A DNA stretch of 64,000 bases from Sesamum alatum. Taxonomy: Eukaryota; Streptophyta; Magnoliopsida; Lamiales; Pedaliaceae. Location of the stretch: positions 26,765,395-26,829,394 of the forward strand of contig JACGWO010000004.1 of the NCBI GenBank assembly GCA_034509735.1, read 5' to 3'. Made by a program: the position numbers and the translations under genes. The notes beneath the pieces are model-generated. The model ran no database searches and was not told the origin of the DNA. It saw nothing but the letters and a program-made list of their open reading frames with translations. Below, piece after piece: positions 1 to 64,000 of this stretch (positions within the stretch are counted from its first letter, which is position 1; each line of letters starts with the position of its first letter).

Positions 1-3000
1 TTTGAAGCCTTACTTTTGTGCATTAGATCAAGGGCTTTTATAATGTGGCATATGTATCCTTTAATTCCATCTTTAATTCTTATGTTAGGGTTTTATCTTT
101 TGTGAGATATAATTCAAAACATAGTTATAAAACTATATTAAATTCCTTTAACCAATATGAGAATAAGTAAATAAGTATTACATAATAATATAGAAAATAA
201 CTATCTATGCCTTTTTTTCTCTAATAATTTCAATAAAGAAACATGATAAAATTAAATTATAAATATACCAGAAGAAAATTTTATTATTTACCCTTATTAG
301 AAAGAATCAACAACAAATTAGTAATTATTTTGGCTTAATTTTTTTTCCTTTTATTATGTATCTTTTATATATTTTCCAAGCTTATATTATTTGATTAGCC
401 TAATCAAAACAAAATATGAAAAGAAAATGTAATAGTATAAACCAATTACATATCTTTATTTTTTGTCTTTTAATTTCTAAATTCGAATATTTAAAAACTA
501 AAATTTAAAAAAATATTTCAAAATTATTTACTCTATCAGGCTTGTTAATATGAATATGTAGTATTACAAATTTAAGTTTATATTAAATAGTTATAGAATT
601 ATTCAAGTAAATAAATATATCATGAAAAATTGATTGGTTAAATGGAATTGGAAATGTGTATTTCCAAATAATATTATAATTTAATAATTATTTATTGAAT
701 CATTAATTCTTTTTTATTTAGTAACAAAGTTATTTAGGGTTAAGATTTTATACCTTTTGTTTATTTTTTCTATAAATTAATCTTAATTTATACTTTAGAA
801 TTATAATTAATGTTCACTAATTAAAAGAAGAATTAAGAACACATAAAGGAGCTTGGTATTATGTTAAACTATGTTATTATTAAAAGACAACCTAACTATC
901 CATCCTTTTCTATTGTTTAGTACATAATAATTATTATATTATTAGTTAATAGGACCGAAAATTATTTCAAGAAACTTTTTGAATATTTCATAAGTCTTAT
1001 GGTATCGAGATAAATATACTCTTATAGATAAATGTTACATACAAATTTGTGTTCAAAGTGAAAGTTGACTGTGATTAAATGACAAAAATGACGTTTAGAT
1101 TAAAATTTCCATAGATATCAGTTGATGATTACTAAAAATAAAATGATTAATTTTAGTTAAAAGATTTCACTTCCTTAATAGCTCCCTGTTCCTTGCTCTA
1201 ATTTCCTTGAAGAATTTTTTCCCCTCAAAGGTGGTTTATATTCCCCTCTAATGTGTACAAAGCTTTAAAACACGCCAATTTCCCTCCAGCCAAAAGTACT
1301 TAATGGCCACGTACTGGACATGTGGCCTACGTTATTAAATTATAGACGGAGAAGTGGATGAGGACTGAAAGTGCAAGTTTTTATAAGTTACGGGACTAAA
1401 ACTAGTGCTAATCCTGTAACAAATGAACCGAAAGTGAAACGGGCCTAACTTATGAGATAAAAAATATTATTTCTCTATAATATTAATTACTTTCCATTTA
1501 TATATTAGTTTGTTTGACTTATCAAGTATGATGTTAATATTTATTTTATTTTTTAATTCTTACTCCAACTTAGAGTTATTTATAATATAATTCTCTAGTA
1601 ATTAAGCCTTCATTTGATTTCTCATGTTGTTCAATAAATTGAGGAAACATGCTTTAAATTGTTTAATAGTGATTTGTGGAATGAATTAAAGTGCTAAAAA
1701 TTATTTTTTTTAAACTAATTTTATTTAATCTAGAGATCAATTAAGAATTTACTGATATAGAAATTAAATTACATATTGCTAGAAAAAATATTTGGTAGAA
1801 TTTAAATGCATAGAACAAATACTTCAATACATTATATATTCAGTAGCTCAATTAATGGTCTCGTTTCATTAATTAGACATCAACAATATTATCTACTACG
1901 ATACCAAATTATGTTCATTGTAATTTTTTGATGTTATAGTCATTACAAAAAGTTAAGAAATTAAAAAAATCCCAAGTTAATACTCATGACTTTTAATTAT
2001 GATATACATATACAACATAATATGAAAATCTAAATTATTATATATAATAAATATTAGAATCCTATCACTATATAAGTTGTTTATAATATAACTTTCTTTT
2101 AATAATCTCTTTAATTTTCACTTTATTCCTCATGTTGGTGGAAAATAGTCTAAATTGGCGAATAATATTTCATGGAATGAATTGAATGGAAATGGAATAA
2201 ACATAAAAATCATTGAGTAATCTTATTAGCTTAGAGTCGAATTAAAAATATAAATTTATAGAAATTAAATTAATTACTAATTAATGAAAATGATGCAACA
2301 AAATTTTTATAGACCAAGTAATTATAAGTGCATTAAACATCCCACAAATCATAGATTTATTTAATTCATAAAATAAGTTTTGAGTAATATTATTATGATT
2401 TTATAATTAATATTATTAAGATAATTAATTAATTATGAAATCACTTATGAAGTAAGTGATCTTATTCTAAGTTTGTTTTTCATAAATAATTGATTTTTAA
2501 CATAATCTGATTTAAAGTCTTTGTTTCTAATTCAACTTTATTTTCATTGAAATTACGGTATTATACTATTTAATTAGGTACTCCAAGATATTTTTTTATT
2601 GACATACAAAATTATATTTTATATGAAATTTTAATATTTTTAATCATCACGAAAAAATAGAAAAGTAAATAGAAAAATAAAACATCTCAAGTTACTCATA
2701 TTTTTATAATATCTTATTATAAAATTTAACTTATATTAAATTAAAGGTAAATTATCCCACGGATTGCTTCCATTTCCTTCAAAGAGATGCTTTTTCAAGT
2801 TTCTAATTAATCGTATCATCTCCTAATTATATAGCCTATATACTTTTCTAGTTAGTATTAAGATTTTTAACTGATGATATTCTAATTAGTTAGTATTTAT
2901 GAAATAAAACTCATTATTATAATATATTTTCATCAGACTTCTATTTCAATTCAACTATGTAAGGAATTAAAAAGTATTATTATAAAACCTAATTACAAAA

Positions 3001-3116
3001 TTACTTATTCTACACATAAATTTATAATCTATTATTATATGAAAAGGATATAATTGGCATAAAAAAAAAAGAAACATAAAACATGGTAAATCATTCACAC
3101 TTTTATAATGTTATGA
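1..3116. other. AT-rich intergenic DNA, no gene seen
   Basis: This stretch is extremely AT-rich, has no reading frame of useful length on either strand and shows no protein motif. It looks like old, decayed repeat DNA. No clean terminal repeats were identified in it. Confidence 0.6.
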
Positions 3117-3979
3117 CTAGGACTAAGAAGTATGACGTGCGATGCACGTGCAAAAATATATTGTTAGAGTTAAATATATCATTTATACTTAGCTATAAAA
3201 AATATTAAGTTCATAATATTATTTATATTTTAGTCATTGAAACATTAGTACATACAATTATATTAATAATTATTATTTTAATTGTTAAGGAACTAATAAT
3301 TCTATTATTTATAATTCATTTCTAAATTTAATTTGTTCTATTAAATGAAAAATATTCCCCAAATTAAAACTTTGCATTTCGTATTGACTAATGGTTATAT
3401 TTGTTGTCTTGAATCAAACCAATTATTAATACAAAAATAAAAATAATAATATTAAAAATTCAATGTTAAAATAAAATTAATTAGTCAAAGCTCCTTCAAA
3501 TTGTTTTTACAATAAATACCAGTTAATTAAATTGTTCATTTTTTATTTGTAGGTTTATTATGCTTATTTGCTATTTTTTAACTTTGTTTTTTTTTTGTTA
3601 TATTATCTCTGTGTATGTTTTATTTTTTTAACTACTATATCTTGAATCTCATTTATTTTTAATTTATTGACAACGAACTATTCAATCTAATTATTTATTA
3701 ACTGTTGTTAATAAAAATATAATTAATCTAATTAGACCTTAAACTCATTGTTTGTATTGCGAGGTCTTATAATATGCTAATTATATTTCATTACCAACTT
3801 TCAAATATTAGCAAAGTATTGTTTACATGCTTTATTAACTTCTAAATTTTAAAATAATGTTTCTCATTCATATTTATTCGATTGGCACAATTTATATATT
3901 ATTCAATAATATATTGTGTTGCAACTTAATCTTTTATGTCATATTTGTTATTGTAATACTTTTATATGCTATTAATATA

Positions 3980-6541
3980 GGGACAAGTGGATTCGCCCGG
4001 GAGTGCGAGCGGAAGCGAGAATGAGAAATATACGTAAATTTAAACCGCATAAATAAACGTAATAATCATAAGATCCCAAGGGGTGTACCCTTGGGTGCTC
4101 AACCGAACGTCCGATGCAGGATGTATTAACATAAAACGGATATTGAAACATAGGGCATAGAATGGAATAAACTACAAAAGCGTATAAACCGTTACCTTTG
4201 TAGTTTTTCACGTGTGCCGCTACTTGTGTTGTTCCTCTCCGGAATGTCCACAAAGTTCAAACATATGAACTATCCAAAGATGATCCACACCACACTGTAA
4301 AAAACCCTCATTTTCCTTGCTAGAAAAAAACGGGTTTAGAAGGACTAGGTTTAAGAAGATGAACACTATTAATTAGTGTTCTTCTTAAACTCACTTTGTT
4401 CTTTCAAATGATCCTAGATCAAATGAAGAACACAAGTGTAAGGAGAGGGAGAGAGGCCGAGAATGGAGAGGGAGAGTGTGTGTGTGATTTTTCTTCTTCT
4501 TTTCCTAGAAAAGATGAATAATGAATCTTGTTACTTAGGTGTTAGTATATACTAATATATATACATAATTAATGTGATCATTGGAATGTGTCTAGGTTTA
4601 TCCAAGGATGTCTAGATACATCCCAATCAATCACCATCAATTCTTCAATCAAGCCTACCATCTTTTAAGGTATGATCAAATCATACCAAAAGGGAAAGAC
4701 TTGATTGGAGTTGATTTGTCTCTTATCAAAAGAGACAAGTCAACTTACACCTAGCATCCAACATGACCGATTTTTGCTTCCTCCAAGGTAGCAATTTTTG
4801 GCTATGCTTATTTAGGGAAGAAGTCCAACTTCTTCCTATTCCAAAAATGGAATTACCACACCTCTCGGGTCAAAATTTAATGGATCGGGTTTGGGGACGC
4901 ATTCGATTTAGAAGTCTTACTAGAGCCGGGTAGCCAAGCTAATCCGATGGGAGAAGATAACAAACTTGACCTATTGATCTTGCCCCTGCCCCATTGCTTT
5001 TTACCGGCCTAACCAACCGATTAGCAGCTCTAACCGGCGTATGTGCCTAGATTAGGACTAGCTGCTTATGCGACAATCCACACCGGACCACCAATTACTG
5101 CTCTGCCCGACAATAGATCTATTTTCAAGTCTTAAGCAAAGTGGCATTCGTTTATCAAGTGCTGAAAAAAAGAGAGTGACTTTCTTTCTACTGGTAGAAA
5201 GGTAGATTTCAGACCAACCAAATTCGTATAGAACGAAATAGAGTAATCCAATTACACCGAACCTAAAATTAAATCTAATTTAATTTAATATCCACTTAAA
5301 TAATTCCCGTTGATCTTTTAATCCAATTAAAAGATCCAACATCTCAACTTTCCATATTAATCGATAAATCCCATTTACCGATTAAACGAGGACCCAATAC
5401 AACGGCCCGTCCATCCAATGGACAATCCCTTAAGTAATCCAATTACTTATTCATCCTTCGAAATTAACTCCAAGTAAATTTCTCAACTTTCTCGATGATT
5501 TGTGTGTGACCCTTTAGGTTCACCCTCAGCTAGACTTGCGCCCGTGTCCCACAAGGGTCCGTTACCATGGGTGACCGTCTAGCAATGGTCCATTGCACTA
5601 GAGACTAGGTGAAAGTTGGCGTGAACATTTAGGCGCCGATTCCGTACGGGTACGGTCCTTCCGTCTACTGTCTCCCGACCTTAGTTTAGGGTATGGAATT
5701 GGGCGTCGGTTCCCATCCTTGACTAGGAATCTATGCTAAATACTCGAGACTACGCATGCCTCATTGCGTCGACACAGGAAACCATTTCCTGTTCGACCAA
5801 CCACTGTGGCCACAGGTTTAAACAGCATGAACGTGTCTCCGAGTGCATAGGAGATGCCTTTGTCACATATTGACAGGGGATGGATCCTCTTCTTGGAACC
5901 CACTGTCCTCACTACACATTCTGACTGCACTGGACAAGGCTTATAATGATCATTTTATAAAATGATCACCTCTCACCAGATCTAAGATACAACCGTCCTG
6001 TGCACGTGACTGCCATGGTTACTCAAGTCTGAGGACTACTCCCGTACTATCGGAACCGAGAAAATTCAATCATACCGACCAAGCCTCCAAGGCTTCCATA
6101 TGATGATCCCTGCAAGTCAATCCAATCGGCTCGACCCCAGTCGACCAACCTATCAAGATCGTGTAGGCGTCCCACGCCTGTCGACGATGAAAGACGGCAC
6201 TCATCCAATGAACACGACTCTTAATGCAAGTCTCTATAGGACTCTCGATGCCCTGTCTCGAGGTCCTCGACTTGAAACGTTTCAGACCCAACTCTTAATC
6301 AGTTGATTTCATGACCACCATCCAATGCGTGGCCCAACTGCAAGTTGTTAATCGTCGTCTGTGGGCTTTGTTGCGATATATGTAAAACACCGTTTTAACA
6401 TATGTAAAATGAGCACAACAAAGAGAATACCAAAGGTAACGAATACTTACTTTATTCATTACATAATATTACATTATATCAAGTTGTCAAATAAGTTACA
6501 AAATGCCAAACCTATTGACTTTCTGATCACATATTCTAACA
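3980..6541 (-). mobile_element. LTR-like element (solo LTR or non-autonomous LTR element), copy 1
   Basis: On the minus strand the element starts TGTTAGAATATGTG and runs for about 2.56 kb. A diverged relative lies in the opposite orientation at 54572-56687 and shares most of the length, including the start region. It is less AT-rich than its surroundings and has no RT, integrase or gag motif, only short open frames whose conceptual peptides are conserved between the copies simply because the DNA is. It is flanked by a direct repeat ATTAATATA (3971-3979 and 6542-6550). That is longer than the usual 5-bp LTR duplication, so the exact 3' terminus is uncertain. I infer an LTR from the TG start, the length and the absence of coding; the superfamily is not determined. 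Confidence 0.5.
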
Positions 6542-7577
6542 ATTAATATAAAAAGTAATAGATGTAGAAGTAATAATGCATATTCGGATTATGTAATACT
6601 AAAAAAACTAAATAATAAGAGATTACTTCCTTCAATAGTTGAATTTTCATAAACAATTTCAAATTTTATAATAAAATTAGTGTTTTTATTTCATATATCA
6701 ATTTTTATTCTTAGCACTGATCATATTTTTTTAAGTTAATATTACAAATTTATTCCTGAAAAAATATATTTCTCTTTTGGTTTTTTGTTTATCGTCTCTT
6801 AATTCTAATTTCAATATTTTAATTCACTCATTTTCTATTTATTTGTTAGTTTACGTAATATGAAAATATAACTATACAACTGTGATTTAGTAGTCTTAAC
6901 AAATGTGTTAGTATACAATATATTTTTTTAATTTTACTTTTAATTCTTATTGTAGTTTTAAATAAACCCTTACTATCGATCGTTTTTATTGTTATTTTAC
7001 TTCTATGATATTATGAAAAGATAAATTAAAGTAATACATACTTTCATATTAGAGAAAGTAGTTTATTAACTTATGCACTATCTCTTAGTTCTATTTAAAA
7101 TAAAAACAAGCTAACATGTTGAATTCGATTTTAATAATTAGATTTATTATATATTCTAAAACACTTTGAAAAATTTATAGATTGTGGTGTTATTTATTTT
7201 ATTATAAGTCAAATTAAAAATATAAAGAAATAACTATTCAGTCTGCAACTAACATGTTAATGTGCTATTTTTGAATTTTTACTTTTAAATAGTATTTTTT
7301 TAATATGTTTGCTAATTTATTAACTCATTGCGTATTTTGTGTAATATATTAGGAAATGCTATAATTTTCTCTTTTGTTACTTTTTTATCAATATCTTTTA
7401 TTTCTCATTTTTTTAAATTGATTCCTGATGTTATACTAATTTTTAGTTTTTTTAATGACTAAATCCGTTTAAAGTAGCAAATGGTTTTATTTGTCTTATG
7501 AGGAGCTATAACTATGTTAACTGTATTTACTACTCTATGAGGTTTTAATATTTAATTATTTATTATATTACTATTTA
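6542..7577. other. AT-rich repeat-type DNA, no gene
   Basis: This is AT-rich DNA between the LTR-like element and the poly-G tandem repeat. No coding frame, RNA gene or clear terminal repeat was found. Confidence 0.55.
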
Positions 7578-8456
7578 GAGTTCTTTAATCTAAATGCTTT
7601 TTTTTTGGGCGGGGGGAGGGGGAGGTGGCGCTTTTGTTGGAACTCTTCCTATGGGGTAAAATTCGTAGAAAAAGCTGCTTTTGCTACGTGTTTCATAGCG
7701 CAACACAAAAAGAAAATGGTAGCAAGAAGCATATTTTTTTGTAGTTTTCTTTAATCTCAATGCATTTTTTTTGGGGGGGGGGGGGTGATGATGCTTTTTA
7801 CCCATTAATATTAAAATAAAGTCCATCAGTCAGAAGTCACACTTTTGTTGGAACTCTTCCTACGGGGTAAAAATCGTACAAAAAGCAGCTTTTGTTATGT
7901 GTTTCTTAGCGCAAAAATAAAATAAAATAAAATGATAGCAATAAGCATATTTTCTTGTAGTTTTCTTTAATCTCAATGCATTGGGGTGGGGGGGGGGGGG
8001 GGGGGGGAATTGTTGCTTTCTACCTATTAATATTAAAATAAAGTCAAAGTCAGAAGCCACGTTTTTGTTGGAACTCTTCCTACGGGGTAAAAATCGTAGA
8101 AAAAGCTGCTTTTGTTACGTGTTTCTTAGCGCAAAAAAAAAAAAATGGTAGCAAGAAGCATATTTTCTTGTAGTTTTTCTTTATTCTCAATGCATTTAGG
8201 GGGGATGGTGCTTTTTACCTATTAATATTAAAATAAAGTCAATCAATCAAAAGTCACGCTTTTGTTGGAACTCTTCTTACGGGTAAAAATCGTAGAAAAA
8301 ACTGCTTTTGCTACGCGTTTCTTAGTGCAAGAAAAAAGATGGTAACAAGAAACATTATTTTCTTGTAGTTTTCTTTAATCTCAATGCATTTAGGGGGGGA
8401 GGGTGCTTTTTACCTATTAATATAATATTAAAATAAAATCAATCAGTCAGAAGGCA
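7578..8456. repeat. Tandem repeat of about 200-220 bp, four copies, with long poly-G tracts
   Basis: The block TTTTGTTGGAACTCTTCCTA recurs at about 7632, 7843, 8063 and 8261, spaced roughly 197-220 bp apart. Each is followed by a conserved stretch ending in TCTTTAATCTCAATGCATT. Each unit has a G run of variable length and purity; the longest is the nearly pure run at about 7983-8007. The last unit ends near 8456. Open frames across the array give proline-rich peptides because they read the G runs backwards; they are not genes. The G runs could form quadruplexes. Confidence 0.85.
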
Positions 8457-9444
8457 CTCTTTTCAAAATATTCAACAGTACTTCGAATTTTGATTAGATT
8501 GATAGTTTTTATTCGCAATTAAATTCTGATATTTATTCGTTACTATACATATTGTTAGATAGATTTAAGTTTAGATTAGTATTTTATATATTATTCATGT
8601 GTTATTTATTTAAAGTTTAATGTGCCATAGTATATTGAAACTTTCTTGGAATAATTGAGATTACTTGTAGCAAAGTAATTGTGTTGAAATATTATTTGCA
8701 TACTTATTTATTTTTTTTTAATTTGATATATTATTCATTCTCTAAGTAGTTTAGAGCAAGTAGGACTACTAAATAATTTTCTTTTTTTCAATAGAATTTT
8801 ATTCTTTTATAACTAATTTTTATTTATTAATCTTAAAAGGAACACTTAAGTAAGGGTGTAGTTATCCTTTCAGAATGGAGAACAAACCCTTATGAATTCA
8901 TAATTTTATATATGGTATATAGATACATAGATTCTCAAACATTGTCTAGTTGTAGTGGACCTAGGTCCCAATAAAATGCATATATCTGCCTATCTGCCCA
9001 ACTGTTGGCTATTAATTATTCAATGCTTTACTCCGTCCCCGGTAGCTTTGGAACAGAAAATTCTTGTTTGGAATGATTAATTATATAATAAGTATATTAT
9101 ATTTATTACCTGTTTTTAAATTATACACCTAAGACAAATATATTACATTTTTACATGATTTTTATTTTTTTTTTAACATTCACACCCAACACACTCACGC
9201 ACCCACCCAAATTTGAATCGAAAAACTCTTACATCGATTAGATTTCATCTGTTTTGTTTTTTTGTCTTTTAACTTGTTCAACTCGTCTGTAAATAAAGAA
9301 CTAAGACTTTTCGAAACTGTATCTCTTTATTGCACTGTCATGGAGCTGTAGCATGAGCCACAGATAAAGAAGATAAGGTGTGATAATTGAGCTGAAGTTG
9401 AAAGAAAGTCTCTAAAGTACGGACATTGAAAGTATGAATCATCA
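8457..9444. other. Intergenic DNA upstream of the first subtilase
   Basis: This is AT-rich DNA becoming more mixed toward the gene. No open frame or transposon terminus was recognised, apart from the doubtful Helitron end at 8923. It should contain the 5' regulatory region of the subtilase at 9488. Confidence 0.5.
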
Positions 9445-9450
9445 TATAAT
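9445..9450 (+). promoter_or_regulatory. Possible TATA box of the first subtilase
   Basis: The hexamer TATAAT sits 38 bp upstream of the ATG at 9488, which would leave only a very short 5' leader. Better-placed TATA-like words may exist further upstream in this AT-rich DNA, so the assignment is weak. Confidence 0.2.
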
Positions 9451-9487
9451 CTTTGTCTCCTCTTTCTATTCACATACATAGAAAAAA

Positions 9488-11921
9488 ATGGAGCTGCTTC
9501 AGTTATTTTCTGTGATTCTTCTGCTCTCTTTGTTTCTGTTGGCTGATCATCATGTTCCTCAGGCTTCAGCTGAAAGAAGTACGTATATTGTCCACATGGA
9601 CAAAATCTTCATGCCCAAGGCATTTTCTAGCCACCATTACTGGTATTCTTCCATGCTTCAATCTGTAAAATCAGTAGTCCAGACATCACTTGATCGAGAC
9701 AACCTCGAATCCAAGCTTGTGTACACTTATGACAATGCCTTCCATGGATTCAGCGCCGTGATGTCCGAACCTGAACTGGAAGCCCTGAAGAAGTCTCCAG
9801 GGTTCCTGTCAGCTTACCCTGACGATGTTGTGATACCAGACACCACCCACACCTATAAATTCCTCTCGTTGAATACAGCAACAGGGCTGTGGCCAGCATC
9901 CCAGTACGGGAAAGACGTGATCATCGGAGTTATTGATTCAGGAGTGTTGCCGGAGAGCCCGAGTTTTAAGGATGATGGTATGACTGCAATTCCAGCAAGG
10001 TGGAGGGGAATTTGCCAAGAAGGTGAAGGATTCAATTCACGTGATCATCGGAGTTATTGATTCAGGAGTGTTGCCGGAGAGCCCGAGTTTTAAGGATGAT
10101 GGTATGACTGCAATTCCAGCAAGGTGGAGGGGAATTTGCCAAGAAGGTGAAGGATTCAATTCATCGTTATGCAACAAGAAGCTGATTGGAGTTAGGTACT
10201 TCAACGAAGGAGTCCTAGCGGCGAATCCTGGTGTTAAGATTTCTACCAACTCCACCAGGGACGAAACTGGCCACGGCACGCATGTAGCAGCCACAGCTGC
10301 TGGAAACTATGTTGACGGTGTCTCGTTTTTCGGCTATGCACCTGGAACGGCTAGAGGGGTTGCCCCGCGTGCTCGTCTGGCAGCATATAAGGTACTCTGG
10401 CGTGAAGGAAGCTTTGAGTCTGATGCACTAGCAGCTATTGATCAGGCTTTGGCTGACGGAGTTGATATACTGTCGATTTCTCTGAGTTATCCAAGGAGAA
10501 ATTTGTATGAGAATCCCATTGCAATAGCAGGGTTTGGTGCTAGAGAAAAGGGAATCCTTGTTTCTGTCTCCGCTGGGAACCGCGGCCCGGATTATGCATC
10601 TCTGCTCGAGGGAATCCCGTGGGCCTTTGTAGTTGCAGCAGGGACCGTTGATCGGTGGTTCACTGGTACGCTGACACTTGGGAACGGTAAAACAATCACT
10701 GGATGGACTATGTTTCCGGCAAAAGCGATAGTCAGAGACTTACCTGTTGTTTACAATGAGACGTTATCTGCCTGCAACTCAACTGAATTACTGGAAGAAG
10801 CCCCTTATAGCAGTATCATTATATGCAACATAACTGATGACAATCTTGATTTCCTCTTCCTGATGAATGATTTAGCAAGAACATTTATCCCAGGAGTCAT
10901 CATCGTTTCTGAAAATCCAAGTATATTCGAGGCCAGCTCCTTTCTTCAACCTGCAGTCGTAATTACGCGCTCAGAGGCACGACAGGTGATTGATTACGCA
11001 TTAAATGGTGATACACCAACAGCAACCATTGATTTCCAGCAAACCGTTCTTGGGATGGGAGCGAGAGCCGCCCCGGCCCTGTCAAGCTTCTCGTCTAGAG
11101 GCCCTGGTCAGGGCTATCCTGGAATCTTGAAACCTGACATAATGGCACCAGGAGTTTTGGTCTTAGCAGCACACAGTCCTTACTCATCCCGAGCAAGTAT
11201 TGGGAACAACATACACCTGTCAAGCGACTATAATCTCTTGTCGGGCACATCAATGGCGTGCCCTCATATCTCTGGAATTGCTGCTCTTCTAAAAGCTGCT
11301 CATCCCGAGTGGAGCCCCGCAGCTATTCAATCTGCCATGATGACCACTGCAAATCCACGTGATAACACAAATCAACCCATCAAGGATATGGGCTTAGGTT
11401 ACGAGGTGGCCTCTCCTTTTGGCATCGGAGCAGGGCAAGTTGATCCAAACCGTGCGCTCGATCCAGGCCTCATTTACAATGCCACTGTGCAAGACTACAT
11501 CAATCTTGTTTGTTCCATGAATTTCACAACTGAACAAACTCAAACCATCCTAAGATCAAGCTACAACTGCTCCACTCCATCCTCTGACTTGAACTACCCG
11601 TCTTTTCTTGTTCTATACGAATCTCAAGAAACAAGAACTACATCAATGAGGACATTCAAGCGTACCCTCACAAATGTAGGGAATGGGGCGGCCAAATACA
11701 AAGTCAAGGTGGAAGAGCCAAATGGTTCTACTATCACCGTTTCACCACAGACTTTAGTGTTCAGAAGGAAATATGATAAGCAGAGCTATTCGTTGACTAT
11801 TCGTTACACGACTAGTAGTGAGTTTTTTTCCACTCCTGGTTCGATCACTTGGATAGAAGAGAATGGCAACCGAACAGTGAGGAGTCCTATTGTGGTGAAT
11901 GGCCCCTACTATAATGACTAG
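9488..11921 (+). pseudogene. Subtilisin-like serine protease (SBT1.9/SBT3 type), broken by a 124-bp tandem duplication
   Basis: This is a plant subtilase (S8A), an extracellular serine endopeptidase made as a preproenzyme. It has a hydrophobic signal peptide (about residues 1-28), an I9 propeptide beginning STYIVHMDK, then the catalytic domain. Ignoring the second duplicate unit, the triad is Asp150 (VIDSG), His221 (GHGTH) and Ser547 (SGTSMACPH), with the oxyanion Asn323 (SAGN). A PA-type insertion lies between Asn and Ser, and a C-terminal Fn3-like domain follows. An exact 124-bp tandem duplication (9916-10163) covers the catalytic Asp and shifts the frame, so as written the first frame stops at 10060 and a second runs 10023-11921. 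Without it the gene is intronless and about 769 residues, a normal family length. A paralogue lies downstream at 12797. The family call is solid; SBT1.9/SBT3 subgroup membership is inferred from the STYIVHMDK start. The break may be real or an assembly artefact. Confidence 0.9.
9916..10163 (+). repeat. Exact 124-bp tandem duplication inside the subtilase
   Basis: The 124-bp unit 9916-10039 is repeated base for base at 10040-10163. It encodes the stretch around the catalytic aspartate. Since 124 is not a multiple of three, it shifts the reading frame. Perfect identity means the duplication is very recent or was introduced during sequence assembly. Confidence 0.97.
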
Positions 11922-12740
11922 TTTCCACAGTAGTACTCTGAATATCTCCAGGGATCATTCTTCTATATGCTCGTGACTTTGAGCCAATCCTGTCAACATC
12001 ATGATGTGTGCAACCAATTCTTCAATCTCTATATTGTTTAGTCAATGATAATTATAATATGAGGAAAGTAAATGTGTGAACTGTTTCAAAGTTCAGACAA
12101 ATCCTATGATGTGATTAGTACAAATAAGTAAAGGAAAATAAGTTGTTTACTTTCATATAATATTAACACTTACTTCTCTTGCAGCGCTGTTTTGGGAATC
12201 TTGGCAGAAAAAAGTAGATCAACTTTGCTGGCATGTGCAACTGCTGCAAGTAATAAACACTTTTAAACAACAAGGGATGAGCAATTAGTATAAGTTTCTA
12301 TCTAATTTCTCTTCCTAACTAATTTTGCATTCTGTGGTATAGAAATAGGATTAAAACTTAAAATTCAGGATTATAAAGAAGCTCTAATTAATTGCTTTTT
12401 GTCTCCTCGTACAATTATGATGCTATTCTGGTAAACAAATTACAGATGCTAATGCTTTTCTTCTTTGTGTATAGCAGCCACCTTTCTGATTAATTTACTA
12501 AGAATTTAGCTAAAAAGTTTCACAAAACAGCAGATATTCCACGCAGCATTCCTTTTGTCGCTTGCAATCGCTACCCTACCAATATCAAGAATGCTTCAAA
12601 CAAGTCTTCTTTAATGAAATGAAAAGGTTGCACCATGTGAATTTATTCCCACAGCCACTAAAATATTCAAAAGAATGACACACTTCTAGGAAGATGAGTT
12701 TGGATTATTAAAGAAAGCTCCTCAGCTTGCCCCTTCTCAC
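11922..12740. other. Intergenic region between the two subtilases
   Basis: This holds the 3' flank of the first subtilase and the upstream region of the second. No open frame of interest and no transposon terminus was seen. A splice-acceptor-like TTCTCTTGCAG occurs near 12175-12185, without an exon that I can recognise. Confidence 0.55.
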
Positions 12741-12750
12741 TATATAATAT
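12741..12750 (+). promoter_or_regulatory. Likely TATA box of the second subtilase
   Basis: TATATAATAT, preceded by CTCAC and followed by GCCAATCAG, lies 47 bp before the ATG at 12797. This is a reasonable TATA position if the 5' leader is short, about 20-25 nt. Confidence 0.45.
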
Positions 12751-12796
12751 AGCCAATCAGACCAGATGCTACCAAAGTAGAAACCTTCAGGGGAGA

Positions 12797-15084
12797 ATGG
12801 TGCTGGTTAAGACAGTTCCTCTAGTTTTGTTCTCATGGTTTCTCTTGGCTCATCATGCTTCAACACAAAGATCAACTTATATTGTCCATATGGACAAGTC
12901 TTCCATGCCCAAGGCCTTTGCCAGTGGCAACCATTGGTATTCTAGTACCTTGGAATCCATCAAATCAGTCGGTCTCAAGTCATCGGATGGGCACCAGGCC
13001 GGTCCCAAGCTGGTCCATAGCTATGACAATGCTTTTCATGGATTCAGTGCACTGATGTCGAAGGATGAGCTAGAATCCTTGAGGAGATCACCTGGTTTTC
13101 TCTCGGCTCATGTTGACCGTCCAGTCACACCTGACACCACTCATACGTACAAATTTCTTGGGCTGAACACTGCCTCGGGAATATGGCCAGCATCTCAATA
13201 TGGGAAAGATGTGATTATCGGTGTCGTTGACTCTGGTATCTGGCCGGAAAGTCCAAGCTTCAGAGATGAAGGAATGACTGAAGTTCCAGCAAGATGGAGA
13301 GGGAGTTGTGAGGTGGGCCAAGATTTCAATTCATCATTGTGTAATAAGAAAATTATTGGAGCTAGATGGTTCAATCAGGGGGTTCTAGCAGCCAATCCTG
13401 ATGTTACAATAAGTATGAATTCAACAAGAGATACCTTTGGTCATGGCACACACGTCGCTTCCATTGCTGCCGGGAATTATGTCAAGGATGTTTCGTTCTT
13501 TGGCTATGCTCCTGGGACAGCAAGAGGGGTGGCTCCTCATGCTAGGCTAGCCGTATACAAAGTCCTTTGGGATGAAGGAAGCTATGAGTCTGATGCACTT
13601 GCAGGTATTGACCAGGCCGTTGCTGATAATGTTGATGTTTTGTCAATCTCGTTAAGTTACCGAACTATTGATTTGTATGAGAATCCCATAGCAATTGCTG
13701 CCTTTGGTGCAATGGAGAAAGGCATTCTTGTTTCTGTTTCGGCGGGAAATCGTGGTCCAGATTTTGGAACTTTACTCGAGGGAATCCCATGGGCAGTCAT
13801 AGCGGCATCAGGAACAGTTGACCGTTGGTTTGCTGGGATCTTGACGCTGGGGAACGGTTTGACCATCACCGGCTGGACCATGTTTCCTGCAAGAGCAACA
13901 GTCAGAAACTTGCCTCTCTATTACAATAAGACCTTATCAGCTTGCAATTCAACTGAACTATTGGCAGACGCTCCCTCTGCTATCATCATTTGTGTCCAAT
14001 CTTTTGATACTGCAGAATTCTCTGATCAAATCAGCTATGTTTCACAATCAAATGCACTCGCAGCTATTTTTATTTCTGAAGATACTAGTATACTTCGATT
14101 CACTTCTTTTCCGTATCCTGGTGTTGTAATTACCCCCAAACAAGGAAAAAGTGTGATCAGGTATGCCTCGAATAGTTCTGAACGACAGCAAGCATCAACT
14201 TCCAGCAGACAATCCTGGGGAAGAAGCCGAGGCCTGCTCCAGCTGTATCTGCATCGTCATCAAGGGGTCCAGCACGAAGCTATCCAGGCATCTTGAAGCC
14301 CGACATAATGGCACCTGGTGTATTAATATTAGCAGCCTATAATCCATACATGTCTGTAGCAAATATCGGTTCCAACATAGCATTGTCTAGTGACTACAAT
14401 CTAGAGTCGGGTACATCAATGGCTTGCCCGCATATCTCTGGAGTTGCTGCACTCCTGAAAGCAGCACATCCTGAGTGGAGTCCTGCAGCTATTCGATCGG
14501 CCATGATGACCACTGCAAATCCAATTGATAACACTCAAAAACCCATCAAAGATATGGGGCATGATTACGATGTCGCCACACCGTTGGACATGGGAGCAGG
14601 ACAAGTTGATCCGAATCGTGCACTTGATCCAGGACTTATATATGATGCCACTCCTCAAGACTATGTAAATCTGGTATGTGCCCTGAATTATACTCGTGAA
14701 CAAACTAAATCTATCATAAGATCAAGCTACAACTGCTCGAGTCCATCTACTGATCTTAATTACCCGGCATTCGTCGCGCTATACGACCCACTACAAGAAA
14801 GAACTACTCTAACCCAGAAATTCCAAAGAACTGTCACAAACATGGGGGATGGTGCTACTACATACAAAGTAAAGGTGAAAAGGCCGAAGGACTCTGTGAT
14901 TACAGTATCCCCCGAGAGATTAGTCTTTCAGAAGAAAAATGAGAAGAAAAGGTTCTCTTTAACCATACGCTATAAGACTTACGACGAGTATGTCATCAAT
15001 CATGGATCAATCACTTGGGTGGAAGAGAATGGCAAGCACACTGTGAGGAGTCCTATTGTGGTGACCCCTCCAGAGCCCTCATGA
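12797..15084 (+). pseudogene. Subtilisin-like serine protease (SBT1.9/SBT3 type), tandem paralogue with one frameshift
   Basis: This is an intronless subtilase closely related to the gene at 9488. It has a signal peptide (about residues 1-23), an I9 propeptide from STYIVHMDK, and a catalytic domain with Asp145 (VVDSG), His216 (GHGTH) and oxyanion Asn318 (SAGN). A PA-type insertion follows, then the Ser motif SGTSMACPH (Ser codon at 14416) and a C-terminal Fn3-like domain. The frame from 12797 ends at 14296 after some 35 out-of-frame residues. Comparison with the paralogue places a loss of one base at about 14180-14190, just before the serine half, which resumes in the frame of 14293-15084. 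Allowing for that base the gene is about 762 residues, a normal length. With the catalytic residues separated, the written sequence would not give active protease. A recent pseudogene or a sequencing error are both possible. Confidence 0.9.
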
Positions 15085-16799
15085 TTATTGTTTTAGTGCA
15101 TATACACCTTCACCAATCATTGGCATCATCAAATAATTGTTTGGGATATCACTGCATGTAATTCCACAGAAATTTGTCAAAAGTATGGAAGCATTTTTAT
15201 GATTGGCAGAGACTGAAAGGTGTAATAAGAAATAAATCTGGCATAAGAACATGAAAACTGAGTAGCTATAATTTTTCTCATCACTGTAAATTGGATTCTT
15301 GTTCTGAAATTGTTTGTTGTGAAGGAAAATAAACAAGTAAAACATGGAAGCTGCAAGTTTTGATAGACAAAAGCCTTTATGCTGCAAAATTCATACATGA
15401 TTGAGCCAAAAATTCAACCAAGGCCAAGAAAGATCTCAAGTCTTCAATGTGAAACTATATATACCAGACGAAGAGAAAAGAAGGTATCTATATTCTATAA
15501 CACATAATCAACTTTAAGTTTATCACGGCCGCAAATGGCAGAGAAAAAGAGGACGAGAAAACAGATCGTGGACCAAGTAAGCTTAATCATCAACCAGAAG
15601 TAACTACAGTTATGTAAAAGCCACACATAAGAATGATGGCTTTCTGGTGAATGTCTGAGTGGATGCATGAAACTAGTAACTATATGTGGAAGCACCCATG
15701 TTATTCTGCAATGCACAACAAACTAGACTGGAGTGACCAAACACATTGATGGCTACACTATGTTGTGCCCTTCTTTCACACACTTGTGCTCTCTCGGTAA
15801 ACGTATATGCTAGATTGATTAAACTAATCAGATGCTAACTTCCATTGTCCGAAATAATGTAAAATTGATTCCTGAACTTCTCCAGAGAGTGACAGGGATC
15901 TCAAGAACTTAATGGTCACATTTTCTTTCAACAACATCTTGAAACCTTGCTACATAATTACATTGATTGAGGCTCTATACAATTTCCGGCATCTTTCAAG
16001 AGGAGCTTACTGACAGTATTCGTTTCTGATAACTCATGCTCATTAAAACAATTCAAATTACAAACTTGTCCACAAGAAACAAACCTCGAACGCAGAACAA
16101 AAGTTGGAAAACAAGACACTTCCATTGCACGTGTGCCCGCGTGCAAAACAGACACAAAACACCAGAACTCACTCAGACATGTATAGTCAGAGATGCATGT
16201 AAAAACTTTGCATCCATTAGCACTCTCATTGAGGCATTTATTCGAGCACTTGAGAGATTCCAACATGAAAATGGTGTCTTACCCTCAATGCTGTTGAACC
16301 AGGTGGGATGATCAGGGGAATGAAGATTGTGTGATGGACCATTGTGCTAAACCAGGAGAATTGACAATCTTGAAGTGATTACAACGTAAAAATGGTTTGC
16401 AGCAAGAATGATCTTTTTTGGGTTCAGAATATTCATCTAGTCTATTTATGTGTCTGTAGAAGTTATTCTTTTAATTTTCTTGTTATCTGTGAAATATAAA
16501 TTTTTGTTTATTTTAGAAAAACAACAGATATTGTTTGATTCTTTTTTTTTTCTTTTTATGCTTAATTTTCAATTTTAAAATAGTGAAAATACGGAAATGT
16601 ATTTATTTACATGAATTTTCACTGGAAATGTTTTCAGGATATTTTCATTTTGATCATTATTCGTTTATGTATATATATACAAATATTATTAATGTGAATT
16701 ATTTATTAAAAGTAAAATACACGGATTTGACTCCATTACCAAAAAAAAAAAAAAAAAAAAAAACTAAAACTACAATTTTCTTTTCAAATAAAAAGAATA
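15085..16799. other. Intergenic region downstream of the subtilases
   Basis: This is the 3' flank of the second subtilase followed by unrecognised DNA. Open frames of up to about 100 codons occur on both strands near 15960-16310, but they overlap each other antiparallel and show no motif. A 23-nt poly-A run lies at 16741-16763, immediately before the Helitron terminus. Confidence 0.5.
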
Positions 16800-17098
16800 C
16801 TAGCGTAATTCCCATGCGCACGGACTAAGATTAAATTAAATTTTAAATAAAAAATAAATAAAAATTAAATTCACAAACATTTATATGTTTTATTTGTATA
16901 AGCTTAATTATTTTAGTCCACTTAGAGGATAGTGGAATATATATTCTTAAAACAATTGAATATATGTTGATTATTAGATGTATGATTTTAATTACTGAAA
17001 GAAAAACGATTGCTGCAAATTACTTTTTAGGTACACTAATTATGCAAAATATGTTTTTTGGTAACAAATTATTAAGCAATAAATTATCTTTAACTTTA

Positions 17099-18505
17099 GG
17101 CAAAATTGCATTTTTGGTCCCATATGATAGGGTCATTCTCACATTTGGTCCCGTGCTTTTATTGTTGATACTTTTGGTCCCAAAATCTTAATCTTTTAGC
17201 ACTTTTGGTCCCAAACAGTTAAATTTGACGGAAAACGGCACGTGATTGAACATGTGCCGTTAGTCAACACTCATGGAGGCTAGAAAACGGTCTTCTGCCA
17301 TTAGCTCTTGCAATATGGAGGGAAAAAGTGGCGCCAAATGCACATTTTACTCACTTTTACCTATTTATACCCATGAAAAAGTTCAAAAAATCTTATTTCC
17401 TCATTTTACAGCAAAAAATTGCTTCTTAATTTATATTCCTCTATTTTCATGAAAAATAGCAGGGAAAAACATGTCACAAACCTCTGAAAATGCTAGAAAT
17501 ATTGAATGCTATTGCCATAAACCCGTTCATTTAAAGACCTCATGGACAAGTGACAACCCAGGTAGGAGGTTTTTTATTTGTTCTTGGAGGAGAGACAGAT
17601 GGATGTGGGTTTTTATGTGGTTAGATTCATCAATGTGCATGAGAGTTACCATTATAATTCCTGATTTGTTGCGCCGACTGAACGTACAAGCGGAAGAAAT
17701 TCAGAATTTACGTAGGAAAAATCAAATTTTGATTTCGGTAATGGTCGGATATTTTCTGTTGTTGTTATATATGTTGGTAGTTTGAGGAAAGCGGTTTATT
17801 ATGTAGATTTTTTTAGGAGGTTATGTATTAGTAATTGACCTTTTAGTAATGGTCAGTAGTGTAACTGGATGCAAGTAATTAAGTTTTTAAATGTCTACTT
17901 AGTTTATGTTGTTCTGTAGAAAATAGAAAATAAAGGGTTCATCCATTCACAGAAAGCAAAAAAATACTCATCCATTAACAAAATACATAACTCATCCATC
18001 CATTAATAATATTTTGAGCAAATATACCGGTTTACATCTCAAAGAAGGTGCCCAAAATTGCAGCATACTTACAAAATTAGTCACAAAATTTTTTGGACTT
18101 TTCACAAAATTGCAGCATACTTACAAAATTATGAATAAGATGTTTTTGCCTGCTATTTTTCACAAAAGCAGAGGAATATAAATTAAGAAGCATTTTTTTG
18201 CTATCAAATGAGGAAATAAGATTTTTTGGACTTTTTCATGGGTATAAATAGGGAAAAGGGAGTAAAATGTGCATTTGGCGCCACTTTTTCCTTCCATATT
18301 GCAAGAGCTAATGGCAAAAGACCGTTTTCCAGCCTCCATGAGTGTGCACATGTTCAATCACGTGACGTTTCCGGTCAATTTTAACAGTTTGGGACCAAAG
18401 GTGTTAAAAAATTAGGATTTTGGGACCAAAAGTGTCGACGACCAAAAGTACGAGACCAAATGTGAGAATGACCCTATCCTATGGGATCAAAAGAGTAATT
18501 TTGCC
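17099..18505. mobile_element. Mutator-like element with long terminal inverted repeats and a GRF-type ORF
   Basis: The element is 1407 bp with terminal inverted repeats of about 365 bp each (17099-17465 and 18145-18505) starting GGCAAAATT. They carry repeated TTTTGGTCCC motifs. It is flanked by an exact 9-bp direct repeat TTAACTTTA (17090-17098 and 18506-18514), the size expected for the Mutator superfamily. The inverted Helitron paralogue has one uninterrupted copy of this 9-mer on the minus strand (38574-38582) in matching flanks, so the insertion is directly demonstrated. No transposase is present; the internal segment carries the ORF at 17471. Confidence 0.92.
17471..17785 (+). CDS. Small GRF-type zinc-finger protein with coiled coil and C-terminal membrane segment
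   Basis: This 104-residue protein has an N-terminal GRF-type zinc-finger-like module: CYC at about 13-15, then the family-typical TSxxNPGRRFFICSW at about 26-40. The final zinc ligand expected before the FxWxD-like end (FMWLD) appears to be missing, so metal binding may be impaired. A short charged helix (about 60-83, QAEEIQNLRRKNQ) and a hydrophobic segment (about 86-104) follow. Plant genomes encode many proteins of this GRF-helix-hydrophobic layout. The frame begins only a few bases after the left inverted repeat of the MULE and fills much of its interior, so it travels with the element. Whether it is captured host sequence or an element protein cannot be told from sequence alone. Confidence 0.6.
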   Translation: MSQTSENARNIECYCHKPVHLKTSWTSDNPGRRFFICSWRRDRWMWVFMWLDSSMCMRVTIIIPDLLRRLNVQAEEIQNLRRKNQILISVMVGYFLLLLYMLVV

Positions 18506-21474
18506 TTAACTTTACAACAATTGAGAAAAATTATAATTTACAGTATATGAAAAACAATTGTTACTAACGATTCGGGAAATTAATAATAAGAGCAAATCCA
18601 TAAATTATAAAACCATAAATTTCGAAAAAGAATACTTCGTAGTAGATTCACCACGCACACACACACACAAAAAGTAATATCTAAAAGATAAATAAAAGAA
18701 GATTAACGAAAAACAGAGAGAGAATGGCAGAAGCTAGTACATACAATTCTATTAAATTGCTCTTTACATTAGTGAAAAATATACTTTTATGTAATAACAA
18801 AAGATTTGTAAGAGGCGAAAGAAAAGAAAGTGTTAAAACAATTATAAGGAAAAACTAATTTTTTATGTAACTCAATTTAAAGAAAAAAAGTTTGAAAATT
18901 GTAACTTAAATTTTAAAATAATTATTTTAAACTAACATAAAATTTGTTCAGATATACAATCCAAAGCTTTGTTCTTTCCAAAAAAATAATACTTAAAACA
19001 AAAACTGAAAATGAAAAATCATACATTTGTCAAGTATGAAAATCTTTTTGTAACGTAAGATATAAATTTATGAAGCCAGGAATATATTTTATGCTAAAAT
19101 TTTAACAGAGCATATTTATAAAATCATTTCATTAAGGAAAAGAATATTCCCATCGAAGAAGATGTCAAAATTATTTTGGATTTTGATGGTAGGAGAAACT
19201 GAATTAAAAAAGTTTGGAAGATAGCACCTCAATTTTTAAAGCAGTGGCATTCAATCTTACCACCTGAATAATAATGAAAGATTAAACAAAAAACCCAATT
19301 ATTAAAACTAAGAAAAAGAAAACCCATGAATTTGCATAAAATTTAAAACTGAATGTATCGGTATTAGTGAATCAATAAAAAGAATTGCAAAAAGTATACT
19401 AATGAATTATAAAAATTTTTAAAAAAATTATTGTACCCGTTAAAATTAAATGCTTATTGCATGAGATATACCAAGAGAAATCACTATTATTTGATTAAAA
19501 AGTTTAAAAAATGAAAAGCAAATAATACAAACAGATTATTATAGTTGAATATATTTAAATAAAAAGTTATTAATCAAAGAAAGAAACAAAAGCAACCAAT
19601 GGGAAATTTAGAAAAAAAGATAATTATTATTTTTTAAATTTAGTAAATACTCAGGAATAATAATAAGAGTTAATATAGAAACTATACAACTACAACACTT
19701 TAAAAAAGTACAAAAGCACATTATATAATAGATTAGCGATAAATATAACTTTAAAAATAAAATCTAAAAGGAGAAGAAAAGAATACTAATAAAAGGACAA
19801 AATAAAAGAAAATACCTAAACAATTATGAAGAAAAGAATTATAAGAATTGCAGAGTAACTCAAAGAAAATTATAACTATAATTTTTGAAATAATTGATTT
19901 GAACTGAACACAAAAAAATATTCAAACATACATTAGGAAGCCTCGCTATTTTATTAAAAAAATCATAAAACAAAAAGCATGGAAATGAAAAATTCATATA
20001 TTTGAGTTCTTTAATTTCATCAGCAAAAGCATTTGATGATTGAACTTATTATAAAAACAATCATGATCATACATATATTCTCATATGAGGAAAGCCAAAA
20101 ATTGCAAAACATTGATTTAGATTCTTTTAATCAAAATTAAAAATTTAAAACTAAAATTAATTGTGATGAACTATTTGACATAGGTGCTCATACAGTGACT
20201 AAATGGAAAAATCATGACTCATTACTGAAAAAACAAAACAATAAAAAATAAACTAAAACAAATATAAATCATAAATAAAAAATCAAAATTCAAGTTAATA
20301 AAATCATAAATTGATCAAAAAAAAAAAAAAAAATAGAGAAAAGCACGTGAATACAGAAAAAGAAGAAAGTTCATAGGTTCAGAGAAAATGATAAAAAAAA
20401 AATGTGTGAATCAAGGAAATAAAACAAGAGAAAATAGAAGACTAACAAAATAGAAAAATATAAGCAAAACATAGAAATAGAATAGAGGTTTGGAGATTAT
20501 TTGTAGAAACCATAACAATGAAATAAACTAAAATCGTAAAAATAATAAAATAAATAATAAATGGCAGTTTGAACAAAACGACCACAACATTTAATGATCG
20601 ACAAAAAGTAGTCCTACCTATTTAAAAAAAATAAGTAATATAAATAATCATATCTCCGACCTTAAACCTTTAATTTGATAAATGAAGTAAGGGTTGTGTA
20701 TTTTATTTTAAACCTAAAGCGGTGAATTTTCATAGAGAAACTACACCGACACATGTTTCAACCACAAGATTCAGTTAAGCATTCTCACCCTCCTACACCC
20801 TAAATGATCATCTCAAAACACAAACGTATTTATCCTAAATACACCCACAAAATAACAAAACCCCCTTAAATCCAGGCATCCATAACCCTCCCTGGACAGC
20901 CACAACTTCGATCCACAGTTGCTGACACCATGGATTGGTATGAGCCTCCTGGTTTTTGAACATTAGAAAACTTTTATTACGTGATGTGATGAAAGTTTTT
21001 GCTAAAAGATTAGCTCATTTATAGGATATCTTGATTTCAAGATATGAATTGAGAGATTTGATTTTATTGGTTGAAATTCAAACTCATAACAAATATATCT
21101 CCAATAAGATTTTGTGTTTTGTTAAAATATTTACAATTACCAAAACTGGAAAAAAAAGAAGAAAAAAACTTACTTTTTTTAGGAATAAAATTAAAAACTT
21201 AATTTATGATATATACCAAAGGAATGATGCAAGTTTCGAACAATGAATGGCAGATTAAAAAGTATATGGTTAAAATTAAAAATAAATTGACAGTGATGGG
21301 ATAGATAATATTCTGAACGGATGATATAATCATCTAACATTTGAATTTATTTAAGATAAATACAAATTGATTTAGTATCTGATTTTAAATATAGAATTTT
21401 GTATGGATAAGTACTGACTTTAAAAATAAAATACTTTATGGATGATTTTGTGAAAATTCAAATTAAACTCTTAA
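18506..21474. other. Helitron interior, no gene
   Basis: This A-rich interior of the minus-strand Helitron is matched in inverted form by 35480-38580. The only less biased patch is 20750-21060, conserved between the two copies. It may be a remnant of captured host sequence, but no protein motif is recognisable. Short open frames here are chance products. Confidence 0.6.
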
Positions 21475-21483
21475 TTTAAATAA

Positions 21484-22010
21484 GGGAAAAAGAATATTTT
21501 CGTCCTCTAACTTTGCCCAAAATTCCTTTTAGTCCTTTAACTTTGACAGTATTAGATTTAGTCCTTTATCTTTCAATTTTGCGTAGATTCGGTCCTTTAG
21601 CTCAATTAAGACCATTTTGCCCTTTTTGAGGCTAAGACACAATTAGTCCCTCCTCATGCTCTCAAAGTGGCCCAACATGCTTCCGAAATGAAATTAAGCG
21701 TCTATAAATTCATACCTTGTTTGACCGCCTTGCTGCCGGGATTCCAAGTCCTCGGTTTTACAGACTTCCTCCAACCACACTACCGCAGCAGATGGTTCGT
21801 GGATCCTTGGCTCCTTCAGCAGTAATCAGCACAGCCCTATTTCGTTTCCTACCTTAGGGCGTAAAAGTATTCCAATAATGGAGACTTAATAATATTTTGG
21901 GTAGACCAATTGAATAGAAGCCTATAATTTATTGAAGAAATATTTGGAATATTACATAGACATTTTAGCCCCCTATCGGAGGAGAGAACTATTTAGCCTC
22001 TCATATGGGA
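21484..22010. repeat. Left inverted arm of the pararetrovirus element
   Basis: Read on the + strand this arm resembles the right arm read on the - strand. It has the terminal TTAGTCC repeats, then a stretch aligning with the decayed primer-binding region, then the 19-mer TTTATTGAAGAAATATTTG (21928-21946), then sequence matching the start of the viral leader and ORF1 (CGGAGGAGAGAAC). It is about 230 bp longer than the right arm because of an unmatched segment at roughly 21660-21890. Confidence 0.7.
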
Positions 22011-22082
22011 GAGGACTTGACTGGTTGGGGATAACCTCATACACTAGATAACCTGATACTTAGAAAATTTTAAAGACACAAT

Positions 22083-22088
22083 TTTATT
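22083..22088 (-). terminator. Possible viral polyadenylation signal
   Basis: On the minus strand AATAAA lies about 55-60 nt downstream of the TATA-like box at 22143-22154. Caulimovirids place the poly-A signal a short way downstream of the pregenomic RNA start, giving a terminally redundant transcript. The position fits, but AATAAA is common in AT-rich DNA. Confidence 0.35.
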
Positions 22089-22142
22089 TTTCTGAAGAGT
22101 TGGAGAAGTTTTTCTGATAATCCCCATCTGCTTCCTAGCTCT

Positions 22143-22154
22143 CTATTTAAAATA
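22143..22154 (-). promoter_or_regulatory. Possible pregenomic-RNA promoter TATA box of the pararetrovirus
   Basis: TATTTTAAATAG on the minus strand lies about 210 bp after the end of the last viral ORF (22365), the position of the pregenomic RNA promoter in caulimovirids. It is called on position and sequence alone. Confidence 0.4.
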
Positions 22155-22364
22155 GTCCGTGGACTTCAAACCCGGACTTCAATCTTGTTTTTTGGGTGTC
22201 GTCACTGCGTTCGTCACCAACTTTGTCTTTCATCTTTCCAGCTGTGGTCATTATGCCTTGTCGGCCATGTGCTTGCCAGCTGGTGTCATTTGTCTTTCTG
22301 ACTGTTGGCCCTTTTGTCTTCGTCTGCCGACAGTCTCCTTTTGATTTTTTACATCTTGAGGGTT

Positions 22365-23291
22365 TTACCTCCCTTTGTAAAAATCCTTTCTTTTGCCCTT
22401 CTCTGGTCTTGGTTCGGGTTTATTTTGAGTTACCCGAATCTTTGTTCCGAACAAGGGCTTTTCCTGTTTTTCACAACAAGGGCATAAGTGGTTATGCCAT
22501 TGTCCTACATGCATCATGTTGCATGCCTTCTTCCTTGTGTTCTCTGTTGCAGGCAACTTATTTTCCCATATAAGCATTCTTTTCTTTTCAAACAAGCTTT
22601 CTGCAAACTCAGTGCTTTTTCCTGTCATGGAGTTTAACAGGAATGATCCATTTAATTTATTGGAAAATATTTTAAATGGATATTTGACTTTATCCATCTC
22701 TGTGAGACAGACCCAGTATCCCCATGCTCTTCTGGTGGATATGTCATCTTCACTAAGGGAAGACACCAGGGGAGCCTCTCCTGTGGCAGCCTTGACTCGG
22801 TTGAATGCTACCATGTCTGGTCTCTGCAATTTGATGAAATGGAATGCTGGGTGAGACCCTTTTCCTGCGATTTCTGGAGCTATGGAAATGAACTTGAGCT
22901 CCAAAATATCTCCTCTTTTAAGGTGGGGATTGTTTTGCCATGCGTCATATACCGCCCCACTAATCCATTCCGGAAGCTTTGAGATTTCCGGAAAGCTTGG
23001 TGACGTAGTATGAACTGAAGCAAGGGCTCCAAAATCATACCACTCTCGTACCTCTTCTGGTTTAGACCCTTCGATCATCCAGATTCTGTTATATTTTCCG
23101 GATGTGTCTACGATGGTCTTGCCTGGGCTTATACCTTTACGGGAAACAAGTTTTTCCCATGATTTCTGATAATCCTGCCAAGCAGAAACAGAAGATAAAG
23201 CTTCGTTAGTATTAACCTTAGAGGTGCCCGTCATGCACCTCCGTACAAGTGCTGCGTACAAGTTCCGTTCAGAATGATTGGGAAAGATCAA
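22365..23291 (-). CDS. Distal pararetroviral ORF (transactivator/ORF4 position), function unassigned
   Basis: This is an intact 308-residue frame at the 3' end of the viral genome, where caulimovirids carry a transactivator (TAV) or the tungrovirus ORF4 protein. I do not recognise a diagnostic TAV motif. Residues about 35-190 look globular (WQDYQKSWEKL; GAVYDAWQNNP; RGDILELKF). Near the C-terminus is a dense Cys/His cluster (CNMMHVGQWHNHLCPCC, about 257-273) followed by a basic tail, which suggests a metal-binding, nucleic-acid-associated end. It follows the coiled-coil ORF at 23391-23837 with about 100 bp between, so the N-terminus could originally have lain further upstream. Confidence 0.6.
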   Translation of the reverse strand: MIFPNHSERNLYAALVRRCMTGTSKVNTNEALSSVSAWQDYQKSWEKLVSRKGISPGKTIVDTSGKYNRIWMIEGSKPEEVREWYDFGALASVHTTSPSFPEISKLPEWISGAVYDAWQNNPHLKRGDILELKFISIAPEIAGKGSHPAFHFIKLQRPDMVAFNRVKAATGEAPLVSSLSEDDISTRRAWGYWVCLTEMDKVKYPFKIFSNKLNGSFLLNSMTGKSTEFAESLFEKKRMLIWENKLPATENTRKKACNMMHVGQWHNHLCPCCEKQEKPLFGTKIRVTQNKPEPRPEKGKRKDFYKGR

Positions 23292-23390
23292 ACCTATTTG
23301 AACCGCTCACATCACAGTAGTCGTAGCGTAAAGGCCGTAAGTCGAGGGGCAGCCATAACATAAGAGAGAACAGCAAGAGGGCAATTCCCT

Positions 23391-23837
23391 TTACGGCCTA
23401 AGGTTAATCTCTTCCTCTTTTACCCCAGAGGTGCTGGGTTGACTTGAATTATCAGGAGTTTGTACTTCCTGTAACTCAACTTTTGCCTGTTCACCAGAGT
23501 CTGGCGATGGCCTTGTGCAAGCAGTACTTGAATCTGCCGCTTCAGGTTTAGAGCCCTGTTCTCTAATTGCAGGTTTAGAGCCCTGCTCTCTTAATTCTCG
23601 GGCTATCACCGAAGATGACGCCTTTCGAATTGGTTCCAGTAGGTCGTCCCATAACGAGCTTGCAGCAAGTTTGGTACTCCTGATGGCGCTCTGGACGGTG
23701 TCCAGATCAGCTCGTTGGACTTGGCCAGCTATTTGGGCTTTAATTGTTAGCTGTCCAAATCTCTTATCAATCTCCTCAAGGTTCTCCCTGAGGTGTCTGA
23801 GCCTGATGATGACGGAGTCTGCTTCAGCTGCCTCCAT
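23391..23837 (-). CDS. Small pararetroviral coiled-coil ORF between pol and the distal ORF
   Basis: This is an intact 148-residue frame. The N-terminal half is heptad-rich and charged (LRHLRENLEEIDKRF), so probably coiled coil. The C-terminal half is Ser/Pro/Glu/Gln-rich and looks disordered. The peptide REQGSKP occurs twice (about residues 82-97), encoded by a short tandem DNA repeat. Its ATG overlaps the degraded 3' end of the RNase H frame, the close packing usual in caulimovirids. It might be the N-terminal part of the distal ORF, separated by a break at 23291-23391. No homologue is recognised. Confidence 0.55.
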   Translation of the reverse strand: MEAAEADSVIIRLRHLRENLEEIDKRFGQLTIKAQIAGQVQRADLDTVQSAIRSTKLAASSLWDDLLEPIRKASSSVIARELREQGSKPAIREQGSKPEAADSSTACTRPSPDSGEQAKVELQEVQTPDNSSQPSTSGVKEEEINLRP

Positions 23838-24115
23838 CTCTTGTTAAGAAATCTGCAAGAACATTTTTCATGAGATTTGATAATGACAATATCATAACAA
23901 TAATATTGGCATTCTGCCTGCCACCTAATAATACGAGCTTTCTCAATCTTTGATTCAAGTTTATTTTTTAAGAAAGCCTTAACATTCCTATTATCAACTT
24001 TTAATGTAAATTCTTTGGCTAGTAAGAACAAAGGCCATTTTTTGAAAGCCTTCCAAACTGCAAAGAATTCCTTCTCGTTAATATGCCATAATTTGGCTTG
24101 TTGTTCGGTGAACAA
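23747..24115 (-). pseudogene. Pararetroviral RNase H fragment of pol
   Basis: This is the C-terminal RNase H part of the pol polyprotein. The Glu-containing helix (INEKEFFAVWKAF) and the following Asp (LKVDNRN) are visible. The first catalytic Asp motif (YTDAN) lies in the preceding, different frame. The final conserved His/Asp segment is disrupted by a frame change at a short A run near 23860, after which the frame reads unrelated residues into the next ORF. RNase H degrades the RNA strand during minus-strand DNA synthesis. As written it is separated from RT by a frameshift and is not functional. Confidence 0.8.
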
Positions 24116-24128
24116 CCCTCCTGAGTAT

Positions 24129-25178
24129 CTACATGGCTCTTCGCCAGTAGCCGTTTTTTCTCATGAGCACTGCTGCCCATCTGTAATTGTTGGCGTCCGT
24201 GTAAACTACCAACTCATCTTCGTCTTGGGGAATTGCAAGCTTTGGCAGGCTATTGCAAATCTGTTTTAACTCCCGGACCCTTTGCGTATGTATTTCCTCC
24301 CATTTCCACTTTGAACTTTCTGTTTCTTTCAGGAGTGGACGGAAATCCTTTCTGTATTTTGCAAGGTCCTTGATAAAGATTCCTGCAAAATTGACAACTC
24401 CTAAGAAGCTTTGGAGTTGTTTCTTATCTTTAAGAGTGTCAGGAAAATTGCGAATCTTCTCTACAATGTGTTCCTGCAACTCAATACCTGCCTCGTCAAT
24501 AAGAATTCCTAAAAATTCAATTTTATTGACAGCTATAATGGCTTTCTTTTCAGAGAGCACTAGTCCCTCCTTATGACATGCATCGGAAAATATTTCAAGT
24601 TGTCTAATATGATCCTGTATATTTTTAGATGCAATCAAGATATCGTCTATGTAAACAAACATAAACTCTAGATAGTCTTTGAAAAGATTATCCATCTTTC
24701 TTTGAAATATCTGGGGTGCATTGGCAAGTCCCATTGGAAGTACATTCCAGATATATTGTCCATGAGGTGTGGAAAATGCAGTATATTTCTTTGAGTCATT
24801 TTCCATCTTAATCTGATAGAATCCAGATTTGCAATCAAACTTAGAAAACACTTTAGCACCTTTAATGCAATCAATTAAGTGTTCTCTACTTGGGATATAA
24901 TAACCATCAAATTGTAATATTCTATTGATGCCTTGATAGTTAATAACTAACCTGGGTTTACCTCTTTTTATCTCACCATGATTTCTTACCAGAAAACCAG
25001 GGCTACTATAGGCAGAGACTCCAGGCTCAATGAGTCTAAGATTGATATGCTCTTTGATGATCTCCTGCATATCTTTCTTATCCTCCATGTTCATTTGGAT
25101 GGGCTTGTATCGGACATACTCGTACTTGCATTCCTCTTTGACCTTTAGAGTAGCCTCGATCTTGTTTTTTCCCACCAT
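24129..25178 (-). pseudogene. Pararetroviral reverse transcriptase fragment of pol
   Basis: The RT palm and fingers are well preserved over about 349 residues: RPLVINYQGIN-type motif (about 75-84), FDCKSGFYQI with Asp115, PMGLANAPQIFQRKM (about 148-162), YIDD (176-179), FLGILID, and the thumb/connection. The N-terminal start of the RNase H domain (VVYTDANN) closes the frame. YIDDILIAS and the overall spacing are typical of Caulimoviridae rather than Ty3/gypsy; there is no integrase downstream. It is out of frame with the protease upstream (break near 25170) and with the rest of RNase H downstream (near 24120-24160), so no continuous pol product can be made. Confidence 0.9.
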
Positions 25179-25867
25179 GCCAAAGGATTCTCACTGAAAT
25201 TCCTTTGAATAAGTCTCTTGACATTCTCGAGAGAGAGTTTACTTTCTCCGTCCATGTCCATCGACCTGCATTCTTGTATAGCTTCCTTTAAGATCCTAAG
25301 ATCTTCTTCCGAAGCATCATCAAAGCCCTGTTGCCTGAAAGACAAAAGAGCCTTACCAAATTTTCTTTTATCCTGCATTTTTGGATGGGTTAATTTGGCA
25401 TCATCACCACGTTTGCTGCGAAAATTTATGGGCATTATCCTGTTAAATGCCTTTTCTCTTCGCAAAACCTGTATCTCGCTACCACAGTTAGTAGTAAAAA
25501 TCAACAGATTTTTGTGGTTATCCTGGACATATTTTGCAAAGGTTTGGATGAAATTATTACCTAACAAAATATCTGCTCCTGTATCATGAAAGTAAATAGG
25601 AGGCGTTTTTACCTTGAACCAAGGTGTTCCAAATGCTCCTCCAATCATGATTTTTGCTTCTCGTATACCCTTATTGAGTACAAGAATTTTTTGTGAAAAA
25701 TCCCTTCCTGCAATAATGGGTAAGGATTCCATAGCTTCGCTAGGGAATACACCAGGTTTTGCCGTGCAAATCCCTGATCCTGAGTCAATATAAGCTGCAA
25801 AATATTCTGACTTATATTGTTCATACAACATACCAACAGATATGTATATAGAAAAGGGGCTCGTCAT
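25145..25867 (-). pseudogene. Pararetroviral aspartic protease, N-terminal part of pol
   Basis: This 240-residue frame has a retroviral-type aspartic protease active site DSGSG (Asp28) after a hydrophobic strand (AAYID) and a second conserved ADILLGNNFI (about 93-102). It would cleave the viral polyprotein. Its ATG overlaps the stop of the movement-protein frame by 4 nt (ATGA), so translation was probably coupled. The frame leaves the pol sequence near residue 230, where a frameshift separates it from RT. Confidence 0.82.
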
Positions 25868-27096
25868 TCAATTCTAATGGTATAACCATCCAAACTGAAT
25901 TCCATACCATTACCTTTCCTACCCCATGGTTTATGATCTTCAAGGAAATTTATTCCTAGAGTCATTATCCCATTTTCTCGTCCTGTAACAATAATCTCAT
26001 GGCCTGCTATTTCTAGCATACCTTCATATTTTCCCACAACAGGTTGTTGTAGATGGTATAAGTCATCACAAGGAAAACAATTTTCTGTTCTAGTGATGTC
26101 AAATATAACTTGGATTTGTTTCCAGCCTTCAGGGCACCTAAGTTTTACGTTATCCACCCTAATAGCTCGAGGCTTTAACAACTCGGGTTCCTTTCCCTTA
26201 TAGGCCATAATCCTATCTTCTGAAAAGGATATCCTGCTACTAAATTCAGTTTTAGAACTAAGGGTTCGATCTAAAACCGGGTGATCTTTTATCAAGATAT
26301 CAACACCACCTATTCTAGGTATTCTAATAGGATCTGGTGTCATTACCTTAGCGAATTCCTTGAAAATTCTAGGAATTTCAATATACTCTTTCCTAAGAAA
26401 TAAATCAGAATGATGTGTGTTGGAAAGGGCGTAAGCTATTCTATATGTTATAGAATATGGTCTATTCCCATCTTTCATAAGATCCTTTCTTTTAAAATCC
26501 TGATGAAGGGTTAAGACTCTACTGAAATCTTGGTCTGCTAGGTTGTATGCTATCCTAGGATGAATATCAAACATCAATTTTCCTGCATACAAATTTCCTA
26601 TCATTGTCCCAAGACAACCATCTCTTAAGTTATTGATTCTTCTATCCATTATTGACAGATGTATTTCTGAATCAATTCCTTCCTTAAAAGTTGCTTTTAT
26701 TACTACTTCAATAGCTCCTATATGGATCCATTTCATAGTAACCGCTACTTCCTCTCTAAGTTTACTTAATTCTTCAAGAATTTCTTCTTTAGGAATAAGT
26801 TGCATTTCCATAACATTACCAGTAAGTTCCATAGGAATTGCAAACTCACCTGAACTTACTTTGTAGATGATATGATGTTTCCTCTGGTTTAGTCCTATCT
26901 GGTTAAGGACTCTTCCGATTCCTCCAATCCTAAATCCGTCATATGGGCAGAGATTAGAGTCTTGTCTCATGATTCTTTCCATGGTTTTGTTTGATACCGT
27001 CAACTTTGAAAAGAATCCTGATAGGCTATCTGAGGTTTGGAGCCTATCTCCTTCGTTGTAATTACTCTGATTCGGTTGAAGATCCATCCGAATCAC
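25864..27096 (-). CDS. Pararetroviral movement protein (30K superfamily)
   Basis: This is an intact 410-residue frame. Residues about 121-201 carry the core of the 30K movement proteins as found in caulimovirids (MKWIHIGAIEVVIK, IMDRRI, LGTMIGNLYAGKL, then a predicted strand ending LTLHQDF). Such proteins line plasmodesmata to move virions or nucleic acid between cells. The start overlaps the end of the coat-protein frame by 35 nt and the stop overlaps the protease start by 4 nt. It lies after the coat protein. This order is known from cavemovirus/solendovirus-type genomes and differs from badnaviruses and tungroviruses. Confidence 0.8.
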   Translation of the reverse strand: MIRMDLQPNQSNYNEGDRLQTSDSLSGFFSKLTVSNKTMERIMRQDSNLCPYDGFRIGGIGRVLNQIGLNQRKHHIIYKVSSGEFAIPMELTGNVMEMQLIPKEEILEELSKLREEVAVTMKWIHIGAIEVVIKATFKEGIDSEIHLSIMDRRINNLRDGCLGTMIGNLYAGKLMFDIHPRIAYNLADQDFSRVLTLHQDFKRKDLMKDGNRPYSITYRIAYALSNTHHSDLFLRKEYIEIPRIFKEFAKVMTPDPIRIPRIGGVDILIKDHPVLDRTLSSKTEFSSRISFSEDRIMAYKGKEPELLKPRAIRVDNVKLRCPEGWKQIQVIFDITRTENCFPCDDLYHLQQPVVGKYEGMLEIAGHEIIVTGRENGIMTLGINFLEDHKPWGRKGNGMEFSLDGYTIRIE

Positions 27097-28501
27097 TTTC
27101 TATTTCTTCCTCGTAGATGCTTTCATCTGAGGGAAGATCTTCGAATTGATAGATTGGTACCAAATCACCATAGTAGACTGCATCTAGGATGTCGTTTGTG
27201 GCTTCAAACTGGCGTAATTCACCACGTTTCTGCGGGCAATCTGGGGAGATATGTCCCTTTGCTCCGCACGTCCAGCAGTTGCAATCCTTAAAACTTTCAT
27301 TAGCTCGGGTATGGGCTCTTCTGAAAGTTCTTCTTGTAGGGGTTCGTCCTCTGGATTTCGCCTCTGATCGTCTAGATCCTTGGGATGAAACCCTTATTGG
27401 TCCTGTTCTCTGTCCAGATTTGTATGATCTGGCTTTTAATTTAGACCACCATGATCTTCTTCTAAAAGAGGATTTTCTGGAACTCCTGGAATAAGAGTCA
27501 CCACCTTGCTTTCTCCTCTTCTTTTGCTCGCTTGATTCCCCTATAATAGTTGGAAAATCATTATTATCACAACAGAGAGGGGTTCTTTTGATTTTACCTC
27601 TCAGTCTCTTCATGTTCTTTTGGACGGATGCTTGGTAACACCAATCCTTCAGTTTGTCTTTAAGAAAAGACATCCTCCTTGCAACTGAATCCAGCTGCCC
27701 TGCAGGTACTTTGTAAGATTGTATCAACATTTCCCTCCACGGGCTGCAGATCTTTGCAAAGAACATTGGGGCGGCTACTTTGGTTGTTACCCCACTCTGG
27801 AAGAAGTATTTGCGGAACCAATAGATATATTCGTCTACAGCACAGATACTTCTTAACTCGAGACCAAAGAGAGCTTGTGCATACTCCCTAGCCTTTTCCG
27901 TTCTGCTTCCTTCGAAGTATCCATCTCCGATGAAATGGATTTTGATTAGCCTCCCGAGCCTATCCGCGATTGCACTTTTAGACTCCCCTTCAAGGATGCT
28001 TGCTTTGGTCTCTTCTGGGGTATTATCCCACCCGATCTTTACCGACCCTTCTAAGCTTAACTCCAAAAGTTTTATGAAGTTATCTTTGTCTAGTTCCAAC
28101 GTAGTTGCTGCAATTTTCATGGCTGCAACCCATTCATCTATCAGCTTCTCGATGTTTCGGAAGTCGATAACATCCAGGTTGAGTACCGTGCCATATGGGT
28201 GTAAGCGCTGGAGCATGGTCCTTGCCCATGGTGTGTTCTCAGGCACTCGTTTTGGATTTCTTCCTGGATTTTCTCGCAATCTTGTCCCCACGAAGGTAGG
28301 GGTAGCATTGGTGTGAAAATCTGTACCTTCTCTCATTGGCTGATCCTGTGGTGGATCATTTGAGCCTGTGCTTCCCTCCGGCGGTGGTAAAGCTGGAGCG
28401 ACCTCATTGGTTTGAATATTAACTAAATCCACAATCCCTAGTTGGGAAAAGGATTCAGCTAACTCTTGTAGATCCGATAGATCCACTCTAGATATCTCCA
28501 T
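27062..28501 (-). CDS. Pararetroviral coat protein with CCHC zinc knuckle
   Basis: This is an intact 479-residue frame. It has a variable Pro/Gly-rich N-terminus, a helical capsid core (about 95-300, containing WVAAMKI and EYIYWFRKYFF), a strongly basic Arg/Ser-rich stretch (about 325-400), the zinc knuckle Cys409-x2-Cys412-x4-His417-x4-Cys422, and an acidic Ser/Glu tail. Core, basic region, knuckle and acidic tail in that order are the caulimovirid coat-protein signature; the knuckle binds pregenomic RNA. The ATG shares one base with the stop of the preceding ORF (TAATG). Confidence 0.88.
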   Translation of the reverse strand: MEISRVDLSDLQELAESFSQLGIVDLVNIQTNEVAPALPPPEGSTGSNDPPQDQPMREGTDFHTNATPTFVGTRLRENPGRNPKRVPENTPWARTMLQRLHPYGTVLNLDVIDFRNIEKLIDEWVAAMKIAATTLELDKDNFIKLLELSLEGSVKIGWDNTPEETKASILEGESKSAIADRLGRLIKIHFIGDGYFEGSRTEKAREYAQALFGLELRSICAVDEYIYWFRKYFFQSGVTTKVAAPMFFAKICSPWREMLIQSYKVPAGQLDSVARRMSFLKDKLKDWCYQASVQKNMKRLRGKIKRTPLCCDNNDFPTIIGESSEQKKRRKQGGDSYSRSSRKSSFRRRSWWSKLKARSYKSGQRTGPIRVSSQGSRRSEAKSRGRTPTRRTFRRAHTRANESFKDCNCWTCGAKGHISPDCPQKRGELRQFEATNDILDAVYYGDLVPIYQFEDLPSDESIYEEEIESDSDGSSTESE

Positions 28502-28887
28502 TATTTTATGGATTTGATGATCTCGATGATTTGTTCCTCTTGTGTCTTTGGCTTCGAGATCTCCTTCGCCTTTCCTTTCTGATGTAGGAAAGATACTGGT
28601 CCAAGGGCGTCCCTGATGCGTTCCTGATGAGATCTGGATGTCTCAGGGGTATTCCTTTGATTTCTTCTCAGATCTGTAACCTCAATCTTCAGATCTGTAA
28701 GATCTTTCTGTAGATCTGGTAGGATTTTTAAGATCTCATCCATCTTTTGGTTCAAGAGGTCTATTTTCATAGGTATATGGATTAGCCTATGTCCATAGTC
28801 TTGAACTGTCTTTTGTACCTCTCTAAGGTCCTGAGAATACTTCGAGGTATCCGGTTCGAGTTCCTTCCAATCAGTTCCTTTAATCAT
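28501..28887 (-). CDS. Pararetroviral small coiled-coil protein (virion-associated-like)
   Basis: This is an intact 128-residue frame. A long heptad pattern (about 20-75; IDLLNQKMDEILKIL, LQKDLTDLKIEV) predicts a coiled coil, followed by a basic region. Its position and form match the ORF2/virion-associated proteins of badnaviruses, tungroviruses and caulimoviruses, which form coiled-coil oligomers and bind nucleic acid or the capsid. It begins 5 nt after the preceding stop and ends in a TAATG overlap with the coat-protein start. The function is inferred from architecture and position. Confidence 0.65.
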   Translation of the reverse strand: MIKGTDWKELEPDTSKYSQDLREVQKTVQDYGHRLIHIPMKIDLLNQKMDEILKILPDLQKDLTDLKIEVTDLRRNQRNTPETSRSHQERIRDALGPVSFLHQKGKAKEISKPKTQEEQIIEIIKSIK

Positions 28888-28892
28888 TATTT

Positions 28893-29252
28893 TTAGAACT
28901 GTATTTTTTTCAGGAATCTACCTGTTCCGGATCTCTTGGCTGGGATTCTTCCATGGATCTCAGCTCCCTGTAGACGTCTTACTGCATTTCCCGGTAACGT
29001 CTCTCGAACATGGCAATGTCTATGCCATTCCTCTCTTTCTTCTTTTGGAAGAAATGACGCATCGACCAACCTCGGACTGTTGGTGATATTTCTAAGAATT
29101 TCCATAAGAAATTCTGTTTTTTGTATTTTCAGAATCTGAAAATACTCCCTGTTTTCAGTGTAACTCGAACTTTCGCTCGGTTCCATGCTTTTAAAGTTCT
29201 CCTCCGTTAGGGATAAAACATCAATATGTAATATAAACAAATATTTCTTCAA
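28893..29252 (-). CDS. Pararetroviral first ORF, unknown function
   Basis: This 119-residue frame is the first after the primer-binding site. The true start may be the second Met (MEPSESSS, about residue 23), since the upstream part reads through leader sequence that is also duplicated at the far end of the element. The central part contains WHRHCHVRETLPGNAVRRL and the C-terminus is basic. Small first ORFs are common in badnaviruses and tungroviruses; I cannot assign a function. Confidence 0.55.
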   Translation of the reverse strand: MKKYLFILHIDVLSLTEENFKSMEPSESSSYTENREYFQILKIQKTEFLMEILRNITNSPRLVDASFLPKEEREEWHRHCHVRETLPGNAVRRLQGAEIHGRIPAKRSGTGRFLKKIQF

Positions 29253-29486
29253 TAAACCTTGGCTCTGATACCATTTGGTTTGAGCAGGGGTTAAATTTAT
29301 TAAAGGAACACAATTTGGACTAAATTGTTCAAGAAAAGTTGCAAAAGGGTAAATATGTCCAAAATACTGCCAGAGGACTAAAATTACTCATTTTTGAAAG
29401 TTACAGGACTAAAATTAAAACAGAGAAACTTAAAGGACTAAAATTAATAGATGGTAAAGTTAACGGACTAAACTAGTATTTTCCCC
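29190..29486. repeat. Right inverted arm of the pararetrovirus element
   Basis: This arm pairs with 21484-22010. It contains the terminal TTAGTCC repeats, the tRNA-Met primer-binding site, the 19-mer complementary to 21928-21946, and the region encoding the first residues of ORF1. Confidence 0.7.
29261..29273 (-). promoter_or_regulatory. tRNA-Met primer-binding site of the pararetrovirus
   Basis: TGGTATCAGAGCC on the minus strand is the classic sequence complementary to the 3' end of plant initiator tRNA-Met, used to prime minus-strand DNA synthesis in caulimovirids and many plant retroelements. It lies just upstream of the first viral ORF. Confidence 0.9.
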
Positions 29487-30157
29487 TTTAAATAAATTAG
29501 GTTTTCTAACCAATCAAAAATGTTCTTAGTAATTAAAAAAATTCAAAAATATCAGCAAAAAGTATTGGTCAAAATTAACTTGATTTTGGTCAAACATCAT
29601 TTTGCTATATATATATATATAGATATTGATTTAACCTAACAGGCAATATAAAATATAAGTTTATTAACTATGTCACGCCCCAAAAGTACTAACCCAAATC
29701 ATAACCACAATAGGTTCATCAAACTAATAACCCGATAACCAGAACAATAACAAATCGTAACTATTTCAACCATTTTTCTCAATTACCTTGAATTCTTTCT
29801 TAGGTCAGCTAGCTTGACTTGTCACGTTATCGCTTGTATTTCGAGAAAGAAATTTTTAAAATACATAAGCAAAAAGCATAGTGAGGCCATGAGTGGGTGC
29901 CATGTAGAAAAAAAAAAATAGTCATATAAGAAAATTCGATCAAAATACTTAAATCACATCGTATTCACTGGCACCAACAATAAATCAAGTCTATGAAGAC
30001 CATATCAGGCGAAGACGGAATCACATGATTACCACCTTGTGTCTCCCAAAAAACCATTTACTACCTTATACTCTATGCAGGAAACGACCCTGCGACCACA
30101 TTGAACTGGCCATGCCTAGGTACATGGCGACGCCAATCACATGCAGACAACCTCCAG

Positions 30158-31202
30158 CAATGTTTTGAACACCGAACCGGCAATCGAACCGGATAAGTTA
30201 CTGGGTCACTGGTCCAACTGGTTGGATCAGATTAAAAATATCGGTTGACCCGGACCATACTATATACATCTATATATATATATATCTATGTGTAGCATAT
30301 CAATAACTTATATATTAATTGATGAATTTTTTAAAAAAATGTATTCAAATAAGAAAGTTTCGAAAATTTCAAAAGAAAATCCTTTCAATTAACAACAACA
30401 ATATTTAATAAAAAGTACACAAAATAAATTCAACAATTGATAGAATGAATACAGTTAATAACAATAATAGATAAAATGTTATAATTTATTTTTTCTAATT
30501 TATAAAGTAGAAAATTCAACTCTATTAAAAAATACCAACCAACTTGATTAAAAATTTAACTATAAAAACAAATAGTAATTAAAATTAAAAACAACAAAAT
30601 TTAACAATTATTAATAATTACTAAAATTGATAACAACAATAAAAAAATCAAATCAAGGAAATAACAATAATAAAGACATCAAATTAAGAAAATATCAACA
30701 ATAAAGAAATTAGATTAGGAAATAGCTAGGTTCAAGTTCCCATATATGAAGGTTTCTCTCTCTTCTTTTTTTACACGGCTTTGTCTCTTCTTCTTCCTCA
30801 TTTTAAACTACCATTAAAATAATAGATTTCCACCATCTCCTTCTTCTTCTTCTTCTTGCTCATTCTCGCTGGATTCAAACCTCAAGCGATTTCCTCATAG
30901 TGCGTCGCCATTGAAGAAATTTTCTATTTTGTTGTCGCTGCCGTTGAAGAAGTCGCCGCCGCGGGCAGCTGTTGAAGAAGCCCGCGCGCCGTCGTCGCCT
31001 GTTCTTCTCTCTTCTATTTTTTTAATGAGACGGGTTGATGGCTTCAGTTTTTTGACCGATTTTACTGGTTTTTACGGATTTTGACCAGTCCACTCTGGGT
31101 TTGACCTCCCCGATTCATACATCCTCATCTGGATTGGACACAGGTCCAGTTCCTGGTCGGATCGGTTGAACCGGCTGATCCGGTTCGGGTTTAAAAATAT
31201 TG
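30158..31202. mobile_element. Non-autonomous hAT element
   Basis: Inverted ends start CAATGTTTTGAACACCGAACCGG-like at left and CAATATTTTTAAACCCG at right on the complementary strand. They are flanked by an exact 8-bp direct repeat ACCTCCAG (30150-30157 and 31203-31210), the hAT size. Subterminal regions carry repeated CCGGTT motifs. The interior has a short GC-rich patch (30930-31000) but no transposase. Confidence 0.85.
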
Positions 31203-32620
31203 ACCTCCAGCCTGCCTGTGAAAGGACACCTAAATGGGAACTGAACGACGAAGCCTCAACTGCCAGCCCAATGCTACCCCAGCGTGCCCGCCGAATCGTC
31301 CAGCCCCGAGCCCATTGACCGCTTAGCAATAACCACATGAACAAATCCAGAAGCCAGTCGGACAAATATATAGGAAATAGACCATTTAAAAACCGCATGC
31401 ATATTGAATATTGCGATGAATTGAAACACATCAAATACGTGGGACCTCTTGGATACTCATATGGACTGTGGTTCCCAACAAAATTTCATAACAAATACCA
31501 GAATACCACATGACAAGATTAATAATCACGTTGTAGCACTTACCTCCATAGAGTTCCAAATGCCCAATCAACCCATATAGATTACTAAGAATCATATTCA
31601 TTTTCTTTCATGTGAATGAACAATTTCAAGAAACGTTTTACTCAACTTCGTCACAAGAAAAAGACCATATTTTATACATATATTAGCCATGCACGATAAC
31701 AATAATATTCCTCCAGTTTTGCAAACTAATATAATTTTAAATGGCACTCACCGTAAAGCCCACGTGATTAGTGTGGTATACAGCTGGACTTATTTTGAAG
31801 AAATTGTGTTGATAGTTCATCTCCAATCCCATCCTATTATTCCAATATATATTTAAGACTATGAAAATGACAGTCACGTATACCTTAATGTAGCTATATA
31901 CTATTTATATCTATATTCATATACTAAATAGAAAAGAGATACTTTTATACATCTGTATCCATTGTATTTCTTTTACATTTTGATTAGTCAACTAAATATA
32001 ATTAGCTAAGGTAATTGAAAAATAACGACGATTGGCCAACATGATCGCTCCATAATTAAATGTAGTATTCTCCATGGCATTCATAATTTACAGTGTCAAT
32101 TTAATTAAAATTAATAAAACTCAATTAATTAAAAATTAGTATTTTATAATTTACACCTTTAATGAGTCGAGAATATTATCAACTTCTTATCTTAAATACT
32201 ATTAACCATAATAACTCTTATATTTACTTAATAAAGACCTAATTTTGTTAAAAAGGGTAATTATTCACAAATACTATTTACTAACCAAAATAAATACAAT
32301 TATTAAGAAGCAATTAAAATGATATTGAAACAATAGATTAATGTTCAATTAACTATTAGGTCTCAGGAAATAAATTTAGGTGTAATTAATTAATTACAAT
32401 TAGTCATATAATATCAAGCTTACTAATAATCAAATAAGAATTGACTTCAAACAAAACTGATCAATTAATTAAAACTAGTTATTAGGGACTAATCTATCAA
32501 TTAAAGATAATCTAATTAACAAATAATTAATCTAATTGATAATACCTTTATCATTTATAATTATAATCTGAATATAAAATTAGTCATGAAATCACAAATG
32601 AGTGAACATAATAAATTAAT

Positions 32621-33416
32621 GGGTTAAATACAATTATCACCCCTGAAATATTCACCCTGCATCAATTACCCCCCTAAAGTATTAAAACCTTCAAAAATCC
32701 TCCTGGCCTTCTAACTCCTTTCATTTTTAAATTGAAAAAGTCTATTTTACCCTTACTAAAAACTTCTTTTTGAAGAAAAATTAAAGAAAATTTTAAAACA
32801 CCAAAACCACTCTTTTTTAAAACTTTGTCTAATTCCAGTTTCACTTGTTCATCGAGCTCTTTTTATTTCTATAATGCTAAAGTACTTGAAGCTCATTTTA
32901 TTTTATTTTCTCTTGTTTGGCAAACCAAATTAAAAATAAATTTATACATGCATATATATATATATATATATATTTACTTAAACAAATATACAATTAATAA
33001 AACCGAAAGAGCATGAGGTAATAAGAAAATATATAATTAATATATATATTTATATATATGGTAATTATTTAAATGTGGAAATTATATGAATGTATAAATT
33101 TTTTTTTAACTTGGTTTGACAAATAAGTGAAACTAAAATAAATGAGCTCAAATGCTTTAGAATTATAAAAATAAAAAGAGCTCGATGAACAAGTGAATAA
33201 AATTAGATAAAACTTAAAAAAAGAGTGATTCTCGTATTTTAAAAATTCTGTTAATTTTTTTTTCATAAATCAATTTTTAGTAAGGGTAAAATGGAATTTT
33301 TGAATTTCAAAATTAAAGGTGTTAGAAGGTTAGGGTTTTTTTTTTAAGGTTTTAATACTTTAGGGGGGTAATTGATGTAGGGTGGATACTTCAGGGGTGG
33401 TAACTATATTTAATCC
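32621..33416. mobile_element. MULE-type MITE with long inverted repeats
   Basis: This 796-bp element has inverted ends starting GGGTTAAATACAATTATC at left and GGATTAAATATAGTTACC at right on the complementary strand, both continuing into CACCCCTGAA and ATCAATTACCCCCCTAAAG. It is flanked by an exact 9-bp direct repeat TAAATTAAT (32612-32620 and 33417-33425). A TA-rich microsatellite lies in the middle. There is no coding. Confidence 0.88.
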
Positions 33417-33655
33417 TAAATTAATTCATTTAGTTAGCTATTTCTTCCTAGCTAATCAAAGTTAAATCAGGACTTAACCATAAGATAGCTGATAAAATTT
33501 GAATATTTACCTAAATCTTAACTAATAAACAGAGGAAGCCATTTCATAAGTTTAACAATCAAAAGAATAAATAAATAGTTTAATCTAATCAGTATTATCA
33601 ACTAGTAAATTAATTACCCTACGATTACGGAGCCAAGAGTTGCTGCTCCTTTTGG

Positions 33656-33658
<3 letters not shown>

Positions 33659-33702
<44 letters not shown>
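33659..33702. repeat. (GA)n microsatellite
   Basis: This is an uninterrupted GA dinucleotide run of 44 nt. Open frames through it give Ser/Leu repeats that are not proteins. Confidence 0.97.
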
Positions 33703-33706
<4 letters not shown>

Positions 33707-33944
33707 ACTTGTCTGGAGGAATTTGAGTGGGTGCCAGATATATAAGAAGGAGGGCCTCACCTCTTTTATTTCTACTTTTACTCCTGAGCATGCATAGCAA
33801 GATGGGTGGCAGCCCCCAATTTTCAACTTCTTATTCTTTTTTTTCAAAAAAATAAATTCATAAAATTTATAATTTAGTCCATTAATTTCTAAACTTATAT
33901 AATTTAATCCTAAAAATCTTATAAAGTTTCAATTTAATCCCTTA

Positions 33945-34615
33945 GTGCATGTTTACTACACATGATTGGGCTTGATTGATAGCCCAATCACCCCTAAATC
34001 CATGTTTACTTGCAAAAACATGGGCCCTTGATTTGTTTGGGGCCCGTTATACTGTAGGATAAATGCATGATTTGAATACTACCTTTTGAGATGGTATTCA
34101 AATCATTCCATAGTTGATCCAAATTATTATTTGTTCTTTGGTCAATATGACCCTTGTGTTGGGTATAATATGTATTTCTCTAACTTCGAATTTTCACTTT
34201 CAACTTTCACAAATCTTTATCTTTTTATAACTTGTTTTTTTTTTAAAAAAAAATAATATTTTTAATTTATCTAATTAAAATATATTTTAAAAATAAAAAT
34301 TAAATTTTTAATTAATTATGCACATTCATTTGAATGTGTGAGAAGCAAGCAATTCTCAGCAAAAGACAGATTCGGTAAAAATATATGTTTCGACCCAAAT
34401 ATATGTATTTCTTCAATGGGAATTTTGGTCATATAATTCATATCCTTTTAAAATCATAAATTCATACAATTGCTAGTAAACAAGAAATTAAATAATCATA
34501 CAATATATCATAGTAAGTAAACAAAATATTATATTATCTTACAACTATTTATCCCAAAAAATATCATTCATTAATCTATCACATTATAATTACATCCATA
34601 GTAGTAAATATGCCC
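33945..34615. mobile_element. PIF/Harbinger-type MITE
   Basis: This 671-bp element has imperfect inverted ends GTGCATGTTTACTAC and GGGCATATTTACTAC, flanked by TTA on both sides (33942-33944 and 34616-34618). That is the target preference of the PIF/Harbinger superfamily. There is no coding. Confidence 0.75.
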
Positions 34616-35343
34616 TTAAGATTTTAATAATTCAAATTATGATTATACCTTAGCAACTATTCAACTTTAGGTATTTGATACTTACCAGTTGGCCCCTCAA
34701 GTTTTATATAATTTTTTCACGTACCTAATTGACATAGCTATTTTTTTTTATAAATAGTAATAATTCTATAACAAGAAACATATGAGGAATAAACTTTATA
34801 TTATATCATACATCTAATTTAATATTACATATATGGGGCGTCACAAACTAATCCAAACGTAATTTTATTTCCGCTATACCAAAATAACAATAAAAACTGA
34901 AAATTAAGAACCAAAACAAATCCGAATATGTATTTAAAATTAAAAACAAATTCATGCATTCATAATGTATATATATATATATATATTATATAACAAAAAT
35001 TACAAGTCAATAAAGTTTAAACTTAATCTTGAATATGTGATTCATGTTATTTTTCAATAAATCAGATAATCATTTATCATATATACTGTCGAAGAGGCTA
35101 TACTAGAATTTTTAATTTATTTCCTACAAATTTATTTTGTGGAAATTACATCATTTATCATATTGTCGGAAAAGTAAAAGTGGAATGCCTGTGAGCAGTT
35201 TAATTGGATGTACTTTTCAGCTATTTTAGCAAATTCTTTGACCATTTTTGTCCTTAATTGGCGAATATTTTATTGCGGATGTGAACTAGAAAGAACCGCT
35301 TATCGCAATTAATTTACCGGTATCGTGAATTCAATGTAACTAA

Positions 35344-37500
35344 TCTATATATATAGCAAAACGATGGTTGACCGCAAGTAAATTAATTTTGACCAAATAT
35401 CTTTTTCTTGTAATTTTGAATTTTTTTAATTATTAAGAAAAAATTTGATTGGTTAGAAAACCTCATTTATTTAAATTAAGAGTTTAATTTGAACTTATCA
35501 CAAAATCATCTATAAAGTATTTTATTTTTTGAAGTTCGTACTTATCCATACATGATTCTATATTTAAAATCAGATACTAAATCAATTTATATTTATCTTC
35601 AATAAATTCAAATTTTAGAGGATGATGTATCATGCGTCCAGAAAATTATTTATCCTATCATTATCAATTATTTTAAATTTTAACCATATACATTTTAATC
35701 TCTCATTCATTGTTCGAAACTTGCATCGTTCTCTTGGTATATATATCATAAATTAAGTTTTAAATTTTAATTCTAAAAACAAAGTAAATTTTTTACTATA
35801 TAAAATTTTTCATTAACATTTTCTTCTCTTTTTTTTTTTTTCCAATTTTCGTAATTCTGAATATTTTAATAAAACACAAAAAATCTAATTGGAGATACCT
35901 TTGTTATGAGTTTGAATTTCACATAATAAAATCAAATCTCTCAATTCATATCTTGAAATCAAGATATCCTATAAATGAGCTAATCTTAATGAATTGTGTC
36001 CCACATTTTAGCATAAACTTTCCATCACATCACACAAATAGAAGTTTTCTAATGTTCAAAGACCAGGAGGCTCAAACCAGTCTATGGTGTCAGGAACCGC
36101 TGATCGGAGTTGTAGCTGTCCACGGAGAATTATGGATGCCTGGGTTTAAAGGGGTTTTGTTGTGTTGTGGGTGTATTTAGGATAAATACGTTTGTGTTTT
36201 GACATGATCGTTTAGGATGTAGAAGGATGAGAATACTTAACTGAATCTTGTGGTTGAAACATGTGTTGGTGTGGTTTTCCTATGAAATTTCATCGCTTCA
36301 GGTTTAAAATAGGAAATGCAACCCTTACTTCATTTATCAAATTAAAGGTTTAAGGTCGAAGAAATGAGTATTTATATTACTTTTTTTTAAAAAAAAAATA
36401 GGTAGAATTGTTTTTTTGTCGATCATTGCATGTTGTGGTTGTTTTGTTGAAGTTGCCATTTATTATTATTATTTTTTATCTTTACCTTTTTAGTTTATTT
36501 CATTGTTACGGTTTCTACAATAATCTCCGCACCTCTTTTCTATTTTTATGTTTTGCTTATATTTTCTATTTTTGTAGTCATCTCTTTTCTTTAATTCGAT
36601 TTCCTTGATTCACACATTTTTTTTATTTGATTCTTTTCCCAGAACCTTTGAATTTTTTCTTCTTTTGTATTCACGTGCCTTTCTCTGTTTTTTCTTCTTT
36701 TATTTTTGGCCTATTCATGATTTTATTAACATGAATTTTAATTCTTTTTATTTATGAATTCTATTTGTTTTAGTTTATTTTTTATTGTTTTGTTTTTTCA
36801 GTAAGGAGTCATGATTTTTCCATTTAATAATTGTATGAGCATATGTATCAAATAGTTCATCGCAATCAATATTTGTTTTTAATTTTAATTTTAATTAAAA
36901 AATCTAAATAAATGTTTGTAATTTTTGGCTTTCCTTATGTGAAAAAATAGATATGACCATGAACTTTTTTATTATAAGTTCAATCATCAAATCTCTTTGT
37001 TGATAAAAATCAAGATTTCAAAGTATGGATTTTTCATTTCCATATTTGTTTTATGATTTTTTTTTATAAAATAGCGAGGCTTCTTAAGGTTTGTTTGAAC
37101 ATTTTTTTGTGTTCAGTTCAAACCAATTATTTCAAAAATTATAGCTATAATTTTCTTTGAGTTACTTCCAATTCTTTTAATTCTTTTTTTCATAATTGAT
37201 TAGGCATTTCTTTTCTTTTGTTCTTTTATTAATATCCTTTTCTTCTCCTTTTATATATTATTTTTAAAGTTATATTTTATCGCCAATCTACTATGTAGTG
37301 CGCTTCTTTACTTCTTTAAAGGGTTGTAGTTGTATAGTTTTTATATTTGCTCTTAATATTAATTCTTGAGTATTTATTAGATTTTTCAAATTTTATTTTT
37401 TAATTATCTTATTTTCTTCATGTCCCAATTATTGCTTTTTTTTTGTTTGATTAATGATTTTTTATTTAAATATCTATCTTTAGCTATAATAATATTTTCG

Positions 37501-37532
<32 letters not shown>

Positions 37533-38865
37533 TAAATAATCATGATTTATCTTGGTATATCTCAGGCAATAATTAGATTTTAATTTTAATCGGGTACAAT
37601 AATTTTTTTTAACAATTAATATATTTCATTAACATATTTTTTGCCATTCTTTTTATTGATTCACTAATACCGATACATTAAGTTTTAATTTCATGCAAAT
37701 TTACAGGTTTTCTTTTTCTTAGTTTTTGCAATTGAATCTTTTGTTTAATCTTCCATTGTTATTGAGGTGGTAAGATTGAATGCCACTGCTTTGTTTAACA
37801 ATTGAGGTGCTATCTTTCAAACTTTTTGAACTCGGTTTCTCCTACCGTCAAAATCCAAAATAATTTTGACATCTTCTTCCATGTGAATATTCTTTTCCTT
37901 AGTGAAATAATTTTATGAATATTACTCTTATAAAATTTTAGCATAAAATATATTCCAGGCTTCATAAGTTTTACATCTTACGTTATAAAAAGATTTTCAT
38001 ACTTGATAAATGTATGATTTTTCATTTTTAATTTTTGTTTAACTTTTATTTTTTCCAAAATGTTGTGAACAAATTTTGTGTTAGTTGAAAATAATTATTT
38101 TAAATTTTAAGTTATAATTTTTTTTAAAAAAATCTTTAATTGAGTTACATAAAAAAAAATCTTTAATTGAGTTACCTAAAAAAAATTCTTTATAATTCTT
38201 TTAACGCTTTCTTTTTTTTTCCCCGCATTTTTATAAATATTTTGCTATTACGTAAAAGTATATTTTTCACTAATGGAAAGAGCGACTTAATAGAGTAGTA
38301 TGTACTAGCTTCTTTTCTTTTTATGCTCAATTTCATGTCTCTTCTGTCATTTCCTCTTCATTTTTTTTCGTTAATCTTATTTTATTCATCTTTTAAATAT
38401 TATCTTTTACTTTTTTTTTTTTGTGTTGTGGTGAATCTATTATGAAGTGTTCTTCTTTGAAGATTTATGGTTTTATAATTGAAGTATTTGCTCTTATTAT
38501 TAATTTATGAGTCTTTAGTAACAATTAACGTTGTTTTTCATATATTGTAAATTATGATTTTTCTCAATTGTTGTAAAGTTAAGCTAATTTATTGCTTAGT
38601 AATTTGTTAAAAAAAACGTATTTTGCATAATTAGTGTACCTAAAGAGTAATTTGCAATAATCATTTTACTTTTAATAATTAAAATCATACATCTAATAAT
38701 CAACACATATTCAATTGTTTTAAATATATATATTTCACTATTCTCTAAGTGGACTAAATAATTAAGTTTATACAAATAAAACATATATATTTGTGAATTT
38801 AGTTTTTGTTTTCATTCAAGATTTAAGTTAATCTTAGCCCGTGCATAGCACGGGGATTATGCTAG
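35344..38865 (+). mobile_element. Non-autonomous Helitron, inverted paralogue of the one at 16800-29623
   Basis: It starts TCTATATATATAGC after A and ends with the hairpin GCCCGTGCATAGCACGGG, nine bases, then CTAG and T: canonical Helitron termini. It is 3522 bp and non-coding. It aligns along its length with the minus-strand Helitron and holds the uninterrupted target sites for both insertions found there. Its 3' end abuts the next Helitron without any spacer. Confidence 0.9.
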
Positions 38866-41271
38866 TCTATATATATAGCAAAACGAAGTTTGACCATAAT
38901 TAAATCAATTTGACTCAATTCTCAATTCTTAGAATTTTGAATTTTTTAATTATCTAGAAAAAATCTCATTGGTTAGAATTCTCATCCATTTTAAATTAAA
39001 AATTAAATTTCTATTTATCTAACAAAGTCCTATATAAAAGATTATTGTTTATTTCAAAATTAGGATACTAATTCAATTTGTATTTATTTTAAACAAATTT
39101 AAATTTTATGATTAATTTTTTATCATAAAAAATATATACTTATCTTAACACCAATCATCTATTTCATTTTAATCATATACTTTTCAGTCTAAACTTATAT
39201 CAATATCTTCGTACATCTCATGCAGTAATTTTTTATTTTCAATAAGATTAAATCATTAGTTTTTGCAATTAGTTATTTCATTAACACATTTTTTGATAAT
39301 TTTTATTGGTTCATTAATACTGATAAAAATACATTTTTACTTTTCATTCAAATTAATGTTTTTTCTTTTTCCTTGAATTGATTTTCAATCTTCCATTGTT
39401 TTTTAGGTTTGAAAAACCATAGACCACCATTCTGTTTAAAATTTATGTTACAAAATTTTATTTCTCTTCTTCTCCCATATGAATTTGAGTATTTTTTTTT
39501 TTCCTTAGTGAAATAATTTTGTAAATGTTGCTCTATCAAAATTTTAACATGAAATATAGTAAGCTTCATTGGTTTGCATTTATCGAAATACAAATGACAA
39601 TCATACTTGATAAATGTATGAATTTTTTACTTTTAATTTTTGTTTATAATTGTTTCTAGAAAATAACAAGGCCTCTCAATTTATAACATGATAGTATATT
39701 TTTCATTAATGGAGAGGTGACAACCTCATAGATCATTGTGCATTACCAAATGATTTTTTTTGTGTTTTAGTTAAACTTCTTTTCTTCATCTTTTAATATT
39801 ACTTTTTTACTTTTTTATGCGCAATCCAGCATGACGTATGTTTGTATTTACTTTAAGTTTTTTTTTTTAATTTTATAATTAACATATGTATTTGCTCTCA
39901 TTTTAATTTTGAGTATTTACTTCAAATTTTTTTGAATTTTTATTTTTCAATTATCTTTTGTTTTCCTTAATATTCCATTGATTATTTTTGTTTTGTTTCT
40001 TTGACTAATTATTTATCTATTTAAATATTTATCTTCAGCTATAATAATTTGTTCATATTATTTTTTTAAGTTCATAATTTGTTTCAAATAGTCATGATTT
40101 TTGTACTTGATCACCAAATGAGTACATATTTTTATCTAATAATAGTTCATCAACATCTTTTCTTTTCAATTACAATTAGAAAAAGTATACGAAATTTTTT
40201 CTTTTCTTACCCTCTTTTTCAAGTGCGGAGATGTAGGCATGAATATTTACTTAAATTAGTTATATGTTTTTATATGTATTAAAGTTATTCGATTTTTTAA
40301 GTTTTGTTCATTAAATTTCATGTTTATTTTTTTAAAACTCTTATTGTATGATTATATAGATTAAATATTCATGTGATATTTGCTCCACTAAATGTCTTTC
40401 ATCCATTTTAGTATTTGATGAATTTTACTAATAGCTTCATATTGATTTTCATTCTTATGTACCCTTTATTTTATTTTCATAAGCTACATATATATATATA
40501 GATATATAAATATACGTTTACATTGTCACTGTCATTTATTTTCTAATTTAGAAGTTCAGGATAGAAAATTCAATCAGACATACAGAAGGAATTATTCATT
40601 AAAAAGTAATTTGATCATTTTACAATATCTATGATAGTTAATGGACACATACTCAACTACAAGAATTTTTTGTTATGTATATCATTGTTATTATATCTTA
40701 TGTTTGTAGCGTTTTGAATTTCTTATTATATATGTATTCTTAGCATATAATTTAGAAGCATAAATATTTTTACTTTATATTAGTTTCAAATACTATTAAA
40801 TTTATTTTTTATGAAAGAAATTAAAAAGTGATACTAATTCTTTTTATTTTTTCTTTCATAACTTGATTACAAAAGTGGTAATTCAGTATGAATTATATTT
40901 TTTATAAGAGAAATCAGTTTACATCATAGGGCAAATATGATGGTATCTTTTACATAATGTATTTTAATATTAATACTTTTCATTTTACTAAAAATATATT
41001 AATTAAAGAAGAAAATATACATAGTATTCGAAACTTATAAAATAATTTATTTCAATGTTTAAAGTATGATAATTTTCAATGGTTATTTTCAAGATATTCA
41101 GTAAATAAATTTAGTAAGAATTCAATATTAAGTTTTGTATAAATAAATTTGCACTACTATATATAGTAAGTTGTAATTAAAATATATGACGTAGTTTTAT
41201 GTTACTTATGTTTGATGGCGTGCAAAAAATCAAGATTTGTGAGAGTAGGTAGGTATAAAGATTAAAATTTA

Positions 41272-41566
41272 GGGTATTACACTTTTGGTCCCTATACTTT
41301 GGGTCAAAATCAATTTGGTCCTTGAAATTTTTGAAATATGATTTGGTCTCTAATTATTACAAATTGTTATGATTTTGGTGCCTAAAATTTTTTTGGACAA
41401 TTTTGATCCCTAATCTTTACAAAATAATTATGATTTTGGTCCATTTGGTTCCCTCCTAACTTCATATTTTTAATTTTAATGGTTGGACCGAAATATCATA
41501 ACAATTCGTAAAGATTAGGGAACAAAATCGTGCTTGAATTAAGGGACCAAAAATGTATTTTTACTG
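41272..41566. mobile_element. Small MULE-like MITE
   Basis: This 295-bp element has inverted halves built of TTTGGTCCC motifs, with ends GGGTATTACACTTTTGG and CAGTAAAAATACATTTTTGG. It is flanked by a 9-bp near-direct repeat (TAAAATTTA and TTAAATTTA, one mismatch). There is no coding. Confidence 0.65.
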
Positions 41567-44099
41567 TTAAATTTATGAGCAAATTATTCGTTTATATTCT
41601 TTGGTCCATCACAAGCAAATTAAACTGACATGAAGATAAAATAAAATTATAGGCGATTAATAAGTATGATATCAAGTGAAAATTTGACTTCGGGTTGGAA
41701 ATTCAATATCATAAAAAGAATTAATTGTTCATTAAAAAGTAGCTCGATTATCTTAAAGTATCTATGAAAATTAATGGGTATGAATCCAAGTATTAGAAAT
41801 TTTTTATTATGTGTATTATTGCTTAGGTTTGTCTGTTATGAATTTCTCATTGTATATTTGTATTGTTAGCATATAATTAGAAATATTTATATATCTCTTT
41901 ACTTATTTATTAGTTTCAGATATTGTTAATTTTTTTTAATGAAAGAAATAAAAGGTGTTACTAATACCTTTTTGTTCTTACTTTCAAAAACTTAATAAAT
42001 GTCCATTTATGACGAATAGTACTTTTTTTAGACGAGTTTATACCACAGGATAATAGGATTAAAATCTTTTAAATAATGTATTTTAATATAATTTAGATTT
42101 TACTAAAAATATATTAATTGAATAAGAAAATATGTATAGTATTTGAAATTAATAAAATTATTTTTCTCAATGTGTAAAAATATAATAATATTCTATTGTT
42201 AATTTCAAAAGGTTCTGTAAATAAGCTTCATAAAGAATTCAATATTGAGTTTTGTATGAATAAGTTTTCACTGTTGTATATAGTAAGACAATCAATTAAA
42301 TATGACATATATACCATTATGCAATTTAGTTCTTATGAAAATATTATTGTATTTATAAAATAGAAACATCATCTATTTTAATATATTAAATATTTATTTT
42401 ATATCTATCCAAAATCTTATATCCAAGATTATAATTGAATTTCTAATTATCAAGAAAAAATCTAATTGGTTGGAAACATTATCTTTTAATATATTAGATA
42501 TTATTTTATATTTATCCAAATCATATCTCCAAAATTATGATACTATTTTAATTTATATTTATCTTAAATTATTACCTAATTATCATGGTCTCTGTCACAT
42601 TTGTATTTAAATACTCTACATCTCTCATTCATTAGATAGACCCAATTCTACCAATTTTCTTTTCTCCGTTGAATGATTTCAAAATTTAACATTCCGTATA
42701 CTTAATTCTTCTCATTGTTTTTTCTATGGCTACAGTAAAATCTTACACTTTTCTATGGTATTAATTTATTTGTTTTCCTTCATGATCTTTCAATTATGTT
42801 AATCTTCATCCATTACTTATATACTTATATCTATTAATATTTATTTATCATTTACACTCATCTCATGTGGCTAAACTGATGTTTTACTCTTTATCACAAG
42901 TTGTTTTATTTTTTATATCTTAGTTTTCATGATACTTGAAATATTGAAATAACATCATAAAAAATATTTATCTCATCGCTAATCATTTATTTTGTTTTAA
43001 TCATATACTTTTCAGTCACTAAACTTATACCAATCTCTTGGTATATCTCATGCATTAAATTTTTATTTTTTAATTAATTAGGTAAAATCATTGTTTTTTT
43101 ACAATTGATATCTTTCATTAACATATTATATTTGATAATTTTTTTATTAGTTCATCAATACTGATAAAGTGAGTTTATTAATTTTGTTCAAATTAATAAT
43201 TTTTTTCTTTTCTTAGTTTTTTCTGATTGTATTTGATATTTTATATTTCGTTGTTATTCATGTTCAAAAAATCATAGGCCACTTTTATGTTACAAAATGA
43301 GCCATCTTCTCCCATATGAATATTCTTTTTTTTTTCTTTTTTTTTTTCTGAAGTAGACTTTTTTTCTCCTTAGTGTGAAACTTTTGTTAATTTGCTCTAT
43401 CAAAATTTTAAAATTAAATATATTGTAAGTTTCATAGGTTTGAATTTATTGTAATAGAAAAGGACAGTCATACTTGATAAATATATGAATTTTACAATTT
43501 CAATTTTTGTTTATAATTATTTTTAGAAAATAAAAAGGCATCTCAATATATAACATGATAGTATATTTATTGTTAATGTAAATGACAACCTGATTGACCA
43601 ATGCTAGCTTCTTTACAGAACCTTTTTTTTATATTCTAACTTCACATCACTTACTTTTTTTTCCTTTTTTTTGTTAGTTAATCATATTTCCTTCATCTTG
43701 TAAATATTATTTTTTACCTTTTTTTTTTAATACAGAACCTACCATGAAATATTTTTATATTTGCTTCCTAAAAGTCTTATTATTAAGTTTTTTGTATATA
43801 CTTCAACTTTTTTTATTTTTATTTGGAATTATCTTTTTTTCCCTTCAGGTTCCATTGAATACTTTTGTTTGTTTCACTAATTAATCATTTTCTATATATA
43901 TATATATATATTCTTTTATCTACAATAATCCATTCATATTATTATCTTTTTAATTTCGTAATTTCTTTGAATTAATTGATTATGATTTCTCTTCTTGATC
44001 ACTAGGTGAACATATATTTTTATCTAATAATAGTTCATCAAAACTTTTCCTTTTCAATTTCAATTAGAAAAAAGTTTAACTAAAATCCTGCATTTCTTG

Positions 44100-44116
44100 C
44101 CCCCCCCCCCCCCCCT
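44100..44116. repeat. Poly-C tract
   Basis: A run of 17 C lies within the composite Helitron. Its length is prone to replication and sequencing error. Confidence 0.95.
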
Positions 44117-45174
44117 CTTTTTCAGGTTGGAGATATAGTCGTTAATATTTTCTTGAATTCGTTTATATACTTTTAGTTGTATTAAAGTTCTCCAATTTTT
44201 AAATTTTATTTATTAAATTTCATATTTATTTATTTAAACTCTTACTGAATGATATGTATAGACTAAAACATCTATGATATTTTTTCTCCACCAAATTTTC
44301 TTCATCCATTTTAGTATTTAGCTACATTTACATGTCGTCTCATATTAACTTTTCATTCTTAAGTATCTATTATTTTCTTTTTCATAATTGTCATTATCTA
44401 CTTATTTTTCAATATACAAGTTCAGAGTAGAAAATTCAAATTAATATAGAAATTATTCATTAAAAATTAATTCAATTACTTTACAATATCTATAATAATT
44501 AGTGTGCATGAAATCAACTATTAGAAAATTTTAATTATGTATATATTGCTATTATATCTCACATTTGTAGCGTTTTGAATTTTTTAGTTTATATATGTAT
44601 TTTTAGCATATAATTAGAAATATAAATATTTTTACTTTTTATTAGTTTCAAATGCTGCTATTTTTATTTTTTATGAAGAAATCAAAAGTATAATATGTCT
44701 TTTTTTTTTTTCCTTTCAAAAACTTGATTACGAAAGGAACAATTTATTATGAAATATATTTTTTCTAAGAGAAATCAATTTATATCATAGAAAAAATATG
44801 ATAGTATCTTTATACGGCATTTATATTTATTATGTTTGATAGCGCTAAAAATCAAGATTGTGAGAGTATTTATAGAGATTAAAATTTATAAGTAAATTAT
44901 TTATTTTTATTTTTTGGTCCATCAAAAGCAAATGAAACTGACAAAAGGATAAATTAAATTATAAGTGAAAAATAATGACTTCAGGTTGGAAAACATGATA
45001 AAAGTATTATTCATTAAAAACTAACTCGATTATCTTACAGTATCTATGATAATAAATGGGTATGAATCCAACTACTAAAAAAATAAGGACTTCAGGTTGA
45101 AGATTCAACATTATAAAATGAATTATTCATTAAAAAGTAACTCGGTTATCTTACAGTATCTATGATAATTAATG

Positions 45175-46177
45175 GCGGTTAAATTCATTTTGACCCCCTG
45201 TGATATGGGAAAATATAAAAGAAAAATCCTGTCAAAATTTTAATATAAAAAACCACCCCTATGTTACGAACAATGAATCACACCGCCCCCTGATCAACCT
45301 AAACACATACTTTTAGGAACAATGACTAAAATGCCCCTCACATTTAAAATTTTATATTTATATAATATATTATATTTTAATTATAATATACTTATCAATT
45401 ATAATATATCCACAATATATAAAATTAAAATTTATACTTTATAAAATAAAATTATTATTTAAAAAAAGACCCAACCCCTCCATCCACCCCCACCCCACGA
45501 TCGCCTCCCCCTTCCCCCTTTCCCCTTCCCTCACCCCCCGCAGAGGGGGCGACAACGGCCGTCGCCGTCGGCCCCCATCTGGGCGACGCCGTCGCCCAGA
45601 TTTCGAGGGCAACGTGGTCGCCCTTGTAGCGATGGGCGACCGCGTCGTTGTCGCCCAGATGTCGGGGGCAATGACGGTCGCCCAGCGCGACGCGGTCGCC
45701 CTCGCTGGGCGACCGTCGTCGCCCAGTGGTGAGGAGGGCGCAGCGATGCCGCCGCGCCGCGCCCTCCTCTGCTACGGTGCCTTCGCCGCCGCCGCTCTCT
45801 CTCTTAATTTTTTTAATATTAAAAGAATATTATATTAAAAATATTAATATTATTATATATTATATAAAAATATTATTTTATTATTAATATATGTTTCTAT
45901 TATATTAAGATTTGTTAAACTATATATATTATATATTATATATTATATATATTATATGTAATATAAGGAGAGAGAAGGGCAAAATTATCCAAAAAATGCA
46001 CTTTTTACATGCCCAAGTGTAGTCAACGCGTGTGCATAACAAAACCTGGCCACTGGGGGTTTTTTGAACTTTGTTTTATAACACAGGGGGTGTAAATGAT
46101 ACTTTAATTTTCACAGGGGGTTTTTGTAACATTCCCTATATCACGGGGGGGGGGGGGGGGGTCTTTCTATTTTTTCC
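45175..46177. mobile_element. MULE-like element with a GC-rich interior
   Basis: This 1003-bp element has inverted ends running through TTTTGACCCCCTGTGATAT at left and GACCCCC...CGTGATATAGGG at right. It is flanked by an exact 9-bp direct repeat TAATTAATG (45166-45174 and 46178-46186). The core at about 45480-45810 is strikingly GC-rich against AT-rich surroundings and is made of repeated GTCGCCCAG / GGGCGAC words in both orientations. A frame at 45614-45838 (74 codons) crosses it, but its composition reflects the repeats and it has no recognisable domain. A 17-nt G run lies at 46145-46161. Confidence 0.8.
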
Positions 46178-46652
46178 TAATTAATGGGCATGAACCCAAC
46201 TACTAGGAAAATTTATTATGTTATGTTAGTACATTTTCTAATTTCTTATTGTATATTTTTGTTGTTACCATATGATTTATTTATTCTTACATTCAAATGT
46301 TTTATCAAAAGATCATTTAATATGAGATACATTTTTTTAGGAAATTTATATCACAGGGTAATTGGATAATATCTTTTGTATAATGTAATTTATTAGTTGA
46401 ATAAGATAATATATATATAGGATTTGAAACTTATAAAATAATTTTTATTTCTCAATGTTTAAAAATATGATAATATTTATGTTATTTTCAAAATGTTCCA
46501 TTAGAAAAATTTAGTAAATAATTAAATATTGAGTTTAGTATAAATAACTTTGTACTACTTTATATAGTAAGATGGCCAATAAAATATGACATACCATTAT
46601 GTCATACTATAAAAATTATAAATTTCCGTGCATAGCACGGGGTTCATGCTAG

Positions 46653-47112
46653 TTACAATGAATAAATAAAAACAAAATTTTTAATTTTGATGGTTCATAA
46701 ATAAAGAGAGAGTTTGTGTGTGTTGATATGTTGCAAGAGAGTAGGATATATATGAGAGGATGATTTCAATGTATAGATGAGTTTGTGATGGATATAAGGA
46801 TGAGGAAAATATGAAAAATTCTTGTTCGGACAATTTGGTCGAATTAAACTAATTATAGAATAAGTGTGATATACTTGTTATTCACTTTTCTTAATTTATA
46901 CACCAATCACACAACATGTATTTCACTTGTCATATGATTGGTTCAGGTTTGGCTAAGTTAGGTCCGGGCTAAAATTTCCCAGAAAATATATATTACCATT
47001 GTGGAATACCTGTTGGAATTGCAACGAAATTTGTGATGGGTTTAGCGACAATCTTAATTAATGAATATTGCGATGGACTGCGACGAATGTTTGGACAGAC
47101 GAATATTAACAT
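46653..47112. other. Unassigned DNA between the composite Helitron and a SINE
   Basis: No gene is seen. The later part (from about 47000) belongs to the same host sequence that continues after each SINE, probably an old CACTA-like element ending at 48031. Confidence 0.45.
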
Positions 47113-47128
47113 TGCAATGTTACTTATC

Positions 47129-47384
47129 GATGATCTCTTGCCTGATTGGTGAGGTTGAGGTCCCACAATCAAGAAGTCGTGGGTTCAAGTCCTACGAATG
47201 CAGGGAGTTGTTTAATTTATTGGATGTTAGTTTATTCTTGTGATTGGTCTTGATAGATGTGGATATGTTATTCCTTTGTTATACCGTGCACTGGATATTG
47301 TAATAAGCCATTGATTGCTTTAGATACATTATGTACTTTCAAATTAATAGTTCACCGCTCATTATAAAAAAAAAAAAAAAACAC
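47129..47384 (+). mobile_element. tRNA-derived SINE
   Basis: The 5' region has pol III box-like words (GCCTGATTGGTGAGG as box A-like, GGGTTCAAGTCCTAC as box B). The element ends in a poly-A run. It is flanked by an exact 16-bp direct repeat TGCAATGTTACTTATC (47113-47128 and 47385-47400), so its boundaries are well defined. Confidence 0.88.
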
Positions 47385-47589
47385 TGCAATGTTACTTATC
47401 ATTGTTAAAATATTGTGCTAATTGACGACACAACAAAAACCGTCTCAAGGGATTTGCAATAGTCATCAAATGCGATCGTCACCTATCCCAAAAACAACAC
47501 TTCCTTTGTAAATTCCATCAAAAGATTGCGGAAAAAAAAACACATCGTAAATTCCTTCACAAATGTTGAATGCTTTGCATTTGCGACAT

Positions 47590-47824
47590 TTTTTTTGGAA
47601 TGAAAGCGATGAATATTATTAATTGAACTTAAATCGATTACAATTAGGCCTGTCGATTATCAATCTCTAACAGACACAATTACAATAATCATACTTTGAT
47701 CAACAATATTACATAAATTAAATCTAAACAATCCCTTACTATTAGAGTATACAAATAATCCTATTATATAGTAGATTAACATCCCATGCACTGGTGAGGT
47801 TCGAACCATGACCTCGAAGGTCAT
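47590..47824 (-). mobile_element. SINE, opposite orientation
   Basis: On the minus strand it carries a box B-like GGTTCGAACC near its 5' end and ends in a short A-rich tail. It is flanked by a 10-bp direct repeat TTTGCGACAT (47580-47589 and 47825-47834). Box A is poorly recognisable. It lies about 200 bp from the other SINE in the same host sequence. Confidence 0.7.
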
Positions 47825-48014
47825 TTTGCGACATATTAGTGATAGCTCGAGACAAAATTGCCACCTGCCAAAATCACGCCCAATCTGCAATGGATCTCGA
47901 GACTGAAAACCGATGCTAATTGTTCGTCACCATTCTCCAACCGTTTTTCGGACAACCTTTTCGACTCTCGGGTGATCTAATCCCATTTTTTAGTCCAAAA
48001 TCTATCACCATAAA

Positions 48015-48031
48015 CCCATATTTTTGTAGTG
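48015..48031 (-). repeat. CACTA-type terminus of an old element
   Basis: CACTACAAAAATATGGG on the minus strand is a CACTA-superfamily-like terminal sequence. The matching left end was not found; the two SINEs lie within the DNA to its left. Confidence 0.5.
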
Positions 48032-48068
48032 ACTATTAATATGTTATTATCTTAAATTTTAATTATTA

Positions 48069-48392
48069 CTAGTATCTGTGGCACACTTAAATGTGTGTGC
48101 ACAATTAATTTAATATTTTTAAAAAATAATTATTTTTAAAAAAAATAAATGAATTAGATTAAAATATTATATATATATATACACAAAGAGAAAATAATGA
48201 AAGAAAATGATAGAAGGAAAAAGGAATGTGGAAGTGGATACGAGAGAAAATGGAAAGTTGAGAAGAAAGAGAAAAATAAGAAATTGGAAAAAGAGAAACA
48301 AATAATAAAATATTAAATAAAAATAAAAAATTGGCAAATCAAATTTCGGAGAGAAACCAAAGAGGTGCTCTCCCTTAATATAATAGTATAGA
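48069..48392 (-). mobile_element. Small non-autonomous Helitron
   Basis: On the minus strand the 5' end is TCTATACTATTATATTAAGG preceded by A. The 3' end has a hairpin (GCACAC...GTGTGC), then CTAG followed by T. At 324 bp it is typical of short non-autonomous Helitrons, and its 5' end is of the widespread TCTATACTA type, unlike the TATATATA type of the large Helitrons here. Confidence 0.88.
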
Positions 48393-49559
48393 TTATGTTT
48401 CATCTTAATAATTTGTATTATTTCAAAATACTGAACTTAAACTTAGTTTTGTTGTAAATTATTGATAGATGCTTACTTTTTCATATAATTGTTGGGAAAA
48501 TGTCTTCCTTTTAAGTATTAAATACTCCGAAACATGTGATGTTTTATGCTTTCAACCTTGGAAAGACTTGATGTAGTATTAAGTGAAGAAATTGAGCTAA
48601 AAGAGTGAAATGAAAAGACAGATGTTCGAGCGAAAAGACTATGGCAAACTTGCAAATTCTGCTGGACATGCCCACGTCTATTGCGATTAGGAGTTTTGAT
48701 GAATTAGATCTGACAATTTTACCAGGAATCTACTTTTATTCTAGAAAGGAAATAGTGTCTAGATTAATTAAGAAATACATTAGTATAAATAAGAGATGGA
48801 TTTGAAGATATTCACATCTCTTATTATTTTATCAATTCTTCTTCTCCTATGTGTTATCCAGTTAACATGCTCGTCTATAATTCTTTATTTTCGGTTAAAA
48901 ATATAGTGAATGCCTGATTCCTTTATGTTGTGAGATCTAATTTGTACTTCTTACTTTCATTCATTTAGATATTTGTGTTATTTCATATGCTCTTAATACA
49001 AATAATCTGATTTTTTAATGATAGTATTTCTTGTTCATCGTCAAGAATATTGCCTAGCCAATTGGACTTTCAAACCCATAATTGTTCGAATAGTCTAGTA
49101 ACTTGTGGCAATAAAACATAGTTCATTATGTCATAATAGTCCATTATGTTATACGGAATGCATAATCAAACTTAAATGGATTCTCATAGGAATTTGTTGG
49201 TTAGAATCCAGTCTTTCTAGTTATTAATGTTGTTGGTAGATTAAAGTTTGAGGACATTCACAATGTTTTTTTTACTGATTAAAGAATTTATCAATGGATG
49301 TTCGTTGGCCAACAAAAGGGTAAGAAAATTTGAGGTTGTTAGGTCGTACCAATGGCCATAACCATTATTATTATGAATGAATATTATTTCTGCACCGATG
49401 ATCACCAATTGAATGGAGTTGGATCCTATCTTTAACTGGAAAACTTCTCATATTTGTTCCTCCTATCAATTTTGTATTCTTAATTTTGATCTTAACAAAT
49501 CCCCCTTTTCTCATTTTATTTTCTTTTTTTTTTAAAAAAAATATGATTTAAAACAATTC
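48393..49559. other. Unassigned DNA, no gene
   Basis: This is moderately AT-rich sequence with no open frame, motif or terminal repeat that I can identify. Confidence 0.5.
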
Positions 49560-49802
49560 CATGTGGATTTGACCCTACTCATTATTCATACAAGTTTTAG
49601 TAGGAAATTATTTTTTTTGGATTTGACTTCCACCAAATTTTGGCGTTGTTGCGGTGATGGTGCCTTTAGATCGATAACTTCTTGTCTACTTACTTTTGTT
49701 ATTTGGCTTTTAATGCCCCAATCTTCTTGTATAGGTGAACTTGAATTTGAACCCAAGATCGAAAAGAATGAACGAAGACTTCGGAAAGAAATCAAGCAAT
49801 GA
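49560..49802 (+). pseudogene. Relic of a Ty3/gypsy leader and gag start (Athila/Tat-like)
   Basis: AAATTTTGGCGTTGTTGCGG at about 49637 resembles a decayed TGGCGCCGTTGCCGGGG primer-binding site, as found after the LTR of Athila/Tat-type gypsy elements. About 100 bp later a frame reads FEPKIEKNERRLRKEIK, like the FDPEIERT-RR-RRE start of gag proteins of that group. The frame stops at 49802. The assignment rests on two short motifs in the right order and spacing. Confidence 0.5.
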
Positions 49803-49829
49803 CTTGAAGACGTATCCACCACTTATGAG

Positions 49830-51150
49830 ACGAAAATAGAATTAACACTACAACGGTATGGACCGGAAAAAACAGAATGCAATGGAATTTCGAGAGTATC
49901 AAATAAAAATAAATGTAAATCAAAAGGGGATCAAATCCCTTTTCCGAGTAAAAGAACTCTCCTCTACTTCGTCCCACCACACGTCGGATTGGATTGTGGA
50001 ATTCTGCTAGGATTTCCACGTGGTCATAAGATCTAGACCAAACTTTTTGATCTAGTGAAGAAATAGGGGAAATAATATTTTTCATCCCATAATTTATGGC
50101 TTTTTCATATTTGATCCTATTGAATGCGGGATTCTCATTTTTGATCCTACAACTTTAAAAAGAAGTAGCAGTTTCAATCCCATGACACTTTTTGTTATAT
50201 ATTTAACGGAAACTGCCACGTGGTTGTTAAGTGCGTGGGTCTAAAAATGTTACTTTTTGAAAGTTATGACATTAAAAGTAAAAATTTCATAATATATGAA
50301 ACCAAAAGTGAGAATCTCATAACATATGTGACTAAAAGTGTAAAGCACTAATGGCCACGTGCTAAGCACGCCGTGTTTTCTGTTAAAAAATGTGGCATGG
50401 AACCAAAAGTACTACTTTATAAAAGCTATTAGACCAAAAGTGAGAATCTCATAATCAATAGGATCAAAAGTGGAAAGACCCTAAGTTACAGGACGAAAAA
50501 TGTTATTTCTCCGAACAAATAAATAGAAAACAATCAAATACTATTATTGTTTTCGTCTTTGTTCAAGAACTTGTAACTTTTTACAAGATGAGCACAAGAA
50601 ACTCGAGAGAGAGAGGAGAGAGAGAGGGTGGAGAAAATCGACTAGACTTAAGAGGGAAGAGAGTAAAAAATTCAAGACATACAAAAAACTAAAATCTCAT
50701 GTATGTTTAAACCTACATGGCCAAGTTTGAGATTCCATGAAGAGCCCGGCTCGGCCATGAGTCCCTCAACATGGGGAAGGTTGCAACCTCTTTGCAACCT
50801 AGGACTTGTAACCTAGGTTGCAACCTCCACACTCACTAGGACTATTGACCAAGTCCTCGTGGGCTAGGGTTTGATTAAATATATGGGTTGGGCTTGTAAT
50901 TAATTTAATGATAAAATTAAATCAAGCCTAAAAATATTTAATTAGGCACTTTAAATTAATTGTATTAATTTCAAAGACTCAACCCATATTTATTTAATTA
51001 ATAACATTAATTAATCAAGTCCAATTTCATTAAATCATTCATAGTAATTTAATTAGACAAGGATCAAAATTTAATTAATCTAATTAATTAAAACTTGGGT
51101 TTTCCATCAAATGGGCTCTTCTTGAAGTGATCATTTCATTTAAATCTCTA
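49830..51150 (-). other. Possible LTR-like relic, interrupted by a MITE
   Basis: Once the MITE at 50066-50512 is removed the flanking DNA reads as one piece. Its texture (alternating ATTAATTAA-rich blocks with a transcribed-looking end near 49950) resembles copia-type LTR sequence on the minus strand. No termini or duplication were located, so this is only an impression. Confidence 0.22.
50066..50512. mobile_element. MULE-type MITE
   Basis: This 447-bp element has inverted halves with ends GGGGAAATAATATTTTTC and GGAGAAATAACATTTTTC and internal repeats of the TTTTGATCCTA type. It is flanked by a 9-bp direct repeat with one mismatch (GAAGAAATA and GAACAAATA). There is no coding. Confidence 0.78.
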
Positions 51151-52335
51151 GAATAAATTTGAACATTTTAAAATTAATTTATTTCTTTTAGAATTAATTC
51201 ATTAATTAATGAGATAATTACACTACACTCCTCACCCATTGCCCTTTTACAAAAACCGTCCCTGCATTTTAGAAAATTATAGAAACTACCCCTGCCAGCC
51301 TTTAAAATTCAAAAATATCCCTGTTGGCCTGGTCAAATTTTAATAAAAAATTTCAAGGACATAAATGCCCTTAGGGGCATTTTTGTAGTTACCAAAAGAT
51401 AGAGGTGTGTCAATGAATGTTTATGGGGATGACTAATATGACCCCATATATTTTTCTATTATATGATAATTTAAGTTTAAATTATTTTTTTAACTTTTTT
51501 ATTTAATCTCTATATAAAATTACACCTTTTAAAATCTGATGAGTAGGAAATCGACCCAGAATAGTAGAATCAAGAAAATCCTGTTGCTCGCCTTGTTGGT
51601 TGGGTATTCAAGTTTATGTTAGCTAATAAGACAATTGATTGGCGATGTATGTTTTTGTTGTTGTTGTTTGTAGGTGGTTGTTCCAGTTGTGTGGCGTTAT
51701 GGCAATTGTTAGGTGTAGGTGTACGGCGGTCTCCTCTACGCTGTTGTCGTCACAACGTGATCTACGATCTAGCAGTCGTGTTTTGCTGGTATGTATTGCA
51801 CCAGTTAAAAATGCATTTGCTTTCTATTAATTGATAAAAGAGTATAGATTATACTACTTTTCGGAAAAAGACATTGCAATTAACCCAAGAAAAGAATTAA
51901 GAAAATATTTTTATTATAAGAAAACCATAGAAAAAAGAAATGTACTAAGATCTTCACCTAAATTTTATTAGGACAGAATCGCAAATTGAAATTATCTATT
52001 CCAGATTATGTTGCAGTTTTGGTGCATATAATGTTTGTTAAATACAAGGACTAAATAGACTTTGCCCCTATCAGATTCAAATAGACATAAAGTAATGGAA
52101 TAAAATGTTGAATTAATTTAAAAGTAAATATTATTTTCTTTTCCAAAATAATCATAGAATCATTGCTTGAAGCAACGGTTCTCTGAGTATTATATTCCAA
52201 GGTAAACTGACATCAGGGGTAGCGGTTCTCCTCCCAATATTTTTTTATATTATGCTATTATTATATTTGTTATTATTATATTATATTATATTTAATTTCG
52301 TTATTTTAGTACAAAATTCGTAAACCACTTATTGT
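51151..52335. other. Unassigned AT-rich DNA with a single transposon-like end
   Basis: From about 51215 to 51440 there is a run of CCCCTGCC-type motifs like one arm of a MULE-type inverted repeat, but the partner arm was not found. Short frames at 51616-51834 overlap in two phases and carry no motif. No gene is supported. Confidence 0.4.
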
Positions 52336-53259
52336 TTACACTACAAAAATTTATGGGAATTGAAACGGACTTAGTAACATTTTTTTTTTTTTTTTTACTT
52401 TGGAACAGGTAAAAGCTTACTCGATGAACCTGGACCGACATTTGGAATGGTATACAGTCCGTCGTAATAGACGACATTCCTAATATTAGGAACGGTTACT
52501 CAGTGACCATTCATATTTTGAAACTATTTTTGACGCACAAGTTGACAACCGTTCCTAATTATATTTGTCTCTATGAATATTAATTTGTGTATTTGGGACA
52601 CTTAGTTAATATTTGGAATGGTCATATTTTATGTTATTGACATATTTTAGAACGGTCATTGAAACTCTATTTGCATCAATGTTAATGTATGGAAGATGCA
52701 TTTTCCACTGATTCTGGAATACATATTGGAATAATTTCTTTTGATCTGGTGATAGATATAGGAATGGTATATGAAAATCTACTTGAATCTAATTAACTTT
52801 GTAATGAAGTAGGAATGATGCTGACCTTTATTTGGAATACACTAGCGGGGGCGGGTTTAGGATTTGTATTTGGAGCGACAACGGTGATATATAGTAATTA
52901 ACTTTGGGCTAAAATTAGGAACGGTTCATCCCTTATTTGGAATGGTGTTGATGAATGATTTTAGGAATGGTGGTCGTATTTGTGAGATCCCTGATTGGAA
53001 CCGTTCACTCGATATTTTAGCATTCTCTAACCGCACAAAGACCATTCCTAAATTATTTATTAATTAATTTTTTAATTATATAATAATAATAATTATTTAT
53101 TTAAATAAAATAAAAATATTAATTTTTTTAATTTAGTTAAATAATGAAACATTGAAATGATGTTATGCAATATGAAAATACGCATAATTACAAACAAATA
53201 TATATTAACAAAATTATTATCCAATTTAATTACAAATATTATAAACAAATATGCTAAAT

Positions 53260-54598
53260 CTATAACCCATCACCCTCATTATGGTCCATGTCGGCATCGT
53301 CAGGAGCACGGGGGTCTGTCGGAGGCTGTGATGGGCCGGCAGCGTAGTTGTTGGTCTGTATGGACTTCATCATGGCCATCATGTCGACCATCATCTTCTC
53401 GAGCCGGACCATCTGATCCTCCATGTCCGACGGTGGTGATGGTGATGGCGATGAATGGGTTTGGCTAGGGTCGTGGACCTCAGAACCAAGACCAAATACA
53501 TGGCCCTTGTTCTTGCCCCCCACCACTGCCAGCCATAGATCTTGCTCCCTCATTGCCACCGAGCCCTCCGATTCGATCGGAATATCCTGAGGATCAGCCG
53601 TGGATTAAGGCTGGTGATTCTCCAGCAGCTACTGGAACGTCTCCTGCAAAATGTTATTATTATTGCCAAAAATGAAAGAAAAGAAAATATAAAGTATAAG
53701 TACTTACCACCACCTCCTCTGCCCTCGGCCCGCTCTAGTCGCTGTCGGCCTTCTTCTTGTAGCATTTGGAGAATAACTCCATCTGCTTGACTAGCAGATC
53801 GAGCTGTGCCTCCTGTACAAGAAAGGAACAATTAGTCAATTTTCTATTTAATATTGATAAATGATTTAAAAAAATTAAATTACTTACCATATTCCTCTTG
53901 TGCATGCTGACTGAGGAAGAACCCAACGGTAGACAGTAGATTATGCCGTGGGGTTGGCCGACCAGTTGGCCTTGTTCTTGGCGGACTTGTTCTTGAACTC
54001 CTCGCTGTTCCAGTACAGCTAGAGCTGCCGCCAGACCTTGTTCGCCAGCCACACCAGCTTCACCAGAGACTTTTTGGCGAAAGTGAAGCGCTTGCGAATG
54101 AACTTTCTCGTGAACATGTGGAATACGCGGAACATTGACTTATCGTCACAGTCCCACTAGTACGTCATCAAAAAAAAAAAAAAAGAAATTGTTAAAATAT
54201 GTAACAAAAAAAAAGAAGAAATTTATACCATTAAATAAAAATTAAAATAAAGTACCTTCTTTGGAACTAGATATGCTGGTGCTCTGGCGGCACCTGGCGC
54301 AAACATCCCCAAGGGTGGGGATAATGTCCTCGCACCACCACGTTGATTCGCCCGTTTATCTTGTGCTCATCCCTAAAATTACATATTAATTAGTGTTTAT
54401 GAAAAAAATCCAAATAAATAAAGAAAATTTAAATAAAATGGTACCTGGCATTGGCGAGGGTGATATACCGGCGCGCCGATAGTGGGAGACTTGTGGTGCA
54501 GGTGGGAGTGGTGGGGGTTGTGCAACCCATGGATGGATCGGATCTAGTGCTGGTGCGGGAGTAGACGGTCCTGCTAGAATAGGTGACCAGAAAGCCAA
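53260..54598 (-). pseudogene. CACTA-associated Ptta/En/Spm (Transposase_24-type) gene remnant, copy 1
   Basis: Read on the minus strand it encodes a Pro-rich N-terminus, a central block with NKSAKNKANW (before the first intron) and MELFSKCYKKKAD after it, and a C-terminal part with GGKNKGHVFGLGSE and a charged tail. These are the hallmarks of the second protein of plant CACTA elements (Pfam Transposase_24/Ptta En/Spm). At least two short introns with GT-AG borders separate exons, near 53641-53708 and 53825-53889. Stop codons and frame changes break the central part. A homologous second copy lies at 56690-57560. Confidence 0.65.
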
Positions 54599-56687
54599 TA
54601 GGTTTGGCGATTTGTAACCTATCTGACAACTTGATGTAAATGTAATATTATTATGTGATGAATAAAATGAGTATTTATCACTTCTGGTGCTTACTTTGTT
54701 GCGCTCATTTCACATTTGTTAAAACGGTGTTTTAACTTATATTGCAACAAAGCCCACAGACCATGGATAACAACTCGTGCAGTTGGGCCACGCATTGGAT
54801 GGTGGTCATGAAACCAACTAATTAAGAGTTGGGTCTGAAACGTTCCAAGTCGAGGACCTCGAGACAGGGCATCGAGAGTCCTATTGAGACTTGCGTCAAG
54901 AGTCGTGTTCATTGGATGAGTGCCGTATTTCGTCGGCGACAGGCGTGGGACGCCTACACGATCTTGATGGGTTGGTCGACTGGGGTCGAGCCAACTGGGG
55001 TCGAGCCGACTGGACTGACTCGGGGGGATCATCATATGGAAACCTTGGAGGCTTGGTCGATATGATTGGTTTTCCTGGGTTCTGATAGTACGGGAGTAAT
55101 CCTCAAACTTGAGGGATCATGGCAGTCGCGTGCACATGACGGCTGTATCTTGGATCTGGCGAGAGGTAATCATTCTGTAAGATGATTATCATAAGCCTTG
55201 TCCAGTGCAGTCGGAATGTGTAGCAAGGACGGTGGATTCCAAGAAGAGGATCCGTCCCCTGTCAGTATGTGACAGAGGTATCTCCTATGCACTCGGAGAC
55301 ACGTTCATGCTGTATGAAACTATGGCCACAGTGGTTGGTCGAACAGGGAATGGTTTCCTGTGTCGACGCAATGAAGCATACGTGGTCTCGAGTATTAAGT
55401 ATAGACGCCTAGTCAAGGATGGGAACCGACGCCTAATTCCATACCCTAAACTAAGGGCGGGAGACAGTAGACGGAAGGATCGTACCCGTACGGAATCGGT
55501 GCCTAAATGTTCACGTCAATTCACCTAGTCTCTAGTGCCATGGACCGTTGCTAGACGGTCACCCATGGTAATGGGCCCCTGTGGGACACGGGCCCAAGTC
55601 TAGCTGAGGGTGAACCTAAAGGGTCACACACAAATCACCGAGGAGGTTGAGAGATCGACTTGGAGTCAATCTCGAAGGATAAAATAAGTAATTGGATTAC
55701 TTAAGAGAAAGTCCATTGGATGGACGGGCCGATATTGCATCGGGCTTTCGTTTAATCGGTAAATTGGATTTTCGATTAAATATGGAAAGTTGAGACATTG
55801 AGACGTTGGATCTTTTAATTGGATTAAAAGATCAACGAGAATAATTTGAATGGATATTAAATGGGATTTAATGTTGGGTTCGTCGTAATTGGATTACGAT
55901 AAAACCCGGTCCGTTAAATTATATCCGAGAGGAGAAATAATTCCTATTTTGGAATAGAAAGAAGTTGGACTTCTTCCCTTAATTAAACATGGCCGACATG
56001 CTCCCTTGGAGGAAGCAAAATCAGCCATGTTTCATGCTAGGTGGTATGTTGACTTGTTTCTTTTGGAAAGAAACAAATCAACTCCAATTAAGCTCTTCCC
56101 TTTTGGTATGATTTGATCATACCATAAATTTTGGTAGGCTTGATTGAAGAATTGATGGTGATTGATTGGAATGAATCTAGACATCCTTGGATGAACCTAG
56201 ACACATTCCAATAATCACATTAATTATGTATATATATTAGAATATACAACACCAAGCATAAGTGATTTATTATTCACCTTTTTCTAGGAAAAAGAGAAGA
56301 CAAAATCCCTCTCCTCTCTCTCAACTCTCGGCCCTCTCTCCCTCTCTCACACTTGTGTGCTTCACTTGATTTTGAATCAAGAAGAAGAACAAAGTAAGTT
56401 TAAGAGAGCACTAATTCATAGTGTTCTTCTCTTAAACCAATTCCTTCCTAAACCCGTTCTTTTCTAGCAAGAAGAACGTGTGTTTCTTCCGGTGTGGTGT
56501 GGATCACCTTTGGAGAATCCATACGTTTGGATTTCGTGAGCATTTCGGAGAAGGAACAACTCAAGTAGCCGGGAGCATACGCTAAACAATCAAAGGTAAC
56601 GGTTTATTACGATTTGATTGATTTATTGTTTATATCTATGCCCTATGTGTTTAATATTCATTTCCAATATTTACACATCCTACATCG
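54572..56687 (+). mobile_element. LTR-like element, copy 2, inserted in the CACTA complex
   Basis: It starts TGCTAGAATAGGTGACC and aligns over about 2.1 kb with the complement of 3980-6541. Similarity ends near CATCCTACATCG at 56687, so the last 120 bp or so present in copy 1 are missing here. A 107-codon frame at 55205-55528 has its counterpart in copy 1, but substitutions and stops suggest no coding constraint. It separates the two CACTA gene copies. No target duplication is visible, as expected if the 3' end is truncated. Confidence 0.6.
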
Positions 56688-56689
56688 AG

Positions 56690-57560
56690 GCGCTCTGATT
56701 CGGAAGCAGGATCCTCAGGATTGCACGGGGGCCTGAGACGGATGATCCTCCATCATCTTCTAGAACATCTCCTACAAAATTAATTACAATAAATTAGAAA
56801 ATTTTCAAACATTTAAAAAAATATAGTAGAATGTATTAATTACAACTTACCGCCACCACCGCTGCCCTCGACCCACTCCAGCCGCCGTCGGCCTTCTTCT
56901 TGTAGCATCTGGAGAATAACTCCATCTGCTTCACTGGCCGGTCGAGCTGCTCCTCCTGTAAAAAGAAATGGGAAACAATTATTACAATTTTAATTTAATA
57001 GTAATAAATAATTGAAATAACATTAGATATCTTACCATTTTCCGCTTGTGCATACCGACGGAGACAGATCCCCTGCGGTCCACAGTAGCGGATGCGGCTG
57101 GGTTGGCGTTCCGGTTCGCCTTGTTCTTCTCGCACTCCTGTTTGAACTCCGGGGAATCCTAATACAGGAGGAGCTGCTGCCAGACCTCGTTCGCCAGCCA
57201 TAGAGGCTTCTGCAGGGATTGTCTGGCGAGGACGAACTTCTTCCTCAGGAACTTCCCCACCCAAACATGGAAGATCTTGAACATCGACTCGTCGTCGGCG
57301 TCCCACCAATACGTTATTTGTATTAGAAAAAAATATATAAATATATATTAACTTAGATTGTTAAAATATTTAAAAATAAAAATTAATTGTCGTTACCTTC
57401 AAACTCTCAAACCAGAAATGCTGGTGCTCTGGCGGCACCTTGCACAAACTGCCCCAAGGATGGGGATAGTGTCCTCGCACGACCGCGTACATGCGCTGGT
57501 GGATCTTCGGATCACACCCAGGACGTCTCGATCATACATCCATTTCCTCAACTGTCTTAA
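56690..57560 (-). pseudogene. CACTA-associated Ptta/En/Spm gene remnant, copy 2
   Basis: This is homologous, in the same orientation, to 53580-54370. It carries the same exon encoding the SPMKQ...-FSKCYKKKAD type block near 56880-56960, the next exon with HKRKM near 57040, and a further upstream exon near 57150-57310 (NEVWQQLLLY, VRDDR-type residues). It lacks the C-terminal exon present in copy 1. Frame breaks make it non-functional. Confidence 0.6.
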
Positions 57561-58350
57561 CATGATTGGTCCTATGTATAATTCAAAACAGTACGTAATT
57601 AAATGACGAGAGTAAATTATATATATGCAAAAATAAAGAATCAAGGGGGGAAGTTACAAATACAAAATGAGTTGGAGAGTAAGTATAAGAACAATGACAA
57701 AGAAGGGGGACATATATATAGAAAACATTGGAACGGTCATTGGAATATTATTTGGAACACAAAACTAGCTGTTGAAATATAGCCGTTGTTCCAGCTTTAG
57801 GAACGGTCTCAGGAGAGACAACAGGAATGGTAAAGTTACCGTTAATATAGCCGTTAGCACATATTAGGAACGGTATGAGGCACAACAAAAACGGACCGTT
57901 CCTACTGGAGTACAATTTGGACCGGTACTTGTAAGACAATTGCACTTACTATATACCCATAATTTGGAACGGTAATTACATCATATTTTTCCCCATGACG
58001 TAAAATGGCCTCCTGTAGGACTACATTTTGGAACGGTCAGTCAACCGGTCCAAATTGACACGGTCTTTGGAACACATACAGTAACGGTCAGTGTTCCCGA
58101 TCGGCCTGCCATTCCAAATCTCACACATGTGTTCCAAATTGAAGTCCAAAATATATCAGGTCCCCTTTAGGAATGGTTATAGGTGTACAAATTGGCTCGC
58201 CATTTTTGGCACTCTAATAGGAACGATCGGACCGTTCCTATTAATTTCTATTACAATTAGCACAACTGTGACGTCATAAACGGTTTACCGTTCCACAATA
58301 GTTCCTACAACCATTCCTATGTGGAACGGTAACTGGAACGGTCATCCCTA

Positions 58351-58381
58351 ACCGTTCCTATTCCCGCATTTTTTTGTAGTG
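58351..58381 (-). repeat. Inner CACTA terminal repeat
   Basis: On the minus strand the sequence begins CACTACAAAAAAATGCGGG and continues into GGAACGG subterminal repeats. It is the best preserved CACTA end in the window. Its left partner was not found inside the complex. Confidence 0.75.
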
Positions 58382-59814
58382 GACAGAGGGAGGCGTGAGG
58401 GGAGATGAAAAAATCTGCTAAGGAGCAGATTTATATAAATCTTTTGGAACGGTCAGAAATAAAGATGACCGGTCCAATTTAAAAAAAAAAACTGACATCG
58501 TTTGTCCGTAAAGCGACGATGTTTTCCTCTATTTGACTTATATTAACATAAGTAGGAATCATCATTTTATTAGTAAAATCGGACCAATGACCGTTGCAAA
58601 ATTGAGAAATGACGCCGTAAAAGGATTTTTATGTTGTATTGTGGATGGAACAGTTCCTAATATGGATGAAAATTTTAATTCACTTTCTAAGAAAATAAAT
58701 AAAAAAATAAGAATCCATTCCATGACACATTAAAGAGCAAAGAAAAGTATACAACGTGGTGATTAAGACAATTGAAAACATAAAATATTTTCCATGAGAT
58801 TGGTATGTTCACGATATGAAGTACATTTGTATATTTAAGTTTGTTAGTATTTCACTGATGTAACTAGCGTCTTATATTGTACTGCATCGCCTAATCAGAC
58901 TGTCAAAGTTCCAATCAGATCGTTAGATATGATTTAGCACACAAAAGAAATCATTATATGTCGTTTTGAAAATTTTGGGTGGCGGATATCGAGATATTGT
59001 ATCCGGTCCGTATTCTTCATTACAAGAAATGGTGCAACCTTCAATCCGGCCATGTGATTGCAAATCAGACCGTTAGATATGAAATCTTATTCATAATCTT
59101 GTATTTGTTTAAGTTTGGTGTTAAACCGGCTCACGAATGTTGAGATATCGTAACACGATCGTAAAATAGACATTACGAGAACACAATTTGGAACGGTTGG
59201 CTATTGACTTTGAAATGGTTAGTTACAATATTAACTTAGGAATGGTCAATGATTACATATAAGAACGTTCTACGCAAATGCGAAGAATGGAACAGTTGAA
59301 AGTAAAGTAACCGCTCCAAAATTAGATTTTTTCACCTATTTTTAGAAGGCGCCAAATCAAAAATTTGGACCATTCCATGTGTCAAATTTTTCACTTATTT
59401 TTTCATTAAGCTCCTAATTGAAAATTTGTAACTGTGATTGAAACGGTCGGAATATATTATGAGCATTCCAAGTTTTAAATTTGCTACATATTTTTCAAGA
59501 CGCGCCAAACTGAAATTATGTTGCAACTAATTTAGGAACGGTTCGGTGGGAAAAATAGAACCGTTCCTATCTATCAGATCATTGTTTCAACCGAGTCTGC
59601 TTCACTTGCAAAGAATGTGCGGTTCAAAGTAGTGAGAAGGTAAAAGCCCGATTTCTTCGACAATGTATGCCTCTACAATTGACGCCTCGGCATGTGCTTT
59701 GTTTTTCACCTTCTTCTTCAAATCGCGGTGGAATCCATTCATACGAATATTTATTAATATACGAATGATAGAAAAATAATATATATAAAAAAACTAAATT
59801 TTCTAGTGTAGTTA
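58382..59814. other. CACTA interior: subterminal-type repeats and unassigned DNA
   Basis: Contains scattered GGAACGGT-type motifs (58440-58500 and 59160-59580) and otherwise unrecognised sequence; no coding unit is supported. Confidence 0.5.
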
Positions 59815-60297
59815 CATCTCAAATGGGTACATCCACCTGCACAGCACGCCCCCCCCCCCCCCCAACGCGCGCTTCATATGGCAGGTGAACAATTAGGTGC
59901 TCCACTGAGTCAAAAAAATGAAGGTTGCACATGATGATGGATATGTACAATATCTTTCAATTCTTGTACCTTGTTGACATCTCGCGTGGTTGAGCATAGG
60001 ATCTGGAATACAAGGCTCACCTTTGTCAAGGCCCCCCTCACATGACCAGGAAGCATTTCACAGAAGGCAACCTGAATCAATTTCTGCATGAATACATGAC
60101 AATCATGGCTCTTCATGTTGTGCATCCTTAGCTCCTTCATGTGGATGCATCGGAATAAGTTAGATGCGTACCAATCAAAAAACCTAAGACTACAAATCCA
60201 CTTGTATATCCTCTTATTCTGCTCCTTCGTCAGTGTATAAATAGCTTTGGTCATCACGTTTAGTCTCCTTTCGTCCACCTCAAGCCATTTGTTGCAT
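59815..60297 (-). pseudogene. CACTA TNP2-type transposase C-terminal fragment (DUF4218)
   Basis: On the minus strand the frame contains NMKSHDCHVFMQKL, FCEMLPGHVRGALTK and STTRDVNKVQELKD. These are characteristic of the DUF4218 region at the C-terminal side of plant TNP2/En-Spm transposases. Past the stop at 59910 another frame continues into DSVEHLIVHLPYE and then, across a C-run at about 59850, YRWMYPFE-like residues, as in the family. The rest of the transposase is absent, so this is a truncated, frameshifted relic. Confidence 0.82.
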
Positions 60298-61140
60298 TTT
60301 AATTGACCAGAAAGGGTTTCAAGTTGTTACATGAACAAATAGCTTCAAAGATCAATACAAATTTAGCGGAGATTGTTGATATTTTCGATTTTACGTATAG
60401 AAATGGAAAAGAGAGAGGTAGAAGAAATGAAATGGAGAGAGAGTAAAAAGAAAAAAATGAAGGAGACATATATATAAGAAATATTAGAACGGGCATTGGA
60501 ACATTATTTGAAACTCCAAAACTAGCCGTTGATTTAGCATTAGTAACGGGGTCAGGCGCGGGAACAGGAACAATAACATATCCGTTAAAATATAGCCATT
60601 GAAGTATATTTGGAATGGCAATCGGAATACATAATCTGTTATGTACACAGACCGTTCCTAATAGTAACACATTTGGGACAGTCCTTGCAATTTTAACTTT
60701 GTTTTGATAAGTACCATAATTAGGAACGGTCATTGTATTACAATATTTTCATTAGGTGAAAAGTGGTCTCATTTAGCATTACATTTTAGAACGGTCATCC
60801 CAACATTCCAATTGGTAACGGTATTGGGGACAGGAGTAGCAATGGTACGCTTTTTACGTCAACTTGCCATTTCAAGAAGCATATATGTGTTCCACATAAA
60901 AGTACAAAATATTTTTGTTCCCTATTTGGAATAGTATCTGGGCTACAATTGGGAACACATTATTTGGCACAGTATGATGAATGGTCATGCCGTTCGAACA
61001 CGTTAGGATTCCGCACAATACGAATATGTCGTCAGCAATGGGTTATCGTTCCACAATAGTTTCTAAGACCATTCTAATTTGGACCGAAATTTGGAAGCCA
61101 TTGTAATCCGTGTCAATTTCCACATTTTTTTGTATTGTTA

Positions 61141-63160
61141 AGCGGTTTGGCCTAAAACAATAGTTTTTTTAAACTTCATTATTTTAATAATTTTTTAAGT
61201 TTTTTTACTATTTTTATTTGTAAATTATTCCCCCTTACTTTTTAGGTGTGCCGATTGCGGTACATTTGTTGCTTTTTTAGGTTTGCTAAACCAATCCTCG
61301 ACTATAAAATTTGGCTTTGGGGTCTTTGCTTGACTATAAAAGATTGAATGCTTCGTGGTTGTATGAATATCATTTGCGTATTTGCTTATTAAAAACTCCT
61401 ACCCCATCTTCTATTCCATCTATAGGAGATGGACATGTGGAAATTCATATATTAGGAAAATATGTTGTAAAATTTGTGGGCCCAAAGAGAGAGAAAAAAA
61501 AAATTTCATCCAAACAAAAACTTAAAAAATATATATATGAGAGAGAAAATATTAGGAGGAGACCATAATTATTTTTTGTCACTACAAAAACATAGATTAT
61601 CAACAAAAAAATATTTAATAAATTTTAAAGTTTTAGTGGATATAATTACATATATATTTAGTGATAAGAATTTTTATTTTGTTACAATAATAAATTTTCC
61701 CATATTTAGTGGAGATAATTATTTTGTAAAAATTCTAATTAGCAAAAATTTATTTTGTAGAAACTTCTTCTATTTCTACTTCTACTAATTTTCAACTTCT
61801 TCTTCTAATAAACTACTAATCCAAATTAATCTTTACTTGTTTATAAATAAATACCAAAACATTTGAGGGGATTTTCAAGATTTTGCAAGAAGCCTTTCTT
61901 GTTTGGAGCTTTACCCCAATGAGATTTCAAAATTCAGAAGTACCCATTAAATTGTTTGTAGGCTCTTCAACTGACAATATATCGGGAAATTCAACTAATT
62001 GAGTTCTCATATCTTCTCTTGCAAAAGTTAAAAAATGAGTAATATTCAGTAAGTACATTTTTTGTTTATAATTTAATTTGGATAGGTATTACATAAAGCG
62101 TAGAAAATATGGTAGCGTCACAGTAACGCAATATTGAAGATAAAACATGGAACTTGACTAGTTTATGATTATTACCTTTTTGTCATGGATGAAATTAGTT
62201 TCCTTAGAGGTGAAATATTATAATTAAAGATGTATCATACCTTAATATATAGTACTTGTTGATTCCGTCTACTTTTTTTTTTCTTTCATTTGTATGTAAA
62301 GGCATACATAATTAACAAAATAAACCTACACAAATTATCAATCGTAAAATTAAAAAAAAATTAATCAATTAAACATTTAATAATATTTAATTATTAAAAA
62401 TATTTTAGAATTAGGTAAATTTTTATTATAAATATTTATTAAAACTATGTTTTATATTAATCCATATTAATTAATTAATTATTAAAAATTAATTAAATAT
62501 TAAGTAATATTAAATTATTACATATACTATTAAAAATAGAAAGAAAAAAAGAAAACGACTCCGCTGGTGGCGAAGTCAATCAATTAGCAATTAAAAAAAT
62601 GAATATTTGTAAGCCTTTTTGGTTTGTGATATTTCGATTTTTTTATTTTTTTTTTATAATATTTATATAAATAAGTCAAATGCTTTAACATGCTAGCCAT
62701 ATGATATAAAGGAAATCGAATGTGTATTCTCAATTAGATTAATGAAATTTTCGTATCTATTTCTTCTTGTTGAGTTCTCGTTTTCAAGTGGAATATTGAA
62801 TTTTGATTTAGAAAGAATTAAGTATAGAGCAAATATTTTTAATATTTAATACTTTTATGTTGAATTCAATTATTCTGTAGAATTAATTTATAGACTAATG
62901 GCTACTCGGACCGCCATCATAAAATATGGTTATTTATATGTTTGTTGTCAATTAAACTTGTTTAAATTGTTATGCAATATATTGATTTTGTTGATTGTTA
63001 TTTCTTATGAATGAATTATATAATAATATGGCCATTGGGTGGTTGTGTATGTGAGTATACTTGTTTAATTAACTATATAAATTAATTTTACTTTTTAATG
63101 GATTTTTAAACATATACCTTCTATTCATTCATCTTTATTTTATATTTTGTTTCTACTCTA
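61141..63160. other. AT-rich DNA with no supported gene
   Basis: There are open frames of 85 and 104 codons at 61311-61788, but they are low in complexity (Lys- and Phe-rich) and carry no motif. The end of the stretch (63130-63163) is a pyrimidine-rich tract ending in TCTATAG, a plausible splice acceptor for the FAR1-like exon that follows. Confidence 0.5.
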
Positions 63161-63161
63161 T

Positions 63162-63498
63162 AGGATATGGAGCCCAACGTTTGTGTGGATCTTACCCCAC
63201 GTCATAAGTTAGATTTTGGCTCTAATGAGGAGAACAAGGAAAAAGAAGTTGTATTTCTTGAGGATAATGGTGGAGAAAAGCTAATAAATGTCACTCAACC
63301 ATTTCAGAAGAGAAAATTCCGAGAATTGGTAAATTTAATAGTCACGAAGAAGCTTATAACTTTTATAATGAATATGCAAAGGTTACTCCTGCCGTCAAGT
63401 CTTCTATGGGGCAAGATTCTGCCACTGTTGACGGCTCCATTAACAATTTGACGAAATATTGTTTCGGACCAAAATTGAGAAAAAATTTGAAGAAATGA
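63162..63498 (+). pseudogene. Truncated FAR1-related (FRS-like) N-terminal exon
   Basis: A probable 3' splice site (TTTCTACTCTATAG) precedes an ATG at 63167. The frame from there is acidic (MEPNVCVDLTPRHK, NEENKEKEVV) to about residue 49. Then, one base back in phase, the DNA encodes IPRIGKFNSHEEAYNFYNEYAK (in two parts: IPRIGKF and HEEAYNFYNEYAK), which matches the start of the FAR1 DNA-binding domain (P-x-IG-x-F-x-S-x-EEAY-x-FY-x-YA). The rest of the domain and everything after it are missing; sequence turns into transposon-like GGACCAAAA repeats by about 63460. FAR1-related proteins derive from MULE transposases and act as light-signalling transcription factors. This is a broken fragment, host- or element-derived. 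Confidence 0.55.
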
Positions 63499-63582
63499 GA
63501 CTAAATGTGAGACAAATACAACAAATGAGACCAAATAAAAAAAAGTCCTAATTTATGGGACCAAAAATGAAATTTTCCCTAA
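63455..63582 (-). repeat. MULE-type terminal arm
   Basis: Read on the minus strand it starts AGGGAAAATTTCATTTTTGG and contains repeated GGTCTC/GGTCCC-TTT motifs like the inverted repeats of the other MULE-type elements here. It directly follows the FAR1-like fragment. No partner arm was found to the left. Confidence 0.45.
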
Positions 63583-63624
63583 TATGTTTTTATTGTTTCC
63601 TACACAATTCTTGAATTTTGATGG

Positions 63625-63790
63625 AAATTTTTAATATAAAGCAATTTTGAAAAATTAAAAAGTTGTGCGAATGTCTGAACTTGCAGCCAATTTCAAACCC
63701 TTATTCTGAAAGTTGCAGCCAAAAGTTCAGACATCAAGGTACTAAAAAGTTCATATATATTGACAGTTGCTTTATATTAAAATAAATCAA
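63625..63790. repeat. Hairpin-forming MITE-like inverted repeat
   Basis: The two halves are complementary with interruptions: TTTAATATAAAGCAA at left pairs with TTGCTTTATATTAAA at right, and TGTCTGAACTT pairs with AAGTTCAGACA nearer the loop. The unit is about 165 bp. It could be a foldback MITE; a transcript would form a long imperfect hairpin. Confidence 0.6.
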
Positions 63791-64000
63791 AGTTATTTTT
63801 GATGTGCTTGAAATATATATTTTTTAAGTTAAGAAATATTAATTTTCCCACAAACAAATAAAGTTTTGTCCTACTCGAATGAGATGAAATTGAAAAATAT
63901 CTTATAAGCAACCACAAATAAAAAAGAATCATTTTCAATTACAATTTTTACAAAATAATTATATTTTTATTGTTTCCTCCTAATATTTTCTCTCTCATAT

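What the first reader, a model, noticed from the sequence alone, without database searches (positions are those of the whole stretch)
21484..29486. A pararetrovirus genome inside a DNA-transposon-like frame
The whole viral gene set sits between diverged inverted repeats built of TTAGTCC-TTAACTTT units, and the unit is flanked by a 9-bp direct repeat. The paralogous Helitron at 35344-38865 has the intact pre-insertion site (35467-35475), so the 8-kb unit arrived as one piece with target duplication. Known endogenous caulimovirids integrate by illegitimate recombination and lack such ends. This could be a virus captured by a MULE-like element, or a viral lineage mobilised as a transposon.
Basis: partly seen in the sequence, partly recalled or inferred. 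Interest (0 to 1): 0.88.

Follow-up and report, generated by a model that had tools for sequence, protein, structure and literature searches.

The report
Plant virus built as a transposon
In a sesame-genus genome a complete plant pararetrovirus sits between jumping-gene ends and has been inserted many times at different places with the exact footprint of a DNA transposon, although such viruses are thought to have no tidy way of entering chromosomes.

Summary
Unit 21484-29486 is a whole caulimovirid genome between 71%-identical inverted ends, flanked by a 9-bp duplication, with the empty site in the paralogous Helitron. The two ends are the two halves of one viral RNA leader (uORF, shunt stem, Met-tRNA primer site), so the circle was opened there. 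In the window's own genome the same termini recur in 40 of 40 scored right-end and 40 of 40 scored left-end matches. Of 35 paired copies, 32 have exact 9- or 10-bp target duplications; swapped-pair control 0 of 650. Private mutations of copies look near-neutral (omega 0.80); lineage changes in coat and movement genes are constrained (0.23, split made). So a working virus seems to have produced the insertions. Seven of 10 further copies, movement protein 98-99% identical, carry a different but related pair of MULE-type ends with duplications. Best reading: a pararetrovirus lineage that carries exchangeable MULE-type ends and enters chromosomes through a host MULE transposase. The transposase step is inferred.

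The parts
21475..21483 (.). left copy of the 9-bp target site duplication TTTAAATAA
29487..29495 (.). right copy of the 9-bp target site duplication TTTAAATAA
21484..21626 (+). left terminal inverted repeat, about 30-nt TTTAGTCC units, begins GGG
   Evidence: recurs from base 1 in 40 of 40 scored genomic matches of 561 candidates
29343..29486 (-). right terminal inverted repeat, 71% identical to the left one
   Evidence: recurs from base 1 (38) or 2 (2) in 40 of 40 scored genomic matches of 749 candidates
29262..29273 (-). Met-tRNA primer binding site TGGTATCAGAGC
   Evidence: motif recalled; such a site is described in PMC5902531 passages
29186..29280 (-). 3' arm of the leader stem; includes the primer binding site
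   Evidence: duplex with 21904-21998, -80.9 kcal/mol; 500 single-base shuffles: mean -26.4, minimum -44.5
21904..21998 (-). 5' arm of the leader stem
21993..22040 (-). short uORF of 15 codons ending 7 nt before the 82%-identical arm (21985): ribosome-shunt take-off layout
22083..22088 (-). AATAAA poly(A) signal candidate; a second one at 21928-21933
28893..29186 (-). first long ORF (97 codons from ATG), starts 11 nt after the 82%-identical arm (29198)
28501..28887 (-). small ORF (128 aa); only a sub-cutoff coiled-coil-like Pfam match
27062..28501 (-). coat protein with zinc knuckle (both Pfam matches slightly below cut-off)
   Evidence: 97 related proteins, nearly all Sesamum
25864..27096 (-). 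movement protein (PF01107)
25145..25867 (-). aspartic protease (PF02160)
24129..25178 (-). reverse transcriptase (PF00078); frame differs from protease part, break near 25165
23747..24115 (-). RNase H remainder, frame break near 24155
22365..23837 (-). C-terminal ORF in the transactivator position, interrupted between 23391 and 23291; no Pfam match
35467..35475 (.). intact pre-insertion site in the paralogous Helitron
35344..38865 (+). paralogous Helitron copy without the unit

Best explanation
The unit is one of many insertions of a Lamiales caulimovirid lineage whose genome carries two MULE-type terminal inverted repeats inside the RNA leader. SHOWN: the unit is one complete viral gene set opened in the leader; its two termini are the same in all 80 scored genomic matches; insertions have 9- or 10-bp target duplications at unrelated sites; copies look near-neutral after insertion while the lineage is constrained in coat and movement genes; a nearly identical movement protein is found with at least two further types of ends. 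INFERRED: in the circular viral DNA the two repeats meet head to head at the tip of the leader hairpin; a host MULE transposase acting in trans recognises them and inserts the circle, opened between them, by cut-and-paste. No transposase was found in the unit. Because the viral promoter (position inferred from the leader layout) then lies at the far end of the insert, a full pregenome from one copy would need excision to a circle (inferred). The lineage seems to have exchanged its ends for those of other MULE types.
For: Same termini: 40 of 40 scored right-end and 40 of 40 scored left-end matches. Target duplications: 32 of 35 pairs exact (21 of 9 bp, 11 of 10 bp); swapped control, made with 26 of the pairs, 0 of 650 at 8 bp or more. 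Terminal 31-nt pattern: 65 exact matches, reversed control 0. The leader halves form one shunt stem. Selection: private changes N 107, S 54, stop 11 (expected 118.3, 47.8, 5.9); lineage changes N 35, S 68, stop 2 (expected 70.1, 31.6, 3.3; 0 of 10000 simulations); Fisher p 6.6e-8. End exchange: 7 of 10 further copies have type-B ends with 9- or 10-bp duplications, movement protein 98-99% identical to the window's. MULE-style ends on unrelated elements in the same window: 17099-18505 and 50066-50512. A S. angolense gene model runs from the viral leader exon into a left-repeat-like peptide (weak, see full report).
Against: No head-to-head junction of the two ends was found in the genome (0 matches, exact type-A pattern, gap 0-30), so the abutted circle is not seen. 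No transposase among the nine ORFs scanned, and no autonomous MULE with these ends showed up among the 65 pattern matches, whose interiors were not all read. In the selection test all private changes pooled gave omega 0.52 (0 of 5000 simulations); the near-neutral 0.80 appears only after the divergent copy L088 is moved to the lineage class, a split made. The lineage class is dominated by that copy (70 of 105 changes; without it omega 0.35, 9 of 10000). The 20 copies tested were chosen by similarity to the window's ends. 3 of 35 pairs lack an exact duplication.
Confidence: 0.62

Rival explanations
1. A composite DNA transposon: a MULE captured the virus once and has since multiplied by ordinary transposition from a few chromosomal source copies; the viral genes are passengers, or are kept only because source copies sometimes act as virus.
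For: Constant ends, target duplications and an internal-deletion derivative of 335 bp are all typical of DNA transposons; no junction of abutted ends seen.
Against: Passenger genes should evolve neutrally between copies, but lineage changes in coat and movement genes have omega 0.23. A nearly identical movement protein with different kinds of ends needs repeated capture or end exchange.
Confidence: 0.27
2. Nested ordinary event: an endogenous pararetrovirus happened to integrate inside a small MULE-type MITE at this one locus.
For: The empty Helitron site and target duplication are equally expected; the opening point lies near the primer-site gap, a place where viral DNA has a natural break (passages of PMC5902531 on the discontinuity).
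Against: The same viral leader piece joined to the same terminal repeat recurs in all scored matches at different sites, and 32 of 35 pairs have their own duplications.
Confidence: 0.02
3. Copies spread by segmental duplication, or are assembly artefacts.
For: Many copies are about 99% identical at the ends; CP+MP median difference 0.0114.
Against: Matching flanks of the two ends of one copy agree only with each other (9- or 10-bp duplications), and swapped pairs do not match; the 26 pairs lie on 11 contigs.
Confidence: 0.02
4. The virus has its own, unrecognised transposase or integrase, for example the C-terminal ORF, that cuts at the inverted ends.
For: The C-terminal ORF has relatives in several Lamiales genera and no Pfam match.
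Against: Nothing positive: the model is weak (mean pLDDT 57.6) and has no structural match at E 0.001 or better, which does not exclude it; MULE-style ends on unrelated elements of the same window point to a host enzyme.
Confidence: 0.07

Closest known systems
Teratorn (piggyBac-herpesvirus fusion, medaka; PMC5601938, title and abstract start seen in listing)
   Same: A virus genome propagates as a DNA transposon.
   Different: Here the virus is a reverse-transcribing plant pararetrovirus of about 8 kb, the ends are MULE-type, they lie in the viral RNA leader, no transposase was found, and several types of ends occur with a nearly identical movement protein. That Teratorn carries its transposase gene and terminal repeats is recalled.
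Endogenous pararetroviruses (review PMC10377300, passages read)
   Same: Caulimovirid gene set in a plant genome.
   Different: Integration is described there as speculative: break repair, often in TA repeats, or retrotransposon help. [quoted passage not shown] Defined ends and target duplications did not appear in the passages read.
Mutator-like elements and Pack-MULEs (PMC10741241, passages; features partly recalled)
   Same: Long inverted ends beginning GG, 9- or 10-bp target duplications, non-autonomous members with foreign cargo.
   Different: The cargo is a whole virus under selection instead of gene fragments, and no transposase was found.
IS256-family and Mu circles (recalled, no call)
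   Same: Circular forms with abutted ends are described for relatives of this transposase family.
   Different: Only an analogy for the proposed circular substrate; not observed here.

Membership tests
Caulimoviridae | movement protein, coat protein, A3 protease, reverse transcriptase with RNase H | tested here: met
   (coat and zinc-knuckle matches slightly below Pfam cut-off; 97 homologs)
[quoted passage not shown]
   layout compared with PMC5902531 passages
Caulimoviridae | genus placement by phylogeny | not tested
   no tree was made; gene order CP-MP-PR-RT noted only
Mutator-like elements | long terminal inverted repeats with constant termini | tested here: met
Mutator-like elements | target duplications of about 8-11 bp (range recalled) | tested here: met
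   32 of 35 pairs exact at 9 or 10 bp
Mutator-like elements | MULE transposase encoded by the element | tested here: not met
   no transposase among nine ORFs scanned
Mutator-like elements | mobilised by a MULE transposase in trans | not testable with these tools
   no experiment possible; no autonomous partner with the exact ends seen
Pack-MULE | captured fragments of cellular genes | tested here: not met
   cargo is a viral gene set
Teratorn-like virus-transposon fusion | whole virus genome between transposon ends, multiple insertions with target duplications | tested here: met
Teratorn-like virus-transposon fusion | transposase gene of the transposon retained (recalled) | tested here: not met

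The most novel reading that the evidence does not exclude
A pararetrovirus lineage has made DNA-transposon integration part of its life. It carries exchangeable MULE-type ends at the tip of its pregenomic RNA hairpin, so every circular viral genome is a ready-made transposon with abutted ends that host MULE transposases can insert and perhaps excise. It swaps these ends for those of other MULE families while its genes stay under viral selection.
Probability: 0.55. Interest if true: 0.96.

Novelty: new variant of a known kind. Interest (0 to 1): 0.92.

Why it matters
How plant pararetroviruses enter plant chromosomes is an open question (PMC10377300 calls the mechanisms speculative; passage seen). 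A lineage with defined ends, target duplications and many young insertions gives a concrete, testable mechanism: borrowing a host transposase through terminal repeats. It would be a second kind of virus-transposon fusion beside the herpesvirus-piggyBac case, and the first known to me in which a reverse-transcribing virus carries only the ends and leaves the enzyme to the host. It could also explain how such a virus family reaches high copy numbers in a crop genus.

Tried and rejected
Single-locus nesting in a MITE was my leading ordinary explanation until; rejected. Looking for a terminally redundant (LTR-like) structure between the ends gave nothing significant (best E 0.23). Viral contigs: relatives of MP and RT and two DNA patterns gave no loci. 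A head-to-head junction of the ends was not found. Two TATA-type patterns on the minus strand of 21484-22400 gave no match, so the promoter position is inferred. The C-terminal ORF as a transposase: weak model, no structural match. Transposase of P0067 in the window: no convincing match (best E 0.22). Literature (7 papers; 25 listed of 431; 0; 0; 15 listed of 26; 2) listed no paper that by title or abstract start is about a pararetrovirus with terminal inverted repeats; only the passages named in this report were read, so this is not a proof of absence. A mosaic test at nucleotide level between end types could not be made.
Full report
What is in the window. Minus-strand ORFs between 29186 and 22365 encode, in order, two small proteins, a coat protein with a zinc knuckle (Pfam matches slightly below cut-off), a movement protein, an A3 protease, reverse transcriptase, RNase H and a C-terminal protein without a Pfam match. 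The polymerase region changes frame near 25165 and 24155, and the C-terminal ORF is interrupted between 23391 and 23291: this copy is a decayed provirus. Coat-protein relatives are nearly all Sesamum gene models, plus three on unnamed contigs (97 hits); 495 relatives of the movement protein were found, of which 120 were listed; the C-terminal protein also has relatives in Phlomoides, Salvia, Perilla and Phtheirospermum (161 hits, 120 listed). The host is therefore most likely a Sesamum species; which one was not determined.

The frame. The unit 21484-29486 is flanked by TTTAAATAA on both sides, and the paralogous Helitron at 35344-38865 has the site unoccupied: the two flank alignments overlap by exactly the nine bases 35467-35475. 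The ends are inverted repeats of 143 and 144 bp, 71% identical (E 9e-16; score 76, maximum 34 in 1000 shuffles). Two other elements in the same window have ends of the same style without any virus: 17099-18505, inside the same Helitron copy, with duplication TTAACTTTA, and 50066-50512, with duplication 8 of 9. The style, GG start and about 30-nt GTCC units, together with 9-bp duplications, is that of Mutator-like elements (assignment recalled).

The opening point is the viral leader. A second inverted match joins 21927-21985 and 29198-29256 (82%). It is the stem of one pregenomic RNA leader. A 15-codon uORF (22040-21993) stops 7 nt before the 5' arm. The arms form a duplex of -80.9 kcal/mol (500 single-base shuffles: mean -26.4, minimum -44.5). 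The primer site (29273-29262) lies on the 3' arm. The first long ORF starts 11 nt after the 82%-identical arm, at 29186. This is the conserved shunt layout described in PMC5902531 (passages). Two TATA-type patterns gave no match, so the promoter position is inferred from this layout. The two ends of the unit are thus the two halves of one leader, and the unit is one viral genome opened inside the leader, at the tip of the hairpin that the terminal repeats would form. The region 21710-21853 recurs, at protein-translation level, downstream of viral exons in other Sesamum gene models (P0045, P0148, P0219, P0242, P0244, P0261 and partly P0259 and P0272), which shows that it belongs to the virus. 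In one S. angolense model (P0242) the peptide after the leader exon resembles the left repeat (score 41, 0 of 2000 shuffles, best other repeat 30). In the untargeted scan of the same call, unrelated proteins reach similar scores (52, 48, 46), so this rests on its position and is only suggestive.

Other copies. The own genome answered (527.7 Mb, 89 contigs). The right end (300 bases) gave 40 scored matches of 749 candidates: 38 begin at base 1 and 2 at base 2, identity 91-100%. The left end (501 bases) gave 40 scored of 561 candidates, all beginning at base 1, identity 93-100%. Only the best 40 are scored, so copy numbers are lower bounds and more divergent copies are unseen. 32 pairs could be formed, 26 of them 7.8-8.05 kb long. 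For 26 pairs both flanks were in hand: 15 have a 9-bp and 9 a 10-bp exact duplication, 2 none; among 650 swapped pairs the longest match is 7 bp. Nine more pairs, six from the first list and three completed through the terminal pattern, gave 6 of 9 bp, 2 of 10 bp and 1 without an exact repeat (10 bp with one mismatch). In total 32 of 35 are exact, the window's copy included. The terminal 31-nt pattern has 65 exact matches and none for the reversed control; all 65 read as left- or right-type ends of this family. One pair is only 335 bp apart. It is an internal-deletion derivative (1-136 equals 21484-21619, 136-335 is 99% identical to 29287-29486) and has no duplication.

How the copies arose. 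The median pairwise difference is 0.0114 (190 pairs; L074, of which only the coat part was covered, left out). Counts use sites with two alleles and at least 15 of 21 sequences; other sites were dropped. At first all single-copy changes were pooled: N 127, S 102, stop 13, omega 0.52, 0 of 5000 simulations; shared changes: N 15, S 20, stop 0, omega 0.35. One copy, L088, held 70 of the 242 single-copy changes and is a divergent branch, so I moved it to the lineage class, after seeing that result. Changes private to the other copies are then N 107, S 54, stop 11, against a neutral expectation of 118.3, 47.8, 5.9 (omega 0.80; 1568 of 10000 simulations reach the observed synonymous count). Changes shared by copies, or private to L088, are N 35, S 68, stop 2, against 70.1, 31.6, 3.3 (omega 0.23; 0 of 10000). 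The two classes differ with Fisher p 6.6e-8. Shared changes alone: omega 0.35, 9 of 10000. So copies decay about neutrally after insertion, while the lineage that produced them kept coat and movement functions. A movement protein is of use in infection, not in transposition. Private changes are a median of 8 per 2673 bp in 19 sequences (L088 and L074 left out), about 0.4 million years at a recalled rate of 7e-9; by a length cut-off, 5 of the 20 fetched pieces have an open movement gene and 6 an open coat gene.

Exchangeable ends. A protein search with the movement protein scored 102 of 905 candidates. Ten of the best-scoring places (97-99% identical) that had no type-A pair in hand were checked with 301-base stretches at the expected end positions. 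Seven have both ends of a second type (B). Its left repeat is about 80% identical to the window's over bases 44-143; its right repeat is 77-78% identical over bases 44-114 or 44-123 in five copies and 86-87% over a shorter piece in two; the outer 43 bp or more did not align. These seven have exact duplications of 9 bp (5) or 10 bp (2) next to GG...CC termini (no shuffled control was run for this search). One copy has a B-type left end only. One has ends of a third type (C) with GGTACC units and an 8-bp duplication. In the tenth, the right stretch resembles type C by eye and the left stretch is unrelated. Movement proteins of the seven type-B copies are 98-99% identical to the window's, so the ends have changed far more than this gene. 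A nucleotide-level mosaic test was not possible.

Mechanism. The shown facts fit a virus whose circular DNA is a transposon with abutted ends, inserted by a host MULE transposase. The enzyme, the circle and the direction of end exchange are inferred. Against it: no abutted ends in the genome (exact type-A pattern), no autonomous partner with these exact ends seen, no transposase among the scanned ORFs. The rival, a composite transposon multiplying from chromosomal source copies, shares the end structure but not the constraint on infection genes. A viral transposase of its own is not excluded: the C-terminal protein model is weak (pLDDT 57.6) and without a structural match.

What is known. The review PMC10377300 (passages) treats caulimovirid integration as speculative: break repair or retrotransposon help, with one sentence on a hijacked transposon-derived integrase. 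Its cited reference number, in the part of the list I read, is a paper on retrotransposon insertions in human disease. PMC10741241 (passages) describes endogenous pararetroviruses as lacking functional integrase and LTRs. The nearest precedent in kind is Teratorn (PMC5601938, listing with abstract start). Searches listed no paper that by title or abstract start is about a pararetrovirus with terminal inverted repeats and target duplications; lists 20 and 50 were cut.

Noticed in passing
17099-18505: A second TIR element (ends about 380 bp, 88% identical, TTTGGTCCC units, duplication TTAACTTTA) inside the same Helitron copy; it holds a short ORF that looks like a GRF-type zinc finger (by eye, not scanned).
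   Followed up: partly
50066-50512: A 447-bp MITE with ends in the same style as the viral unit; flanks GAAGAAATA and GAACAAATA (8 of 9).
   Followed up: partly
L089 (G000:C79:33833753-33834087): A 335-bp internal-deletion derivative with both viral-unit ends and no target duplication.
   Followed up: yes
P0045, P0244, P0259, P0261 (proteins): Sesamum gene models in which a viral leader exon, ending at a splice-donor-like site near window 21710 (by eye), is joined to what look like host gene exons: possible virus-driven chimeric transcripts, or annotation errors.
   Followed up: partly
P0067: S. latifolium gene model fusing a MULE transposase domain with coat protein residues 13-180; it could mark a virus copy beside or inside an autonomous MULE.
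   Followed up: partly
L119, L120: A third type of inverted ends (GGTACC units) around a viral copy with 98% identical movement protein.
   Followed up: partly
9488-15084: Two diverged tandem long-ORF gene copies that look like subtilases by eye (not scanned), one with an exact tandem duplication of a 124-bp unit at 9915-10163.
   Followed up: no
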